Below are positions 1 through 64,000 of a stretch of 64,000 bases of DNA, one piece after another. The number at the start of each line of letters is the position of its first letter. Within the stretch, counting starts at the first letter, position 1. This DNA is from Limnohabitans sp. JirII-31 (GTDB lineage Bacteria; Pseudomonadota; Gammaproteobacteria; Burkholderiales; Burkholderiaceae_C): NCBI RefSeq assembly GCF_002778315.1, contig NZ_NESA01000004.1, positions 62,001-126,000 on the forward strand. The letters run 5' to 3'. The position numbers and the translations under genes were made by a program. The notes beneath the pieces were generated by a model. That model was not told the DNA's origin. It saw only the letters and a list, made by a program, of their open reading frames with translations, and ran no database searches.

Positions 1-822
1 TGCGACTTCAGCAGCAGCCCCTCTCCACGTAAACCCATCGTGTTGGCCCTGGGCCATGTGGCGCAAGGTCGGGTTCAGTTGCGCGAGCTGGTGCGCTTGC
101 ACACCCTGCCAGACTTTGCCAATTGGCTGCAACAACCGCAGGCTTGGGTGGGTGGTTTTGATTTGCCTTTTGGCTTGCCGCGTGAACTGGTGCAGACCTT
201 GGGCTGGCCGACCGATTGGCAAGCCTGCATGCAGCACTATGCCGCCCTGAGTCGTGCCGACATCCGCGCGACCTTCAAAGCCTTTTGCGATGCACGCCCT
301 GTGGGCGGCAAATTTGCCCATCGCGCCACTGACATACCGGCGGGCTCCAGCCCTTCCATGAAGTGGGTCAACCCGCCTGTGGCCTACATGCTGCACGCCG
401 GTGTGCCTTTGCTCATGCAAGCTGGTGTGTGTGTGCCACGCTTGCATGTGCCTGCCCCCGTGAGTCACCCATCTGTAGAGCGACGCATTGCCTTGGAGGC
501 CTACCCTGGCTTGTTGGCGCGAGAGCTGATTGGCAATACCAGCTACAAAAGCGACGACAAAGCCAAGCAAACCCCTGAGCGCTTGATTGCCCGCAAGCAA
601 CTGTTGCAGGCCCTGGAGTTGGGCCAGACCCGCTTGGGTCTTCGCCTCAAACTCACCCACGCCCAACACGACACCTTGGTAGACGACGCCTCCGGCGACA
701 GCTTGGATGCTGTGCTGTGCATGGTGCAAGCTGCATGGGCTCAGACGCAGCACGAAGCAGGGCACCCGCACTATGGCTTGCCTGCGTGTGATCCGCTGGA
801 GGGGTGGATCGTCACCGCCTGA
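1..822 (+). CDS. DUF429 family protein, 5' end outside window
   Basis: The frame is open from the first base, and the residues before the GTG at 40 (CDFSSSPSPRKPI) look like the conserved start region of DUF429 proteins, so the true start lies upstream of the window. Further family-like blocks are GGFDLPFGLP, EAYPGLLAREL and DSLDAVLCMVQAAW near the C-terminus. DUF429 members are predicted RNase H-fold proteins, possibly nucleases; no reaction is established. The conserved acidic residues in the DFxS, FDLPFG and DSLDA blocks are all present, so the protein looks intact apart from the cut end. The gene converges on the polymerase gene with a 12-nt gap. The family call is from recognition of motifs only. 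Confidence 0.72.
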   Translation, partial: CDFSSSPSPRKPIVLALGHVAQGRVQLRELVRLHTLPDFANWLQQPQAWVGGFDLPFGLPRELVQTLGWPTDWQACMQHYAALSRADIRATFKAFCDARPVGGKFAHRATDIPAGSSPSMKWVNPPVAYMLHAGVPLLMQAGVCVPRLHVPAPVSHPSVERRIALEAYPGLLARELIGNTSYKSDDKAKQTPERLIARKQLLQALELGQTRLGLRLKLTHAQHDTLVDDASGDSLDAVLCMVQAAWAQTQHEAGHPHYGLPACDPLEGWIVTA

Positions 823-834
823 GCTGCCTGTGCG

Positions 835-2115
835 TCAGCGCTCGGTTTCCAGGTCAGGAATTCGATTGAAGGCAATGCGCATCGGCGCGGTGTCCAGCGC
901 CTCGTGTGCGCTGGCAAAGTACACCGCATTCTTGCCATGCGTGCGGTTCAAGATGTCCATTGCCGCCATCAGGCGAGTGCGGTCACGCTGCACGGCGCGG
1001 TTTTGCCCGGTGTGTCCCGGTGCCGCGCCAAGCTCAAACGCCGGAGCGTCAAACAAATCGGGTGTGTGTTGCGCCGCGGGCACCAGCCCACACAGCTGCA
1101 CCCCCACGGCCAGGGGACGGGGCAAACGATGCAAGCCACTGAACCACAGTTGCTCCAGGGCATGCAGCAGCGTGGCGGTGTCTTGTGTTTCACCCATCTG
1201 TGTGTAGCGCTCGCCACCCGGCTCGGTTTGCCAGCGGTGGGCGCAACGTGCAAACACCTGCATGGCCGTGGCATAAAAACCTTGTTTGCGCAGCCGCATG
1301 GCCGCCTTTTGCGTCAGGCGGTTCAGCACCTGCCATGCCCCTTGCGGGTTGCGCAGCTCAGGCGGCAACACATGCGAATGCCCGAGCGAGCGCGTCACGG
1401 TTTCGCGTGGCCCATACCACTGACCACGCAGCTTGTCGTACATGTCTGACCCCGCCAAACCGCCCCAGGCGGTGTGCAGCACATTGCGCGGGGCGGCATA
1501 CAACTGCTGCATCGACTCAATGCCGCAGCGTGCCAAACGCTCGCGCATGCGTGGGCCAATGCCTTGAATGTCAGACAGCTTGAGCGGGTACAAGCGCTCA
1601 GGCAACTCGTGCAGTTCAATCACCGTCAATCCGTTGGGCTTATGCATGTCAGATGCCAACTTGCCGAGCATGGTGTTGGGCGCAATGCCAATTGAGCTGC
1701 GCAAACATTCGCCCACCGTGCGTTGCACCTCGGCCTTCACTTGCTGCGCCAGGGCCACAGCGCGGTCACGCTCGCGCCAGCGGCCTGTCAACTCGCACTC
1801 CATCTCGTCAATGCTCAGCACCTGTCGCACTGGCACGATGCGGTCAACGGCAGCCACGGCCTGGTGGTGAATCTCCACGTACTTGGCGTGGTCGGCCAGC
1901 ACAAAGTGAATGTCGGGGCACAAGCGGCGCGCTTCGGCTACGCCGGTGCCGGTGCGAATGCCAAACGTCTTGGCCTCCACGCTGGCTGCAATGCAGCACG
2001 ACGTCTCGGCCATCACGGGCACCACGCCTACTGCCCGACCGCGCAGTGCAGGGTTGAGCTGCTGCTCAACCGAGGCGAAATAGCTGTTGAAGTCGACGAA
2101 GAGGGTGCGGAGCAT
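835..2115 (-). CDS. Y-family (DinB/UmuC-like) DNA polymerase, SOS type
   Basis: This 426-residue protein has the Y-family palm motifs: LFVDFNSYFASVEQ with Asp8, and SIDE with Asp103 and Glu104, matching the metal-binding positions of DinB-type lesion-bypass polymerases. A helix-hairpin-helix segment (LSDIQGIGPRMRERL) follows the palm, and the little-finger region fills the C-terminal half. It should carry out error-prone translesion synthesis during the SOS response. No umuD, imuA or dnaE2 partner is seen nearby. A perfect LexA-type palindrome sits 5 nt upstream of the ATG. There is no clear Shine-Dalgarno sequence between the palindrome and the start. Related proteins are often mislabelled as ImpB secretion proteins; the polymerase motifs exclude that. 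Confidence 0.9.
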   Translation of the reverse strand: MLRTLFVDFNSYFASVEQQLNPALRGRAVGVVPVMAETSCCIAASVEAKTFGIRTGTGVAEARRLCPDIHFVLADHAKYVEIHHQAVAAVDRIVPVRQVLSIDEMECELTGRWRERDRAVALAQQVKAEVQRTVGECLRSSIGIAPNTMLGKLASDMHKPNGLTVIELHELPERLYPLKLSDIQGIGPRMRERLARCGIESMQQLYAAPRNVLHTAWGGLAGSDMYDKLRGQWYGPRETVTRSLGHSHVLPPELRNPQGAWQVLNRLTQKAAMRLRKQGFYATAMQVFARCAHRWQTEPGGERYTQMGETQDTATLLHALEQLWFSGLHRLPRPLAVGVQLCGLVPAAQHTPDLFDAPAFELGAAPGHTGQNRAVQRDRTRLMAAMDILNRTHGKNAVYFASAHEALDTAPMRIAFNRIPDLETER

Positions 2116-2120
2116 CTGCC

Positions 2121-2150
2121 CATGATACTGTATTTAAATACAGTATCATG
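2121..2150. promoter_or_regulatory. LexA/SOS box inside a 30-bp perfect palindrome
   Basis: Bases 2121-2150 are identical to their own reverse complement. The centre, 2128-2143, reads CTGTATTTAAATACAG, the classic CTGT-N8-ACAG LexA operator, flanked by symmetric TA and TGA/TCA arms. It lies in the 38-nt gap between the upstream SulP gene and the polymerase gene, immediately before the polymerase ATG. Repression by LexA and SOS induction of the polymerase are inferred from this placement. Confidence 0.88.
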
Positions 2151-2153
2151 GTG

Positions 2154-3830
2154 TCAAATGTGCCACTCTTCGGTGAAGTCATCCACCCGCTGCAAGGCAT
2201 GAATCGCCTCTGCATCGGTGCGGTACATGCGCAAGCCCGCGTGGGGTTGCAAGCAGCCTGCACGGTGCAACACGGTTTCGACGGGCAGCTTCATGCCGCT
2301 GATGTGCAGGGTGATGCATCGCTCCGCCAGCATGGCTTCGAGCTTGGCTAGGCTCTCCACACCCGTGGCGTCAATGCGGTTGATCGGCTGGGCAAACAGG
2401 CAGACATGATGCACGTCGTGGTGGTGGCTCAGGTGCTCCACCACCGCTCTCTCCAATGAGCTGGCCGCGGCAAAGTCCAACTCGGCATCCATGCGCAGGG
2501 CATAGAGCTGTGGGGCCAAGGGGGGCAGTTTCCACAAGTGGCGGTCGCGCAGGCTGCCATCGGCATGCAAGCCCACTTCGATGATGCGTGGGTGCAAACG
2601 CGTGTGCAAGAAGTGGCTCAAGCCCATCAGCATGCCAGCCAACACGCCCCAATACAAACGCGGCGCCGACAGCAGGGTGATCACCAAGGTCACGACCGCC
2701 GTGGCGGCTTCGACTCGGTTGATGGTGTACAGCTTCACAAACGCGCGTGGCTTGATCAACCCCATCACGGCCGCCACCACAATCGCTGCCAACACCGACT
2801 GCGGCACGGGTTGTAGCACCGAGGTGAACCACAGCAAGATCAGCAAAATCACGCCGACAGAAAACACCGTCGCCCACGCAGACTGTGCGCCTGCGTACAG
2901 ATTCAAGGCCGAACGCGAAAACGAAGAACTGGTGGGAAACGCGCCACACAAACCCGAGGCCACTTTGCCCAAGCCTTGGCCAATCAGGTCTTGGTCTTGG
3001 TCCCAGCGTTTGCCACTGCGGTCGTTGTCGACCTTGGCACTCGAGGCGGTTTCTAAAAAGCTCACCAGGGTGATCACCAGCGTGGGCAACACCAAGTGTT
3101 TGAAGGTTTCCCAGTCCAACACCGTGGGCCAGTACACACTGGGCAGACCTTGCGGCAAGGCACCCACCACCGCTGTGCCTTGGGCCGGTAAGTTCAGCCC
3201 AGCGCTCACACCCGCAGCACCTAAAACCACCACCAGCACGGTGGGAAACGTGGGGCGCCAGCGGCGTGCCCACACCAGCAGCACCAAGGTCACCAGCCCA
3301 AACAGCAAGCTGGCCCCGTCGATGTGCTGCGGCTGCCACAGCGATGACCAACCGTGCGTGAGGCCCAGCAGCGCGGGCAGTTGCGAGACAATGATCAGCA
3401 CACCTGCCCCTTGCGTGAAGGCCATCAACACGGGGGAGCTGACCAAATTCAACAGCCAGCCAAAACGCGCAAACCCCAAGCCCACTTGCAGCAAACCCGT
3501 CATCAGCGACAGCCACACGGTGAGGTTGACCCACTCGGCGCTGCCCGGCTCGGCCATGCCTGTGAGCGAAGCCGACACCAAGATGGCGGTGAGGGCGGTG
3601 GGCCCGACCGACAAGCGGCTTGACGCGCTGAACAGCACCGCCACCAGCGCCGGAATGAGCGAGGCATAAATGCCCGTGATCAAGGGCATGCCCGCCAGCG
3701 CGGCATAGGCCACGCCTTGTGGGATGACCATCAAGCCCACACTCAAGCCGGCAAAGGCCTCGCTGTGTAGCAGTTGTGGGGTAGGGCGAGGCCAGTTTAA
3801 AAACGGAAACCAGTGTTTCAAATCACGCAT
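2154..3830 (-). CDS. SulP family anion permease with STAS domain
   Basis: This 558-residue inner-membrane protein starts with the SulP signature (GLSVGLMVIPQGVAYAALAG around residues 28-47), continues through about a dozen hydrophobic segments, and ends with a cytoplasmic STAS domain (about residues 440-545, including NRIDATGVESLAKLE). SulP proteins carry sulfate, bicarbonate or dicarboxylates; the substrate cannot be told from sequence. The ATG start at 3830 faces the nuclease gene divergently across about 100 nt. A second, clearly different SulP protein is encoded at 14927-16606. The polymerase gene follows on the same strand but has its own SOS operator. Confidence 0.88.
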   Translation of the reverse strand: MRDLKHWFPFLNWPRPTPQLLHSEAFAGLSVGLMVIPQGVAYAALAGMPLITGIYASLIPALVAVLFSASSRLSVGPTALTAILVSASLTGMAEPGSAEWVNLTVWLSLMTGLLQVGLGFARFGWLLNLVSSPVLMAFTQGAGVLIIVSQLPALLGLTHGWSSLWQPQHIDGASLLFGLVTLVLLVWARRWRPTFPTVLVVVLGAAGVSAGLNLPAQGTAVVGALPQGLPSVYWPTVLDWETFKHLVLPTLVITLVSFLETASSAKVDNDRSGKRWDQDQDLIGQGLGKVASGLCGAFPTSSSFSRSALNLYAGAQSAWATVFSVGVILLILLWFTSVLQPVPQSVLAAIVVAAVMGLIKPRAFVKLYTINRVEAATAVVTLVITLLSAPRLYWGVLAGMLMGLSHFLHTRLHPRIIEVGLHADGSLRDRHLWKLPPLAPQLYALRMDAELDFAAASSLERAVVEHLSHHHDVHHVCLFAQPINRIDATGVESLAKLEAMLAERCITLHISGMKLPVETVLHRAGCLQPHAGLRMYRTDAEAIHALQRVDDFTEEWHI

Positions 3831-3929
3831 GGGTCGATCCTAACTGGGGGCTGTATCAACGGCTGCCTCTCGATGTCTGTGAGCGACGCTGCCAAATCTT
3901 CGGTGGTCAATGGCGTCCAATATGTCGTG

Positions 3930-4439
3930 ATGCAAAAACTCAGAACTCTCTATCGGTTGCGCGCCTGCGTGGGCGTGGTTTGCCTATGGGCGGGGGTGAC
4001 GCTGGCCAGCGTTGAGCGAGCTTGGGTCGGTGTGGTCACGCATGTCAGCGACGGTGACACCGTGTGGGTGCAGTCGGTCCAAGGAGGTGAGGTGCACAAG
4101 GTGCGCTTGCTGGGTATTGACGCCCCAGAGATTTGCCAAACCTGGGGCCCTCAATCGCGTGATGCCTTGCATGCTTTGTTGCAAGGCCAAACGGTCGAGG
4201 TGTTGGGCCACCACCGCGACACCTATGGGCGCTTGCTGGCGCAGCTGTCACGCCAGGGCCATGACGTGGGGGCTTGGATGGTGGCGCAAGGCCATGCGTG
4301 GTCGTACAGCTACCAGCAGCAGGCGGGCGTGTATGACGCTTTACAAATGCAGGCACAAGGGCAACGCAGGGGCTTGTTTGCAGACCCACGTGCCATGCCG
4401 CCACGTTGGTTCAGGAAGCGCTTTGGCGCTTGCCCTTGA
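3930..4439 (+). CDS. Secreted staphylococcal nuclease-like (SNase) protein
   Basis: I chose the ATG at 3930, giving 169 residues, because it places a typical signal peptide (positively charged start, hydrophobic core ending in AGVTLA) directly at the N-terminus; an in-frame ATG at 3813 would add 39 unconvincing residues. The mature part is an SNase/TNase domain: SDGDTVWV, VRLLGIDAPE and DTYGRLLA supply the expected catalytic Arg59, Asp64, Glu67 and Arg101 plus Asp41. The protein probably hydrolyses DNA or RNA in the periplasm or outside the cell, dependent on calcium. It ends 9 nt before the convergent moeB gene, with no terminator hairpin visible. Confidence 0.85.
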   Translation: MQKLRTLYRLRACVGVVCLWAGVTLASVERAWVGVVTHVSDGDTVWVQSVQGGEVHKVRLLGIDAPEICQTWGPQSRDALHALLQGQTVEVLGHHRDTYGRLLAQLSRQGHDVGAWMVAQGHAWSYSYQQQAGVYDALQMQAQGQRRGLFADPRAMPPRWFRKRFGACP

Positions 4440-4448
4440 CGCGTCAAT

Positions 4449-5201
4449 TCAATGGGCGTGGCTGCACACCGGGCAGCTGGGGTTGCGCTGCAAGCGCACC
4501 TCGTTCCATTCCAGGCTGCGTCCGTCGAGCATTTGCAAACGGCCCGTCAGGCGTGAACCCAACCCCGCCAGTAATTTGACGGTTTCCATGGCCTGCAAGC
4601 TACCGATCACGCCTACCAAAGGCGCGAGCACCCCCAGGGTGGCGCAACGCACTTCTTCAGGGGCTTCGTCGGGCGGGAAGATGCAGGCGTAACAGGGCGA
4701 CTTGGCGTCGCGTGCGTCGTACACCGCCAGTTGTGAGTCCATGCGAATTGCCGCGCCCGACACCAGGGGCACGCGGTGTTTCACGCAGGCTGCGTTCACC
4801 GCTTGGCGAGTGGCGAAGTTGTCGCAGCAGTCCACCACCACTTGCACGGTGGGTACCAAGGCGTCGAGTTCTGTGGCGTCGAGCTTGTGTGCCAAAGCGC
4901 TCACGCGCACCTCGGGGTTCAAGGCCTGCATGGCTTGGGTGGCCGAGGCCACCTTGCTCATGCCGACACGCTCGGTGGTGTGGGCGATTTGGCGTTGCAG
5001 GTTGGTGAGGTCCACCACATCATGATCAGCAATCGTGATGTGGCCCACACCCGATGCCGCCAGATACATCGCCACTGGAGAGCCCAGCCCACCTGCGCCG
5101 ACGATCAAGGCATGGCTGTCGAGCAAGCGTTGTTGGCCCTCCACACCGAGGTCATCCAACAGGATGTGGCGCGAGTAGCGCAGCAGTTGGTCGTCGTTCA
5201 C
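4449..5201 (-). CDS. moeB: Molybdopterin-synthase adenylyltransferase (MoeB/ThiF/HesA family)
   Basis: The 250-residue protein has the ATP-binding loop GAGGLGSP (about residues 35-42), the DHDVVDLTNLQRQ block that contacts ATP and the partner C-terminus, and two zinc-binding CxxC pairs (CYAC near residue 172 and CPVC near 244). MoeB adenylates the C-terminal glycine of MoaD for molybdopterin synthesis; ThiF-type paralogues do the same for thiamine. The molybdenum cofactor made through this route is needed by the formate dehydrogenase encoded at 30-35 kb, but the two loci are not physically linked. It lies 18 nt downstream of ctpA on the same strand. Confidence 0.88.
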   Translation of the reverse strand: MNDDQLLRYSRHILLDDLGVEGQQRLLDSHALIVGAGGLGSPVAMYLAASGVGHITIADHDVVDLTNLQRQIAHTTERVGMSKVASATQAMQALNPEVRVSALAHKLDATELDALVPTVQVVVDCCDNFATRQAVNAACVKHRVPLVSGAAIRMDSQLAVYDARDAKSPCYACIFPPDEAPEEVRCATLGVLAPLVGVIGSLQAMETVKLLAGLGSRLTGRLQMLDGRSLEWNEVRLQRNPSCPVCSHAH

Positions 5202-5219
5202 GGCAGGCTCACCCGTGTG

Positions 5220-6680
5220 TCACTTGTCTTTGGCTTCCACGACAGGAGGGCGCTCGGTTTGTGTTTTGCTAGCCAACACAGGCAGTCCTTTGAGACGCTG
5301 GATGGCCTGTTGCAACTGGAAGTCCTTGTCGCTGCCAAACTCGGGCGGGCGGCGTTCGCTGTTGGGTTTTTTGGACTCTTCTTCCAAGCGCTTGATGGCT
5401 TCTTCACGCGCCTTTTCGCGCTCTTTTTCTTGTTCTTTCGTGGCTTCATTGCCCTGGCCGCTTTGCAGGTGCTTGTCGAGGTCGGCCTCACGCATGCGCA
5501 AGATGGCATACGGACTGCCCTCTGCGGTGTCATCTAACAGCACATCGGGCACGATGCCTTTGGCCTGGATAGAGCGTCCGCTGGGGGTGTAGTAGCGCGC
5601 GGTGGTGATCTTCAGGGCAGTGTCTGTGCCTAACTGGCGCACGGTCTGCACCGAGCCCTTGCCAAAGGTTTGGCTGCCCATGATGGTGGCGCGTTTGTGG
5701 TCTTGCAGCGCACCTGCCACGATCTCGCTGGCCGAAGCCGAGCCTTCGTTCACCAACACCACCAGCGGCACATTTTTGTAAATACCTTTGGTGTTTTGTT
5801 GCAGGCGGGCAATCGGGTCGGCATTGCCACGGCGGTAAAACTCGGGCGAGGCTTTGTAGGCAAATTTACTTTCAGCCATTTGACCGTTGGTTGATACCAC
5901 GGTCACGTTCTCTGGTAAGAACACAGCCGACACGGCCACTGCAGCATCCAGCAAACCGCCTGGGTCGTTGCGCAGGTCAAGCACCAAGCCTTTGAGCTTG
6001 GGTTCTTGCTTGTAAATCTCTTCGAGTTTTTTGGTGAAGTCTTCTACCGAGCGTTCTTGGAACTGGCTCAAACGAATCCAGCCCAGCCCAGGCTCAATCA
6101 CTTTGCCCTTGACGCTTTGAGTTTTGATTTCCTCGCGCACGATGGTCACAGGGAAGGTGCGGTTCTCGTCTTTGCGGAAGATGGTCAACAGCACTTTGGT
6201 ACCAGGCTCACCGCGCATGCGTTTCACGGCGTCATTGAGCGACAGGCCCTTGACCACGGTGTCATCAATCTTGGTGATCAGGTCGCCCGACTTCATGCCA
6301 GCTCGGAAAGCTGGGGAGCCTTCGATGGGGGACACCACCTTGACCAGACCCTCTTCCTGGGTGATCTCAATGCCCACGCCCACAAAACGACCCGTGGTGC
6401 CTTCGCGGAACTCTTTGAAAGTTTTCTTGTCGTAGTACTGCGAGTGTGGGTCCAGGCTGGCCACCATGCCAGTGATGGCGTCGTTGATGAGTTTTTTCTC
6501 GTCCACGGCCTCGACGTAATCGCTCTTGACCATGCTGAACACAGCGGCGAGTTGTTGCAACTCTTCCAGCGGTAGTGGTGCCATGTTGGCGCGTGCCGTG
6601 GTTTGCAGTGACACGGTGGTGAGTGCCCCGGTCAATGCCCCGACGGTGATCCAACCTGCGATCTTGAGTTTGTGGCCCAT
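5220..6680 (-). CDS. ctpA: C-terminal processing protease, S41 family (CtpA/Prc-like)
   Basis: The start at 6680 is chosen because a good Shine-Dalgarno (AAGGGC) precedes that ATG; it gives 486 residues beginning MGHKLKIAGW with an N-terminal signal or anchor segment (WITVGALTGALTTVSL). A PDZ domain (GVGIEITQEEG to FRKDENRTFPV) is followed by the S41 peptidase core with the catalytic Ser in SASASEIVAGAL and Lys in GKGSVQTVRQ. The C-terminal tail is charged and rich in Glu and Lys. It acts in the periplasm, trimming C-termini of exported or misfolded proteins. The gene lies between moeB and gpmA on the minus strand. Confidence 0.92.
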   Translation of the reverse strand: MGHKLKIAGWITVGALTGALTTVSLQTTARANMAPLPLEELQQLAAVFSMVKSDYVEAVDEKKLINDAITGMVASLDPHSQYYDKKTFKEFREGTTGRFVGVGIEITQEEGLVKVVSPIEGSPAFRAGMKSGDLITKIDDTVVKGLSLNDAVKRMRGEPGTKVLLTIFRKDENRTFPVTIVREEIKTQSVKGKVIEPGLGWIRLSQFQERSVEDFTKKLEEIYKQEPKLKGLVLDLRNDPGGLLDAAVAVSAVFLPENVTVVSTNGQMAESKFAYKASPEFYRRGNADPIARLQQNTKGIYKNVPLVVLVNEGSASASEIVAGALQDHKRATIMGSQTFGKGSVQTVRQLGTDTALKITTARYYTPSGRSIQAKGIVPDVLLDDTAEGSPYAILRMREADLDKHLQSGQGNEATKEQEKEREKAREEAIKRLEEESKKPNSERRPPEFGSDKDFQLQQAIQRLKGLPVLASKTQTERPPVVEAKDK

Positions 6681-6760
6681 GGTGCCCTTGCGTGTAGACG
6701 TGATGTAAGAGAGGCTCAATATACAACGCGCCCGCACGGCGCATTGTGTCTGGCAGGTAA

Positions 6761-7504
6761 TTAGCCTTTGCCTTGTGAGGCCACTGCGGCAGCCGCTTTG
6801 GCGGCGGCTTGTGCGTCACCCAGGTAGTAGTGGCGAATGGGCTGGAGGTTCTCGTCAAGCTCATACACCAAGGGAATGCCATTGGGGATGTTCAGCCCCA
6901 CGATGTCTTGGTCGGAGATGTTGTCCAGGTACTTCACCAAAGCGCGGATCGAGTTGCCGTGTGCGGCCACCACAATCCGTTTGCCTGCCTTGATGGCCGG
7001 TGCCATCGATTCGTTCCAGAACGGCATCACGCGCTCCACGGTGTCTTTCAAACACTCGGTCAGCGGCACTTGTTCCGGCGCGAGCTTGGCGTAGCGCGGG
7101 TCGCTGCGTTCGCTGCGGGGGTCGGTGGCTTCTAGCACCGGTGGGGGCGTGTCATAGCTGCGACGCCAGATCAGCACCTGGTCTTCGCCGTACTGCTTGG
7201 CCATGTCGGCTTTGTTCAAACCTTGCAAGCCGCCGTAATGGCGCTCGTTGAGTCGCCAGCTTTTGACCACGGGCAGCCAGGTGCAGTCCATTTCTTCCAA
7301 CGCCAGGTACAGGGTACGGATGGCGCGTTTCAACACGCTGGTGTAGGCCACATCAAATTGAAAACCTTCCGCCTTGAGCAGACGACCCGCGTTTTGCGCT
7401 TGGGCGATGCCGGTGGGGGTTAAGTCCACATCGGTCCAGCCGGTGAAGCGGTTTTCAAGGTTCCAGGTGGATTCGCCGTGGCGGATTAAAACGAGCTTGT
7501 ACAT
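6761..7504 (-). CDS. gpmA: 2,3-bisphosphoglycerate-dependent phosphoglycerate mutase
   Basis: The 247-residue protein matches the usual length of the cofactor-dependent mutase. It starts [15 protein letters not shown] with the phosphorylated His9, followed by [14 protein letters not shown] and the second catalytic His in [15 protein letters not shown]. It interconverts 3- and 2-phosphoglycerate in glycolysis and gluconeogenesis. The gene is transcribed divergently from the rhodanese gene across a 101-nt intergenic stretch. Confidence 0.95.
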
Positions 7505-7605
7505 AGGGTGTTTTGAAACAAAGTCAGCTAAAGGAGTGGGCTGATTTTAGAATGCCGTCCTGACACTGATTTTTTTACTACAACTTCTCCTGAACTGGAC
7601 CCCCC

Positions 7606-8013
7606 GTGAAATTTATCCTCGACAACTGGATGTTGATTGCTGTTGCGCTGACCAGCGGCTTCTTTTTGCTGCTGCCCGTGGTGCAAGATGCAGCGGGCTC
7701 TGGCCTGTCGCCTACGCAAGCGGTGCAATGCATGAACCGCGAAAAAGGCGTGGTCATTGATGTGTGTGGCGACGACGAGTTTGCCGCTGGTCACGTGTCG
7801 GGTGCTGTGCATGTGCCCCTGGACCAACTGGAAGCGCGTTTGCCCGCCGTGGTCAAGAACAAAAGCGTGCCGTTGATCATGATGTGCGCCTCGGGCGTCC
7901 GCTCCAAACGCGCCCAGGCTGTGGCACAAAAACTGGGCTATGAGAAGGTGCATTCGTTGCAAGGTGGGCTGAAAGCTTGGAAAGAAGCTAATCTTCCCGT
8001 CACCAAAGCTTGA
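7606..8013 (+). CDS. Membrane-anchored rhodanese-like sulfurtransferase
   Basis: This 135-residue protein starts at a GTG and has one N-terminal membrane segment (about residues 7-27) followed by a single rhodanese domain. The active-site loop is MMCASGVRSKRAQ, with the catalytic Cys present, so it is probably active in persulfide transfer. The GTG start has only a weak ribosome site. It is the first gene of a compact set rhodanese-grxC-secB-gpsA. This order is common in betaproteobacteria and links redox handling to protein export, but no specific substrate can be assigned. Confidence 0.85.
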   Translation: MKFILDNWMLIAVALTSGFFLLLPVVQDAAGSGLSPTQAVQCMNREKGVVIDVCGDDEFAAGHVSGAVHVPLDQLEARLPAVVKNKSVPLIMMCASGVRSKRAQAVAQKLGYEKVHSLQGGLKAWKEANLPVTKA

Positions 8014-8033
8014 ATTTTTAAAGAAAGACCCTC

Positions 8034-8291
8034 ATGCAAGCCGTCAAGATGTACACCACCGCTGTTTGCCCTTACTGCGTTCGGGCCAAACAAATTCTTC
8101 AAGCCAAAGGCGTGGCACATATCGAAGAAGTGCGTGTCGACACCAACCCTGACGAGCGCATGCGCATGATGGACCTGACGGGTCGACGCACCGTCCCTCA
8201 AATCTTCATTGGCGACACCCACGTGGGCGGTTGTGACGACTTGATCGCTCTCGACAGCCAAGGCGGTTTGGTGCCTTTGCTGCAATCTTGA
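8034..8291 (+). CDS. grxC: Glutaredoxin 3
   Basis: An 85-residue dithiol glutaredoxin with the CPYC active site at residues 12-15, the cis-proline loop TVPQIFIG and the glutathione-binding GGCDDL motif. It reduces disulfides and glutathione mixed disulfides in the cytoplasm. It follows the rhodanese gene by 20 nt and is followed by a terminator-like hairpin and secB. Confidence 0.95.
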   Translation: MQAVKMYTTAVCPYCVRAKQILQAKGVAHIEEVRVDTNPDERMRMMDLTGRRTVPQIFIGDTHVGGCDDLIALDSQGGLVPLLQS

Positions 8292-8322
8292 GCTGACATA
8301 ATCGGCGCCATCCCGATTTGCT

Positions 8323-8356
8323 GCCCGCTTCGGTGTTCGCCGACGCGGGCTTTTTT
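8323..8356 (+). terminator. Intrinsic terminator or attenuator before secB
   Basis: GCCCGC at 8323-8328 pairs with GCGGGC at 8345-8350, and the second arm is followed at once by six T residues. A short inner CGG/CCG stem stabilises the 16-nt loop. The secB ribosome site (AAGGA) begins right after it, so it may end grxC transcription or act as a partial attenuator within the operon. Confidence 0.6.
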
Positions 8357-8370
8357 GTACAAGGAAAAAA

Positions 8371-8802
8371 ATGTCTGACGACCTCACCCCCGTGTTCCAA
8401 ATTCAGCGCGTCTACTTGAAAGACCTGTCGTTGGAGCAACCCAACTCACCCGCCATCTTGACGTCACAAGAGCAGCCTTCCGTGGACATTCAGTTGGGCG
8501 TTGGCATGGAACAAGTGGCCGACGGCGTGGTGGAAGTGACCGTCACCGCCACCGTGACCACCAAGCTGCAAGACAAAACCGTGTTTTTGGTGGAAGCCAA
8601 GCAAGCCGGTATTTTTGAAATCCGCAACTTGCCGGAAGACCAAATGGGTGCTGTGGTGGGTATTGCTTGTCCGCAAATCGTCTACCCCTACCTGCGTGGC
8701 AACGTGGCCGATGTGATTCAACGCGCTGGCTTCCCACCTGTGCACTTGGCGGAAATCAACTTCCAGGCCATGTACGAGCAGCAACAAGCTGCGGCACAGT
8801 AA
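8371..8802 (+). CDS. secB: Protein-export chaperone SecB
   Basis: The 143-residue protein has the typical SecB length and blocks, such as [19 protein letters not shown], the GIFEI strand, and [15 protein letters not shown]. SecB forms a tetramer that keeps preproteins unfolded and delivers them to SecA. A good ribosome site (AAGGAAAAAA) precedes the ATG. It lies between grxC and gpsA, the same order as in E. coli and many proteobacteria. Confidence 0.96.
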
Positions 8803-8822
8803 TCTTTGACCGATAGACCGCG

Positions 8823-9818
8823 ATGAAAATCGCCGTTTTGGGCGCAGGTGCATGGGGCACTGCCTTGGCCATCCATGCGGGCCATCAACATGACGTCACC
8901 TTGTGGGCGCGTGATGCGGCCCAAGCGCAAGCCATGCACACCACCCGTGTGAATGCACGCTACTTGCCCGACATGCCGTTCAGCCCGGGTTTGCAGATCT
9001 CTTCACAAGCTTTGGGCGCCTGGGTCACCACACAAGACTTGGTGGTCATTGGGGCCCCCATGCGTGCATTGCGCGGTATGCTGTCTGAGTTGGCGCCTTT
9101 GTTGGGCGCACAGGTGCCTGTGGCTTGGTTGTGCAAAGGCTTTGAGGCCGCCCCGAACGGGGTGGGCAGTATGGCCCACGAGGTGTGTGCCCAGGTGGCA
9201 CCCGCCTTGCGCGGAGGGGCCTTGAGTGGGCCGAGCTTTGCGCAAGAAGTGGCACGTGGCCAGCCCACTGCCTTGGTGGCCGCCAGTGGGTATGCGGATG
9301 TGCGCGAAGGCTTGGTGCAAGCCTTTCACAACAGCAGCTTGCGGGTCTACGCCAACGACGACATCGTAGGTGTCGAAGTCGGTGGTGCGGTGAAAAACGT
9401 CTTGGCCATAGCCACCGGTTTGTGCGACGGCTTGCAGTTGGGGCTCAACGCCCGTGCGGCCCTGATCACCCGTGGTTTGGCTGAAATGACCCGCTTAGGG
9501 TTGGCCTTGGGTGCCAAGACCGAAACCTTCATGGGCCTGTCGGGCTTGGGCGACTTGGTGCTCACCGCCACGGGCGATTTGAGCCGCAACCGCCAAGTGG
9601 GTTTGGCGCTGGCCCAGGGCCTGAGCTTGCAACAAGCGGTGGATTCGTTGGGCCATGTGGCCGAAGGTGTGTACAGCGCCCGCACCGTGGTGCAGCGGGC
9701 CGGTGCCTTGGGTGTAGAGATGCCCATTGCACAAGCTGTGGTGGCCTTGCTCGATGGCCAGATCAACCCGCAGCAAGCTGTGGCTCTGTTGATGGGGCGC
9801 GGGGCCAAAGGCGAGTAA
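8823..9818 (+). CDS. gpsA: NAD(P)-dependent glycerol-3-phosphate dehydrogenase
   Basis: This 331-residue cytoplasmic enzyme has the Rossmann loop [10 protein letters not shown] at residues 7-16, the [12 protein letters not shown] block, and the active-site lysine in [13 protein letters not shown]. It reduces dihydroxyacetone phosphate to sn-glycerol-3-phosphate for phospholipid synthesis. It is the last gene of the rhodanese-grxC-secB-gpsA group and converges on yjjJ with a 41-nt gap. Confidence 0.96.
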
Positions 9819-9859
9819 AAGCGTTAAGAAGTAGTTGAAAGCGCACCCGAGCTTGTCTG

Positions 9860-11203
9860 TCAAGCCAACCGCGCAATCTGCTTGCTGGCGCTGTACATAT
9901 GCGCGGCCAGTGCATCGATACAAATTTCAAAGTCAGCGCTGAATTGACTGCTTGCACGCAGTGCCGCCAGATAACTTTGCGCCATCGCTTGTGCAGTGCG
10001 CCAATGGTCGTTGCGAACGCTGGCATGCAGCGTGATCGCTGGTACTGTGTCGGGCAGCTTGCCGCTGCTGCTGGGCGCAAAGGCCATGGGCGTCATGTCG
10101 TAAGCAGGGGCGATGCTGTAAGGCCTGCCATGCTCAGACACCCACGACAAGTTGCCTGCGTGCATATCTGTGTTGCCCATCAAAGCCCCAAACGCCCACA
10201 GCACTTCGGCGGTCTCGGCTGCTTCGGGTGTGACCGCGCCCAGCGCTGCCAGTCGCTGCGTAACCACCGGCCAAGGATGGTGCGCGGCACCCACAAACTC
10301 TGCATCTAAAGCGGCCAGCGACACCACGGCCTTGCGGCCCAACGTGCCCACGCGGTCAAAGCGCGCCACCTCTAAAAAGCGTTGGCCCTCAAAGTCCACC
10401 ACAGAAGACTGGGCGGCAGCCATACCCGCTTGACGCAAGGTGGTGAGCGCGATGTGCTCAGCCAACAAAAGGTCTCGCCAGCGTTGGCTTACCGGGCTAG
10501 GGAGCTTTTCGCTGAACTTCACCATCACATGCTGGGGGCCTTCGTTTGTTTCGGCGTAGGCGGTGAACTTCGGCTGTTCGCCCCCCGCAGAAGAACCGGG
10601 TGACTCACCCTGCGACGCACCTACGGCCATGCTGGCGTAGGCCTGCGCTTTGTTGGTCTGGGTCAAGCACACGGGCTCCGGCATGGCAATGAACTTGTCG
10701 CGTGCAATGCTGCCTAGGAGCAGGTTTCCCACCAAGTCGTGCCCATGTACCAGCAGGGCACGCACGGCGTGGCTGTCGGTCCATTCTTTGAGTGTGCTTG
10801 GCAGCCCCAAGGAGGCACCGTAGCGCGCCGCGTAAGCGCGGCCTAAGTAGCCTTGAGGCCGCATGTCCAGCAGCCACCATGGCAAGCCGTCGCTGTGCAC
10901 CTGCAACCCATCGGCTTGCGTGAACACAAACCCATCAGGCCGCACGGGTGTGAGCACGCCCAGCGCTTTGAGCTTGCCATTGGCATCCACACGAAACACG
11001 GGCACATCGCCAAAACCACGGCCTGTGTCACGCAGCACATAGCGGGAACCTTTTTTCTGCCCGATCTTCATCACTTCGTCATCCATGGCCGCCAGCGCAC
11101 GTGTGGCTGTGGGCTGGCTGATGCCAATTTCCTTTGCCATCTGCGTGCCCGACTTGGGGCCTTCTGCTAGGCGCAGGCGCAGGAGTTCGGCGTGGGTGGA
11201 CAT
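9860..11203 (-). CDS. yjjJ: HipA-family kinase with N-terminal winged helix (YjjJ-like)
   Basis: The 447-residue protein combines an N-terminal winged helix-turn-helix (about residues 1-55, with GISQPTATRALAAM as recognition helix) with a HipA-like Ser/Thr kinase. Kinase landmarks are the Gly/Ser loop GSSAGGEQPKF, the catalytic segment GNTDMHAGNLS and the metal-binding YDMTPM. E. coli YjjJ has this same fusion and has been described as a HipA-type toxin without a separate HipB. Here too no HipB-like gene is adjacent, so the fused domain may replace the antitoxin as DNA-binding partner. The upstream DNA is strongly AT-rich with an AATTTT/AAAATT inverted repeat at 11221-11237 that could be an operator. 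Confidence 0.8.
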   Translation of the reverse strand: MSTHAELLRLRLAEGPKSGTQMAKEIGISQPTATRALAAMDDEVMKIGQKKGSRYVLRDTGRGFGDVPVFRVDANGKLKALGVLTPVRPDGFVFTQADGLQVHSDGLPWWLLDMRPQGYLGRAYAARYGASLGLPSTLKEWTDSHAVRALLVHGHDLVGNLLLGSIARDKFIAMPEPVCLTQTNKAQAYASMAVGASQGESPGSSAGGEQPKFTAYAETNEGPQHVMVKFSEKLPSPVSQRWRDLLLAEHIALTTLRQAGMAAAQSSVVDFEGQRFLEVARFDRVGTLGRKAVVSLAALDAEFVGAAHHPWPVVTQRLAALGAVTPEAAETAEVLWAFGALMGNTDMHAGNLSWVSEHGRPYSIAPAYDMTPMAFAPSSSGKLPDTVPAITLHASVRNDHWRTAQAMAQSYLAALRASSQFSADFEICIDALAAHMYSASKQIARLA

Positions 11204-11432
11204 AGGGTCTTTTTGAGTGAAATTTTGAATTAAAATTGAATCATAAAATAAAAAATAAATTTAGCCACAATTGATGTGGCGCAAGTGTTCTTGTCGAGAG
11301 CGTTTGCAGACAGGCTCGTACTTGTGCTGTTAAGGCTGTTGTCAATTAGCCCAGTCTTTATCGGATTTGTGGAAGATATTGCCGTTTGTTTTATCACACA
11401 GGTTTTGCGCAATACGTTACGTTGGGCTTCAT
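11204..11432. other. AT-rich divergent intergenic region
   Basis: The 229 nt between yjjJ and the next gene hold no convincing ORF. Bases 11221-11265 are almost entirely A and T, unlike the rest of the window, and include the inverted repeat AATTTTGAATTAAAATT. The GTTGGGC heptamer at 11421-11427, 5 nt before the downstream ATG, resembles an integron core site. I see no clear sigma-70 promoter. Confidence 0.5.
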
Positions 11433-11903
11433 ATGGTGGCATCCGTCACAACTATCCTTTTGCAGGCGCTTAGCACGTTCGTCATCGCCGTGTTCAGCAC
11501 ATGGCTCACGATAAGGCTCTCCCAAAGAAAGTTCCGGGCCGAGCGTCTCTGGGATCGTAAGGCCGTTGCTTATGAACGTGTGATTGAGGCTTTTCACAAG
11601 GCCAAGAGGTTCTCCTCTGAGAATCTAGACGCGGTCTATGAGGGCCGCGAGGTACTGGAGGAAAGAAACATAGAGCTTCGTACCTTAGCCAAGGAAGCAC
11701 GAGAAGAGATTCGTCGTGCTGCCGAGATTGGGAGCTTCTCACTGTCCGAGCTTGCGCTGAAAATCGTCACAAACTACGAAGCCGAACTTGGCGATACAAA
11801 GGGAATCATCATGTGGCACGACTATCTTGACCATGACTACGCAGTGACAGATCGAGCGTTGAAAAGCTTCATTGCCGAAGCAAAGCGTGACCTCGATCAG
11901 TGA
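11433..11903 (+). CDS. Conserved hypothetical protein with N-terminal membrane anchor
   Basis: I chose the ATG at 11433, giving 156 residues that start MVASVTTILLQALS; an upstream in-frame ATG at 11367 adds residues of no clear character. Residues 4-27 form a hydrophobic anchor, followed by a charged, mostly helical cytoplasmic part (RLSQRKFRAERLWDRKAVAY, then repeated Glu/Arg-rich helices, ending FIAEAKRDLDQ). I recognise the general pattern of a family seen in many proteobacterial accessory regions but know no function. Base composition is lower in GC than its neighbours, and it sits between yjjJ and panC, so it was probably acquired. No partner gene is apparent. Confidence 0.62.
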   Translation: MVASVTTILLQALSTFVIAVFSTWLTIRLSQRKFRAERLWDRKAVAYERVIEAFHKAKRFSSENLDAVYEGREVLEERNIELRTLAKEAREEIRRAAEIGSFSLSELALKIVTNYEAELGDTKGIIMWHDYLDHDYAVTDRALKSFIAEAKRDLDQ

Positions 11904-12020
11904 AGCCTGCCCCTTCACCCAATCCAATTCCTAACGGCAAGTCACTAGGCCAAACAATGAAGAATTTAACGCGCCATACCCAAGATTGGTAGCTTTCCGA
12001 TGGTGCCACCTTAGGACCCC

Positions 12021-13773
<1,753 letters not shown>

Positions 13774-13809
13774 GGGGTATGTTGGCAAGAAGCGCCCATG
13801 TGGGCAGCG

Positions 13810-14658
13810 TCAACTCGGGGTGTAGGCCAGGCGCACGTAGATGGGCGCAAAGGCCTCGGCTTGGGTGATGTCGATCAGGGTTTCTTTGGCCAGTTCGAGC
13901 AAGGCAATGAAGGTCACCACCAGCACGGGCACGCCCTGGCTGGGGTCGAAGAGTTTTTCAAACTCGACAAAACGCTGACCTTGAAGGCGACGCAGCACGA
14001 TGCTCATGTGTTCGCGCACCGACAACTCTTCGCGTGAAATCTTGTGGTGCTGCACCAGCTTGGCCCGCTTCAAAATGTCGGCCCAGGCTTGCTGCAACTC
14101 CACCACATGCACTTCAGGAAAACGCGGTTGCAACGATTGCTCAATGTAGACCTGTGCGCGCAAAAAGTCGCGACCAAACTGCGGCACTTCGTTGAGCTTG
14201 GCTGCGGCCAGTTTCATTTGCTCGTATTCGAGCAAGCGACGTACCAGCTCGGCACGTGGGTCTTCAGGCTCTTGACCTTCCGCCACTTTCTTAGGGGGCA
14301 GCAACATGCGTGATTTGATTTCAATCAGCATGGCCGCCATCAGCAAGTACTCGGCGGCGAGCTCCAAGTTGCGGTTGCGAATCTCTTCCACATAGCTCAG
14401 GTACTGGCGCGTGAGCGCAGCCATGGGGATGTCGAGGATGTTGAAGTTTTGTTTGCGGATGAGGTACAGCAGCAAATCCAGCGGCCCCTGAAAGGCCTCC
14501 AGAAAAACTTCCAGCGCATCGGGTGGGATGTACAGGTCGTGCGGCATGGCGAACAGAGGTTCGCCATATAGCTTGGCCACAGCCACGTGGTCCACCACCT
14601 CGGGCATGACCGCAGGTGACTCTGCCGCTTCAGGCAGCGTGGTGTCGGAGGGGTTCAC
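13810..14658 (-). CDS. scpA: Segregation and condensation protein A (kleisin)
   Basis: The 282-residue protein starts at a GTG and has the ScpA N-terminal signature FLEAFQGPLDLLLYLIRKQN followed by the NILDIPMAALTRQYL helix and the C-terminal winged-helix region. ScpA is the kleisin that bridges SMC heads with ScpB for chromosome organisation. The scpB gene is not in this window. The order DUF3460-scpA-panB/panC seen here is one I associate with Burkholderiales. A later in-frame ATG (MPEVVDHV) is an alternative start because no strong ribosome site precedes the GTG. Confidence 0.93.
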   Translation of the reverse strand: MNPSDTTLPEAAESPAVMPEVVDHVAVAKLYGEPLFAMPHDLYIPPDALEVFLEAFQGPLDLLLYLIRKQNFNILDIPMAALTRQYLSYVEEIRNRNLELAAEYLLMAAMLIEIKSRMLLPPKKVAEGQEPEDPRAELVRRLLEYEQMKLAAAKLNEVPQFGRDFLRAQVYIEQSLQPRFPEVHVVELQQAWADILKRAKLVQHHKISREELSVREHMSIVLRRLQGQRFVEFEKLFDPSQGVPVLVVTFIALLELAKETLIDITQAEAFAPIYVRLAYTPS

Positions 14659-14693
14659 GCCAAAACCGTTTGGGGTTAGAGACAGCGCAACGC

Positions 14694-14897
14694 TCAGGCG
14701 TTGGTTTGGTAGACGTAGGGCTTTTGTGCCACGCGTGCTTCACCGAACTCGGCTTGCACGTCACGGTCTAATGCTTTGTCCCACAACAAGGCACGGCCCT
14801 CACGCTGCTGCGCTTCGAGCAGGGGCTTTTGGGCCTTGAGCTGCTCGATGAACTGGGTGGTTTCCGAGGTGTAGTGGTCACGCTGAAAAATAGACAT
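14694..14897 (-). CDS. DUF3460 family protein
   Basis: The chosen ATG at 14897 gives 67 residues starting MSIFQRDHYTSETTQFIEQL, the usual opening of this small betaproteobacterial family; AAGGAA lies about 10 nt upstream. The protein is soluble, charged and without a known function. It lies between the SulP transporter and scpA on the minus strand, a position that fits its usual association with scpA. Confidence 0.85.
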   Translation of the reverse strand: MSIFQRDHYTSETTQFIEQLKAQKPLLEAQQREGRALLWDKALDRDVQAEFGEARVAQKPYVYQTNA

Positions 14898-14926
14898 GGG
14901 GCTTGTTTCCTTCAATTGCAATGATT

Positions 14927-16606
14927 TTACCGACCTGTGGCCAGTGCCAGGCCTTGGGCCAAGTCAGCCGCCAAGTCGGCGGGCGGCACCAAGGCCAGCA
15001 GACCGCTGCGTTGGGCAATGTCCAGGGGCTGGTGGCCCAAGCCACACACGATCAAGCGCACCTGCTTTTTGTGACAGGCCCGTGCCAGGGCCAACAAGGC
15101 GTCGGCACCGGAGGAGTCGATGTAGATCAGGTTTTTCAAATCCAGCACCAACGCGCGACGGGGCAACTGGTCTTGCATGGCTTCCACCAGTTTCACGGCA
15201 CCAAAAAACAAGGCACCGTACAAGCGGTGGGCCTGCACTTCGGCTTCAAGGCCAGCCAGCATCGGAAAGTGCTGTGCCTGCACCTGCTCCGCGCGCGTCA
15301 AGCTGGAGATGCGGTAAATGAAGGTCAAGCACGCGGCCATCAGGCCCACCTCAACCGCCACGGTCAAATCCACCATCACTGTGAGCAAGAACACAGCGAT
15401 CAGCGAGACGCGATAGGGCATGCGGAATTGGCGCAGGTGCACAAACTCGCGCCACTCGCCCATGTTCCAAGCCACGAACATCAAAATCGCTGACAGCGCG
15501 GCCAGCGGCACGCTGCCTGCCAAGGGGGCGGCCAACCACATGATCGCCAGCAAGGTGAGGGCATGCACCATGCCCGCGACGGGGCTGTTGCCACCGTTTT
15601 TCACGTTGGTCACGGTGCGGGCAATGGTGCCGGTGGCGGGCATGCCACCGAAGAAAGGTGTCACCAGGTTGGCAATGCCCTGGGCCATCAGCTCTTGGTT
15701 GGCGTCGTGGTGGTCGCCATAGGGCGAATCCGCCATCATTTGGTCTGCAATGCGTGCGCACAGCAGCGACTCAATCGAGCCCAGCAGGGCCAAGGTCGTG
15801 GCCGGGATCAGCAAAAACTTGGCCGTCTCCCAGCTGAAGGTGGGCAGTTGAAAGGCGGGTAAGGCGTTGGGAATGCGGCCAAAGCGTGAGGCGATGGTTT
15901 CAACGTCCAAGCCCAGCCAAGTGATGGCCAGCGTCGCCCCCACCAACACCACGATAGACCCTGGGACGATGGAGAGTTTTTTGCTCACGGCGTAGTGCGC
16001 GTGCAGGCGAGGCAATAGCACCTGCCACACCACCAACACGCCCAAGCACAGGCTGGCCAATGCCAGCGCCTGCACATTCACGGTGTGCAGGTTGGCACTC
16101 AAGGTGGTCAAAACGCCCAAAAAATCGGCGGGCACGCTGGCCACCTGCAGGCCCAAGAAGTCTTTGACTTGCGACACCATGATCAGCACCGCAATGCCGT
16201 TGGTAAAGCCAATCACCACCGCCACCGGGATGAAGCGAATCAAGGTGCCCAAACGCAAAGCGCCCATGGCCAGCAACATCAGCCCCGACATGGCAGTGGC
16301 GATCATCAAATTGGCGAGACCATAGCGTTCCAAAATGCCGTACACGATCACGATGAAGGCCCCCGCCGGCCCACCAATTTGTACCCGGCTGCCGCCCAAG
16401 GCCGAGATCAAAAATCCCGCAATGATGGCGGTGAACAAACCCGCTTCCGGCTTGAGCCCCGACGCAATGGCAAACGCCATGGCCAGTGGCAGTGCCACCA
16501 CGCCGACGGTCAGGCCTGCGCCCACGTCTTGCATCAAGCGCTCACGGTTGTAGCCTTGCAGCGCATCGAGCACACGGGGACGAAAGAAAAACGATGTCGC
16601 CTTCAT
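14927..16606 (-). CDS. SulP family anion transporter with STAS domain (second copy)
   Basis: The ATG at 16606, with a GGGAGG ribosome site, gives 559 residues starting MKATSFFFRP. The SulP core includes GAGLTVGVVALPLAMAFAIA, GGPAGAFIVIVYGIL and the DHHDANQELMAQG loop, followed by a STAS domain near residues 445-545 with YIDSSGADALL. This type resembles transporters proposed for bicarbonate or C4-dicarboxylates; the substrate is not determined by sequence. It differs strongly from the SulP at 2154-3830, so the two are not a recent duplication. Its ATG overlaps the stop of the DUF1275 gene (ATGA), which implies translational coupling. Confidence 0.9.
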   Translation of the reverse strand: MKATSFFFRPRVLDALQGYNRERLMQDVGAGLTVGVVALPLAMAFAIASGLKPEAGLFTAIIAGFLISALGGSRVQIGGPAGAFIVIVYGILERYGLANLMIATAMSGLMLLAMGALRLGTLIRFIPVAVVIGFTNGIAVLIMVSQVKDFLGLQVASVPADFLGVLTTLSANLHTVNVQALALASLCLGVLVVWQVLLPRLHAHYAVSKKLSIVPGSIVVLVGATLAITWLGLDVETIASRFGRIPNALPAFQLPTFSWETAKFLLIPATTLALLGSIESLLCARIADQMMADSPYGDHHDANQELMAQGIANLVTPFFGGMPATGTIARTVTNVKNGGNSPVAGMVHALTLLAIMWLAAPLAGSVPLAALSAILMFVAWNMGEWREFVHLRQFRMPYRVSLIAVFLLTVMVDLTVAVEVGLMAACLTFIYRISSLTRAEQVQAQHFPMLAGLEAEVQAHRLYGALFFGAVKLVEAMQDQLPRRALVLDLKNLIYIDSSGADALLALARACHKKQVRLIVCGLGHQPLDIAQRSGLLALVPPADLAADLAQGLALATGR

Positions 16607-17349
16607 GCAGTTGCCTCCCACCATTGACGAATGTCGTCCAACACCGGGCGCATGGCCAAGGTCCACAGCAACACCGCCAAAGGCAGTGTGGTGATGTACC
16701 CCCAGGCCTTAAAGCCCCAGGCACCCGACAAGCCACCGACAAAAAAGCAGGCAATCAGCAAGGCTTGTAGGCGCAAGCGTTGGCGGTTGGCGCGCACATC
16801 GCTGGGTCCTTTGAGTCGGTTGACGTAGAGCCACTTGCCCAGTTCAATGCCGAGGTCAGTCACCAAGCCGGTGACGTGGGTGGTACGAATTTCGGCGTGC
16901 GATATCTTGGTGATCACGGCGTTTTGCAAACCCATCATGAAGCACAGCAGCAGCACGGTGAGTGGCAAGAACAGGCTGGCAAAGCCACTGATGGCAGCAC
17001 CAAACAGCCCAAACACCAACAACGCCACCGACTCCACCACCAAGGGCAAGCTGTACGCGCTGCGCAGTTGCTTGCGCAAGCCCCAGTTGACCAAGATGGC
17101 GGTCCACATGGCCCCCATCAAAAACGCACACAAACTGCCCAGGCCCACAGCCACCAGCGCGAACTGCCCCAGCACAATGTCATCGGCTACTGACGACACG
17201 ACCCCTGTCATGTGCGAGGTGTAACGCCCCACCGCCAAAAAACCGCCCGCATTGGCAGCCCCGGCAACAAAACTCAACACGGCCCCCAACCTGACGTTGG
17301 CCTGGGATGAGCGCACCACGCTCGTCCATCCGCGAATGAGTGGAAACAT
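16603..17349 (-). CDS. YoaK/DUF1275 family membrane protein
   Basis: A 248-residue inner-membrane protein with about six hydrophobic segments and the DUF1275 features GAANAGGFLAVGRYTSHMTG near the N-terminus and FMMGLQNAVITKIS in the middle. The family role is unknown; transport has been suggested. It lies 5 nt downstream of metG and overlaps the SulP transporter gene by ATGA, so metG, DUF1275 and SulP are probably cotranscribed. Confidence 0.88.
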   Translation of the reverse strand: MFPLIRGWTSVVRSSQANVRLGAVLSFVAGAANAGGFLAVGRYTSHMTGVVSSVADDIVLGQFALVAVGLGSLCAFLMGAMWTAILVNWGLRKQLRSAYSLPLVVESVALLVFGLFGAAISGFASLFLPLTVLLLCFMMGLQNAVITKISHAEIRTTHVTGLVTDLGIELGKWLYVNRLKGPSDVRANRQRLRLQALLIACFFVGGLSGAWGFKAWGYITTLPLAVLLWTLAMRPVLDDIRQWWEATA

Positions 17350-17354
17350 GGGGC

Positions 17355-19502
17355 TCAGTGAATCCGCATGCCGGGTTTAGCGCCTGGCCAGGGGTGCAGC
17401 ACGTAGATGCCCGGTTCAACTTTTTCGTCGGCGTGGCTGGCCGCGAGCACCATGCCTTCTGACACGCCAAACTTCATCTTGCGTGGTGCCAAGTTGGCCA
17501 CCATCACGGTGAGCTTGCCCACCAAGTCTTCGGGCTTGTACATGCTGGCAATGCCGCTGAAGACGTTGCGTGTTTTGCCCTCGCCCACATCGAGTGTGAG
17601 GCGCAGCAACTTGGTGCTGCCTTCCACCGCTTCGCAGTTCACGATCTGTGCAATGCGCAAATCGATCTTGGCAAAGTCGTCGATGGAGATGGTGGGGGCG
17701 ATGGACTCGCCACCTGGCCGCCCCAAGGCGAGTCCAGCCCCCTCGGGGGGCAGCGAGGACACGTCAGTGCCGAGCGTGGGGGCTCTTGAACCGCCGCCGG
17801 GGGTGAGTTTTTCTTCCACCACGGCCGGGGGTTCGAACAGTGCATCCAGCATCTTCACGTCCACGCGTTGCATCAGGTGCTTGTACTCGCCAATCGTGTG
17901 TCCTGCGCCCAAGGGCTGTGCGGCATTGGCAAATGTCAACGGCGCCACCTTCAAGAAAGTTTCTACCTGGCTGGCCAGGGCCGGCAGCACGGGTTTGAGC
18001 AGGGTGGTCAACAGACGGAAGGCCTCGATGCAGGTGCTGCACACGTCTTGCAAGCGTGCCTCCATGCCTTCTTGTTTGGCCAACTCCCAAGGCTTGTTGG
18101 TGTCCACGTATTCGTTCACGCGGTCGGCCAACAGCATGACTTCGCGCAGCGCTTTGGCAAAGTCGCGCTCGGCATAGTGCGCCGCAATCGGAGTCAGGCC
18201 ATCGCTCAGGTGGCTCAGCAGCGCATCGCCGTCAGATGACACGGCACCCAGCTGACCGGCAAAACGCTTGGTGATGAAACCTGCCGAGCGGGACGCGATG
18301 TTGATGAACTTCCCCACCAGGTCAGAGTTCACACGGGCCATGAAGTCTTCGGGGTTGAAGTCCACGTCTTCGTTGCGACCATTGAGCTTGGCCGCCAAGT
18401 AGTAGCGCAGCCACTCCGGGTTCATGCCCAGGCTCAAGTACTTGAGCGGGTCCAGACCCGTGCCGCGGCTCTTGCTCATCTTCTCGCCGTTGTTGACCGT
18501 TAAGAAGCCATGCACAAACACATTGGTCGGTGTCTTGCGGCCGCTGAAGTGCAGCATGGCTGGCCAGAACAAGGTGTGAAAGGTCACGATGTCTTTGCCA
18601 ATGAAGTGGTATTGCTCCAGCGCTGGGTTGGCCATGTAGGCTTCGTAGTCAACGCCGCGTTTGTCGAGCAAGTTTTTGAGCGAGGCCAGGTAGCCCACGG
18701 GGGCGTCAAGCCAGACATAAAAATACTTGCCGGGTGCATCGGGAATTTCGATGCCGAAGTAGGGCGCGTCGCGTGAAATGTCCCAGTCGCCCAAGCCTTC
18801 GCTGGTGGTGCCGTCAGGGTTGGTGCGCACGCTGAACCACTCTTTGACCTTGTTGGCCACTTCGGGTTGCAGCTTGCCGTCTTGGGTCCAGTTTTGCAAA
18901 AACTCAACACAGCGCGGGTCGGAGAGTTGGAAGAAAAAGTGCTCTGAACTTTTGAGCTCAGGTTTGGCACCCGACAAAGCCGAGAACGGGTTGATCAAGT
19001 CGGTCGGGGCATACACCGCGCCACACACTTCGCAGTTGTCGCCGTACTGGTCTTTGGCATGGCACTTGGGGCATTCGCCTTTGATGAAGCGATCTGGCAA
19101 AAACATGTTCTTCTCTGGGTCGAAGAACTGTTCAATCGTGCGCGTCTCGATCAGCCCGGTGGTTTTCAGGTCGCGGTAAATCTGGCGCGCCAGTTCATGG
19201 TTTTCCGGTGCGTCGGTGCTGTGCCAGTTGTCAAACTGGATGTGAAAACCGTCCAGATAGGGCTTGCGACCGGCCGCAATGTTGGCCACAAACTGCTGCG
19301 GCGTGATGCCAGCCTTCTCTGCGGCAATCATGATGGGGGCGCCATGGGTGTCGTCCGCACCCACGAAATCGACCTGATGGCCCTGCATGCGCTGGTAGCG
19401 CACCCAAATGTCGGCCTGGATGTACTCCATGATGTGGCCGATGTGAAAGTTGCCGTTGGCGTAGGGCAGGGCGGTGGTGACAAAGAGCTGGCGCTGAGAC
19501 AT
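17355..19502 (-). CDS. metG: Methionyl-tRNA synthetase
   Basis: This 715-residue class I synthetase has the HIGH box ([14 protein letters not shown]), a zinc-knuckle pair ([18 protein letters not shown]), the KMSKS loop ([11 protein letters not shown]) and a C-terminal tRNA-binding OB fold ([14 protein letters not shown] onward) typical of dimeric forms. It charges initiator and elongator tRNA-Met. Between the anticodon-binding domain and the OB fold there is a low-complexity stretch of about 28 residues (about 573-600) rich in Gly, Pro and Ser, encoded by a GC-rich palindromic element that keeps the frame. The gene is divergent from apbC. Confidence 0.96.
17703..17784. repeat. GC-rich palindromic (REP-like) element in frame within metG
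   Basis: Three nested inverted repeats are visible. GGACTCGCC (17703-17711) pairs perfectly with GGCGAGTCC (17727-17735). GCCCCC (17737-17742) pairs with GGGGGC (17746-17751). AGCCCCC (17736-17742) also pairs with GGGGGCT (17778-17784). The sequence resembles, from memory, a dispersed palindromic repeat of Comamonadaceae genomes. It encodes a flexible linker between two MetG domains without breaking the frame. I saw no second copy in the window. Confidence 0.6.
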
Positions 19503-19580
19503 GAAGAGGAAGACCTTGGGGGGAAGGGACTAATTTTAGTTCGCTAGACTCTGGCGCATTCATATTTGGAGATCTCCCCC

Positions 19581-20672
19581 ATGGCATTGACCGAGCAGGC
19601 GCTGAATGCAGTCCTACAAACCGTGCTCGACCCCAACACGGGCAAAGACTTTGTGAGCACCAAGGCGCTCAAAAACCTGCACATTCAAGGTGACGATGTG
19701 TCGTTTGACGTGGTGCTGGGCTATCCGGCCAAGAGCCAAGTGGCCGACATGCGCAAGCACCTGATTGCCGCTGCCAAAAGCGTGGCCGGTGTGGGCAATG
19801 TGTCGGTCAACATCACCACCCAGATCGTGGCCCATGCGGCCCAGCGCGGTGTGCAGCTGTTGCCACAAGTCAAAAACATCATCGCCGTCGCCTCTGGCAA
19901 AGGTGGCGTGGGCAAAAGCACCACCGCCGCCAACCTGGCTTTGGCCTTGGCGGCTGAAGGCGCCAAAGTGGGTTTGCTCGACGCCGACATTTACGGCCCT
20001 AGCCAACCCATGATGATGGGCATTGAGGGGCGTCCCGAAAGCGAAGACGGCAAGACCATGGACCCGCTGGAGAACTATGGCGTGCAAGTCATGTCGATTG
20101 GCTTTTTGGTCGACCAAGACGAAGCCATGATCTGGCGCGGCCCCATGGCCACCCAAGCCTTGGAGCAGTTGCTGCGCCAAACCAACTGGAAAGACCTGGA
20201 CTACCTGATCGTGGACATGCCCCCCGGCACCGGCGACATCCAACTCACCCTGAGCCAGCGCGTGCCGATGACAGGTGCGGTGATCGTCACCACGCCACAA
20301 GACATTGCGCTGCTGGACGCCAAAAAAGGCATCAAGATGTTCGAGAAGGTGGGCGTACCCATCCTCGGCTTGGTCGAGAACATGGCGGTTCACGTGTGCA
20401 GCAACTGCGGCCACATCGAACACATCTTCGGTGCCGACGGTGGCAAGAAAATGGCCGCGCAATACGGCATGGACTACTTGGGTGCTTTGCCCTTGAACAT
20501 GCAAATCCGCTTGCAAGCCGACAGCGGCAAACCGACCGTGGTGGCTGACCCCGACGGTGAAGTGGCGGGTATCTACAAAGCTGTGGCACGTCAGGTGGCC
20601 TTGAAGATTGCGGCCAAGGCCAAAGACTTTTCGTCCAAGTTCCCCAGCATCAAAATCTCCAAAGACACCTGA
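19581..20672 (+). CDS. apbC: Iron-sulfur cluster carrier protein ApbC/Mrp
   Basis: The ATG at 19581 (GGAG upstream) gives 363 residues; a TTG five codons earlier is less likely. An N-terminal MIP18-like domain (DPNTGKDFV, about residues 15-85) precedes a P-loop NTPase with the deviant Walker A GKGGVGKSTTAANLA and the CxxC pair CSNCGH used to hold a bridging Fe-S cluster. It delivers Fe-S clusters to apoproteins in the cytoplasm. It lies just upstream of boxR and of a long run of Fe-S enzymes (BoxA, polyferredoxin, FDH), but it is widespread housekeeping, so the linkage may be chance. Confidence 0.94.
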   Translation: MALTEQALNAVLQTVLDPNTGKDFVSTKALKNLHIQGDDVSFDVVLGYPAKSQVADMRKHLIAAAKSVAGVGNVSVNITTQIVAHAAQRGVQLLPQVKNIIAVASGKGGVGKSTTAANLALALAAEGAKVGLLDADIYGPSQPMMMGIEGRPESEDGKTMDPLENYGVQVMSIGFLVDQDEAMIWRGPMATQALEQLLRQTNWKDLDYLIVDMPPGTGDIQLTLSQRVPMTGAVIVTTPQDIALLDAKKGIKMFEKVGVPILGLVENMAVHVCSNCGHIEHIFGADGGKKMAAQYGMDYLGALPLNMQIRLQADSGKPTVVADPDGEVAGIYKAVARQVALKIAAKAKDFSSKFPSIKISKDT

Positions 20673-20683
20673 GCTTTATTTGA

Positions 20684-20736
20684 TGCAGCGCAACTGCACT
20701 ATCGTGCATTTCGATTCGAAATTGCATTAAAGTGCA
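20684..20736. promoter_or_regulatory. TGCA repeat cluster upstream of boxR (putative BoxR operators)
   Basis: Five TGCA tetramers lie at 20684, 20695, 20705, 20723 and 20733. Two pairs have exactly 10-bp spacing, giving TGCACTATCGTGCA (20695-20708) and TGCATTAAAGTGCA (20723-20736). The last site ends 3 nt before the boxR ATG. Repeated TGCA is what I recall for operators of the BzdR/BoxR family, so autoregulation of boxR is likely. Confidence 0.7.
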
Positions 20737-20739
20737 GGC

Positions 20740-21630
20740 ATGTCACCCGCAGACGACGACACCAACCGCCACCCTTTTCTCACCACCTTGGGTGAGCGCG
20801 TGCGCACCTTGCGTGCGCGTCGTGGACTCACGCGGCGCGCGGTGGCGCAAGCGGCTCATGTGTCGGAGCGGCACCTGGCCAACCTAGAGTCGGGCACCGG
20901 CAACGCCTCCATCCTGATCTTGTTGCAGGTCGCACAAGCCTTGCAATGCTCGATTTTTGAGTTGTTGGGTGATGTGACCACCTCGTCGCCCGAGTGGCTG
21001 CTGATTCGTGAGCTGCTGAGCACCCGCAACGAGGCTGAACTGCGCCGTGTTCGCCTGCAACTGGGTGAGATGTTTGGCAGCCATGGGGATGAAAAAGCAC
21101 GCAGCAACCGCATTGCCCTGGTGGGCTTGCGCGGTGCTGGCAAGTCCACCCTCGGCCAGCGCTTGGCCGATGATTTGGGCTTTCCGTTCATTGAGCTGAG
21201 CCGTGACATCGAAAAGTTTGCCGGCTGCAGCATCAGCGAAATCCATAACCTGTATGGCACCAACGCCTACCGCCGTTATGAGCGACGGGCCTTGGAAGAG
21301 GCGATTCAAATTTACCCCGAGGTCGTGATTGCCACCCCGGGTGGCTTGGTGTCGGACTCTGCCACCTTCAACGAAGTGCTCACGCATTGCTTCACCGTGT
21401 GGCTACAGGCCAAGCCCGAAGACCACCTAGGGCGGGTGGCTGCCCAAGGCGACATGCGGCCCATGGCTGGTAGCCCGGAAGCGCTGGAAGATTTGAAGCG
21501 CATTCTGGAGGGCCGCTCAGCCTTTTACGCCAAGGCTGATTTGACGTTTGACACCAGCGCTCAGCCCCTGGATGACAGCTTTTTGGCGCTCCGTACCCAA
21601 ATCCGGCAAGCCCTCAAGTTGCCACTGTAA
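20740..21630 (+). CDS. boxR: BoxR/BzdR-type regulator of benzoyl-CoA catabolism
   Basis: The 296-residue protein fuses an N-terminal XRE helix-turn-helix (about residues 18-75, with LTRRAVAQAAHVSERHLANL) to a C-terminal shikimate kinase-like domain (Walker A GLRGAGKSTLGQRLA at about residue 128). This architecture defines the BzdR/BoxR subfamily, in which the kinase-like domain senses benzoyl-CoA and relieves repression. The gene lies directly upstream of boxCBA on the same strand. TGCA repeats precede both boxR and boxC, so it probably represses itself and the box genes until benzoyl-CoA is present. Confidence 0.92.
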   Translation: MSPADDDTNRHPFLTTLGERVRTLRARRGLTRRAVAQAAHVSERHLANLESGTGNASILILLQVAQALQCSIFELLGDVTTSSPEWLLIRELLSTRNEAELRRVRLQLGEMFGSHGDEKARSNRIALVGLRGAGKSTLGQRLADDLGFPFIELSRDIEKFAGCSISEIHNLYGTNAYRRYERRALEEAIQIYPEVVIATPGGLVSDSATFNEVLTHCFTVWLQAKPEDHLGRVAAQGDMRPMAGSPEALEDLKRILEGRSAFYAKADLTFDTSAQPLDDSFLALRTQIRQALKLPL

Positions 21631-21710
21631 GTACCTACTCTCGTTCGAATCATTGACAGTCAAGGAACCTTAGACAAGGTGCCTGTGCTTTGTCATATTC
21701 AGGGTAAACA

Positions 21711-21767
21711 TGCATAAAAATGCATTTGCGATAATTCAAAACATGCAATATGATGCACATCAATGCA
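21711..21767 (+). promoter_or_regulatory. boxC promoter with 10-bp phased TGCA operators
   Basis: TGCA occurs at 21711, 21721, 21744, 21754 and 21764. These form one TGCAN6TGCA pair (21711-21724) and one triple with exact 10-bp phasing (21744-21767), placing half-sites on one face of the helix. A good sigma-70 promoter, TTGCGA (21726-21731) with a 17-bp spacer and TATGAT (21749-21754), lies between and within them. The triple covers the -10 and start-site region, which suits repression by BoxR. Confidence 0.75.
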
Positions 21768-21810
21768 TTTCAAGCACCTATCGCCCAGCCACTCACCGGA
21801 GACACCTCAC

Positions 21811-23478
21811 ATGAGCAACGCCATCACCGTCGACTACCAAACAGACCCCAGCCAGTACAAGCACTGGCACATGAAGTTTGAAGGCGAAACCGCCACCTTG
21901 CAGCTCAACATCAACGAAGACGCAGGCATTCGCCCGGGCTACAAGCTCAAACTCAACTCGTATGACCTCGGCGTCGACATTGAGTTGCACGATGCCCTGC
22001 AACGCATCCGTTTTGAACACCCCGAAGTCAAGAGCGTGGTGGTCACCAGTCTGAAAGACCGCATCTTCTGTTCTGGCGCCAACATCTTCATGTTGGGCCT
22101 GTCCACGCATGCTTGGAAAGTCAACTTCTGCAAGTTCACCAACGAAACCCGCAACGGCATCGAAGACTCCAGTCGCCACGATGGCCTGAAGTTCATTGCC
22201 GCGGTCAATGGCGCATGTGCCGGCGGCGGCTACGAGTTGGCCTTGGCCTGTGACGACATTGTGTTGGTGGACGACCGTTCCTCCAGCGTGTCTTTGCCCG
22301 AAGTGCCGTTGCTGGGCGTGTTGCCCGGCACGGGTGGTCTGACCCGCGTGACCGACAAACGCAAGGTCCGCCACGACCATGCCGATATTTTTTGCACCAG
22401 CGTGGAAGGTGTGCGCGGCCAACGTGCGGTGGACTGGCGCTTGGTGGATGAAATTGCCAAGCCCGCCAAATTTGCCGAAGCCGTGCAAGCGCGTGCCGAC
22501 CAATACGCGGCCAGCAGCAAACGCCCAGGTGCCGCCGCCACAGGCAAAGGCGTGAAGCTCACACCTTTGAACAAAACCGTGACTGCGGATGCGCTGACTT
22601 ATGAGTACGTGCAAGTGGCGATTGACCGCGCCAAGCGCACAGCCACTTTCACCGTGCATGCGCCCAAGGTGGCGGTCCCGACAACGGTGGAAGGTATTGA
22701 GGCTGCTGGCATCCATTGGTACCCACTGCAAATGGCGCGCGAGTTAGACGACGCCATTTTGAGCATGCGCACCAACGAGCTCGATGTGGGCACTTGGTTG
22801 CTGCGCACCGCTGGTGACGCGCAGCTGGCGCTGCAATCTGATGCCGTGCTGGCACAACACCAAAGCCACTGGCTGGTCAACGAAACACTGGGCATGCTGC
22901 GCCGCACCTTGGCACGCATTGACGTGTCGTCCCGCTCTTTGTTTGCGCTGGTGGATGAAGGCTCTTGCTTTGTCGGCACCTTGGCCGAGTTGGCATTTGC
23001 CGCTGACCGCACCTACATGCTGGCCTTGCCTGATTCGCCCGACACAGCGCCACGCATGGCCTTGAGCGAGCTCAACTTTGGGCACTTCCCCATGGTCAAC
23101 CACCAGTCGCGTTTGCAACGCCGCTTTTACGAAGAAGTCACGCCGCTGGAACACGTGCGCGCAGCAGTGGGTCAAATGCTCGATGCGGACCAAGCGCTGG
23201 CCCTGGGCTTGGTCACCGCAGCACCCGACGATATCGACTGGGCCGATGAAATCCGCATCGCCGTGGAAGAGCGTGCTGCCATGTCGCCCGACAGCTTGAC
23301 GGGCCTCGAAGCCAATTTGCGTTTCTGCCAAAAAGAGTCGATGGAAACCCGCATTTTTGGACGTCTGTCGGCATGGCAAAACTGGATCTTCAACCGCCCC
23401 AACGCCGTTGGCGAAAAGGGTGCCCTCAAGGTCTACGGCAAAGGCGAGAAAGCCGCCTTTGACTTGAACCGCGTCTAA
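21811..23478 (+). CDS. boxC: 2,3-epoxybenzoyl-CoA dihydrolase (benzoyl-CoA-dihydrodiol lyase) BoxC
   Basis: The ATG at 21811 gives 555 residues, the usual BoxC length, and the GGAG before it supports this start over an ATG at 21763 that lies in the operator region. BoxC is a crotonase-superfamily enzyme with CSGANIFMLG, GACAGGGYELALACDD and LPEVPLLGVLPGTGG. It hydrolytically opens the ring of 2,3-epoxybenzoyl-CoA to 3,4-dehydroadipyl-CoA semialdehyde and releases formate. It is the first structural gene of boxCBA. The formate product makes the adjacent formate dehydrogenase locus meaningful. Confidence 0.95.
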   Translation: MSNAITVDYQTDPSQYKHWHMKFEGETATLQLNINEDAGIRPGYKLKLNSYDLGVDIELHDALQRIRFEHPEVKSVVVTSLKDRIFCSGANIFMLGLSTHAWKVNFCKFTNETRNGIEDSSRHDGLKFIAAVNGACAGGGYELALACDDIVLVDDRSSSVSLPEVPLLGVLPGTGGLTRVTDKRKVRHDHADIFCTSVEGVRGQRAVDWRLVDEIAKPAKFAEAVQARADQYAASSKRPGAAATGKGVKLTPLNKTVTADALTYEYVQVAIDRAKRTATFTVHAPKVAVPTTVEGIEAAGIHWYPLQMARELDDAILSMRTNELDVGTWLLRTAGDAQLALQSDAVLAQHQSHWLVNETLGMLRRTLARIDVSSRSLFALVDEGSCFVGTLAELAFAADRTYMLALPDSPDTAPRMALSELNFGHFPMVNHQSRLQRRFYEEVTPLEHVRAAVGQMLDADQALALGLVTAAPDDIDWADEIRIAVEERAAMSPDSLTGLEANLRFCQKESMETRIFGRLSAWQNWIFNRPNAVGEKGALKVYGKGEKAAFDLNRV

Positions 23479-23524
23479 GCCTGTTATCTACGATTCATCT
23501 GCAAGGTCTAACCAGGAGTTCCAC

Positions 23525-24952
<1,428 letters not shown>

Positions 24953-24976
24953 TTGATTTGCGCTTTAATTCATGCC

Positions 24977-26257
24977 ATGAACGCCACCACCGAACTCATT
25001 CAGCAGCATCTGATCGATCCCGAGATCTGTATCCGATGCAACACCTGCGAAGCCACTTGTCCGGTGGGGGCCATCACGCACGACAGCCGCAACTATGTGG
25101 TGCTCGCAGACAAATGCAATCTGTGCATGGCCTGTGTGCCGCCTTGTCCCACGGGGTCGATCGACAACTGGCGCACCATGCCCAAAGCTGCTGCGTACAG
25201 CGTCGAAGAACAACTGGGTTGGGATGAGTTACCCACAGCGTTGAGCGAGGCCGAGCTTGCGGCCATGGGGGGTGACGTCAGCGCGCAAGACGCTGCACCA
25301 ACCCCCAGTGCGGCATCGGTGGCTTCTGCCACGGCCACTGCGGGTGAGGGCACTGCGTTCAACTCGGGTGCATTCGGCGCCACCGCCCCGCCTTGGTCGG
25401 CCGCCCATCCGTACACCAACTTGCATGGTCCCAAAGCGCCCGTGATGGCCACAGTGGTGGGCAATGTGCAGGTCAACGAGGCTGGCACGGCCAACGAAAC
25501 CCACCACATCGTGCTGGACTTTGGCAACATGCCGTTCCCAGTGTTGGAAGGCCAATCGATTGGCATCATCCCGCCTGGCGTAGACGCCCAGGGTAAGCCC
25601 CACCATGCGCGTCAGTACTCCATTGCCAGTCCACGCAACGGGGAGCGGCCTGGCTACAACAACCTTTCGCTCACTGTGAAGCGGGTGGTGGAAGACCACC
25701 AAGGCCAGGCGGTTCAAGGCGTGGCCTCCAATTACTTGTGTGACTTGAAAACCGGCGACGCCGTGCAGGTGATTGGCCCCTTTGGTGCCAGCTTTCTGAT
25801 GCCCAACCACCCCAAGTCCAACATCGTGATGATTTGCACGGGTACGGGCAGTGCGCCCATGCGTGCCATGACCGAGTGGCGTCGTCGCTTGCGTCAAAGC
25901 GGCAAGTTTGAAGGCGGTAAGCTCATGCTGTTCTTTGGCGCTCGCACCCAACAAGAGTTGCCTTACTTTGGCCCCTTGCAAAAGTTGCCCAAAGACTTCA
26001 TTGATATCCACTTTGCTTTCTCACGCACAGCCGGTCAACCCAAACGCTATGTGCAAGACCTGATGCGCGAGCGCAGCGCCGATTTGGCGCACCTGCTCAA
26101 AGACCCCAACACCTGTTTTTATGTGTGTGGTTTGAAGAGCATGGAAGAAGGCGTGGTCATGACCTTGCGTGACATTGCCAACGAAGCTGGCCTAGGCTGG
26201 GACAACGTGGCACCCGCCTTGAAGCGTGAAGGGCGCTTGCATTTAGAGACCTACTGA
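24977..26257 (+). CDS. boxA: Benzoyl-CoA 2,3-epoxidase, reductase subunit BoxA
   Basis: The ATG at 24977 gives 426 residues starting [12 protein letters not shown]. An N-terminal two-cluster ferredoxin ([12 protein letters not shown] and [12 protein letters not shown]) is joined by an Ala-rich linker (about residues 100-150) to a ferredoxin-NADP reductase module with ARQYSIAS for [15 protein letters not shown] and [13 protein letters not shown] for NADPH. It passes NADPH electrons to BoxB. It is the last box gene seen; no CoA ligase (bclA), semialdehyde dehydrogenase (boxD/boxZ) or benzoate transporter follows. The next gene starts 48 nt later with no terminator between. Confidence 0.95.
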
Positions 26258-26305
26258 GCAAGCCTAGGGTGGCGCGGGGTATGGCTGGCCCGCTAACATC
26301 GCCGC

Positions 26306-26902
26306 ATGAATTCTCGTCCCAGTTTGCAAGTTGCCGTGGTCATGCGTCGTGAACGTGTGCCCGGTGCCATGAGCCAGTGGCAGCCCTGGCGTTGGGTCTT
26401 GCACGATGTGTTGGGCCACGACCTCACGCCACACGCGCAGCACTTTGGCAGCGCACCGCGTTGTTTGCGTCACACCGACGACGAGCAACTGTGGCTGCAC
26501 CCAGGCTTTAAGGTTGAACTGTTTCGCGACGACGCCGAAGGCTACTACCTCAACGCCACCACCCCCGCACCGTGCTGGTTTGTCTTGTGGCGCATGGAAG
26601 AAGAGCCTGCCATCAGTGACCAGGTGATGGCGGTGCCCACCATGGTGAGCCTGAGTTACCACGACGCGGGCCGTTGGTTGGATGCGCAAGAAAACGTTGA
26701 CCAGATCGCTGCTCCCGAAGAGGTGGTGGCCTGGATGGCCGCATTTGCCGAAGAACACTGGGTCGCCGAGGTCAAGCGCCGCAGACGTCCCGACAGTTTC
26801 AAACCTCTGCAAGACCGCTTTGGCAATCCAGCGGCGGTGAGCACCAGCAAATTGCGTGGTGGCGGGCCGGGTTCAGGCAATGGGGGAACACATGGCGAAT
26901 GA
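26306..26902 (+). CDS. DUF3305 protein, formate dehydrogenase-associated
   Basis: This 198-residue protein has the DUF3305 features VAVVMRRERVPGAMSQWQPWRW at the start (as two adjoining blocks) and PCWFVLWRMEE, SLSYHDAGRWLD in the middle. The family has no known function but in betaproteobacteria occurs beside formate dehydrogenase genes, usually followed by DUF3306 as here. No signal peptide or membrane segment is visible, so it is probably cytoplasmic. The C-terminus is Gly-rich and overlaps the next gene by 11 nt. It follows boxA closely, so it may be read from the box promoter as well. Confidence 0.82.
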   Translation: MNSRPSLQVAVVMRRERVPGAMSQWQPWRWVLHDVLGHDLTPHAQHFGSAPRCLRHTDDEQLWLHPGFKVELFRDDAEGYYLNATTPAPCWFVLWRMEEEPAISDQVMAVPTMVSLSYHDAGRWLDAQENVDQIAAPEEVVAWMAAFAEEHWVAEVKRRRRPDSFKPLQDRFGNPAAVSTSKLRGGGPGSGNGGTHGE

Positions 26903-27479
26903 CGACACACCCGCTGGCTTCTTAGGCCGTTGGTCGCGCCGCAAGGCCGAGGTGCGCGAAGGCAAACCTGTGGCTGACCCGGTGCCCGCCAGCGTGCGGG
27001 TGGTGACGCCCGTGCAAACACTCAACGATCCAACGCCTGACCCGCAGACCCAAACGTCTGCCACGCCTGCCACGCCTGCGCCCACCTTGGACGATGTGCA
27101 GTCACTCACCCCCGAGTCTGACTACACACCCTTCATGGCCCGTGGCGTCACGTCGGACGTGAAAAACGCAGCCATGAAAAAACTCTTCACCGATCCTCAC
27201 TTCAATGTGATGGACCGCATGGATGTGTACATCGACGATTACGGTCAACCCGACCCAATTCCTCTGGCCATGCTGCGTCAAATGAATGGCGCCAAGTTTT
27301 TGAACCTGTTTGACGAAGAAACCCAAACGCCCGCAGACGCCCCACCTCAACTCGTGGCACAGTCCGTCCCTGCCCAAACCCTTTCACCCACCGACACCAC
27401 CACGCATGACCACGCTGATTTGCGACTGCAACCAGACCCAACCCCTCGACCCGAAAGCACTGGGCCAGAGCCTGCATGA
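26892..27479 (+). CDS. DUF3306 protein, formate dehydrogenase-associated
   Basis: The start at 26892, after a GGGGGA ribosome site, gives 195 residues beginning MANDDTPAGFLGRWSRRK, the typical DUF3306 opening. A Pro/Thr-rich linker separates it from the conserved core DYTPFMARGVTSDVKNAAMK and FNVMDRMDVYIDDY. The function is unknown. It overlaps DUF3305 by 11 nt and the polyferredoxin gene by 74 nt, which is unusually long for this compact operon. The C-terminal tail encoded in the overlap is low-complexity Pro/Thr/Asp sequence, so the real constraint there is probably on the other frame. Confidence 0.82.
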   Translation: MANDDTPAGFLGRWSRRKAEVREGKPVADPVPASVRVVTPVQTLNDPTPDPQTQTSATPATPAPTLDDVQSLTPESDYTPFMARGVTSDVKNAAMKKLFTDPHFNVMDRMDVYIDDYGQPDPIPLAMLRQMNGAKFLNLFDEETQTPADAPPQLVAQSVPAQTLSPTDTTTHDHADLRLQPDPTPRPESTGPEPA

Positions 27480-29505
27480 AGACCTGACCTTGCACACGGC
27501 CCTGTGCCGTCGTGAAGCGGGCGCTTTTCTCAACGCGGTACAAAGCACCACCGACGAGGTGGTGGTGGCGTGCACGCAAGAGCAGCGCTTGTTTGGTGAC
27601 TTGGCTGCGCAAGCGCAAGCCAAAACTTCGGTCATCAAGTTTGTCAACATCCGCGAAACCGGCGGCTGGAGCCGCGACGCCAAACAAGCCTCGCCCAAAA
27701 TCGCCGCACTGCTGGCCACCGCGCATTTGCCAGAGCCAGAGCCCGTGCCCACCGTCACCTTCAAGAGTGCGGGGCGCTTGCTGATCATTGGCGCCCTGGA
27801 TGCGGCTGAACAAGCGGCGGCCTTGCTCTCGGATGTGCTCAACGTCACTCTTTTTACCCAAGGGCCAGGCGAGGCGGGGGGGGCACAAAGTCGCCGCTAC
27901 CCCGTCTTGGGCGGGCAGGTGCTGCGCGTGGAGGGCTGGTTGGGCGCGTTCAAACTCACCTGGTCCAGCAACAACCCGATCGACTTGGATATGTGCACCC
28001 GCTGCAACGCCTGTGTGGTGGCTTGCCCAGAACAAGCCATTGGCTTGGACTACCAAATTGACCTGAGCAAGTGCCAGTCACACCGCGACTGCGTGACCGC
28101 CTGCGGTGCGGTGGGCGCCATCAACTTCCAGCGTGAGGCCGCGCCAGAAACGGCCGACTTTGACTTGGTGCTCGACTTGCGCGCACACAGCGCCTTCAGC
28201 CGCCACGCGCTGCCGCAAGGTTATTTCCGCCAAGCCGATGCGGCCACCTTGCTGCGCTTGCGCGAGTTGGTGGGCGAGTTTGAAAAACCGCGTTTCTTTG
28301 CCTACAAACAAAAGCTGTGCGCACACAGCCGCAACGAGCAAGTGGGTTGCCGGGCGTGCGTGGACATCTGCTCGGCTGAAGCGATCAGCTCTGAATCCGC
28401 GCGTCAACAGATCAAGGTCAACCCCAACCTGTGTGTGGGCTGCGGTGCCTGCACCACGGTGTGTCCGACGGGCGCTTTGAGCTATGCCTACCCGAGTGCG
28501 CCTGAACAGGGTGTGAAACTCAAAACCCTGCTGAGCACTTACCAACAGGCCGGTGGCCAAGACCCCGTGTTGCTGTTGCACAGCCAAGAGGCGGGTCTTG
28601 CCTTGGTGCATGAGCTGGGCCGTGCGGCCCAGTTGCAGCTGGCCCAGGGCGTGCCCGCGCATGTGATTCCGGTCTCGCTGTGGCACACCGCCAGCCTGGG
28701 GCTGGACGTGTGGCTGTCCGCGCTGGCTTACGGCGCTGCGCAAGTTTTGGTGTTGGTCACCCGCGAAGAAGCACCGCAATACGCCGATGGCTTGCAAGCC
28801 CAAATGAACCAAGCCCAGGCCATGCTCGAAGGTTTGGGCTATGCCTTGCCTGGCCAACCCGTGTTGCAACTGGTGCATGCCACGCAGGCGCTGGAGCTGG
28901 ATGCCGAATTGCAACGTGTGTGCAGTGGCAAACAGCGTCTGCGCTCACGCCTGCCTGTGGCCACCTTTGCCTTGATGAATGACAAACGCAGCAGCTTGAG
29001 CTTGCTGGTCGACCACTTGTTGGAGCATGCACCTGCTTTGAAAGCCAACACGGCACCTGAGGCCTTGAGCCTGCCCGCCGATGGCGCATTGTTTGGCTCG
29101 GTGGACGTGAACAAAGACAGCTGCACCTTGTGCATGAGTTGCGTCAGCGCTTGCCCGGCCAATGCCTTGCAAGACAACCAACAAGCCCCGCAACTGCGCT
29201 TCGTTGAGAAGAACTGCGTGCAATGCGGCCTGTGTGTCACCACCTGTCCTGAAAACGCCTTGCAGTTGGTGCCGCGCTTGTTGCTGACCGCACAACGCAA
29301 AGAGCTGCGCGTGCTCAACGAAACCCAACCCTATGGCTGTGTGCGTTGTGGCAAACCCTTTGGCACGCTCAAGGGCATTGAGGCCATGATGGCCAAACTG
29401 GCGGGACATTCGATGTTCCAAGGCGCGGCGCTGGAGCGCCTCAAAATGTGCGGCGACTGCCGTGTGATTGACATTTATTCCTCGGGTGACGAGCAAAAAA
29501 TCTGA
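27406..29505 (+). CDS. Large multi-cluster 4Fe-4S ferredoxin of the formate dehydrogenase locus
   Basis: I chose the ATG at 27406 (699 residues, MTTLICDCNQ) because the following CDCNQTQPLDP and HTALCRREAGAF blocks look family-conserved. A middle region has CTRCNACVVACP, a Cys pattern ending CVTACG, CRACVDIC and CVGCGACTTVCP; the C-terminal third has CTLCMSCVSACP and CVQCGLCVTTCP plus a final CVRCGKPFG, suggesting about six [4Fe-4S] clusters. Near residues 125-150, LLIIGALDAAEQAAALL resembles a decayed nucleotide-binding loop. It is cytoplasmic by absence of signals. Proteins like this accompany DUF3305/3306 and FDH; a role in electron supply for FDH maturation is inference. Confidence 0.8.
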   Translation: MTTLICDCNQTQPLDPKALGQSLHEDLTLHTALCRREAGAFLNAVQSTTDEVVVACTQEQRLFGDLAAQAQAKTSVIKFVNIRETGGWSRDAKQASPKIAALLATAHLPEPEPVPTVTFKSAGRLLIIGALDAAEQAAALLSDVLNVTLFTQGPGEAGGAQSRRYPVLGGQVLRVEGWLGAFKLTWSSNNPIDLDMCTRCNACVVACPEQAIGLDYQIDLSKCQSHRDCVTACGAVGAINFQREAAPETADFDLVLDLRAHSAFSRHALPQGYFRQADAATLLRLRELVGEFEKPRFFAYKQKLCAHSRNEQVGCRACVDICSAEAISSESARQQIKVNPNLCVGCGACTTVCPTGALSYAYPSAPEQGVKLKTLLSTYQQAGGQDPVLLLHSQEAGLALVHELGRAAQLQLAQGVPAHVIPVSLWHTASLGLDVWLSALAYGAAQVLVLVTREEAPQYADGLQAQMNQAQAMLEGLGYALPGQPVLQLVHATQALELDAELQRVCSGKQRLRSRLPVATFALMNDKRSSLSLLVDHLLEHAPALKANTAPEALSLPADGALFGSVDVNKDSCTLCMSCVSACPANALQDNQQAPQLRFVEKNCVQCGLCVTTCPENALQLVPRLLLTAQRKELRVLNETQPYGCVRCGKPFGTLKGIEAMMAKLAGHSMFQGAALERLKMCGDCRVIDIYSSGDEQKI

Positions 29506-30128
29506 TGACCCAAACAGCCCCCCATCTGTCTTCCGCCCTTGACGAAGAAACTGCCCGTGCCGAGTTGTACGGACTGATCGCCGAGCTGTTTTACGCCTCG
29601 CCTGCGCCTGCCTTGTTGGCGCAGTTGCGTGTGGCTGCCACCGAAGCGCCTGCCTCCGGCGGGTTTTTAGAAGAGCCTTGGCGCGCCCTGGTGGGCACGG
29701 CGCGCGACATGGACGACGCCAGCATCCAGCGCGAGCACGAGGCCTTGTTTGGCGGCGTCGGCAAGCCCGAGGTGTATGTGTATGCCTCGCATTACCTGAG
29801 CGGTTTCCTGAACGAAAAGCCGTTGGCGCAACTGCGCACCGATCTGGCCGCTTTGGGCCTCACGCGCGATGCAGCCTCCATGTCGGAGACCGAAGACCAT
29901 GTGTCTTACCTCATGGAAGTCATGCGTTTTTTGGTGGCGGGTGATGATGTCGCGGTTTCTAACTTGACCCAACAAGCCAAGTTCTTTGCGGCCCATGTTC
30001 AGGCCTGGGTGTTGGGTTTGTGCGATGTCTTGCAAGCCAATCCACGGGCGCGTTTTTACGCCGCCTTGGCTGAACTCACGCGCGCCTTTGTCAGCGTCGA
30101 GACCCAAGGCTTTGACATGTTGGCGTGA
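29505..30128 (+). CDS. TorD/DmsD-like chaperone for formate dehydrogenase
   Basis: The 207-residue helical protein has the TorD-family motif SETEDHVSYLMEVMRFL and an LFYASPAPALL helix near the N-terminus. Such chaperones bind the Tat signal of a molybdoenzyme and hold it until cofactor insertion is complete. Its ATG overlaps the polyferredoxin stop by one base (TGATG). The nearby Tat-exported alpha subunit is the obvious client. No DmsD-specific feature lets me name it more closely. Confidence 0.85.
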   Translation: MTQTAPHLSSALDEETARAELYGLIAELFYASPAPALLAQLRVAATEAPASGGFLEEPWRALVGTARDMDDASIQREHEALFGGVGKPEVYVYASHYLSGFLNEKPLAQLRTDLAALGLTRDAASMSETEDHVSYLMEVMRFLVAGDDVAVSNLTQQAKFFAAHVQAWVLGLCDVLQANPRARFYAALAELTRAFVSVETQGFDMLA

Positions 30129-30218
30129 AGCCTTCAGTCAAAAGGCTTAGAAATAATTTCGCGTTCAGCCGATACCCCATCAACGGGATGGGGCATGACG
30201 TTATTACTTACCAACTTT

Positions 30219-30253
30219 GGTTCTAGAACCATTACAGTATGCAATGTCGTGCA
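30219..30253 (+). promoter_or_regulatory. Control region of the fdh structural operon with TGCAN6TGCA
   Basis: Within the 152-nt gap before the small Tat gene, a 12-bp perfect palindrome GGTTCTAGAACC lies at 30219-30230 and the element TGCAATGTCGTGCA at 30240-30253. The latter has the same TGCAN6TGCA form as the boxR and boxC operators, and its right half plus flank (TCGTGCATATC) closely matches the boxR site (TCGTGCATTTC). It ends 27 nt before the ATG. Hairpins AAGCCTT/AAGGCTT (30128-30148) and CCCCATC/GATGGGG (30175-30193) lie just upstream. Binding by BoxR is a prediction. Confidence 0.55.
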
Positions 30254-30280
30254 TATCCACGACCAGACGAGGAGATCGAC

Positions 30281-30484
30281 ATGAAAAAAGAACAAACCCA
30301 GGCGTCGCGCCGTGGATTTTTTATGGGTGCCGCTGCGGCGGGTGCTGCCGCTGCTGCGGTCACTGCACTGCCCCGCGTGAACCTTCCCACCGAAGTGGCC
30401 GCCTTGAAGCCTGCGCCTGAAAACGGCGGTGGTTACAGCTTGAGCGAACACGTCAAGCGCTACTACCAGACCACCCGCGTCTGA
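30281..30484 (+). CDS. Small Tat-signal protein of formate dehydrogenase operon
   Basis: The ATG at 30281, after a GAGGAG ribosome site, gives 67 residues. The N-terminus has a twin-arginine signal (ASRRGFFMGAAAAGAAAAA), and the short remainder ends GYSLSEHVKRYYQTTRV, matching the FDH-region Tat-target family (TIGR02811-like). It is exported by Tat and probably binds or helps assemble the FDH complex. An earlier in-frame ATG at 30239 lies inside the putative operator and is rejected. The alpha subunit gene starts 33 nt later. Confidence 0.85.
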   Translation: MKKEQTQASRRGFFMGAAAAGAAAAAVTALPRVNLPTEVAALKPAPENGGGYSLSEHVKRYYQTTRV

Positions 30485-30516
30485 GTGACCTGAACCGAAT
30501 TCGCAGGAGTACCTCT

Positions 30517-33483
30517 ATGTTGCTGACCCGTAAATCTGACGCTGCCCAGTCTGGCAGTTCTGGCTTGGTCGACCGCCTGCAGCGCGGTTTGTCGCAAGCG
30601 TTGCCTACTTTGGATCGTCGTGGCTTCTTGCGCCGTTCCGGTCTGGGTGTGGGGGTTGGCTTGGCCGCCACCCAATTGAGTTTGGTGAAAAAAGCCGATG
30701 CAGCCGATGCAGCCAATGCCACCGCAGGCAACGGCACGGGCAAGATTGAAGTCAAACGCACGGTGTGCACCCACTGCTCGGTGGGTTGTGCGGTCGATGC
30801 TGTGGTGGAAAACGGTGTGTGGGTACGTCAAGAACCTGTGTTCGACTCCCCCATCAACTTGGGCGCACATTGCGCCAAAGGTGCGGCCCTGCGTGAGCAC
30901 GGTCATGGTGAATTCCGCCTGCGCTACCCCATGAAGCTGGTCAACGGCAAGTACGAGCGCATCAGCTGGGACACGGCCCTGACCGAAATCAGCGCCAAGT
31001 TGCTAGAGCTGCGCAAAGCCAGCGGTCCTGACTCGATTTACTGGATTGGCTCTTCCAAGCACAACAACGAGCAAGCCTATTTGCTGCGCAAGTTTGTGAG
31101 CTATTGGGGCTCCAACAACTGTGACCACCAGGCCCGTATTTGCCACTCCACCACCGTGGCCGGTGTGGCCAACACCTGGGGTTATGGCGCCATGACCAAC
31201 TCGTACAACGACATGCAAAACAGCAAGGTCGCTCTGTACATCGGCTCCAACGCTGCCGAAGCTCACCCTGTGAGCATGCTGCACATGCTGCATGCCAAAG
31301 AAAACGGTTGCAAGATGATCGTGGTCGACCCACGCTTCACCCGCACAGCGGCCAAGGCTGACGAGTACGTGCGTATCCGTTCGGGCTCGGACATTGCGTT
31401 CCTGTTTGGCCTGTTGCACATCATCTTCAAGAACGGCTGGGAAGATAAGAAATACATCAACGACCGCGTGTTCGGCATGGACAAGGTCAAGGAAGAAGTG
31501 CTGGCCAAATGGTCGCCCGACAAAGTGGAAGAGGTCTGCGGCGTCAAGCCAGACCAGTTGCTCAAGATCGCCACCATGTTGAACGAGCACCGTCCCGGCA
31601 CCATCGTGTGGTGCATGGGTCAGACCCAACACACCACCGGCAACGCCATCGTGCGTGCGTCGTGCATCTTGCAATTGGCTTTGGGCAACGTGGGCAAATC
31701 GGGCGGTGGCACCAACATCTTCCGCGGCCACGACAACGTGCAAGGCGCCACCGATGTGGGCCCGAACCCCGACTCATTGCCCGGTTACTACGGCTTGGTC
31801 GAAGGTGCCTGGAAGCACTTTGCCAAAGCCTGGGGCGTGGACTTTGAGTGGATCAAAGGCCGCTTTGCCAACCCCGGCATGATGAGCAAGCCTGGCATCA
31901 CCGTCTCGCGCTGGATCGATGGTGTGCTGGAGAAGAACGAACTCATCGACCAAGACAGCAACCTGCGCGGCGTTTTCTACTGGGGTCATGCACCCAACTC
32001 GCAGACCCGTGGCTTAGACATGAAGCGCGCCATGGACAAGCTCGACTTGTTGGTGGTGGTCGATCCTTACCCTTCCGCCACGGCGGCCATGGCGGCCATG
32101 CCCGGCAAGGCTGAAGACCTCAACCCCAACCGCGCGGTGTACCTGCTGCCTGCGGCCACACAGTTTGAAACCAGTGGTTCGGCCACGGCCTCAAACCGCT
32201 CGCTGCAATGGCGTGAGAAAGTGATCGAGCCCCTGTGGGAGAGCCGTTCAGACCACATGATCATGTACCAATTTGCCGAAAAACTCGGCTTTGGCAAGGA
32301 GCTGGTCAAGAACTACAAGCTGCAAAAAGTCAACGGCATGGACGAGCCCATGGTGGAAGACATCTTGCGTGAAATCAACAAGTCGGTTTGGACCATTGGC
32401 TACACCGGCCAAAGCCCAGAGCGCTTGAAGGCGCACATGCGCAACATGCATTTGTTTGACGTCAAGACCTTGAAGTCAAAGGGTGGCAAAGACAAAGAAA
32501 CCGGTTACGACTTCGGCGGCGACTACTTCGGTCTGCCCTGGCCTTGCTACGGCACACCTGAACTCAAGCACCCTGGCTCGCCCAACCTGTACGACACCTC
32601 CAAGCACGTCATGGACGGCGGCGGTAACTTCCGCGCCAACTTTGGTGTGGAACGTGAAGGCAAGAACCTATTGTCTGAAGACGGCTCTCATTCGTTAGGT
32701 GCTGACATCACCACCGGCTACCCCGAGCTTGATCACGTGCTGCTCAAGAAGCTGGGTTGGTGGGATGAACTCACCGATGCCGAAAAGGCGTTGGCTGAAG
32801 GCAAGAACTGGAAGACCGACAACTCAGGCGGCATGATCCGCGTGTTCATGCAAAACCATGGCTGCCACCCGTTTGGCAACGCCAAGGCCCGCGCTGTGGT
32901 GTGGAACTTCCCAGACCCCATCCCGCAACACCGCGAGCCTTTGTATGGCACGCGTCCTGACCTGGTGGCCAAGTACCCCACGCACGACGACAAGAAAGCC
33001 TTCTGGCGCCTGCCCACCTTGTACAAAACCGTGCAAGACAAAAACGTGGCCGACAAGGTGCACGAGAAGTTCCCGCTCATCCTCACCTCGGGCCGTTTGG
33101 TCGAGTACGAGGGCGGTGGCGAAGAAACCCGTTCCAACCCCTGGCTGGCTGAGTTGCAACAGGAAGCCTATGTCGAGGTGCATCCCAAGACGGCGGCGGA
33201 TCGCGGCATTCGCAACGGCGAACGTGTGTGGCTGCATAGCCCCACGGGCGCACGTCTGAATGTGCAGGCCTTGGTGACCGAGCGTGTCGATACCGGCACG
33301 GTGTGGATGCCTTTCCACTTCTCGGGTCGTTGGCAAGGTGCCGACATGCTGGCGCATTACCCCAAAGGGGCCGCGCCCATTGTGCGTGGCGAGGCGGTCA
33401 ACACCGCCACCACCTACGGTTACGACAGCGTGACCATGATGCAAGAGACCAAGACCACGGTCTGCAACCTCGAACGCGCTTGA
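30517..33483 (+). CDS. fdhA: Formate dehydrogenase alpha subunit, periplasmic molybdo/tungsto-enzyme
   Basis: The 988-residue catalytic subunit has a Tat signal (LDRRGFLRRSGLG, Arg34-Arg35), an N-terminal [4Fe-4S] site (Cys84, Cys87, Cys91, Cys119) and the active-site segment QARICHSTTVAG, in which Cys209 (TGC codon) replaces the selenocysteine of FdnG; His210 follows. The rest is the bis-MGD-binding DMSO-reductase fold. It oxidises formate to CO2 in the periplasm and passes electrons through the beta and gamma subunits to quinone. Metal identity (Mo or W) is not readable. Substrate formate may come from BoxC activity. Confidence 0.94.
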   Translation: MLLTRKSDAAQSGSSGLVDRLQRGLSQALPTLDRRGFLRRSGLGVGVGLAATQLSLVKKADAADAANATAGNGTGKIEVKRTVCTHCSVGCAVDAVVENGVWVRQEPVFDSPINLGAHCAKGAALREHGHGEFRLRYPMKLVNGKYERISWDTALTEISAKLLELRKASGPDSIYWIGSSKHNNEQAYLLRKFVSYWGSNNCDHQARICHSTTVAGVANTWGYGAMTNSYNDMQNSKVALYIGSNAAEAHPVSMLHMLHAKENGCKMIVVDPRFTRTAAKADEYVRIRSGSDIAFLFGLLHIIFKNGWEDKKYINDRVFGMDKVKEEVLAKWSPDKVEEVCGVKPDQLLKIATMLNEHRPGTIVWCMGQTQHTTGNAIVRASCILQLALGNVGKSGGGTNIFRGHDNVQGATDVGPNPDSLPGYYGLVEGAWKHFAKAWGVDFEWIKGRFANPGMMSKPGITVSRWIDGVLEKNELIDQDSNLRGVFYWGHAPNSQTRGLDMKRAMDKLDLLVVVDPYPSATAAMAAMPGKAEDLNPNRAVYLLPAATQFETSGSATASNRSLQWREKVIEPLWESRSDHMIMYQFAEKLGFGKELVKNYKLQKVNGMDEPMVEDILREINKSVWTIGYTGQSPERLKAHMRNMHLFDVKTLKSKGGKDKETGYDFGGDYFGLPWPCYGTPELKHPGSPNLYDTSKHVMDGGGNFRANFGVEREGKNLLSEDGSHSLGADITTGYPELDHVLLKKLGWWDELTDAEKALAEGKNWKTDNSGGMIRVFMQNHGCHPFGNAKARAVVWNFPDPIPQHREPLYGTRPDLVAKYPTHDDKKAFWRLPTLYKTVQDKNVADKVHEKFPLILTSGRLVEYEGGGEETRSNPWLAELQQEAYVEVHPKTAADRGIRNGERVWLHSPTGARLNVQALVTERVDTGTVWMPFHFSGRWQGADMLAHYPKGAAPIVRGEAVNTATTYGYDSVTMMQETKTTVCNLERA

Positions 33484-33496
33484 AGGAGCAACAACC

Positions 33497-34123
33497 ATGG
33501 CCCGCATGAAATTTATCTGTGACGCAGAGCGTTGCATCGAGTGCAACGGTTGCGTGACCGCTTGCAAGAACGAACACGAAGTACCTTGGGGCGTGAACCG
33601 CCGCCGCGTGGTGACCTTGAACGACGGTGTGCCCGGCGAAAAGTCGATCTCGGTGGCCTGCATGCACTGCTCCGATGCACCTTGCATGGCGGTGTGCCCC
33701 GTCAACTGTTTTTACAAAACCGACGAGGGCGTCGTGCTGCACGACAAAGACGTCTGCATCGGCTGCGGCTACTGTTCGTACGCGTGTCCCTTTGGTGCTC
33801 CTCAGTTCCCTTCGCAGGGCACCTTCGGTGTGCGCGGCAAGATGGACAAGTGCACCTTCTGCGCGGGTGGTCCAGAAGCCAACGGCAGCCAAGCCGAATT
33901 TGAAAAATATGGTCGCAACCGTTTGGCCGAAGGCAAGCTGCCAGCGTGCGCTGAAATGTGTTCGACCAAAGCCCTGCTCGCCGGTGACGGCGACGTGGTG
34001 GCCGACATCTTCCGCAACCGCGTGGTCAAACGCAACAAGGGTGCTGAAGTGTGGGGCTGGGGCACTGCTTATGGTTCCAAACAAGCAGGTCAAAAACTCG
34101 CTGCTGAAGGAGTCAAAAAATGA
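33497..34123 (+). CDS. fdhB: Formate dehydrogenase beta (iron-sulfur) subunit
   Basis: The 208-residue protein has four Cys groups of the FdnH/HybA type: CIECNGCVTAC, CMHCSDAPCMAVC, CIGCGYCSYAC and CTFC with a later CAEMC, enough for four [4Fe-4S] clusters. It is shorter than E. coli FdnH and lacks its C-terminal membrane helix. It has no signal peptide and probably crosses the membrane by hitchhiking on the Tat-exported alpha subunit. AAGGAG precedes the ATG; the stop overlaps the next gene by ATGA. Confidence 0.92.
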   Translation: MARMKFICDAERCIECNGCVTACKNEHEVPWGVNRRRVVTLNDGVPGEKSISVACMHCSDAPCMAVCPVNCFYKTDEGVVLHDKDVCIGCGYCSYACPFGAPQFPSQGTFGVRGKMDKCTFCAGGPEANGSQAEFEKYGRNRLAEGKLPACAEMCSTKALLAGDGDVVADIFRNRVVKRNKGAEVWGWGTAYGSKQAGQKLAAEGVKK

Positions 34124-34353
34124 TGTCGCGTACTTCGCTGTTGACCGTGTTGGCTGTGGCCAGCGTGGCGGGCTTGAGCGCTTGTGGTGAGAAGCCACAA
34201 ACCCTGGGCACCAAAAATGACGCCACCGCCTTCAGCGGTGTGACCAACGCCTTCGTGGCACCAGGCTGGCAAGCCGGTGACAAGAACAGCTGGGAGCAGC
34301 ACCTGCGTGCGCGCGCGCAATATGGCATGAACGACAACACACGCGCACCGTGA
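34120..34353 (+). CDS. Small lipoprotein in formate dehydrogenase operon
   Basis: This 77-residue protein starts with a lipoprotein signal ending in the lipobox LSAC (Cys about residue 22), so it should be anchored in the outer or inner membrane facing the periplasm. The mature part of about 55 residues includes FVAPGWQAGDKNSWEQHLRAR. I know no domain for it. It overlaps fdhB by ATGA and lies between beta and gamma subunit genes, so it is probably an accessory or structural part of this FDH type. The ATG is doubled (ATGATG); either may start. Confidence 0.72.
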   Translation: MMSRTSLLTVLAVASVAGLSACGEKPQTLGTKNDATAFSGVTNAFVAPGWQAGDKNSWEQHLRARAQYGMNDNTRAP

Positions 34354-34367
34354 ACCAGGGGCACACC

Positions 34368-35519
34368 ATGTCACGTTCTATTCAATCGGTGTTGTGTGCG
34401 GTGTTGACGGTGCTTGCACTGTCAGCCGACGCGCAAGACAAAGCGGCAGCACCTGTCGCTGCCACAGCGCCTGCCGTGCAGAGCGTCAACATCCAAGACG
34501 TCAAACCCGACGCCAGCGATGCACCTGGTTACGCTGACCAAACCAACGCTGAGCGCAGCAAAGTGCAGCCAGGCAACAACGCGCCCATGTGGCGTGATGT
34601 GGGCAAAGGGGTTGCAGGCTACAGCAGCTTGCCCAAAGAAACCGCGCCTGAAGCAGGTGTGTTGATTCAGCCCTTTGTGCAATATCCCGGATCGCGTGTG
34701 ACCAATGCGGGTGAGGCTTGGCGACAAGTGCGCAACCAGTGGCTGATTCCTTATGGTGGTTCGTTGCTGTTGATTGTGGCAGGTGCGATTGCCGTTTTCT
34801 TTTGGCGCAAGGGCGCGATTGCCATGCACGGCAAGCCCACGGGTCGCGAGATCGAGCGCTTCACCCCGTTCGAGCGCTCCGCGCACTGGGCCAACGCGAT
34901 TGCGTTTGTGGTGTTGGCCATTTCTGGTTTGACCATGGCCTTTGGCAAGTTTGTGTTGCAACCCATCATCGGTGACACCTTGTTTGGTTGGCTCACCTAC
35001 TTGCTGAAAAACGCCCACAACTTTGCGGGGCCGTTGTTTGCTGTGTCTTTGGTGGTGGTGTTCGTCACCTTCTTGAAAGACAACATGCCACGCAAAGGCG
35101 ACCTGAACTGGTTGCTCAAAGGCGGCGGTATTTTGAGCGGTCACGAAGTGCCCTCACACCGCTTCAACGCGGGTGAAAAACTGGTGTTCTGGGGTGGCGT
35201 GTTCTTCTTGGGTGCGGTGGTGGTGGCGTCAGGTTTCGTGCTTGACAAAATCGTCCCTGGCTTGATTTACGAACGCGGCACCATGCAAGTGGCGCACATG
35301 GTCCACGCCGTGGCCACGGTGTTGATGATGGCCATGTTCATGGGACACATCTACATTGGCACCATCGGTATGGAAGGCGCCTACAAAGCCATGAAGACCG
35401 GCTATGTGGATGAAACCTGGGCCAAAGAACACCACGAACTTTGGCATGCCGACATCCAAGCAGGCAAAATTCCTGCGCACCGCAGCCCCGAAGCACCTGG
35501 CTCGACGGCACAGGCTTGA
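34368..35519 (+). CDS. fdhC: Formate dehydrogenase gamma subunit, cytochrome b556
   Basis: The ATG at 34368 has AGGGG upstream and gives 383 residues with a signal peptide (LCAVLTVLALSADA) and an N-terminal periplasmic extension of about 100 residues absent from FdnI. Four later membrane segments carry candidate heme-b ligands in FERSAHWANAIAF, NAHNFAGPLF and HMVHAVATVLMMAMFMGH. It anchors the complex and reduces quinone. A GTG at 34350 is an alternative start. The odd N-terminal extension is Ala/Pro-rich and may contact the lipoprotein or alpha subunit. Confidence 0.92.
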   Translation: MSRSIQSVLCAVLTVLALSADAQDKAAAPVAATAPAVQSVNIQDVKPDASDAPGYADQTNAERSKVQPGNNAPMWRDVGKGVAGYSSLPKETAPEAGVLIQPFVQYPGSRVTNAGEAWRQVRNQWLIPYGGSLLLIVAGAIAVFFWRKGAIAMHGKPTGREIERFTPFERSAHWANAIAFVVLAISGLTMAFGKFVLQPIIGDTLFGWLTYLLKNAHNFAGPLFAVSLVVVFVTFLKDNMPRKGDLNWLLKGGGILSGHEVPSHRFNAGEKLVFWGGVFFLGAVVVASGFVLDKIVPGLIYERGTMQVAHMVHAVATVLMMAMFMGHIYIGTIGMEGAYKAMKTGYVDETWAKEHHELWHADIQAGKIPAHRSPEAPGSTAQA

Positions 35520-35535
35520 TCTCAGGAGAATTTCT

Positions 35536-35871
35536 ATGAACAAAAACCTCATTGCACTCATCCTGGCTGGCCTGAGTGCTGGCGCATTGGCCAAGTTACC
35601 TGCGCCCAGCGACGAAGCCAAGGCCAAAGCCGCCGAAGCCGCCGCCAAGACGGCACATGCAGGCAAGGTGGACGGCTACTTGCTGTGCAAGTCGCAAGAC
35701 AAAGTGGCGGCTCATGTGCAAAAGACCAACAAGTCCAAAGCCGGCAAGCCTGTCGCCACCGCGCCTTGTGCGGACCCTGGCAAGTTTGTCTACACACCGC
35801 CTGAAGCGGCCCCTGTAGCCGCCGCCGCTGCACCTGCCGCCGCTCCTGCTGCTCCCGCCAAAAAATCTTAA
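35536..35871 (+). CDS. Small secreted protein, Ala/Pro-rich tail, FDH operon
   Basis: The ATG at 35536 follows CAGGAG and gives 111 residues. A signal peptide (LIALILAGLSAGALA) is followed by a Lys/Ala-rich helical part, a short core with two Cys residues (LLCKSQD and APCADPGKF), and an Ala/Pro-rich tail ending AKKS. No domain is recognised. It is the last gene before the terminator at 35897, so it belongs to the FDH operon; a periplasmic stabilising role is a guess. Confidence 0.75.
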   Translation: MNKNLIALILAGLSAGALAKLPAPSDEAKAKAAEAAAKTAHAGKVDGYLLCKSQDKVAAHVQKTNKSKAGKPVATAPCADPGKFVYTPPEAAPVAAAAAPAAAPAAPAKKS

Positions 35872-35896
35872 ATCCATCACAGCTTGGCTGTGCATC

Positions 35897-35926
35897 GGGC
35901 CGCACCTGTGGGTGGCGGCCCGTTTT
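35897..35926 (+). terminator. Intrinsic terminator of fdh structural operon
   Basis: GGGCCGC (35897-35903) pairs with GCGGCCC (35915-35921), extended by ACC/GGT with one bulge, and is followed by GTTTTG. It separates the secreted-protein gene from fdhD, which starts 17 nt later, so fdhD may depend on read-through or its own promoter. Confidence 0.65.
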
Positions 35927-35942
35927 GTTGTAGCCTGCACCT

Positions 35943-36806
35943 ATGTCTGTTGTTTTGAACCTTCCCCATCTCACCCAAGCCCAAACGCCCTTGACCCGCG
36001 AGGTCAGCGTGCTCAACGAGCATGGGGAGCGCAGCATGGCGTCTATTCCGGCTGAGCGTGCGCTCACGGTGTATGTGGACAAGCGAGAGATCGTCACCCT
36101 CATGACCTTGGGCGCGCACCCCGAGTTGCTGGTGCTGGGCTATTTGCGCAACCAACGTTTGGTGGGCGCGGCTCATGAGGTGGCATCCATCACGGTCGAT
36201 TGGGACGCGGGTGAGGGTGGCGCTGGCGTGGCCGCTGTCAAAACGCATGCGGGCATTGCCGATATCCAGGCGCGCACTGCACACCGCGTGGTCACCACCG
36301 GTTGCGGACAAGGCAGTGTGTTTGGTGACTTGATGGACGAGATCGACACCCTGGTGCTGCCCGATGCGCAGTTGGGCCAAGCCCGCCTGTACGCCATCTT
36401 GAACGCCATTCGTCTGCAAGAGAGCACTTACAAATCGGCTGGCTCGGTGCATGGTTGTGCTTTGTTCGATGGCGAAACTTTGCAGGTGTTTGTGGAAGAC
36501 GTGGGTCGCCACAATGCCATTGACACCATTGCGGGCTGGATGTGGATGCATGGCGTGGTGTCGGGCCCTGCATCAAGTTTTTACACCACCGGTCGCCTGA
36601 CCAGCGAGATGGTGCTGAAGTCGGCCCAGATGGGGGTGCCCGTGGTCATCTCGCGCAGTGGCATCACGCAAATGGGCTACGACCTGGCCGAGCGCCTGGG
36701 GCTGTGCACTTTGGGCCGTGCCACCAACAAACACTTCTTGGTCTACACCGCGCCACAGCGTGTGCAGCTCGACCCCAGCTTGGCCCAGCGCAGGGAGGCG
36801 GCATGA
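35943..36806 (+). CDS. fdhD: Formate dehydrogenase accessory sulfurtransferase FdhD
   Basis: The 287-residue protein aligns by eye with FdhD, which moves sulfur from IscS to bis-MGD so that FDH becomes active. Blocks include GCALFDGETLQVFVEDVGRH (as GCALFDG and VEDVGRHNAIDTI) and FYTTGRLTSEMV. The catalytic loop reads TTGCGQGSVFG: Cys121 is present but the partner of the usual CxxC, position 124, is Gly. The subfamily with CGQG may work with one cysteine. It follows the FDH operon terminator and overlaps the permease gene by ATGA. Confidence 0.93.
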   Translation: MSVVLNLPHLTQAQTPLTREVSVLNEHGERSMASIPAERALTVYVDKREIVTLMTLGAHPELLVLGYLRNQRLVGAAHEVASITVDWDAGEGGAGVAAVKTHAGIADIQARTAHRVVTTGCGQGSVFGDLMDEIDTLVLPDAQLGQARLYAILNAIRLQESTYKSAGSVHGCALFDGETLQVFVEDVGRHNAIDTIAGWMWMHGVVSGPASSFYTTGRLTSEMVLKSAQMGVPVVISRSGITQMGYDLAERLGLCTLGRATNKHFLVYTAPQRVQLDPSLAQRREAA

Positions 36807-39427
36807 GTTCAACGCACACGACGCACAGCGGTGCTTGGTGGTCCATCGCGTGGCGCAGCTTGTGGCGTGATGCGCGTGCGGGCGAGTTGCGCCTGCTGAT
36901 GGTGTCCGTGGCCTTGGGGGTGGCCGCCTTGAGCTCGGTCAGCTTCTTGGCCGACCGCATGAACGCGGGTTTGCAGCGTGACGCCGGGCAGTTGCTTGGC
37001 GGTGATGCGGTGGTGGTGAGCGACACGCCCACGCCTGCACACATCGTCACCTATGCGCGGGCCATGGGCCTCAAGGGTGTCACCACACTGAGCTTTCCCA
37101 CCATGGCGCGCGCCGATCAAGCACAAGGCGGTGAAAGCCGCTTGGTGGCCCTCAAAGCGGTCGAGACGGGCTACCCCTTGCGCGGGCAACTCAAGGTGAG
37201 CGCAAGCCTGGCGCAAGCCCAAGCGGCCTTGGTGCAAGGTGCCGCGACGGGCTCTGGGGGCGGTGCCCGTGCCGATGTAGTCATTGCCACTGACATTCCC
37301 GCCCCAGGCGAGGTGTGGGTGGAGCTGGGCGTGCTGGAAGCCTTGGGGCTCAATATCCAAGACCGTCTGATGCTGGGCAACAGCAGTTTGCGCATCAGCC
37401 GTGTGCTGATGCAAGAACCCGACCGTGGTGCCGGCTTCATGAGCTTTGCGCCACGTGTGCTGATGAACAGCACCGATCTGGCGGCCACCGCCTTGGTGCA
37501 GCCCGCCAGTCGGGTGACCTGGCGCTACGCGGTGGTCGGGCCAGCGGCGGTGGTGCAGCGCTTCAACGACTGGGCCACGCTTGAATCCAAAAAGCCCGAG
37601 GTGCGTGGCGTGCGCGTGGAGTCGCTGGAGGCAGGACGTCCTGAAATGCGTCAAACCCTGGACCGTGCAGGCAAGTTTCTGAATTTGGTGGCTTTGCTGG
37701 CGGCTTTGCTCAGTGCGGTGGCGGTGGCGTTATCGGCGCGTGCATTTGCCGCACGCCACCTCGACGACTGCGCCATGCTGCGTGTGCTGGGCCTGAGCCA
37801 AAAACGCATTGCGCTGGCCTACAGCCTGGAATTTGTGTGGGTGGGCAGCGTGGCGAGTTTGCTGGGTTTGGCGCTGGGCTATGGCGTGCATCTGTTGTTT
37901 GTGCAGTTGCTGGCCGGGCTGGTCGACACCGCCTTGCCTGGCGCCAGTGTGTGGCCTGTGGTCTATGGTCTGGGCACGGGCTTGACCCTGTTGCTGGCCT
38001 TTGGCTTGCCACCGGTGTTGCAACTCGCCAGCGTGCCCGCCTTGCGTGTGATGCGTCGCGATGTGGGCCAGCTCAAGGCCACCACGCTGTCGGTCTGGGC
38101 CCTGGGTCTGTTGGGTTTTGGTGTGTTGCTGGTCGCTGTGAGTCGCGATGTCAAATTGGGCCTGATGGTGGTGGGTGGTTTTGCGGGTGCTGTGCTTGTG
38201 TTTGCGGGCATGGCGTGGCTGGCTGTGTGGCTGCTGCGTCGCACCGTGCGCGAAGGCACGGCCCCACCGTGGTTGATGTTGGCCACCCGGCAAATCAGTG
38301 CCCGACCTGTGTATGCCATGGTGCAGGTGAGTGCCTTGGCGGTAGGCTTGTTGGCGCTGGCACTGTTGGTGTTGTTGCGCACCGACTTGGTTAGCAGTTG
38401 GCGCAATGCCACGCCTGCCGATGCCCCGAACCGATTCGTCATCAACATCCAGCCCACCCAGGCCGACGAATTTTTACAAACCTTGCGCGATGCCGGAGTG
38501 CGCCAATTCGACTGGTACCCCATGGTGCGGGGACGTCTGGTGGCCATCAACCAGCAGGGCGTGGTGCCCGAGCACTACAAAGATGAGCGCGCGCAGCGCT
38601 TGGTGGACCGCGAGTTCAACCTGTCTTACAGCTCGCGTGCGCCTACGCACAACACCATCGTGGCGGGCGCCTGGGTGCCCGAAGAAGCCAACGCCATGAG
38701 CGTGGAAGAAGGCATTGCCAAAACCCTGGGCTTGAAGCTCGGTGACGTGCTGCGCTTTGACATGGCGGGGGTGCTGCATGAAGCGCGCATCACCTCCATC
38801 CGGCGGGTCGACTGGACCTCGATGCGTGCCAACTTCTTTGTCATGTACCCGGTCAGCCGCATGGCCGATGTGCCGCTTACCTACATCGCCGCATTTCGTG
38901 CCCCCCCACCTGCACTGCTGCCTGATCGCAGCCACAGCGCGAGTTTTGACAACCAGCTGGTGCGCCGCTTTCCCAACGTGACCAATGTGGACATGGGGGC
39001 GACCTTGAACCAGGTGCAACAGGTGCTGGGTCAAGTGGTGCAAGCAGTGGAGTTTTTGTTTTTGTTCACCCTGGCGGCAGGGCTGGTGGTGTTGTTTGCC
39101 GCCGTCACAGCCACGCGTGAAGAGCGTGCCCGCGAATACGCGGTGTTGCGTGCGCTGGGCGCATCCAACCACTTGCTGGCACGGGTGCAGCGTGCCGAGT
39201 TGGCCGGGGTAGGTGCTTTGGCGGGGTTCTTGGCCGCTTGTGTGGCCATGGCCTTGGGCTGGGGTTTGGCGCGTTACACCTTTGAATTCAATTGGAACCC
39301 GAGCCCTTGGGTGCCCTTGATTGGCGCGGCGACAGGCGCTTTGCTGGCGCTGGCTGCAGGCTGGTGGGGCTTGCGCGATGTGCTGCGCCGTCCAGTGGTA
39401 CAGACCTTGCGCCAAGCCGCGGTGTGA
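36803..39427 (+). CDS. FtsX-like ABC transporter permease (YbbP type)
   Basis: The ATG at 36803, with GGAGG upstream, gives 874 residues. There is an N-terminal membrane helix (LMVSVALGVAALSSVSFLA), a large periplasmic domain, an FtsX triple-helix unit near residues 290-400, further helices around 470-580, and a second FtsX unit near 745-865. YbbP-type permeases pair with a YbbA/LolD-like ATPase, but none is next to it. The ATGA overlap with fdhD is unusual; no functional reason is evident. Export of lipids, lipoproteins or another hydrophobic cargo is only inferred from family. Confidence 0.85.
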   Translation: MSSTHTTHSGAWWSIAWRSLWRDARAGELRLLMVSVALGVAALSSVSFLADRMNAGLQRDAGQLLGGDAVVVSDTPTPAHIVTYARAMGLKGVTTLSFPTMARADQAQGGESRLVALKAVETGYPLRGQLKVSASLAQAQAALVQGAATGSGGGARADVVIATDIPAPGEVWVELGVLEALGLNIQDRLMLGNSSLRISRVLMQEPDRGAGFMSFAPRVLMNSTDLAATALVQPASRVTWRYAVVGPAAVVQRFNDWATLESKKPEVRGVRVESLEAGRPEMRQTLDRAGKFLNLVALLAALLSAVAVALSARAFAARHLDDCAMLRVLGLSQKRIALAYSLEFVWVGSVASLLGLALGYGVHLLFVQLLAGLVDTALPGASVWPVVYGLGTGLTLLLAFGLPPVLQLASVPALRVMRRDVGQLKATTLSVWALGLLGFGVLLVAVSRDVKLGLMVVGGFAGAVLVFAGMAWLAVWLLRRTVREGTAPPWLMLATRQISARPVYAMVQVSALAVGLLALALLVLLRTDLVSSWRNATPADAPNRFVINIQPTQADEFLQTLRDAGVRQFDWYPMVRGRLVAINQQGVVPEHYKDERAQRLVDREFNLSYSSRAPTHNTIVAGAWVPEEANAMSVEEGIAKTLGLKLGDVLRFDMAGVLHEARITSIRRVDWTSMRANFFVMYPVSRMADVPLTYIAAFRAPPPALLPDRSHSASFDNQLVRRFPNVTNVDMGATLNQVQQVLGQVVQAVEFLFLFTLAAGLVVLFAAVTATREERAREYAVLRALGASNHLLARVQRAELAGVGALAGFLAACVAMALGWGLARYTFEFNWNPSPWVPLIGAATGALLALAAGWWGLRDVLRRPVVQTLRQAAV

Positions 39428-39447
39428 GCGCATCGACAATAGAGCCT

Positions 39448-39852
39448 ATGCAGATTGAAGACAAACCTCCTTTTGACACCCCGTTCGAGTGGATTGGCGG
39501 GGAAGAGCGCGTCAAGGCGCTGACCGAGCGCTTTTACGACCTGATGGATTTGGAGCCCGGCTACACCGCCTTGCGTGCGGCGCACGGCCCCAATTTGGAC
39601 AACGCCCGCCAGCGCCTGTTTTGGTTTTTGTGCGGCTGGCTGGGCGGGCCGCAGCACTACACCGAGCAGTTTGGCCACCCGCGCCTGCGCATGCGCCACA
39701 TGCCGTTCACCATCGGCATCCAAGAGCGCGACCAGTGGCTGGCGTGCATGGACCAAGCCATGGGAGAAACCGATGTGCCCGCTGACTTGCGCGAGCGCTT
39801 GAAAAACAGTTTCTTTCAAACCGCCGACTGGATGCGCAACCAAGGCGTGTGA
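39448..39852 (+). CDS. Group II truncated hemoglobin
   Basis: The 134-residue protein from the ATG at 39448 has the trHb2 features EWIGGEERVKALTERFYDLM, the GGPQHYTEQFGHPRLRMRH block with proximal His84, and a Trp in the G helix (RDQWLACM). Truncated globins bind O2 or NO and help in NO detoxification or redox control. It starts 20 nt after the permease gene, so it is probably in the same transcript. It converges on the Smr-domain gene. Confidence 0.9.
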   Translation: MQIEDKPPFDTPFEWIGGEERVKALTERFYDLMDLEPGYTALRAAHGPNLDNARQRLFWFLCGWLGGPQHYTEQFGHPRLRMRHMPFTIGIQERDQWLACMDQAMGETDVPADLRERLKNSFFQTADWMRNQGV

Positions 39853-39909
39853 TGCACGGCTAGCCTGAGGCCAATGGCCCATGGCCATCCCAGCGTGACC
39901 GCTGTGCTC

Positions 39910-40551
39910 TCAAGCGTTGCCTGGAGCGAGCAACACCACCAAGGCCCCGGCACCGCCGTCTGAAGGCTTGGCCTGTACAAAGGCCAGCACCTCGTTTTTT
40001 TGTACCAACCACCGCTGCACTTTGGACTTGAGCACTGGCTCTTTGCCGGGCGATCCCAGGCCCTTGCCGTGTACCACCCGCACACAGCGCCAGCCCATGC
40101 GCTTGGCGTCGCGAATGAACTGACCCAGCGCCGTGCGCGCCTCGTCGCTGCGCAGGCCGTGCAGGTCAAGCTGACCTTGGATGCTCCATTCGCCCTTGCG
40201 CAGTTTGCGCGTGACGTCGGTGCCAATGCCCGGGCGTCTGAAGCTCAACTGGTCGTCCACGTCGAGCAGCGTGCTCACGTCAAACTCGTCACTCATGCTC
40301 TCCACCAAGGCCGCTTGATCGTCCAGGTCTTGTTGCAGCGGACGCGGCGTGGGGCGGTATGGCGGAATATGTACCCGCTCTTTCACGGGCAGGGGTTGCA
40401 CGGCACCCACGGCGCGGGCAAACAGGTGGCGCTCGGCCTCGGCCCGGCGTTCTGCTTCGCGGCGCGCCAGTTCAGCCAAAGCGGCGGCTTGTGCCACATC
40501 GTTGATTTTTTGTCGAATGGCCCCCAGGTCTTGCAAGGATTTGGATTTCAC
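39910..40551 (-). CDS. Smr domain protein
   Basis: A 213-residue protein with a charged N-terminal helix (AELARREAERRAEAERHLF) and a C-terminal Smr domain: LDLHGLRSDEAR, VVHGKGLGSPGKEP and GGAGALVVLL. Smr domains act as nucleases on DNA or RNA. Its ATG overlaps the radC stop (ATGA), so the two are cotranscribed; both names suggest nucleic acid maintenance but direct function is untested. Confidence 0.9.
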   Translation of the reverse strand: MKSKSLQDLGAIRQKINDVAQAAALAELARREAERRAEAERHLFARAVGAVQPLPVKERVHIPPYRPTPRPLQQDLDDQAALVESMSDEFDVSTLLDVDDQLSFRRPGIGTDVTRKLRKGEWSIQGQLDLHGLRSDEARTALGQFIRDAKRMGWRCVRVVHGKGLGSPGKEPVLKSKVQRWLVQKNEVLAFVQAKPSDGGAGALVVLLAPGNA

Positions 40552-41237
40552 AACAAGCCTTCTTCTGCCATGGAGAGGTATTGCCCCTGCGCCACGATGA
40601 TGTGGTCGCGCACCGCCACGTCCACCAAAGCCAGCGCTTCGCGCAGGGTGCGCGTGAGCTGCAAGTCGGCTTGCGAGGGCTTGACCGTGCCACCGGGATG
40701 GTTGTGTGCCAGCACCACACCATCGGCACCCAGCGCCAAGGCGGTTTTGGCCACCTCACGTGGGTACACCGTGGTTTGTGAGAGCGAGCCCCGGAACATG
40801 GGCTGGTAAGACAACAAGCGGTTGTGCGCATCTAAAAACAACACAGCGAACACCTCGTGTTTGAGTTGGGCCAATTCAAGTTGCAGGTATTGTTTCACTG
40901 CCTTGGGCGAATTCATGACCGTGGTTTCGCGTAATTCTTGCGTCAAGGCGCGTCGGGCAATTTCGAGCACCGCCACCAACTGTGCCCGTTTGGCCGTTCC
41001 CCCCATGCCTTTGAAGGTTTTTAGCTCGGCAGCGCTGGCATGGATCAAACCCGCAAATCCATTGAAGCGTGCCAACAACTCTTGCGACAACACAAACACG
41101 CTTTTACCGGGAATGCCCGTGCGCAGCAGCAGCGCCAACAATTCGGTGTCGGTCAGCGACGTGGCGCCGTGTGTGAGCAGTTTCTCGCGGGGGCGCATCT
41201 CTGCGGGCAGGTCACGCATGTGCATCGAGTCGGTCAT
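40548..41237 (-). CDS. radC: RadC family JAB/MPN-domain protein
   Basis: The ATG at 41237 has AGGAG at good spacing and gives 229 residues. A helix-hairpin-helix region (LKTFKGMGGTAKRAQLVAVLE) precedes the MPN+ domain with metal ligands in LAHNHPGGTVKPSQAD. Despite its name the protein is not an established DNA repair factor; the metalloprotease-like site is intact. It is divergent from fkpB. Confidence 0.92.
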   Translation of the reverse strand: MTDSMHMRDLPAEMRPREKLLTHGATSLTDTELLALLLRTGIPGKSVFVLSQELLARFNGFAGLIHASAAELKTFKGMGGTAKRAQLVAVLEIARRALTQELRETTVMNSPKAVKQYLQLELAQLKHEVFAVLFLDAHNRLLSYQPMFRGSLSQTTVYPREVAKTALALGADGVVLAHNHPGGTVKPSQADLQLTRTLREALALVDVAVRDHIIVAQGQYLSMAEEGLL

Positions 41238-41275
41238 GAAACACATCTCCTGGTGTGGGATTGGAGGTTTCTACA

Positions 41276-41745
41276 ATGGAGGCCATGTCTGCACCTCACT
41301 CCACCGACCACCCTACCATCGGCCCCGGCTCGTTTTTAACCTTGCACTACCGGCTTTCGGGACCGCAAGGCGACATCATCAACACCTTCGCCGAAAAACC
41401 AGCCACCTTGTCGCTGGGCTCCGGCGAGTTGTCGCCTGCGGTGGAGCTTCGCCTGATGGGTTTGGCCGAGGGCGTGCGTGCCACGTTTGAACTCGCCACT
41501 GGCGAGGCGTTTGGCGAACGCAACCCCGACATGCAGCAATGGGTGGGCAAGAGCCTGCTCAAAGAATTGGGCGATCCGCACGAGCAATACGCTGTGGGCG
41601 ATGTGGTGCAGTTCCCAGCGCCCAATGGCCAGGGGTCATTCGCAGGTGCTGTGCAACAGGTCAGCGATGACGCAGTGTTGTTTGACTTCAACCACCCGCT
41701 GGCAGGTCAACCCGTGACCTTTGAAGTGCAGGTCATCGGCATCTT

Positions 41746-41749
<4 letters not shown>
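41276..41749 (+). CDS. fkpB: FKBP-type peptidyl-prolyl isomerase, SlpA-like
   Basis: The ATG at 41276 has GGAGG at 8-nt spacing, better than the ATG three codons later, and gives 157 residues. The FKBP core ([40 protein letters not shown]) is interrupted by an IF insert of the SlpA type ([15 protein letters not shown]). It acts in the cytoplasm as a folding helper. Its stop overlaps the ispH start (ATGA), a common pairing. Confidence 0.92.
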
Positions 41750-44502
<2,753 letters not shown>

Positions 44503-44526
44503 GATAGAATATCGGCTTCGAACACA

Positions 44527-44617
44527 GGAGCGATGGCAGAGTGGTCGAATGCGCCGGACTCGAAATCCGGTATACGGTTATGCCGTATCGAGGGTTCGAA
44601 TCCCTCTTGCTCCGCCA
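44527..44617 (+). tRNA. tRNA-Ser(CGA)
   Basis: The acceptor arm GGAGCGA (44527-44533) pairs with TTGCTCC (one G-U pair), followed by discriminator G and an encoded CCA. The anticodon loop CTCGAAA gives anticodon CGA, reading UCG. A long variable arm with stem ATACGG/CCGTAT and the T-loop GGTTCGAAT are as expected for a type II tRNA. A TAGAAT -10-like sequence lies at 44505-44510. Confidence 0.96.
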
Positions 44618-44619
44618 GT

Positions 44620-44654
44620 AAACAAAAAAGCGCCCTCCGGGCGCTTTTTTGTTT
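44620..44654 (+). terminator. Strong intrinsic terminator after tRNA-Ser
   Basis: A perfect 16-bp inverted repeat (44620-44635 with 44639-44654) has a TCC loop. Its core GCGCCC/GGGCGC is flanked by A and T runs on the two sides, so it can terminate in both directions. Confidence 0.92.
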
Positions 44655-44700
44655 CTATCCCTGATTCATCCACTTATTGGTTGCACTTGGGGCGGCTGTA

Positions 44701-44769
44701 CTACCGCGAGCACGCGCTGACCAGGGTTTCGCAGAGCATCTTTAGGCCCATAGGGTCAGGCTCGATCAT
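44701..44769 (-). pseudogene. 22-codon ORF coupled to the Bug gene, probable gene remnant
   Basis: An ATG at 44767-44769 overlaps the stop of the Bug gene as ATGA, the coupling used throughout this genome for adjacent operon genes. The frame encodes MIEPDPMGLKMLCETLVSAC and two more residues before a TAG at 44701. It is too short to be a normal gene, and the tRNA terminator lies 47 nt beyond. I read it as the 5' end of a lost operon gene. The identity is unknown. Confidence 0.4.
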
Positions 44770-45743
44770 TGCGGCACCCAACCTGCCCCTTTGAGCAATT
44801 CACTGTGTAGCTTGATCTCGCGGGAAATCATCTGGCGCAATTCCTCCGGACTGGTTGTCGCCACATCCATCGCGGTTTCTGCCAATTTGGCTTTCATTTC
44901 CGGATCAAATGCATCCCTTACTGCGCGATTGAGCTGATTGATGATGGGTGCAGGTGTATTGGCGGGTGCCAGCATGGCGATCCATAACTCCACGCTCAGG
45001 TTAGCCAGACCTTGTTCTTGCATAGTCGGAACTTGCGGAAACAGCTGTGAGCGGTTTTGACCCATCACACCAAGCGGATGCAAGGTGCCAGCCTTGATGT
45101 GCGGCATGGCTTCGGTCATCACCGCAAACACGCTATCGACTGTGCCAGCCAATAAATCATTGATCGCTAAAGCACCGCCCTTGTACGGCACATGTAGCAA
45201 ATTGGTACGGGTCTTAGATTCGAACAAAAGCCCGACCAAATGCTGTGGGCTGCCATCCCCAGAGCTGGCATAGGTCAGCTTGCCTGGGTTGGCTTTCGCG
45301 GCGGCTACGAATGCACCTGCGTTGGGGTATTTTTGTTTGTCCTTAACCACTAAGACCATGGGCTGAGTGACCAAACGTGTGATTGGTGCAAAGTCAGTCT
45401 CTGGATCGTACGACAGTGATTTAAAGATGCTTTTATTGGTCGCCAAAAAGGAAAGTGGCGAGATGGTGATTGTGTAGCCATCCGCAGGCGCCTTGGCCAC
45501 CTGAGACATACCAATTTGGCCAGATCCCCCGGCCTTGTTGTCCACTATCACCGGCTGCCCTAAATTGGCCGATAACTTTTGACCCAATGTGCGCGCCAAC
45601 ATGTCGACCCCACCGCCCGCTGGCAATGCGACGATGACTTTTATTGGTTGAGCCGGGTATTTGCTTTGCGCAAACAGGGGAGTCACTGAAAGCAAGGCGA
45701 CTAACGCGGCCGCTGTGCAGAGATAGGTACGACGGTCGATCAT
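44766..45743 (-). CDS. Bug family tripartite tricarboxylate transporter binding protein
   Basis: The ATG at 45743 gives 325 residues with a signal peptide (LCTAAALVALLSVTPLFA) and a Bug/TctC fold: YPAQPIKVIVALPAGGGVD, the AGGSGQIGMSQVAKAPADGY block and HVPYKGGALAINDLLAGTVD. It binds a carboxylate or aromatic acid in the periplasm; the ligand is not predictable. No membrane components are near, as usual for Bug proteins. GC content appears lower than in its neighbours, and remnants of broken genes lie on both sides, so it probably arrived by rearrangement. A TTGTCTATACA sequence about 125 nt upstream could be a GntR-type operator. Confidence 0.9.
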   Translation of the reverse strand: MIDRRTYLCTAAALVALLSVTPLFAQSKYPAQPIKVIVALPAGGGVDMLARTLGQKLSANLGQPVIVDNKAGGSGQIGMSQVAKAPADGYTITISPLSFLATNKSIFKSLSYDPETDFAPITRLVTQPMVLVVKDKQKYPNAGAFVAAAKANPGKLTYASSGDGSPQHLVGLLFESKTRTNLLHVPYKGGALAINDLLAGTVDSVFAVMTEAMPHIKAGTLHPLGVMGQNRSQLFPQVPTMQEQGLANLSVELWIAMLAPANTPAPIINQLNRAVRDAFDPEMKAKLAETAMDVATTSPEELRQMISREIKLHSELLKGAGWVPQ

Positions 45744-45880
45744 GGTAAAAATTCTTTCAAGAGTTGCAGCAAACTCATCTCCGTTGAGACCGAGCGCTAT
45801 TTGTTGGCGGTCAGACAGCCATCTGCCTCGAATGTGCCTACATTCTGATGCAATCCGATGATGTATAGACAACTTTTTAA

Positions 45881-46141
45881 TTGATCGGAGACGCTGCGAA
45901 CTGTCCGGCGACACGACCGAATTTTCAGAGCGCCTTGGCAGCAGCCTCAGACGGCCGGTTTATTCCTACGCCGGGCGGTGTGTTGTTGTTGAACAGCGAG
46001 CACATTGCCATTGGTGCGGTGGGTATCAGCGGCGATGCGTCTGAGAAAGACGAGTTCTGCGCGATTGAAGCCATCAAAGCGGCAGGTTTGACGCCCGAAC
46101 CTGGCCAGCCAGCAGCCGACTGGAATGCCGCTGGTCTCTGA
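45881..46141 (+). pseudogene. C-terminal remnant of a GlcG/HbpS (heme-binding) family gene
   Basis: From about 45917 the frame encodes PNFQSALAAASDGRFIPTPG, then GAVGISGDASEKDEFCAIEA and IKAAGL, which match the C-terminal half of GlcG/HbpS proteins (the GAVGISGxxSxxDE block is diagnostic). The N-terminal half is absent, and the upstream sequence belongs to the Bug gene control region on the other strand. There is no ribosome site. I interpret it as a gene cut by the event that brought in the Bug gene. Confidence 0.65.
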
Positions 46142-46248
46142 GTCGCTCAGTGAGTGATCGCTAGAATCCATCGCCATATGGACCGCACTCCCACCAGACG
46201 CCCTGCACATCGTGATGTCTTCGAGGTCTGTGGCTTGGGGGGGGATGG

Positions 46249-47475
46249 ATGGCTGACTTGAAGCGTCCCGAATGGTGGCTGATGTGGCCACAACTGCTCA
46301 AGTGGCTGTTGCTGTCATCCTTCGTGGCTGTTTTGGCAGGCAGCGCTTCTGCCTTTTTCTTGTGGGCACTGGACTGGGCCACCACCACCCGCGACGCTCA
46401 CCCTGGACTCATCTGGGCTTTGCCGGTGGCTGGTTTTGCGGTGGGCTGGCTGTATCTGGTTTGGGGCAAGTCGGTCGATGCCGGCAACAACCTGTTGATG
46501 GACGAAATCCACGACCCGCAAAAAATCATCCCCTTGCGCATGGCGCCGTTGGTGTTGGGGGGCACGGTGGTCTCGCATTTGTTTGGCGCGTCGGTGGGCC
46601 GCGAAGGCACAGCGGTGCAAATGGGGGGTGCGCTGGCTGACCAGTTGACCCATCTCTTCAAGCTCAAGCACCAAGACCGGCGCTTGATTTTGATGGCCGG
46701 CATCAGTGCCGGTTTTGCCTCGGTGTTTGGTACGCCTTTGGCGGGGGCTGTGTTTGGCCTCGAAGTGTTGGCGATTGGCCGTTTGCGTTATGACGCCTTG
46801 CTGCCGTGCGTGGTGGCGGCTGTGGTGGCAGACCAGGTGGGCTTGCTGTGGGGCGTGCATCACACGGTCTACACCCTGGCTTCTGTGCCCGCAGTGACGG
46901 CTTGGGGTTTGCTGGCCATGGTGCTGGCGGGTGCGTTGTTTGGGCTCACCGGACAAGCTTTTGCACACAGCACCCACGCACTCGGTGCGTTCATGAAAAA
47001 GCGAGTGGCTTACGCGCCAATGCGCCCCTTCATCGGTGGCGTTGTCGTGGCTGCGGCGGTGATGCTGTGGGGCCTGGAGCGCTACATTGGCCTGGGTATT
47101 CCGGTGATGGTGCAAGCTTTTGAGCAACCGTTGGCCCCGTGGGATTGGTTGGGCAAGATGGTGTTCACCGTGGTGTCCCTGGGTACCGGTTTCAAAGGCG
47201 GCGAGGTCACACCCCTGTTCTACATCGGGGCCACCTTGGGCAATGCTTTGGCACCTTTGCTGCAGTTGCCATTCGGCTTGCTGGCCGCCGTGGGCTTTGT
47301 GGCCGTGTTTGCGGGCGCTGCCAACACACCGATTGCATCGACCTTGATGGCCATGGAGTTGTTCGGCGCTGAGGTGGGCGTGTTTGCCGCCCTCGCGTGT
47401 GTCAGCAGCTATTTGTTTTCAGGTCATACCGGCATTTACCGCGCACAGCGCATTGATCACAAGAAGCACTTATGA
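46249..47475 (+). CDS. CLC-type anion channel/antiporter, CLC(F)-like
   Basis: A 408-residue membrane protein with about ten helices. The CLC gating glutamate is Glu119 in GREGT (residues 117-121). The first anion motif, GSGIP in chloride CLCs, is replaced by DAGNNLLMDEIH (about residues 77-88), and the third region reads GFKGGEVTPLF. These substitutions are ones I associate with the fluoride-exporting CLC(F) branch, so fluoride/proton antiport is a reasonable prediction. I found no fluoride riboswitch upstream. The gene overlaps the next by ATGA. Confidence 0.82.
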   Translation: MADLKRPEWWLMWPQLLKWLLLSSFVAVLAGSASAFFLWALDWATTTRDAHPGLIWALPVAGFAVGWLYLVWGKSVDAGNNLLMDEIHDPQKIIPLRMAPLVLGGTVVSHLFGASVGREGTAVQMGGALADQLTHLFKLKHQDRRLILMAGISAGFASVFGTPLAGAVFGLEVLAIGRLRYDALLPCVVAAVVADQVGLLWGVHHTVYTLASVPAVTAWGLLAMVLAGALFGLTGQAFAHSTHALGAFMKKRVAYAPMRPFIGGVVVAAAVMLWGLERYIGLGIPVMVQAFEQPLAPWDWLGKMVFTVVSLGTGFKGGEVTPLFYIGATLGNALAPLLQLPFGLLAAVGFVAVFAGAANTPIASTLMAMELFGAEVGVFAALACVSSYLFSGHTGIYRAQRIDHKKHL

Positions 47476-47921
47476 AGCCCATGTTTGCCGCCTTGTTTTG
47501 GCCACGTTCGTTGGTGGTGATGTGCCTGTGTGTGCTCGGCGTGCAGGCTGCTTCGGCGCAGACCTTCAAAATGCCCTGCCAGGTGGAGGGCGTCATTCCT
47601 GCATTGGACGACCGCAAGATCCCACCTGAAAAGGTGGAGGTGGAAATTCAGTCCTTGGGCAAAAACATTTTCCTCAAGGTCAATGGCTCCAAGCTCTACC
47701 AAGTGCAAGCCAGCAGTTTGACCACCGATGACTTTGCGGGCAAAAACCTCACCAGCTCCAAGCAAATGGGGGCACAGCGCAAACACCAGCTCACCGGCTT
47801 GATGTCAGAAATTCGGATTGAGCGCGAGACGGTGACGCTGTACGCCTTCAACGACATCATCTACCGTGGCAAAACGGTACGTCTTCAGTTTGAGGGGCCG
47901 TGCACGGTGCCTGCACAGTGA
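47472..47921 (+). CDS. Secreted hypothetical protein
   Basis: The 149-residue protein has a signal peptide ending near VQAASA-QTF and a small periplasmic domain with one N-terminal (MPCQVEG) and one C-terminal (EGPCTVP) cysteine that may form a disulfide. No family is recognised. It is translationally coupled (ATGA) to the CLC gene, so a link to that transporter is possible. Confidence 0.75.
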   Translation: MKPMFAALFWPRSLVVMCLCVLGVQAASAQTFKMPCQVEGVIPALDDRKIPPEKVEVEIQSLGKNIFLKVNGSKLYQVQASSLTTDDFAGKNLTSSKQMGAQRKHQLTGLMSEIRIERETVTLYAFNDIIYRGKTVRLQFEGPCTVPAQ

Positions 47922-48013
47922 GGTCAGACGTCGTGTGCGATCATTCCTGTCGTTTCAATCGACCTTGTCAACACACCGTGCCGTTCACTCCCCGCAGGTG
48001 GGTCCCAGCCCGC

Positions 48014-48211
48014 TCACAGCCCACACCAAAAGCCCGTGCAGTGGCCGGTGATGGCTTGTATCAGCAGGTCAATCAAGGTGCCCAACGCCAACAACGGCAG
48101 TCCCAGGTACACCAGCGCCCACAACACGGCTTGCAGCGTCAGACGGGGCTCTTCCAGACGGTGACCCATCACGGTTTGTTTCTTTCGGCGTTCGCGCAGG
48201 AAGTTCAGCAT
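48014..48211 (-). CDS. Small membrane protein of unknown function
   Basis: The 65-residue frame has a basic N-terminus (LRERRKKQ) and one or two hydrophobic helices (LQAVLWALVYLGLPLLALG and LIDLLIQAI), with Cys residues at the end. No strong ribosome site precedes the ATG at 48211; a start at 48169 (MGHRLEEPR, 51 residues) is possible. It is divergent from the acyltransferase gene across 38 nt. The amphipathic and hydrophobic pattern looks like a real protein, but no homologue is known to me. Confidence 0.55.
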   Translation of the reverse strand: MLNFLRERRKKQTVMGHRLEEPRLTLQAVLWALVYLGLPLLALGTLIDLLIQAITGHCTGFWCGL

Positions 48212-48249
48212 GGGTGTGGGTGTGACAAGCGTGTGAGGATTCTAGAGGC

Positions 48250-49173
48250 ATGAACGTTCAATGGGATCAGGTGGACATGGCCTTTTGGGATGCCCAGCAC
48301 GCCCGTGCGGCGGCACCCTTGCAGCAAGACTGGGCCTATGGCTCCACCATGAAAACTTTGGGTGTGCCTGTGTTGCGCGCCTGTGTCAGTCAAGATGGCA
48401 AGCCTGTGGCTTTGGCGCAGTTCATCGTGCGTCGATTCTTGGGGCAAATGGCGGGCATGGCGCTGTGCTCGCGCGGTCCGGTGTGGTTGCAAGATTTGAA
48501 TGGAGGCGACAAAAGCCGTGTGTACCAAGCCTTGCGTCGCACCATTCCTTTGAGCAACTTGCGTTTGGTGGCCATCACGCCAGAAGAGCCTGAGGGACCT
48601 GAGTTGGGTCTCTCCAGCTGGCGTCGTGTGATGACAGGGCACAGCACGGTCATGCTCGATCTCACGCCATCCATGGACGTGTTGCGTGCACAACTCGACA
48701 AACGTTGGCGTCACCGTCTGGGCGGGGCCGAGGCCTCGGCCTTGACTGTGCACCGCGTCGGCACCAATGCGGGCCAGTACCGCTGGCTACTAGACGCTGA
48801 AATGCAGCAACGCGAGCAGCGTGGTTTGCATGGTTTGCCTTTGCCGTTTTTTGATGTGTATGTGCCTTCGCGTCAGCAGCCCAGCAAAACCATGCTGACG
48901 GTGCGAGCCGATGTGGGCCGTGACCGTGTGGCGGGCATGATGTTTTTGATCCACGGCGAAGCCGCCACCTACCACGTGGGGTGGACCAGCGATGCGGGTC
49001 GTGACCTGCATGCCCACAACCTGATTTTGTGGCGTGGCATCGAAGCCTTGCGTGAACGCGGTGTGCGCCTGCTGGACTTGGGTGGCGTCAACACCATCCG
49101 CAGCGCGGGCATTGCGCGTTTCAAGATGAGCACTGGCGGACGCGTGATCACCTATGCTGGCACTTTCATCTGA
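48250..49173 (+). CDS. FemAB/GNAT-like acyltransferase domain protein
   Basis: A 307-residue soluble protein whose layout resembles FemAB-like double-GNAT transferases: an N-terminal part with AAPLQQDWAYGSTMKTLG, a mid-region RGPVWL motif and a C-terminal GNAT fold with RVAGMMFLIHGEAATYHVGW and RFKMSTGG. Such proteins add amino acyl groups to peptidoglycan or lipids. The acceptor is unknown. It ends 4 nt before ccmA. Confidence 0.7.
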   Translation: MNVQWDQVDMAFWDAQHARAAAPLQQDWAYGSTMKTLGVPVLRACVSQDGKPVALAQFIVRRFLGQMAGMALCSRGPVWLQDLNGGDKSRVYQALRRTIPLSNLRLVAITPEEPEGPELGLSSWRRVMTGHSTVMLDLTPSMDVLRAQLDKRWRHRLGGAEASALTVHRVGTNAGQYRWLLDAEMQQREQRGLHGLPLPFFDVYVPSRQQPSKTMLTVRADVGRDRVAGMMFLIHGEAATYHVGWTSDAGRDLHAHNLILWRGIEALRERGVRLLDLGGVNTIRSAGIARFKMSTGGRVITYAGTFI

Positions 49174-49177
49174 GCGC

Positions 49178-49822
49178 ATGCACATGTTGACTTTGTCTCA
49201 GCTCTCTTGCACCCGTGGCCACAAACCTTTGTTTGCTGAGGTGAACTTGGACCTGCACGCCGGCCAAGCCCTGCACTTGGAGGGTGATAACGGCGTGGGT
49301 AAAACCAGTTTGCTGCGCATCGTTTGCGGTTTGTCGCCGGCTGATGCCGGCGAGGTGCGTTGGATGGGCCACCCCACCCGGGACGACCCCGCTGCCTTTC
49401 GCGCCGCCTTGTTTTATTTGGGGCATGCGCTCTCACTCAAAGAAGAACTCACCGCCTTGGAAAACCTGTTGTCCGATGCGGCTGTTGCCGGGCGTGCGTT
49501 GAGCCAGACCGACGCACTGTCTGCGTTGGCCCGCATGGGTTTGCGTGGGCGTGAGCATTTGCCATTGCGTGTCATGTCGCAGGGGCAAAAACGTCGCACG
49601 GCCTTGGCCCGTTTGTGGGCCAGTCAGGCCCCGCTGTGGGTGCTGGACGAACCTTTTGTGGCCCTGGATATCAAGGCGGTGGATGCGTTGCGGGTGTTGA
49701 TGGCCGAGCATGTGACCCAAGGCGGCATGGTGTTGTTCACCAGCCATCAGGCGGTCAATCTGGTGCGCACCGATGGCACGCCGGTCGATGTGCAGCGTTA
49801 TCGCTTGGAGGCTGCTCCATGA
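49178..49822 (+). CDS. ccmA: Cytochrome c maturation ABC ATPase CcmA
   Basis: The ATG at 49178 gives 214 residues. Walker A is GDNGVGKTSL, the ABC signature is MSQGQKRRTALARL and Walker B is LWVLDEPF. CcmA with CcmB powers release of holo-CcmE in System I heme delivery. It overlaps ccmB by ATGA and begins the ccm cluster. Confidence 0.94.
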   Translation: MHMLTLSQLSCTRGHKPLFAEVNLDLHAGQALHLEGDNGVGKTSLLRIVCGLSPADAGEVRWMGHPTRDDPAAFRAALFYLGHALSLKEELTALENLLSDAAVAGRALSQTDALSALARMGLRGREHLPLRVMSQGQKRRTALARLWASQAPLWVLDEPFVALDIKAVDALRVLMAEHVTQGGMVLFTSHQAVNLVRTDGTPVDVQRYRLEAAP

Positions 49823-50499
49823 GTTCGACCACGGGGGCCGCTTTTGCTGCGGTGCTACGACGGGACTTGCTGCTGGCCATGCGCCGCAAAAGCGAAGTCT
49901 TGACCGCTGTGTTTTTCTTTGTCGTCGTGGCGGCCTTGTTTCCGTTGGGCATTGGCCCCGAGCTCAACACCTTGCGTCTGGTGGCACCGGGTGTGTTGTG
50001 GGTGGGCGCGCTGTTGTCGAGCATGCTGGCCTTGCAGCGTTTGTTTGAGGCTGACTACCGAGACGGCACCTTGGAGCAAATGGCTTTGTCACCCACACCT
50101 TTGCCGGTTTTGGTGAGCGCCAAGATGCTGGCGCACTGGTTGGTCTCCGGACTGCCCTTGGTACTTCTGGCACCGGTGCTGGGTTTGCAGTTTGATCTGT
50201 CCGCAGATGCTTTGCTCACCCTCACCTTGGCCTTGTTGGTGGGCACGCCCATTCTGTCGTTGGTGGGGGGCATTGGTGCCGCGTTGACGCTGGGTGTGCG
50301 CGGAGGCGGGGTGTTGTTGTCCTTGCTGGTCTTGCCCTTGTTCGTGCCAGTGTTGGTGTTTGGCGCGGGCGCTGTCGAGGCGCAGGCCAGTGGCTTGGGC
50401 AGTCAGGCCCATTTCTCGATTTTGATGGCCATGTTGTTGCCCGCCACCTTCTTCAGTCCCTGGGCCTGTTCCGCCGCCTTGCGCATTGCGTTGGAGTGA
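49819..50499 (+). CDS. ccmB: Cytochrome c maturation permease CcmB
   Basis: A 226-residue protein with six hydrophobic helices and the CcmB blocks LRRDLLLAMRRKSEVL, LNTLRLVAPGVLWV and LFEADYRDGTLEQM. It forms the ABC permease with CcmA and CcmC. It ends 5 nt before the convergent hemerythrin gene, which separates it from ccmC. Confidence 0.94.
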   Translation: MSSTTGAAFAAVLRRDLLLAMRRKSEVLTAVFFFVVVAALFPLGIGPELNTLRLVAPGVLWVGALLSSMLALQRLFEADYRDGTLEQMALSPTPLPVLVSAKMLAHWLVSGLPLVLLAPVLGLQFDLSADALLTLTLALLVGTPILSLVGGIGAALTLGVRGGGVLLSLLVLPLFVPVLVFGAGAVEAQASGLGSQAHFSILMAMLLPATFFSPWACSAALRIALE

Positions 50500-50504
50500 G
50501 GGGG

Positions 50505-51089
50505 TCAACCGCGGCCCAGTCCAATGGTTTCGGGGGCGTTCATGGTGATGCGGGTGAACAGGCGGTCGTACAAGGGCTCGCGTGGGTATTTGCCGGTCAA
50601 GGGGTCGCAGTTTTTCTCAAACGCTGCATCGAGTTTTTCCCAGTCTTGTGGGCTGAGCACCTGGAGTGCTGCGGGAATGACAGCTGTTTCTTCCAACTGC
50701 ATGTGCTGCATGTAGAAGTCAATGAAGCGATTGGTCGCCAACTCGAAAGCGGTTTGGCGCGAATTGCCCAGCAGTTCCCAAGCCAGCAGCAGGTGCTGCA
50801 ACTCACGTACGTTGGCTTCGCCTTTGGTGTGGTCGCGCTCGAGTTGCTGGATCACCTCTTTGCACTGCGGTGATTTTTCGGCCACAGCCGGAAACAGCAA
50901 GGCCGATTCTTTGGTGTGGTGCAAGCGTTCGGGAAATTCGTCGATGTAGAACAGCATGCTGCGCAGCACATCAAAGAATCTTTCTGGCGCATCTTTGGGG
51001 CCGCGCTGGAGCATCATGCGCAGCGACTGCAGCATGGCCGACAAGGCTGCGTGTTCTTCTCGGATGATGCGGATGCTGGGGTGTGTCAT
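50505..51089 (-). CDS. Hemerythrin domain protein
   Basis: The ATG at 51089, with AAGAGG upstream, gives 194 residues. Hemerythrin iron ligands are present as REEHAAL, DEFPERLHHTKESALLFP, ERDHTKGE and MQHMQLEE, and the four-helix layout is complete. Such proteins bind O2 or sense redox and NO. The gene is on the opposite strand inside the ccm cluster, and an FNR-like site lies upstream, so low-oxygen control is likely. Confidence 0.87.
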   Translation of the reverse strand: MTHPSIRIIREEHAALSAMLQSLRMMLQRGPKDAPERFFDVLRSMLFYIDEFPERLHHTKESALLFPAVAEKSPQCKEVIQQLERDHTKGEANVRELQHLLLAWELLGNSRQTAFELATNRFIDFYMQHMQLEETAVIPAALQVLSPQDWEKLDAAFEKNCDPLTGKYPREPLYDRLFTRITMNAPETIGLGRG

Positions 51090-51152
51090 GGTCTTGCCTC
51101 TTGGGTACGAAATGTTGTGTTCGCAGGATGTCATACCAAGCCTCATGACCGC

Positions 51153-51166
51153 TTGACCCACATCAA
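51153..51166 (-). promoter_or_regulatory. FNR/Anr-like box upstream of hemerythrin gene
   Basis: TTGACCCACATCAA matches the FNR consensus TTGAT-N4-ATCAA at 9 of 10 specified positions. It is 63 nt upstream of the hemerythrin ATG, which suits an activator site at about -41 if the leader is around 20 nt. It is also about 170 nt upstream of ccmC on the other strand, so it could serve either gene. Confidence 0.55.
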
Positions 51167-51337
51167 AAGAAGAAGCTGAGGGCTAAGGCTGAGGGCTGTC
51201 TGGGGCGGCGCTTAAAATCAAGGCCTCGCGCGAATGGGGCCTGTGAGCTCCGTGATGACCTTATAGACCATGGACCGATGGGCTGTTTGGTATTCTGTGC
51301 CGTTAGCTGTTTTTGCGCATTGCGCTGTAATCAATTG

Positions 51338-52096
51338 GTGATCAATAAGTCTCGCTCCGGCACCCCCTGGTTTTATTATGCGGCCCCGCAAACTTTCTAT
51401 GGTTTGGCGGGTCGCTGGTGGCCGTGGTTGGCCGTGTTGGCATCGGTCTTGTTGTGGGCTGGGCTGTGGTTGGGCTTCATGGTGGCTCCCACCGATTTCC
51501 AGCAAGGCGAGGGCTATCGCATCATCTTCGTGCATGTGCCCGCGTCTTGGATGTCGATGGTCATATACCTGGCCATGGCGTTTTGGAGCGTGTTGGGTTT
51601 GACCTTCAACACACGCTTGTCGGGCATGATGACGCGTGCGCTGGCACCCACGGGCGCTTTGTTTGCGTTTCTGTCGTTGTGGACCGGTGCCTTGTGGGGC
51701 AAGCCCATGTGGGGCGCCTGGTGGGTGTGGGATGCGCGCCTGACTTCAGAGTTGATCCTTTTCTTTTTGTACCTCGGCTACATCGCCTTGACCTCGGCCA
51801 TTGACGACACGCGACGTGGTGACCGAGCCGGCGCCTTGGTGGCCATCGTGGGCGCCATCAATGTGCCCATCATTTATTTCTCAGTGAAGTGGTGGAACAC
51901 TTTGCACCAAGGTGCTTCTGTGTCGTTGACCAAATCGCCCACCATGGCGGCGGTCATGCTGTGGGCCATGTTGTTGATGGCCTTGGCGTTTTGGTTTTAC
52001 ACCTTGGCGCTGGTGCTGTACCGCGTGCGTACCTTGATCTTGCAGCGTGAGCGCCATGCAAGCTGGGTCAACGAGTTGCCGGAGGTGCAGTCATGA
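51338..52096 (+). CDS. ccmC: Heme exporter/handling protein CcmC
   Basis: I favour the GTG at 51338 (252 residues, start VINKSRSGTPWFYYAAPQTF read as Met) because family proteins begin shortly before the WFxxxxxPxTFY block; an ATG at 51278 would add 20 residues. Six helices and the heme-handling WWD motif (WGAWWVWDARLT) are present. CcmC loads heme onto CcmE. No strong ribosome site is visible for either start. The gene overlaps ccmD by ATGA. Confidence 0.92.
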   Translation: MINKSRSGTPWFYYAAPQTFYGLAGRWWPWLAVLASVLLWAGLWLGFMVAPTDFQQGEGYRIIFVHVPASWMSMVIYLAMAFWSVLGLTFNTRLSGMMTRALAPTGALFAFLSLWTGALWGKPMWGAWWVWDARLTSELILFFLYLGYIALTSAIDDTRRGDRAGALVAIVGAINVPIIYFSVKWWNTLHQGASVSLTKSPTMAAVMLWAMLLMALAFWFYTLALVLYRVRTLILQRERHASWVNELPEVQS

Positions 52097-52284
52097 CCTG
52101 GAACAGTTGGGCTGATTTTTGGGCTATGGGCGGCTATGCCGTTTATGTGTGGGGCAGCATGGGGGTGACTTTTGGCCTGTTGGCGCTGGAAGTGCTGCAA
52201 GCGCGTGTGGCGCGTCGCCAGGTGCTGGCGCAGTTGCGTGCCGAACGTGTGTTGGCCGAATTGCCGGCAGAGGATATGTCGTGA
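52093..52284 (+). CDS. ccmD: Heme exporter protein CcmD
   Basis: A 63-residue single-helix protein ([20 protein letters not shown]) with a basic C-terminal tail ([16 protein letters not shown]), as usual for CcmD. It helps release holo-CcmE from CcmABC. Its stop overlaps the ccmE ATG by one base (TGATG). Confidence 0.9.
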
Positions 52285-52736
52285 TGAAACCCAGAACCAA
52301 ACGCTTTGCCCTGATTGCCGCAGGCATCGTGGTGCTGGCCGCCGCTGCGGCCTTCGTGTTGAATGCTTTCCAAAGCAACTTGGTGTTCTTCTTCACGCCG
52401 ACCCAGGTCAGCCAGGGCGAGGCTCCCAAGGGGCGTACCTTCCGTGCGGGTGGCATGGTGAAAGACGGCAGCTTGCAGCGCGATGGCAACACCGTGCGTT
52501 TTGTCATCACCGACACCGCGCAAGACATGACCGTGACCTATGTCGGTCTGTTGCCCGACTTGTTCAAAGAGGGCCGCGGCGTGGTGGCCCAAGGCAAGCT
52601 GGGTGACGACGGTGTGTTTGTGGCCAGCGAGGTATTGGCCAAGCACGACGAAAACTACATGCCACCGGAAGCCAAACATGCGCTCGATCAAGCCACGGCT
52701 GCCAAAGCCGCTCAATCTCTGAAAGCTACCCCATGA
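52284..52736 (+). CDS. ccmE: Heme chaperone CcmE
   Basis: A 150-residue protein with one N-terminal membrane anchor ([19 protein letters not shown]) and a periplasmic OB-fold. The covalent heme ligand histidine and following tyrosine are in [10 protein letters not shown]. It carries heme from CcmC to CcmF/H. It overlaps ccmF by ATGA. Confidence 0.94.
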
Positions 52737-54661
52737 ACGCTGAGTTCGGACATTTCGCGCTGATCTTGGCGGCGGTGGTGGCGCTGCTACAAGGCGTGCT
52801 GCCCTTGCTGGGCACGTATGTGCGCGGCACGCAGATGCAAGTCAGCTTGCAGAGCCTGGCGCGTCCCACGGCGGCCTTGCAGTTCGTGTTGGTGGCGCTG
52901 GCTTTTGGTGCCTTGGCATCGTGCTTTTTGAACAACGATTTTTCTGTGCAGTACGTGGCACAACACTCCAATTCTTTGTTGCCCAAGCCCTACCAGTTTG
53001 CTGCGGTGTGGGGCGGCCATGAAGGCTCGCTGCTGCTGTGGGTGTTGTTGCTGGCGCTGTGGTCGGTCTCGGTGGCGCTGTTTTCGCGCAGCTTGCCGCT
53101 GGACATGGTGGCGCGGGTGCTGGGTGTGCTGGGGTTGATTTCGGTGGGCTTTTTGCTCTTCATCTTGACCACCTCCAATCCGTTTGAACGTTTGTTGCCT
53201 GCGGCCTTGGATGGCCGGGACTTGAACCCCTTGTTGCAAGACCCCGGTTTGGTGATTCACCCGCCCATGCTCTACATGGGCTATGTGGGCATGTCGGTGG
53301 CGTTCGCGTTTGCGGTGGCTGCTTTGCTCAGTGGTCGTTTGGATGCCGCCTGGGCGCGTTGGTCGCGCCCATGGACGGTGATTGCCTGGACCTTCCTGAC
53401 CTTTGGCATTGGCTTGGGTTCGTGGTGGGCGTATTACGAATTGGGCTGGGGCGGTTGGTGGTTTTGGGACCCGGTCGAAAACGCTTCGCTCATGCCCTGG
53501 CTGGTGGCTACGGCCTTGATCCATTCCCTGATGGTGACCGAAAAGCGCGGCAGCTTCAAAGCCTGGACGGTGCTGCTGGCGATTGCGGCGTTTTCGCTCT
53601 CGCTGTTGGGCACGTTCTTGGTTCGCTCGGGCGTGCTGACCTCGGTGCATGCCTTTGCGTCAGACCCCAAGCGCGGTATTTTTGTGCTGATCTTCCTGGC
53701 TGTGGTGGTGGGGTCGTCGCTCACCCTGTTCGCTTGGCGTGCCCCGCGTGTCACCTTGGGTGGGCGCATGGCCTTGGTGTCGCGCGAGTCGTTCTTGCTG
53801 GCCAACAGCGTGTTGCTGGTGGTGGCTACGGCGGCTGTGTTACTGGGCACCATCTACCCCTTGATCATCGATGCCTTGAACTTGGGCAAGCTGTCGGTGG
53901 GCCCGCCCTATTTCAATGCCGTGTTTGCACCGCTGCTGGTGCCGGTGGTGTTCTTGATGATTCCGGGTTCGATCTCGCGCTGGCGCGAGGCGCGCGTGGC
54001 GGAAATGGCGCACCAGTTGCGCTTCACGGCAGCGGCTGCGTTGGCGGTGGCCTTGGTTTGGCCCTACTTTTTGGGCGGTTGGTCTGCGGGCACCGTGCTG
54101 GGCTTGTTCTTGGGCGCTTGGGTGGCATTGGGCACGGCGCAGCAAGTGTTGGCGCGTGTGCGCAAGCCAGGGCGCATTGGCTTGTCGTTTTGGGGGCAAC
54201 AAGTGGCCCACTTTGGCATGGCCGTGCTGGTGATCGGTGTCACAGGTGTCAAGTCTTACGAGGTGGAGCGCGATGTGCGCATGCACGTGGGCGATGTGGT
54301 GACGATTGCGCCATATACCTTCCGCCTGGACAAACTGGCCGAAGTGCTGGGGCCCAACTACAAGGCGGTGCGTGCCGATGTGCAAGTGCTGCGCGAGGGT
54401 CAGGTGGTCGAGGTGTTGCAGCCCGAGAAGCGGCGTTATTTCTCGTCGGCCATGCCCATGACCGAAGCGGCCATTGATTCAGGCTTTATGCGTGATTTGT
54501 ATGTGTCCTTGGGCGACGCGTTGGACGATGCGCGCACCGAGTGGAGCATGCGCGTGTACTACAAACCCTTTGTGCCCTGGTTGTGGGGCGGGGTGTTGCT
54601 GATGGTGTTGGGCGGTGTGTTGGCCGCTTTGGACCGCAGATACCGCAAGGCTGTGTCATGA
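52733..54661 (+). CDS. ccmF: Heme lyase subunit CcmF
   Basis: The 642-residue polytopic protein has the WWD heme motif [15 protein letters not shown] near residue 240 and conserved periplasmic histidines, for example in [20 protein letters not shown]. With CcmH/I it attaches heme to apocytochrome c. The length and helix count are normal. It overlaps ccmG by ATGA. Confidence 0.96.
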
Positions 54662-55236
54662 AGAAGTTTCTGATTCCTTTGGTCTTGTTTCTGGGCTTGG
54701 TGATTTTTTTGGCCATTGGCTTGAACCGTGACCCGCGTGAAATCCCGTCGCCGCTGATCAACAAACCGGCGCCTGAATTCAGCCTGCCTACCTTGAACGG
54801 TGACACGCCGTTCTCGCCCGCCGACATGCGTGGCAAGGTGTGGATGTTCAACGTCTGGGCCACCTGGTGTGTGGCGTGTCGCGAAGAGCATCCCGTGCTG
54901 GTGGCCTTTGCACAAAAGTACAACGTGCCCATCGTGGGCTTGAGTTACAAAGAAATTCAACCGCAAGACGAGGCTGCCAAACAAAGCCTCGACATCAAGC
55001 TGCAAGTCGCGCGCGAGCGCAGCCAGGTGTGGCTCAAACGCCATGGCAACCCCTACATCAATTCGGTGATGGACCTGGATGGTCGTGTCGGCATTCACTA
55101 TGGGGTCTATGGCGTGCCCGAGACTTACATCATCGACAAAACCGGCGTGATTCGCTTCAAGCATGTGGGTGCGGTGACCCCTGCCTTGCTGGCTGAAAAA
55201 ATCATGCCGCTGATTGACACGCTGAATAAATCATGA
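54658..55236 (+). CDS. ccmG: Thiol:disulfide interchange protein CcmG (DsbE)
   Basis: A 192-residue membrane-anchored thioredoxin-fold protein: N-terminal helix (FLIPLVLFLGLVIFLAIGL), active site ATWCVACREE, and cis-Pro loop GVPETYIID. It keeps apocytochrome c and CcmH reduced in the periplasm. The start overlaps ccmF and the stop overlaps ccmH, both by ATGA. Confidence 0.94.
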   Translation: MKKFLIPLVLFLGLVIFLAIGLNRDPREIPSPLINKPAPEFSLPTLNGDTPFSPADMRGKVWMFNVWATWCVACREEHPVLVAFAQKYNVPIVGLSYKEIQPQDEAAKQSLDIKLQVARERSQVWLKRHGNPYINSVMDLDGRVGIHYGVYGVPETYIIDKTGVIRFKHVGAVTPALLAEKIMPLIDTLNKS

Positions 55237-55703
55237 GCTGGCTACAACATTTTTGGCTTTGCATGGCCTGTGGTGTGGCCGCTCTGAGTGCACACGCACA
55301 AACAGGGCCTGAGGCAGCACCGCTGGCACAAGACCCGGTGGTCGAAGCTCGACTGGTCGGCCTGTCACAAGAGCTGCGTTGCTTGGTGTGTCAAAACGAA
55401 TCACTGGCGTCGTCGCACGCCGAGTTGGCCGATGACTTGCGCCGCGAGGTGCGTGACTTGATTCGACAAGGCAAGACCGACCAAGAGGTGAAAGATTTTC
55501 TGGTGGCGCGCTATGGTGACTTTGTGCTGTATCGCCCCGAAGTCAAACCCCTGACGTGGGTGCTGTGGTTTGGCCCCTTTGTATTGCTGTTGTTGGCGGT
55601 TTTATTCTTAGGCCGTTATTTGCAGGCGCGCCGTGCCCAGCTCAACCCCCAAGCACTCAGCGACGAAGATCGTGCACGTGCTGAGCAACTGTTGAAAGAT
55701 TGA
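55233..55703 (+). CDS. ccmH: Cytochrome c maturation protein CcmH (CcmL-type)
   Basis: A 156-residue protein with a signal peptide, the redox motif LRCLVCQNES and a C-terminal membrane helix (VLWFGPFVLLLLAVLFLG). It corresponds to the N-terminal half of E. coli CcmH; the TPR half is the separate ccmI gene here. It reduces the heme-binding CxxCH of apocytochromes. Confidence 0.94.
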   Translation: MSWLQHFWLCMACGVAALSAHAQTGPEAAPLAQDPVVEARLVGLSQELRCLVCQNESLASSHAELADDLRREVRDLIRQGKTDQEVKDFLVARYGDFVLYRPEVKPLTWVLWFGPFVLLLLAVLFLGRYLQARRAQLNPQALSDEDRARAEQLLKD

Positions 55704-55704
55704 T

Positions 55705-57033
55705 GTGACGCCAGCGCTTGCTTTTATCTTTGCTGCCACAGGCTTGACCTTGTTGGTGGTGGCTGTGTTGTGCATGGCGCTTTGGCGTGGTGCGTTGCGT
55801 GGCGCACGTGCCACGTTGAACGCTGCCCAGGCGCTGGACCATCCCGCACAAGCCAATGCCGCGGTGTATCGCGACCAGTTGGCCGACTTGCAGCGCGAAC
55901 ACGCCTTGGGCAATTTGAACGATGAAGAGCTGCAAGCCGGACGCGACGAGTTGACCCGGCGCTTGTTGGACGACGTGGGGCCTGAGGCTTTGGCCCAACC
56001 GCAAGCGCTGTCTGAGGAACGCGTGTCTGCGTCCACCTCAGCGGTTGTGGCAAGCATGCGCAAACCATGGGCGTTGATGTTTGCGGTGATCTTTTTGGTG
56101 CCAGTTTTGTCGATGGTGATGTACGGTGTTTTGGGGCAACCCCAGGCCTTGGATCCCTTGGCGTTGCAACAAGGCGCAGACACAGAAGGCGATGTCACCC
56201 CGGAAAAGCTCGCTTCCATGGCCAGTGCCTTGTCACGTCGCTTGCAAGATGAGCCCAACAATGTGGACGGTTGGGTCATGCTGGGGCGCGTACAGCGTGC
56301 CTTGGGCCTCTTGGGAGAGGCTGACGAGGCCTTGCGCAAGGCGCTCGAACTCAGCCATGACGACAACGTGCTGATTGAGCGCGCTGAAGTGCTGGCCCAA
56401 AAGAATGGCGGTAACTTCACCGGTGAGCCTTGGGCCATCATTCAGCGGGTGTTGACAGCCGATCCGCATCAACTCAATGCCCTGCTGCTGGCGGGCAGCG
56501 CCTCCTACGCCGAAGAAAACTTCCGTTCTGCCTTGCGTTTTTGGGAACGTGCCCGCGAAGAGGTGTCTCCTGACTCACCCGATGCACCCGAACTGGACCG
56601 TGCCATTGCGCAGGCTCGCAGCAAGATGGGCTTGCCGCCCATCCCACCGCGTGCGGACAGCGTGAGCGAGCGCGATGCAGCGCTTCAAGCGTCAAGCATC
56701 AGTGGTCGCGTGAGTTTGGTCAGTGAGTTGGTGGGCAAGGTGGCACCTACGGACACCGTGTTTGTGTATGCCACACCTATCACCGGTTCGCGCATGCCTT
56801 TGGCCATTGTGCGCACCACAGCGGCCAAGTTGCCGTTTGACTTTGTGCTCGATGACAGCACCGCCATGAACCCGGCAGCCAAACTCTCGGGTGCTGACGA
56901 AGTGACGGTGCGCGTGCGTATCTCCAAGAGTGGCCAAGCCGTGGCACAGCCTGGAGATCTGGGGGTCAGCGTGACGCCAGTCAAACCAGGAACCACGGGC
57001 TTGAACCTGATGGTGAGAGACACCTTGCGTTGA
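55705..57033 (+). CDS. ccmI: Cytochrome c maturation protein CcmI (TPR)
   Basis: The 442-residue protein starts at GTG 55705, one base after the ccmH stop. Two membrane helices (FIFAATGLTLLVVAVLCMAL and ALMFAVIFLVPVLSMVM) flank a cytoplasmic helical loop; TPR repeats (NVDGWVMLGRVQRALGLLGE onward) fill the periplasmic middle, and a C-terminal beta domain (about residues 335-442) follows. It presents apocytochrome c to the lyase. It closes the ccm operon before a strong terminator. Confidence 0.92.
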   Translation: MTPALAFIFAATGLTLLVVAVLCMALWRGALRGARATLNAAQALDHPAQANAAVYRDQLADLQREHALGNLNDEELQAGRDELTRRLLDDVGPEALAQPQALSEERVSASTSAVVASMRKPWALMFAVIFLVPVLSMVMYGVLGQPQALDPLALQQGADTEGDVTPEKLASMASALSRRLQDEPNNVDGWVMLGRVQRALGLLGEADEALRKALELSHDDNVLIERAEVLAQKNGGNFTGEPWAIIQRVLTADPHQLNALLLAGSASYAEENFRSALRFWERAREEVSPDSPDAPELDRAIAQARSKMGLPPIPPRADSVSERDAALQASSISGRVSLVSELVGKVAPTDTVFVYATPITGSRMPLAIVRTTAAKLPFDFVLDDSTAMNPAAKLSGADEVTVRVRISKSGQAVAQPGDLGVSVTPVKPGTTGLNLMVRDTLR

Positions 57034-57054
57034 GGCTGGTGTTGGTGAAGTCAT

Positions 57055-57086
57055 AAAAAAATCCCCCAGTGCTGGGGGATTTTTTT
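57055..57086. terminator. Bidirectional intrinsic terminator between ccmI and regulator gene
   Basis: ATCCCCCAG (57061-57069) and CTGGGGGAT (57072-57080) form a 9-bp stem with a TG loop, with A and T runs on both sides. It sits between the convergent ccmI and response-regulator genes and can stop both transcripts. Confidence 0.92.
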
Positions 57087-57102
57087 GGGGCCAAGAAGCT
57101 GT

Positions 57103-57699
57103 TTACAGCAAGCCGTTCATGCGTGCAAAGTGCAGCGTCTGGGTGCGGCTCTTGACGTTCAAACGACGGAACAAACGCCACAGGTGAACTTTCACCGTGT
57201 GTTCGCTGATGTCGAGCTCAGTGGCAATGTCGCGGTTGCTCAAGCCTCGGTCGAGCATGATGATCAGCTGCTTTTGACGCTTGGACAACTTGGTGTCGCC
57301 GGCCACCACGACTTCTTCGTCCGGGTTGCCGTCAGTTGCCGCAAACAGGCCCTGAATGGCTGCCGAGATTTCGTTCGCAGGGGTTGATTTTTCGATGTAC
57401 AGGTCAGCACCTGCTTCGATGCAGGTTTCTTCGGCTTCACCAGCGGGCATGGACGAGATGACCACCAGAGGCACTTCGCCGTACATGCCTTTGACTTCGC
57501 TCACCGCAGACGTGCCCTTGACGCCGGGCAACAGCAAGTCGAGCACGAACAGTTCGGGCGTGCCGTTCTTGATGATGGCGGCTTGCAGCTCGCTGAATTT
57601 TTCCAGCTCCACCACTTTGGCTGCTGGTTTCATGCGGCGCAGCAACATGGCTATCGCTTGGCGAACCAGTGGGTGGTCATCGATGATGTACAAACTCAT
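57103..57699 (-). CDS. NarL/LuxR-family response regulator, orphan
   Basis: The 198-residue protein has a receiver domain (IIDDHPLVRQA acidic pair, phospho-acceptor Asp in LFVLDLLLPG, and Lys in YIEKST) and a C-terminal LuxR-type helix-turn-helix (NRDIATELDISEHTVKVHL). No histidine kinase is adjacent. It follows trpS by 15 nt and may be read from that operon. Target genes cannot be inferred. Confidence 0.9.
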   Translation of the reverse strand: MSLYIIDDHPLVRQAIAMLLRRMKPAAKVVELEKFSELQAAIIKNGTPELFVLDLLLPGVKGTSAVSEVKGMYGEVPLVVISSMPAGEAEETCIEAGADLYIEKSTPANEISAAIQGLFAATDGNPDEEVVVAGDTKLSKRQKQLIIMLDRGLSNRDIATELDISEHTVKVHLWRLFRRLNVKSRTQTLHFARMNGLL

Positions 57700-57714
57700 T
57701 TTCTTCTCCTGCTT

Positions 57715-58911
57715 TCAGTAGTTCAGACCGATGGCCTCGCGCACATCGCGCATGGTTTCTTTGGCGGTGACACGTGCTTTTTCAGTACCTGCGTCAACGA
57801 TATCACGAACTATTTTAGGGTTCTTCATATAAGGTTCCGCGCGTTCGAGCATCGGCTGCTGTTCGCGCAAGATGGCATCGATGATCGGTTGCTTGCATTC
57901 CAGGCAGCCAATGCCTGCCGTGGTGCAGCCTTGCGACACCCATTGACGCTGTGCTTCGTTGCCGTAGACCACATGAAATTGCCAGACAGGGCACTTTTCA
58001 GGGTTGCCGACGTCAGTGCGTTTGACGCGCGCCGGGTCGGTGGGCATGCGTTTGACTTTTTGCTCGATGGTGGCACGGTCTTCACGGATGGCGATGGCGT
58101 TGTTGTAGCTCTTGCTCATCTTGGCGCCATCCAGTCCAGGCAATTTACTGGCCTCAGTCAGCAGGATCTGGGGTTCAGGCAGCACGATCTTGCCCGTGCC
58201 CTTGAAGTAGCCTTCCAGGCGTTCACGGTCTTCGACCGAGAGCTCAGGTGCCGAGGCGATGTAGCCCAGCGCACCTTCCATGGCCTTGGTGTCGCCAGTT
58301 TCTTGGTAAGCCTTGCGTGATTTTTCCAAACGTTTGACGCTGTCTTTGGGCAATTTGGCCAGGCTGGCTTCAATCTTGGCCTCGGCGTTGATTTCACGGC
58401 CATACAGGTGGTTGAAGCGGCGCGCGGCTTCACGCGTCAATTCGACGTGGCTGGCTTGGTCTTCGCCCACGGGCACGTATTTGGCTTTGTAGATCAAGAT
58501 GTCCGCCGCTTGCAGCAGCGGGTAGCCCAGAAAGCCGTAGGTGGTCAGGTCTTTGTCCTTGAGCTTTTCTTGTTGGTCTTTGTATGTGGGGACACGTTCC
58601 AGCCAACCCAGCGGTGTGCCCATGGCCAAGAGTGTGAACAACTCGGCATGTTCGGGGATGCGGCTTTGCAAGAACAGCGTGCATTGTTCGGGATCGAGCC
58701 CGGTGGCCAGCCAGTCGATCACCATCTCATAGACGTTCTTCTCGATCACCTCACGGCTTGCGTAGTGGGTGGTCAATGCATGCCAGTCGGCCACGAAAAA
58801 GTAGCAGTCCATCTCGGACTGCAGACGCACCCAGTTTTTCAAGGCGCCGTGGTAATGGCCCAAATGCAGAGCACCCGTGGGGCGCATGCCGGAGAGAACG
58901 CGTTCTTTCAT
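57715..58911 (-). CDS. trpS: Tryptophanyl-tRNA synthetase, long form with Cys cluster
   Basis: A 398-residue class I synthetase with the HIGH-like motif TGALHLGHYHGAL and KMSKS loop (DGAKMSKSYNN). It is longer than E. coli TrpS (334 residues), with a charged insert around residues 175-245. Four cysteines at 307, 329, 336 and 339 form C-x21-C-x6-C-x2-C, nearly the [4Fe-4S] motif of Thermotoga TrpRS. It is 4 nt downstream of the site-2 protease gene in a long minus-strand operon. Confidence 0.95.
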   Translation of the reverse strand: MKERVLSGMRPTGALHLGHYHGALKNWVRLQSEMDCYFFVADWHALTTHYASREVIEKNVYEMVIDWLATGLDPEQCTLFLQSRIPEHAELFTLLAMGTPLGWLERVPTYKDQQEKLKDKDLTTYGFLGYPLLQAADILIYKAKYVPVGEDQASHVELTREAARRFNHLYGREINAEAKIEASLAKLPKDSVKRLEKSRKAYQETGDTKAMEGALGYIASAPELSVEDRERLEGYFKGTGKIVLPEPQILLTEASKLPGLDGAKMSKSYNNAIAIREDRATIEQKVKRMPTDPARVKRTDVGNPEKCPVWQFHVVYGNEAQRQWVSQGCTTAGIGCLECKQPIIDAILREQQPMLERAEPYMKNPKIVRDIVDAGTEKARVTAKETMRDVREAIGLNY

Positions 58912-58915
58912 GAGA

Positions 58916-59587
58916 TCAAGGCTTCAACAAAAATTCCAAAGGACTGAGCAACAGGCTCAGCAACTCAAAGGTGAGGGTCATCAAAGGGGCCATCCACAAG
59001 CTGTTGATGACGCCCATCACGACCAAGGCCATCACGATGTAGAAACCCCAGGGTTCCACTTTGGACAGCCAAACGGCTTGCTTCCAAGGCAACAGGCCGA
59101 CCAAGATGCGGCCACCGTCGAGCGGCGGCAGGGGAAACAGGTTGAAGGCAAACATCACGGCATTGACCTTGATGCCCGCTTTGCACACTTCCAGCACAAA
59201 GCGCTCGTTCACGCCCATGCCAACGCACAGATACAAAGCGATACCCCACACCAGGGCTTGTGCCAAATTGATGGCAGGACCAGCCAAGGCCACCCACACC
59301 ATGTCGCGTTTGGGATGGTTGAGGTTGCCAAAGCGAACGGGCACGGGGCGCGCATAGCCAAACAAAAAATTGCCGCCCGTGGCGAGGAACAACAACACCG
59401 GCATCACCAGAGTGCCCATGGGGTCGATGTGTGGAATGGGGTTCAAGGTGACGCGACCCATCATCCAGGCCGTGTTGTCACCCAGACGGTGAGCCACATA
59501 GCCATGCGCGGCTTCATGCAAGGTGATGGCAAAGATCACCGGCAAGGCATAAATCAGAACGGTTTGAATCAGGTCAGAAAAATTCAC
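58916..59587 (-). CDS. Site-2 protease (M50) family membrane metalloprotease
   Basis: A 223-residue polytopic protein with the zinc-binding HEAAHGYVAHRLGD near residue 24 and the third ligand in NLFPLPPLDGGRI. It lacks PDZ domains, like the short rhomboid-adjacent M50 group. Substrates are unknown. It lies between the YciO/Sua5-like gene and trpS with short gaps. Confidence 0.9.
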   Translation of the reverse strand: MNFSDLIQTVLIYALPVIFAITLHEAAHGYVAHRLGDNTAWMMGRVTLNPIPHIDPMGTLVMPVLLFLATGGNFLFGYARPVPVRFGNLNHPKRDMVWVALAGPAINLAQALVWGIALYLCVGMGVNERFVLEVCKAGIKVNAVMFAFNLFPLPPLDGGRILVGLLPWKQAVWLSKVEPWGFYIVMALVVMGVINSLWMAPLMTLTFELLSLLLSPLEFLLKP

Positions 59588-59617
59588 ACACTCATTGTCG
59601 CATCGAACACTTGCGTG

Positions 59618-60256
59618 TTAATCCATTCCCAACGTGCTCAACGGCCCACGCCCTTGTCGGATCAAGGTGGGGTCACCCCCGCCGTCCATCGAGGTCAGGT
59701 CCACCACGGTGGTAGGGGCCAAGGGGCAGGCCCCTGCATCGATGACGGCGGCCAGATCGTGCTCAAAACGATCGCGAATCGCTTCGGCGTCGTTCATCGG
59801 GTCGCTGTCACCTGGGGCAATCAAGGTGGTGGCCAGCAAAGGCGCGCCGTGCAGTGCCAGCAAGTCGAGCAGGGTGCGGTTTTGCGGCACCCGCAGGCCA
59901 ATGGTTTTGCGCTGTGGGTGGCTGACCCGACGAGGTACTTCCTTGGTGGCTTCCAGGATGAAGGTGTAGGCCCCAGGGGTGGCGGCTTTGAGCAGGCGGT
60001 ATTGACGGTTGTCGACCCGTGCGTAGTTGGCCAATTCCGACAGGTCGCGACACATCAGCGTCAGGTGGTGTTTGTCGTCGACTTGGCGCATGCGGCGCAT
60101 GTGTTCAACGGCGGCTTTGTCATCGAGGTGGCACACCAAGGCATAGCTGGAGTCGGTGGGAACGGCCACCACGCCTCCGCGTGTGAGCAAGGCCACCGCT
60201 TGTTTGAGCAAGCGTGCTTGTGGGTTGTCGGGGTGAACTTGAAGAAACTGGGCCAT
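59618..60256 (-). CDS. Sua5/YciO/YrdC family protein (L-threonylcarbamoyladenylate synthase-like)
   Basis: The ATG at 60256 gives 212 residues, MAQFLQVHPDNPQARLLKQA onward. The Sua5/YrdC core motifs VVAVPTDSSYALVC, DKHHLTLMCRDLSELA and PGAYTFILEATKEVPRR are present, so it could make threonylcarbamoyl-AMP for tRNA t6A. The overall form is closer to YciO, whose activity is weaker or uncertain. It starts 1 nt after the upstream gene's stop. Confidence 0.85.
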   Translation of the reverse strand: MAQFLQVHPDNPQARLLKQAVALLTRGGVVAVPTDSSYALVCHLDDKAAVEHMRRMRQVDDKHHLTLMCRDLSELANYARVDNRQYRLLKAATPGAYTFILEATKEVPRRVSHPQRKTIGLRVPQNRTLLDLLALHGAPLLATTLIAPGDSDPMNDAEAIRDRFEHDLAAVIDAGACPLAPTTVVDLTSMDGGGDPTLIRQGRGPLSTLGMD

Positions 60257-60257
60257 G

Positions 60258-61145
60258 TCAAACCGATTGGTGTTCACGCTGGCTGAGCCAAGCTGCGCCC
60301 AAGCCACACAAGGCAATCAGCAGCATGCCCATGCGTGCCCAATGATCAGGCACATGGGCAAACACCAGCCAGCCAGCAAAAGTGGCGAAGGCGATGCCGC
60401 TGTAGAGACAAGGGGTCACGTTGGCCGCTGGCGCGCGCGAGAACGCCAGAATCAAGAGGTAGTGACCCAAGGTGCCAGCGCACCCAATCAGACACATCAG
60501 GGCCCATTCAAACGACGTGAGGTCCGTGGTCCACGCCCCCAGGCCCACCAACCCAGAAGCAATCACCGCACCGACCCAGCCCGTGTAGAGGTGCATGGTG
60601 ACGGGGCTTTCGCTTTTGGCCATGTGGCTGGTCAAAATTTGAAATACAGCGTTCGAGACCACCAGACTCAATGGCAACCATGCATGGCTGGTGTCCATGC
60701 TGCCGCCGGGGCGCACGATGAGCAAAGCTCCGAGCAAGCCCCCGCTGACAAACAGCCAGCGCAACACCGACACCTGTTCTTTCATGACAAAGCGCGCCAA
60801 GGCCGTGACCACCAAAGGCGTGAGCATGATGAAGGCCGTGAATTCGGCCACGGGCATGTATTTCAAACTGGCAAAACCCAACACACTGCACATCAGCAGC
60901 AACAGACCGCGCACGATTTGCAAGCGGAAATTCTGGGTTTGGAACATGGTCATGCCACTGCGCGGCCACAGCATGGCGGTGCTCGCCACCGCCTGAAAGG
61001 CGTAACGGAACCACAGCACCATCAACAGCGGCACGCTGGCAATCAAAAATTTGTTGGTGGTATCGAGCACGGCAAAACAAGCCATCGCCAAAATGGCGTA
61101 GGTCATGCCTGCCAATGGCACACGGGAATGAACGCCTGCCTTCAT
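60258..61145 (-). CDS. DMT superfamily (EamA) transporter
   Basis: The ATG at 61145 overlaps the PHP gene stop and gives 295 residues with ten hydrophobic helices in two EamA repeats (VPLAGMTYAILAMACFAVLD and SHAWLPLSLVVSNAVFQILT regions). EamA proteins export amino acids or metabolites; the substrate is unknown. Confidence 0.88.
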   Translation of the reverse strand: MKAGVHSRVPLAGMTYAILAMACFAVLDTTNKFLIASVPLLMVLWFRYAFQAVASTAMLWPRSGMTMFQTQNFRLQIVRGLLLLMCSVLGFASLKYMPVAEFTAFIMLTPLVVTALARFVMKEQVSVLRWLFVSGGLLGALLIVRPGGSMDTSHAWLPLSLVVSNAVFQILTSHMAKSESPVTMHLYTGWVGAVIASGLVGLGAWTTDLTSFEWALMCLIGCAGTLGHYLLILAFSRAPAANVTPCLYSGIAFATFAGWLVFAHVPDHWARMGMLLIALCGLGAAWLSQREHQSV

Positions 61146-61999
61146 TGGATGCGGTGGGCCAGCAACTCCCACACGGGTGTGAGCTGGCCAGGCAACCAAG
61201 GCAGGGTGCCTAAGTCGATGCGGCTTTCATCGGGACTGTGGAAATCGCTGCCACGCGAGGCGACCAAGTTGAACTCACGCGCCATGTCGGCGTATTTCAC
61301 GTACTCGGGCGGTGTGTGGCTGCCCGTGACCACTTCGACACCTTGGCCGCCGTGTGCCTTGAATTCGGTGAACAACGCGTACTCTTCGTTGGCGGTGAAG
61401 TTGTAGCGGCCTGGGTGCGCAATCACCGCCACGCCTTGGCAGTCGGTGATCCATTGCACGGCATCTTTGAGTGCGGCCCAGCGGTGTGGCACAAAACCGG
61501 GCTTACCTTCTGTCAGGTAGTGGCGAAATACCTCAGAGGTGTCCTGGCACACGCCGGTCTCCACCATGAAGCGGGCAAAGTGCGTGCGCGAAATCAGCTC
61601 GGGGTTGCCCACGTACTTGAGCGCCCCTTCATAGGCTCCGCGAATGCCAACCTTGGCCAAACCTTCGGACATTTCCTGGGCGCGTTCACTGCGCCCACCG
61701 CGTGTACGGCGCAGGCCCTCGACGATGCGTGCGTCTTCGGCGTCAAAGCCCAAGCCCACGATGTGCACGGTTTGGCCAGCAAAGGTGACAGAAATTTCGG
61801 TGCCCGTGAGGTACTTCATGCCGTGCGCTTTGGCAGCGGCTGCGGCGCGTTGTTGGCCACCGACTTCATCATGGTCGGTCAAGGCCCACAACTCCACACC
61901 GTTGGCATGTGCCCGCGCGGCCAGCGCTTCGGGTGTGAGCGTGCCGTCCGACACCACGGAGTGGCAGTGCAAATCAGCGTTCAAGATGGAGGTGCTCAC
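61142..61999 (-). CDS. PHP-domain phosphoesterase (RNase AM / nucleoside bisphosphatase type)
   Basis: The start is a GTG at 61999 overlapping the tatD stop as GTGA; the 285-residue protein begins with Met then STSILNADLHCHSVVSDG. PHP metal ligands are in ADLHCHS, LTDHDEVGG, GTEIS, AHPGRYN and SRGSDFHSPDE. The group hydrolyses 3',5'-nucleotide bisphosphates and trims RNA 5' ends. It is coupled to both neighbours. Confidence 0.88.
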   Translation of the reverse strand: MSTSILNADLHCHSVVSDGTLTPEALAARAHANGVELWALTDHDEVGGQQRAAAAAKAHGMKYLTGTEISVTFAGQTVHIVGLGFDAEDARIVEGLRRTRGGRSERAQEMSEGLAKVGIRGAYEGALKYVGNPELISRTHFARFMVETGVCQDTSEVFRHYLTEGKPGFVPHRWAALKDAVQWITDCQGVAVIAHPGRYNFTANEEYALFTEFKAHGGQGVEVVTGSHTPPEYVKYADMAREFNLVASRGSDFHSPDESRIDLGTLPWLPGQLTPVWELLAHRIQ

Positions 62000-62826
62000 G
62001 TGCTCAATTGTAGGCGTGGCAGTGCGGCACATGCATTGGCACGGGTGGCATGTGCCAGCTCAGCCAAAGGCATGCCGCGCAAGTCGGCCAGCACTTGCGC
62101 AATGCGTGGCAACTCAGCCGGCGTGTTGCGACCTTGTGGCTGGCCGGCGCTGCGTTGGGCTGCGGTGGCATACAGCCAGTGCGGTGGAATGTCGGGTGCG
62201 TCTGTTTCGAGCACGATGGCCGACAGCGGCAACTCGGTGGCCAAGCGGCGCAACTGCAAGGCGCGGTCAAACGTGAGCGCGCCGCCAAAGCCCAATTTAA
62301 ACCCCAGATCGATGAAGGCTTGCGCTTGTTGCAGGCTGCCGTTGAAGGCATGGGCAACGCCACCCACCACGGGGATGTCGCGCAGGCTCTTGAGCAAGCT
62401 GTCTGCCGAGCGACGCACATGCAAGATCACCGGCAGTTGGTGGCGTTGCGCGAGCTTGAGTTGTGCGCGGTAAAACAGCAGCTGTTTTTGCCAAGCTTCT
62501 GGCGTGTTCAGTGTGGGTACAAAACCGTCCAAGCCGATCTCACCCACAGCCACCAAACGACAGTCGTCACGTTGGGCATGCAGGCACTGGTCAACTTGTT
62601 CGAGATCGCTCAGCGTGCTTTGTGGCGTGTAGAGGGGGTGAATGCCCAGCGCGTATGCGTCGCTACCTTGATGTGACAACGCGCGCACAGCGTCAAAGTC
62701 AGCGGCTTGTACGGCGGGAATGACGCAACATGTCACGCCTTCCTCTCGTGCGCGAGCCCGAACCAGAGCGCGGTCAGTGGCGAATTCCGCAGCGTCAAGG
62801 TGGCAGTGAGTGTCGATCCAGAACAT
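61996..62826 (-). CDS. TatD family metal-dependent hydrolase
   Basis: The 276-residue TIM-barrel protein has metal-binding motifs FWIDTHCHLD, VGEIGLDGF, VILHVRRS and LETDAPD. TatD-type proteins are DNases or D-aminoacyl processing enzymes. It lies at the head of the tatD-PHP-DMT-YciO-S2P-trpS gene string, all with tiny gaps. Confidence 0.9.
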   Translation of the reverse strand: MFWIDTHCHLDAAEFATDRALVRARAREEGVTCCVIPAVQAADFDAVRALSHQGSDAYALGIHPLYTPQSTLSDLEQVDQCLHAQRDDCRLVAVGEIGLDGFVPTLNTPEAWQKQLLFYRAQLKLAQRHQLPVILHVRRSADSLLKSLRDIPVVGGVAHAFNGSLQQAQAFIDLGFKLGFGGALTFDRALQLRRLATELPLSAIVLETDAPDIPPHWLYATAAQRSAGQPQGRNTPAELPRIAQVLADLRGMPLAELAHATRANACAALPRLQLST

Positions 62827-62875
62827 GGCCTTTGATTATCGAGGCCAAGCGCATAGCGCAGGTGCGGAGGATCGC

Positions 62876-63220
62876 TCAGATGTAGGCGTGCAATCGACCC
62901 CGACGGTCGTAGGTGGTCAACACCCCGTGGTGGTCTGACAGGGCATGCGGGTCGTCAGCGTGGGCAGCGGGCTGGAGGATGGCACGAGGCCCCTGCACCT
63001 GGCGCAACCATTGGTCATAGGCGTAGCGCCGCTCAGGCGAAGACAGGGTGGCATAAGCGGCATTGAGTTCGGCCATGTGCTCACCACTGGCAGGCAGTTG
63101 GCCTGTCGTGCGGTCTGGGTGGTAACGCTTGGCCAAGGCGCGATAAGCCGCACGAATGACGTCGGGCTCCGCCGTCGGTGCCACGCCTAGCAATGCGTAA
63201 TGGTCTTGAAATCCGTCCAT
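62876..63220 (-). CDS. Short J-domain (DnaJ-like) protein
   Basis: A 114-residue protein with a complete N-terminal J domain (HYALLGVAPTAEPDVIRAAY, HPD in KRYHPDRT) and a C-terminal tail lacking other DnaJ domains. It probably stimulates a DnaK-type chaperone for a special client. It is 49 nt upstream of tatD. The 55-nt AT-rich stretch beyond its start may hold its promoter. Confidence 0.87.
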   Translation of the reverse strand: MDGFQDHYALLGVAPTAEPDVIRAAYRALAKRYHPDRTTGQLPASGEHMAELNAAYATLSSPERRYAYDQWLRQVQGPRAILQPAAHADDPHALSDHHGVLTTYDRRGRLHAYI

Positions 63221-63275
63221 GTGGCGGATTGTATAGAAAAACCAATAAAAAGTATTACAAATTAACAGAAGTGAA

Positions 63276-63995
63276 TTATTTGATTGAATTCAATTCGTCT
63301 TCGAGCTGGCCTTGGTTCAACTGCAATTGGCGGCTACACCGTGCGGCCAGTGCGGTGTCATGGGTCACCAAGATAAAAGCGGTGCCTTGCTCTCGGGCCA
63401 GTTGCAGCATCAAGCCAAACACTTGGTCGGCGGTGCTGCGGTCCAGGTTGCCGGTGGGCTCGTCGGCCAGCACACAGGCGGGACGTGTGACCAATGCACG
63501 GGCAATCGCCACGCGCTGGCGTTCACCGCCAGACAGCTCGGCAGGACGGTGGTGCAAGCGCTCCCCCAGGCCCACAGCACGCAAGATGGCTTGGGCCTGT
63601 ACCGTGGCCGCTTCGCGGTCTAGGCGACGAATCCACAGCGGCATGGCCACGTTATCGAGGGCGCTGAACTCGGGCAGCAGGTGGTGAAACTGGTAGACAA
63701 AGCCCAGGTGTTGGTTGCGTAACACGCCCAACTGGGTCACGCTGAGTCCTTGCAGTGGCTGCCCTGACCAAGACACGGTGCCTGAGGTGGGAGCATCCAG
63801 GCCACCCAGCAAATGCAGCAGGGTGCTTTTGCCAGAACCTGATGCGCCCACGATGGCCAAGGTTTCGCCTGCATGGACCGTCAAGTTGACGCCTTGCAAC
63901 ACGGTCACATCCAAAGGGCCTTCGCGAAAGCGTCGACCCAAAGCGCGTGCCACCAGCACGGGGTCTGATGGGACGATCTGGCTGTGTTCACTCAT
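63276..63995 (-). CDS. lolD: Lipoprotein-releasing ABC ATPase LolD
   Basis: The 239-residue ATPase has Walker [12 protein letters not shown], signature [15 protein letters not shown] and Walker [12 protein letters not shown] with H-loop THD, all typical of LolD/MacB-type exporters. It would drive release of lipoproteins from the inner membrane with LolC/E, which should lie beyond the window end. The ATG is 5 nt from the edge. Confidence 0.9.
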
Positions 63996-64000
63996 AGCGC

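What the first reader, a model, noticed from the sequence alone, without database searches (positions are those of the whole stretch)
20740..36806. Benzoyl-CoA ring cleavage genes linked to a complete periplasmic formate dehydrogenase locus
boxR-C-B-A is followed, on the same strand and without a terminator after boxA, by the full set for a Tat-exported formate dehydrogenase, its chaperone, accessory proteins and FdhD. BoxC is known to release formate when it opens epoxybenzoyl-CoA. The arrangement suggests a module in which the formate carbon lost in ring cleavage is respired for energy. I do not know of this link being described as a dedicated system.
Basis: partly seen in the sequence, partly recalled or inferred. 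Interest (0 to 1): 0.85.

Follow-up and report, generated by a model that had tools for sequence, protein, structure and literature searches.

The report
Benzoate-ring genes beside formate dehydrogenase
In this freshwater bacterium the genes that open the benzoate ring sit directly before a respiratory formate dehydrogenase, a pairing that recurs in related bacteria, but the dehydrogenase stands at the same chromosomal site in relatives that lack the ring-opening genes, so it does not look like a dedicated module.

Summary
boxRCBA (20740-26257) is followed 48 bp on, same strand, by a complete FDH3-type Tat-exported formate dehydrogenase locus (26306-36806). Linkage exceeds chance: FDH3 lies within 20 kb of boxA in 18 of 97 family genomes holding both, always downstream on the same strand (about 0.9 expected, uncorrected for relatedness). 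An NAD-linked formate dehydrogenase does so in 16 of 108.

The 'dedicated module' reading is not supported. FDH3 stands at the site metG | apbC > FDH3 without box there in 41 genomes classed, with box in 22. In the nearest congeners apbC runs straight into the FDH3 genes. The fdhX region carries a BoxR-like palindrome, but so do all 7 congeners lacking BoxR and BoxA, against 6 of 15 with BoxR. A promoter-like element precedes DUF3305. The NAD-linked enzyme and the benzoate-CoA ligase are on other contigs.

Formate dehydrogenase consuming BoxC formate is already in print for other arrangements (PMC6449761, PMC4782131). New here is the recurrent box-FDH3 order at one site; most likely a loose metabolic partnership.

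The parts
17355..19502 (-). metG (methionyl-tRNA synthetase); left landmark of the conserved site
   Evidence: Pfam PF09334; same place in relatives with and without box
19566..20672 (+). apbC/mrp-type Fe-S carrier; directly before FDH3 in several relatives without box at the site
   Evidence: Pfam PF10609; synteny
20695..20736 (+). two TGCA-N6-TGCA BoxR-type sites before boxR
   Evidence: motif described in PMC6449761
20740..21630 (+). boxR, repressor
   Evidence: NF006015, 445 bits
21711..21767 (+). three TGCA-N6-TGCA BoxR-type sites before boxC
21763..23478 (+). boxC, 2,3-epoxybenzoyl-CoA dihydrolase, releases formate
   Evidence: TIGR03222, 970 bits; PDB 2w3p, 923 bits
23525..24952 (+). 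boxB, benzoyl-CoA epoxidase subunit
   Evidence: TIGR03225, 896 bits
24953..26257 (+). boxA, benzoyl-CoA epoxidase subunit
   Evidence: TIGR03224, 738 bits
26294..26299 (+). TAACAT, -10-like element 12 nt before the DUF3305 start; equivalents in box-FDH3 relatives
   Evidence: consensus match only
26306..26902 (+). DUF3305 protein, formate dehydrogenase locus accessory
   Evidence: PF11749, 161 bits
26892..27479 (+). DUF3306-like protein
   Evidence: translation; conserved place in the loci; family name recalled, not scanned
27406..29505 (+). multi-cluster 4Fe-4S protein (ORF opens at 27310; ATG at 27406)
   Evidence: PF00037 and others; start choice
29505..30128 (+). TorD-family chaperone
   Evidence: PF02613; NF003442 below cut-off
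30240..30253 (+). palindrome TGCAATGTCGTGCA in the fdhX promoter region
   Evidence: present in congeners with and without BoxR
30281..30484 (+). fdhX, 67-aa Tat-target protein of formate dehydrogenase regions
   Evidence: TIGR02811, 43.1 bits, under its cut-off of 48.45
30517..33483 (+). fdhA, catalytic subunit with Tat-like signal; Cys209-His210
   Evidence: (PDB 9vap chain A, 1269 bits)
33497..34123 (+). fdhB, FDH3 beta Fe-S subunit
   Evidence: NF038355, 342 bits, cut-off 240
34123..34353 (+). small ORF, 76 aa, lipoprotein-like start; overlaps the ends of its neighbours
   Evidence: lipoprotein reading recalled, not tested
34350..35519 (+). fdhC, cytochrome b subunit
   Evidence: TIGR01583, 156 bits, cut-off 115.85
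35536..35871 (+). small secreted-looking protein found beside FDH3 in relatives
   Evidence: no NCBIfam match; tblastn matches in several loci
35943..36806 (+). fdhD sulfurtransferase
   Evidence: NF001943/TIGR00129, below cut-offs

Best explanation
A BoxR-controlled boxRCBA operon occupies, in some Burkholderiaceae (here a Limnohabitans-type genome), the gap between apbC and a general-purpose FDH3 formate dehydrogenase locus that stands at the metG-apbC site with or without box. Mechanism: BoxR represses box until benzoyl-CoA is present (inducer recalled); BoxAB and BoxC open the ring and BoxC releases formate in the cytosol (known for these families). The formate is oxidised mainly by the cytosolic NAD-linked FdhBA (inferred) and, after leaving the cytosol as formic acid or by an unidentified carrier, by the periplasmic FDH3, which passes electrons through FdhB and FdhC to quinone (inferred from the families). 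FDH3 is expressed from its own promoters (inferred from sequence elements), so the neighbourhood is a loose metabolic partnership favoured by shared formate, not a dedicated co-regulated module.
For: Genes confirmed. FDH3 within 20 kb of boxA in 18 of 97 genomes holding both, all downstream on the same strand, in 10 genera. NAD-linked FdhA within 20 kb in 16 of 108 box+ genomes that have it, 15 downstream on the same strand. Presence tracks box: FdhBA 108 of 146 box+ and 26 of 80 box-; FDH3 97 of 146 and 49 of 153. FDH3 at apbC without box there in 41 genomes, box upstream of FDH3 in 22, of those classed. Of 9 congener loci shown without box at the site, 7 have only 11-23 bp between apbC and DUF3305, stop codon counted. 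At least 9 changes of 'box at site' on the FdhA tree of 61 rows. A TAC/TAA-NN-T element within 95 nt before DUF3305 in 21 of 22 loci with box, 8 of 11 with FdhBA only, 6 of 29 with apbC class 'direct'. Kinase/sigma-54 regulator in the FDH3 locus of many relatives.
Against: The enrichment, and the presence of both FDH types next to box in different genera, could reflect tighter coupling than 'loose'. The 48-bp gap without a terminator-like site allows read-through from boxCBA into the maturation genes. The fdhX palindrome matches the flanks of the published BoxR consensus, and such a site also precedes the benzoate-CoA ligase on contig C1. Promoter-like elements are consensus matches only. That FdhBA does most of the work is inference. 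No expression data.
Confidence: 0.65

Rival explanations
1. Dedicated module: box and FDH3 are one co-regulated unit that respires the formate lost in ring cleavage, at least in Limnohabitans, through read-through from boxCBA and a BoxR site at fdhX.
For: 48-bp gap without terminator-like site; TGCA-N6-TGCA at fdhX in G000, G260 and G338, which have box directly before FDH3; of 80 named boxA loci, 22 have FDH3 genes downstream and 2 more have FdhBA then FDH3.
Against: The palindrome is in 7 of 7 congeners with neither BoxR nor BoxA but in 6 of 15 with BoxR; an eighth genome without a BoxR match, G317, has it too but has box genes on that contig. In the family sample it is absent in the 650 bp before fdhA in 16 of 18 linked genomes. 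FDH3 is kept where box is absent. A -10-like element precedes DUF3305 where box is upstream.
Confidence: 0.17
2. Positional hitch-hiking: box landed at, or was exchanged by recombination into, the metG-apbC-FDH site and is inherited there with no functional tie to formate dehydrogenase.
For: apbC lies upstream of box in 12 of 13 linked loci whose upstream could be read, metG in 11, although neither has to do with formate; the site is kept with and without box.
Against: FDH presence tracks box genome-wide (uncorrected). FdhBA lies 3.2-3.3 kb from boxA in G290 and G044, where no apbC was found in the 4.0 and 6.6 kb read before boxR. FdhBA near box in two Azoarcus strains (PMC6449761).
Confidence: 0.2

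Closest known systems
FdhBA (COG1894/COG3383) near the box operon in Azoarcus sp. EbN1 and BH72 (PMC6449761; passages read)
   Same: Formate dehydrogenase genes beside box genes, proposed to oxidise BoxC formate; BoxR sites with 6 nt between TGCA.
   Different: There FdhBA, which I take from the COG numbers to be the NAD-linked type, follows the lactonase gene of the box cluster and may be co-transcribed (in BH72 too far for that); here it is an exported FDH3 type behind boxA, and the NAD-linked pair is on another contig.
FDH3-type periplasmic formate dehydrogenase locus (NF038355 beta subunit)
   Same: Same subunits, Tat-target protein, chaperone and Fe-S accessory genes; FdhB over the curated cut-off.
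   Different: In the relatives classed it more often follows apbC or fdhBA (41 genomes against 22 with box); here boxRCBA stands between apbC and the locus.
BoxC formate and formate dehydrogenase in SAR324 bins (PMC4782131; passages read)
   Same: Formate from aromatic degradation proposed to feed formate dehydrogenase and the electron transport chain.
   Different: Distant bacteria; the passages read state no linkage of the genes.
MeFDH1-type two-subunit NAD-linked formate dehydrogenase (PDB 7vw6, 7e5z; organism name recalled)
   Same: Closest solved relatives of the FdhA on contig C7, which was the query that found FdhA between box and FDH3 in relatives.
   Different: Not in the window; cytosolic by family, not tested.

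Membership tests
box (aerobic benzoyl-CoA epoxidation) gene cluster | BoxA, BoxB and BoxC over curated cut-offs | tested here: met
   TIGR03224, TIGR03225 and TIGR03222
box (aerobic benzoyl-CoA epoxidation) gene cluster | BoxR with TGCA-N6-TGCA sites | tested here: met
   NF006015; 2 sites before boxR, 3 before boxC
box (aerobic benzoyl-CoA epoxidation) gene cluster | usual but not defining (PMC6449761 says genes may be missing): benzoate-CoA ligase in the same cluster | tested here: not met
   the only ligase over the cut-off is on contig C1; boxD was not searched
FDH3-type formate dehydrogenase | FDH3 beta subunit over cut-off | tested here: met
   342 bits, cut-off 240
FDH3-type formate dehydrogenase | Tat-like signal on the catalytic subunit and Cys/Sec-His pair | tested here: met
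   DRRGFLRR and Cys209-His210 read; meaning of both motifs recalled, no signal predictor run
FDH3-type formate dehydrogenase | formate oxidation linked to quinone | not testable with these tools
   no assay
Dedicated box-formate dehydrogenase module | FDH3 found only, or nearly only, with box | tested here: not met
   49 of 146 FDH3+ genomes lack box; 41 sites without box
Dedicated box-formate dehydrogenase module | fdh under BoxR control | tested here: inconclusive
   palindrome at fdhX but also in 7 of 7 congeners with neither BoxR nor BoxA; no binding data
Dedicated box-formate dehydrogenase module | linkage above chance | tested here: met
   18 of 97 against about 0.9 expected, not corrected for relatedness

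The most novel reading that the evidence does not exclude
Selection repeatedly brings box clusters next to formate dehydrogenases (FDH3, FdhBA or both in series), making a 'ring-cleavage plus formate oxidation' island at the metG-apbC site and elsewhere; in Limnohabitans BoxR, or a factor reading the same palindrome, acts on the fdhX promoter so that formate lost in ring cleavage is respired in the periplasm.
Probability: 0.2. Interest if true: 0.6.

Novelty: new variant of a known kind. Interest (0 to 1): 0.42.

Why it matters
If formate from BoxC is respired, one of the seven carbons of the benzoyl group yields extra energy or NADH that helps pay for the epoxidation, in freshwater bacteria. 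The comparison also offers a natural experiment: congeners with and without box at an otherwise matching FDH3 site.

Tried and rejected
BoxR control of fdhXABC: the TGCA-N6-TGCA palindrome at 30240 looked telling at first, but 7 of 7 congeners with neither BoxR nor BoxA carry it and 6 of 15 with BoxR do, so it was dropped as evidence for BoxR. G317 also carries it; it has no BoxR match but has box genes on its FDH contig, so it was left out of the 7.

Gene calling by longest ORF in GC-rich loci failed because of antisense ORFs; replaced by tblastn with window, L001 and L009 proteins. A first attempt at the fdhX promoters read many loci on the wrong strand or from a wrong start; redone.

I first called the NAD-linked pair FdsBA; searches show a MeFDH1-like alpha subunit and a beta subunit with NuoE- and NuoF-like parts, so it is FdhBA here (scripts and notes say Fds).

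A class-wide search for recurrence found BoxA in 5 of 369 genomes, 2 of them in the family, so recurrence outside the family was not measured; no FDH match was seen in the three other box loci fetched (L105-L107, 19-20 kb each), with queries from this family only.

Gain or loss of box at the site could not be told apart: the change counts do not depend on the root. The box tree and the FDH tree disagree in places (for example G070/G254 and G087/G264), which allows transfer; both are quick trees and long branches were flagged.

Rows left out; 80 of 153 box- genomes, picked by hand roughly in handle order, leaving out several of low completeness (for example G008, G040, G102). FDH3 upstream regions of 40 of 79 unlinked genomes with both, and 20 of 49 FDH3-only genomes, besides three of these. 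could not class 36 genomes ('?' 29, 'fds?' 7), many cut by contig ends. G208, a BoxA fragment under the cut-off, is counted as box+. G278 is among the 18 linked genomes, but there metG and apbC lie between box and FDH3, and it is classed without box at the site. Other formate dehydrogenase types were not searched. One search kept the best 80 of 466 matches.
Full report
What is there. The window holds, on the + strand, boxR, boxC, boxB and boxA (20740-26257) and, 48 bp on, a full FDH3-type formate dehydrogenase locus: DUF3305, a DUF3306-like protein, a 4Fe-4S protein, a TorD-family chaperone, a 67-aa Tat-target protein, FdhA, FdhB, FdhC and FdhD. FdhA has a Tat-like motif and a Cys-His pair at 209-210; its best match among solved structures is PDB 9vap, a formate dehydrogenase FdhA (1269 bits). 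BoxC matches the solved benzoyl-CoA-dihydrodiol lyase 2w3p (923 bits). FdhD and the 67-aa protein are recognisable but under the curated cut-offs. The organism is of the Limnohabitans type: G260, of the same genus code, has a contig of the same length (572,966) and the same BoxA place as Limnohabitans sp. B9-3.

Is it more than chance. In 299 genomes of the family, BoxA was found in 146 (145 over the cut-off and one fragment, G208) and the FDH3 beta subunit in 146; 97 have both. In 18 of these 97 the two lie within 20 kb, always with FDH3 downstream on the same strand; the next nearest pair on one contig is 105 kb apart. At a flat 4.5 Mb about 0.9 would be expected. The 18 fall in 10 genera and are not independent. 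In one of them, G278, metG and apbC lie between box and FDH3. An NAD-linked formate dehydrogenase (FdhBA, closest to the MeFDH1 type) lies within 20 kb of BoxA in 16 of the 108 box+ genomes that have it, 15 downstream on the same strand. Either enzyme is near box in 28 of 146. Among the 80 best-matching BoxA loci of named records, 22 have FDH3 genes in the downstream stretch held, 3 have FdhBA, 2 have both, 31 have neither in over 9 kb, and 22 have neither but are too short to say. Limnohabitans, Tepidicella, Serpentinimonas, one Rhodoferax and one Polaromonas record show FDH3; 10 Variovorax and 4 Curvibacter loci with the full stretch do not.

Co-occurrence. FDH3: 97 of 146 box+ and 49 of 153 box- genomes. 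FdhBA: 108 of 146 box+ and 26 of 80 box-. Either: 116 of 146 and 31 of 80. These counts are not corrected for relatedness. Thirty box+ genomes have neither; other formate dehydrogenase types were not searched.

The site tells against the module idea. Reading upstream of FDH3, the order metG | apbC > FDH3, or metG | apbC > fdhBA > FDH3, occurs with no box at the site in 41 of the genomes that could be classed, against 22 with box upstream of FDH3 (36 more could not be classed). Of 16 linked loci fetched further upstream, 13 were readable; apbC precedes box in 12 of them and metG in 11. So box lies between apbC and FDH3 where present, and the unrelated genes metG and apbC are kept with FDH3 too. 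Within the genus, G345 and G353, whose FdhA stretches are 99% and 97% identical to the window's, have apbC running into DUF3305 with a short gap and no box there; G353 has BoxA on another contig, none was found in G345. In G346 box and FDH3 lie 1.4 Mb apart on a single contig. On the FdhA tree of 61 rows the state 'box at site' changes at least 9 times. The trees cannot say whether these are gains or losses.

Regulation. TGCA-N6-TGCA, the main form of the published BoxR motif (PMC6449761, passages read), occurs twice before boxR, three times before boxC, once before fdhX, and twice elsewhere in the window: 8 in all, where 6.3 are expected by chance. A site lies at the start of the benzoate-CoA ligase on contig C1, so the ligase may be under BoxR although far away. 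The fdhX palindrome, however, is present in 7 of 7 congeners with neither BoxR nor BoxA and in 6 of 15 with BoxR. In the family sample it is absent in the 650 bp before fdhA in 16 of 18 linked genomes; six of the other 58 loci outside this genus scanned there have such a site at varying places. It looks like an FDH promoter element of this genus rather than a mark of BoxR. Before DUF3305, every one of 28 distinct boxA-DUF3305 gaps holds a TA-NNN-T match: 15 at -12 (TACTAT, TACCAT, TAAGAT, and TAACAT in the window), 3 at -15, 1 at -17 and 9 at -39 to -67. The pattern is loose, but the place is fixed in the Limnohabitans-type loci. A TAC/TAA-NN-T match within 95 nt before DUF3305 is found in 21 of 22 loci with box, in 8 of 11 with FdhBA only, and in 6 of 29 of the apbC class; none of the 7 congeners with the short apbC-DUF3305 gap has one. 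A TCATTGGTAC block seems shared by DUF3305 and fdhX upstream regions of some congeners (by eye, not tested). In many relatives a sensor kinase and a sigma-54-type response regulator stand between torD and fdhX, a sign of FDH's own control.

How it most likely works. BoxC releases formate (stated in PMC6449761 and PMC4782131) in the cytosol (recalled). This genome has an NAD-linked FdhBA on contig C7 and no FocA-type formate channel by PF01226. The simplest reading is that FdhBA takes most of the formate inside the cell and FDH3 oxidises formate that leaves the cell or comes from outside. Neighbourhood and co-occurrence fit a shared-metabolite partnership; they do not show dedication.

Prior art. 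PMC6449761 (passages read) proposes that the BoxR regulon of Azoarcus EbN1 might include FdhBA and that it may oxidise BoxC formate. PMC4782131 (passages read) links formate from aromatic degradation to formate dehydrogenase in SAR324. The listings seen (titles and starts of abstracts, some lists capped) show no paper on FDH3 next to box in Limnohabitans or its relatives; most subscription journals are not in that library.

Noticed in passing
   Followed up: partly
L009:8116-11649 (-) and equivalents in L006-L014, L019: Sensor kinase and sigma-54 response regulator between torD and fdhX in many FDH3 loci, not in the window's. Perhaps the FDH3 regulator; signal unknown.
   Followed up: partly
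30235-30258 and congeners L127-L149: A palindrome TATGCA-N6-TGCATA at the fdhX promoter is kept in congeners without BoxR; its reader is unknown.
   Followed up: yes
gap before DUF3305 in L182, L185, L191-L194: Inverted repeat CCAATGA...TCATTGG next to a -10-like TACTAT or TACCAT before DUF3305 in Limnohabitans-type box-FDH3 loci (by eye); not seen in the window.
   Followed up: no
L125:1498-3063: The only benzoate-CoA ligase over the cut-off is on contig C1, with a TGCA-N6-TGCA site at its start: the box pathway is split in this genome.
   Followed up: partly
L023:3647-8416: In congener G184, without BoxA, a 1589-aa ORF on the opposite strand lies between apbC and FDH3, another guest at the same site.
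   Followed up: no
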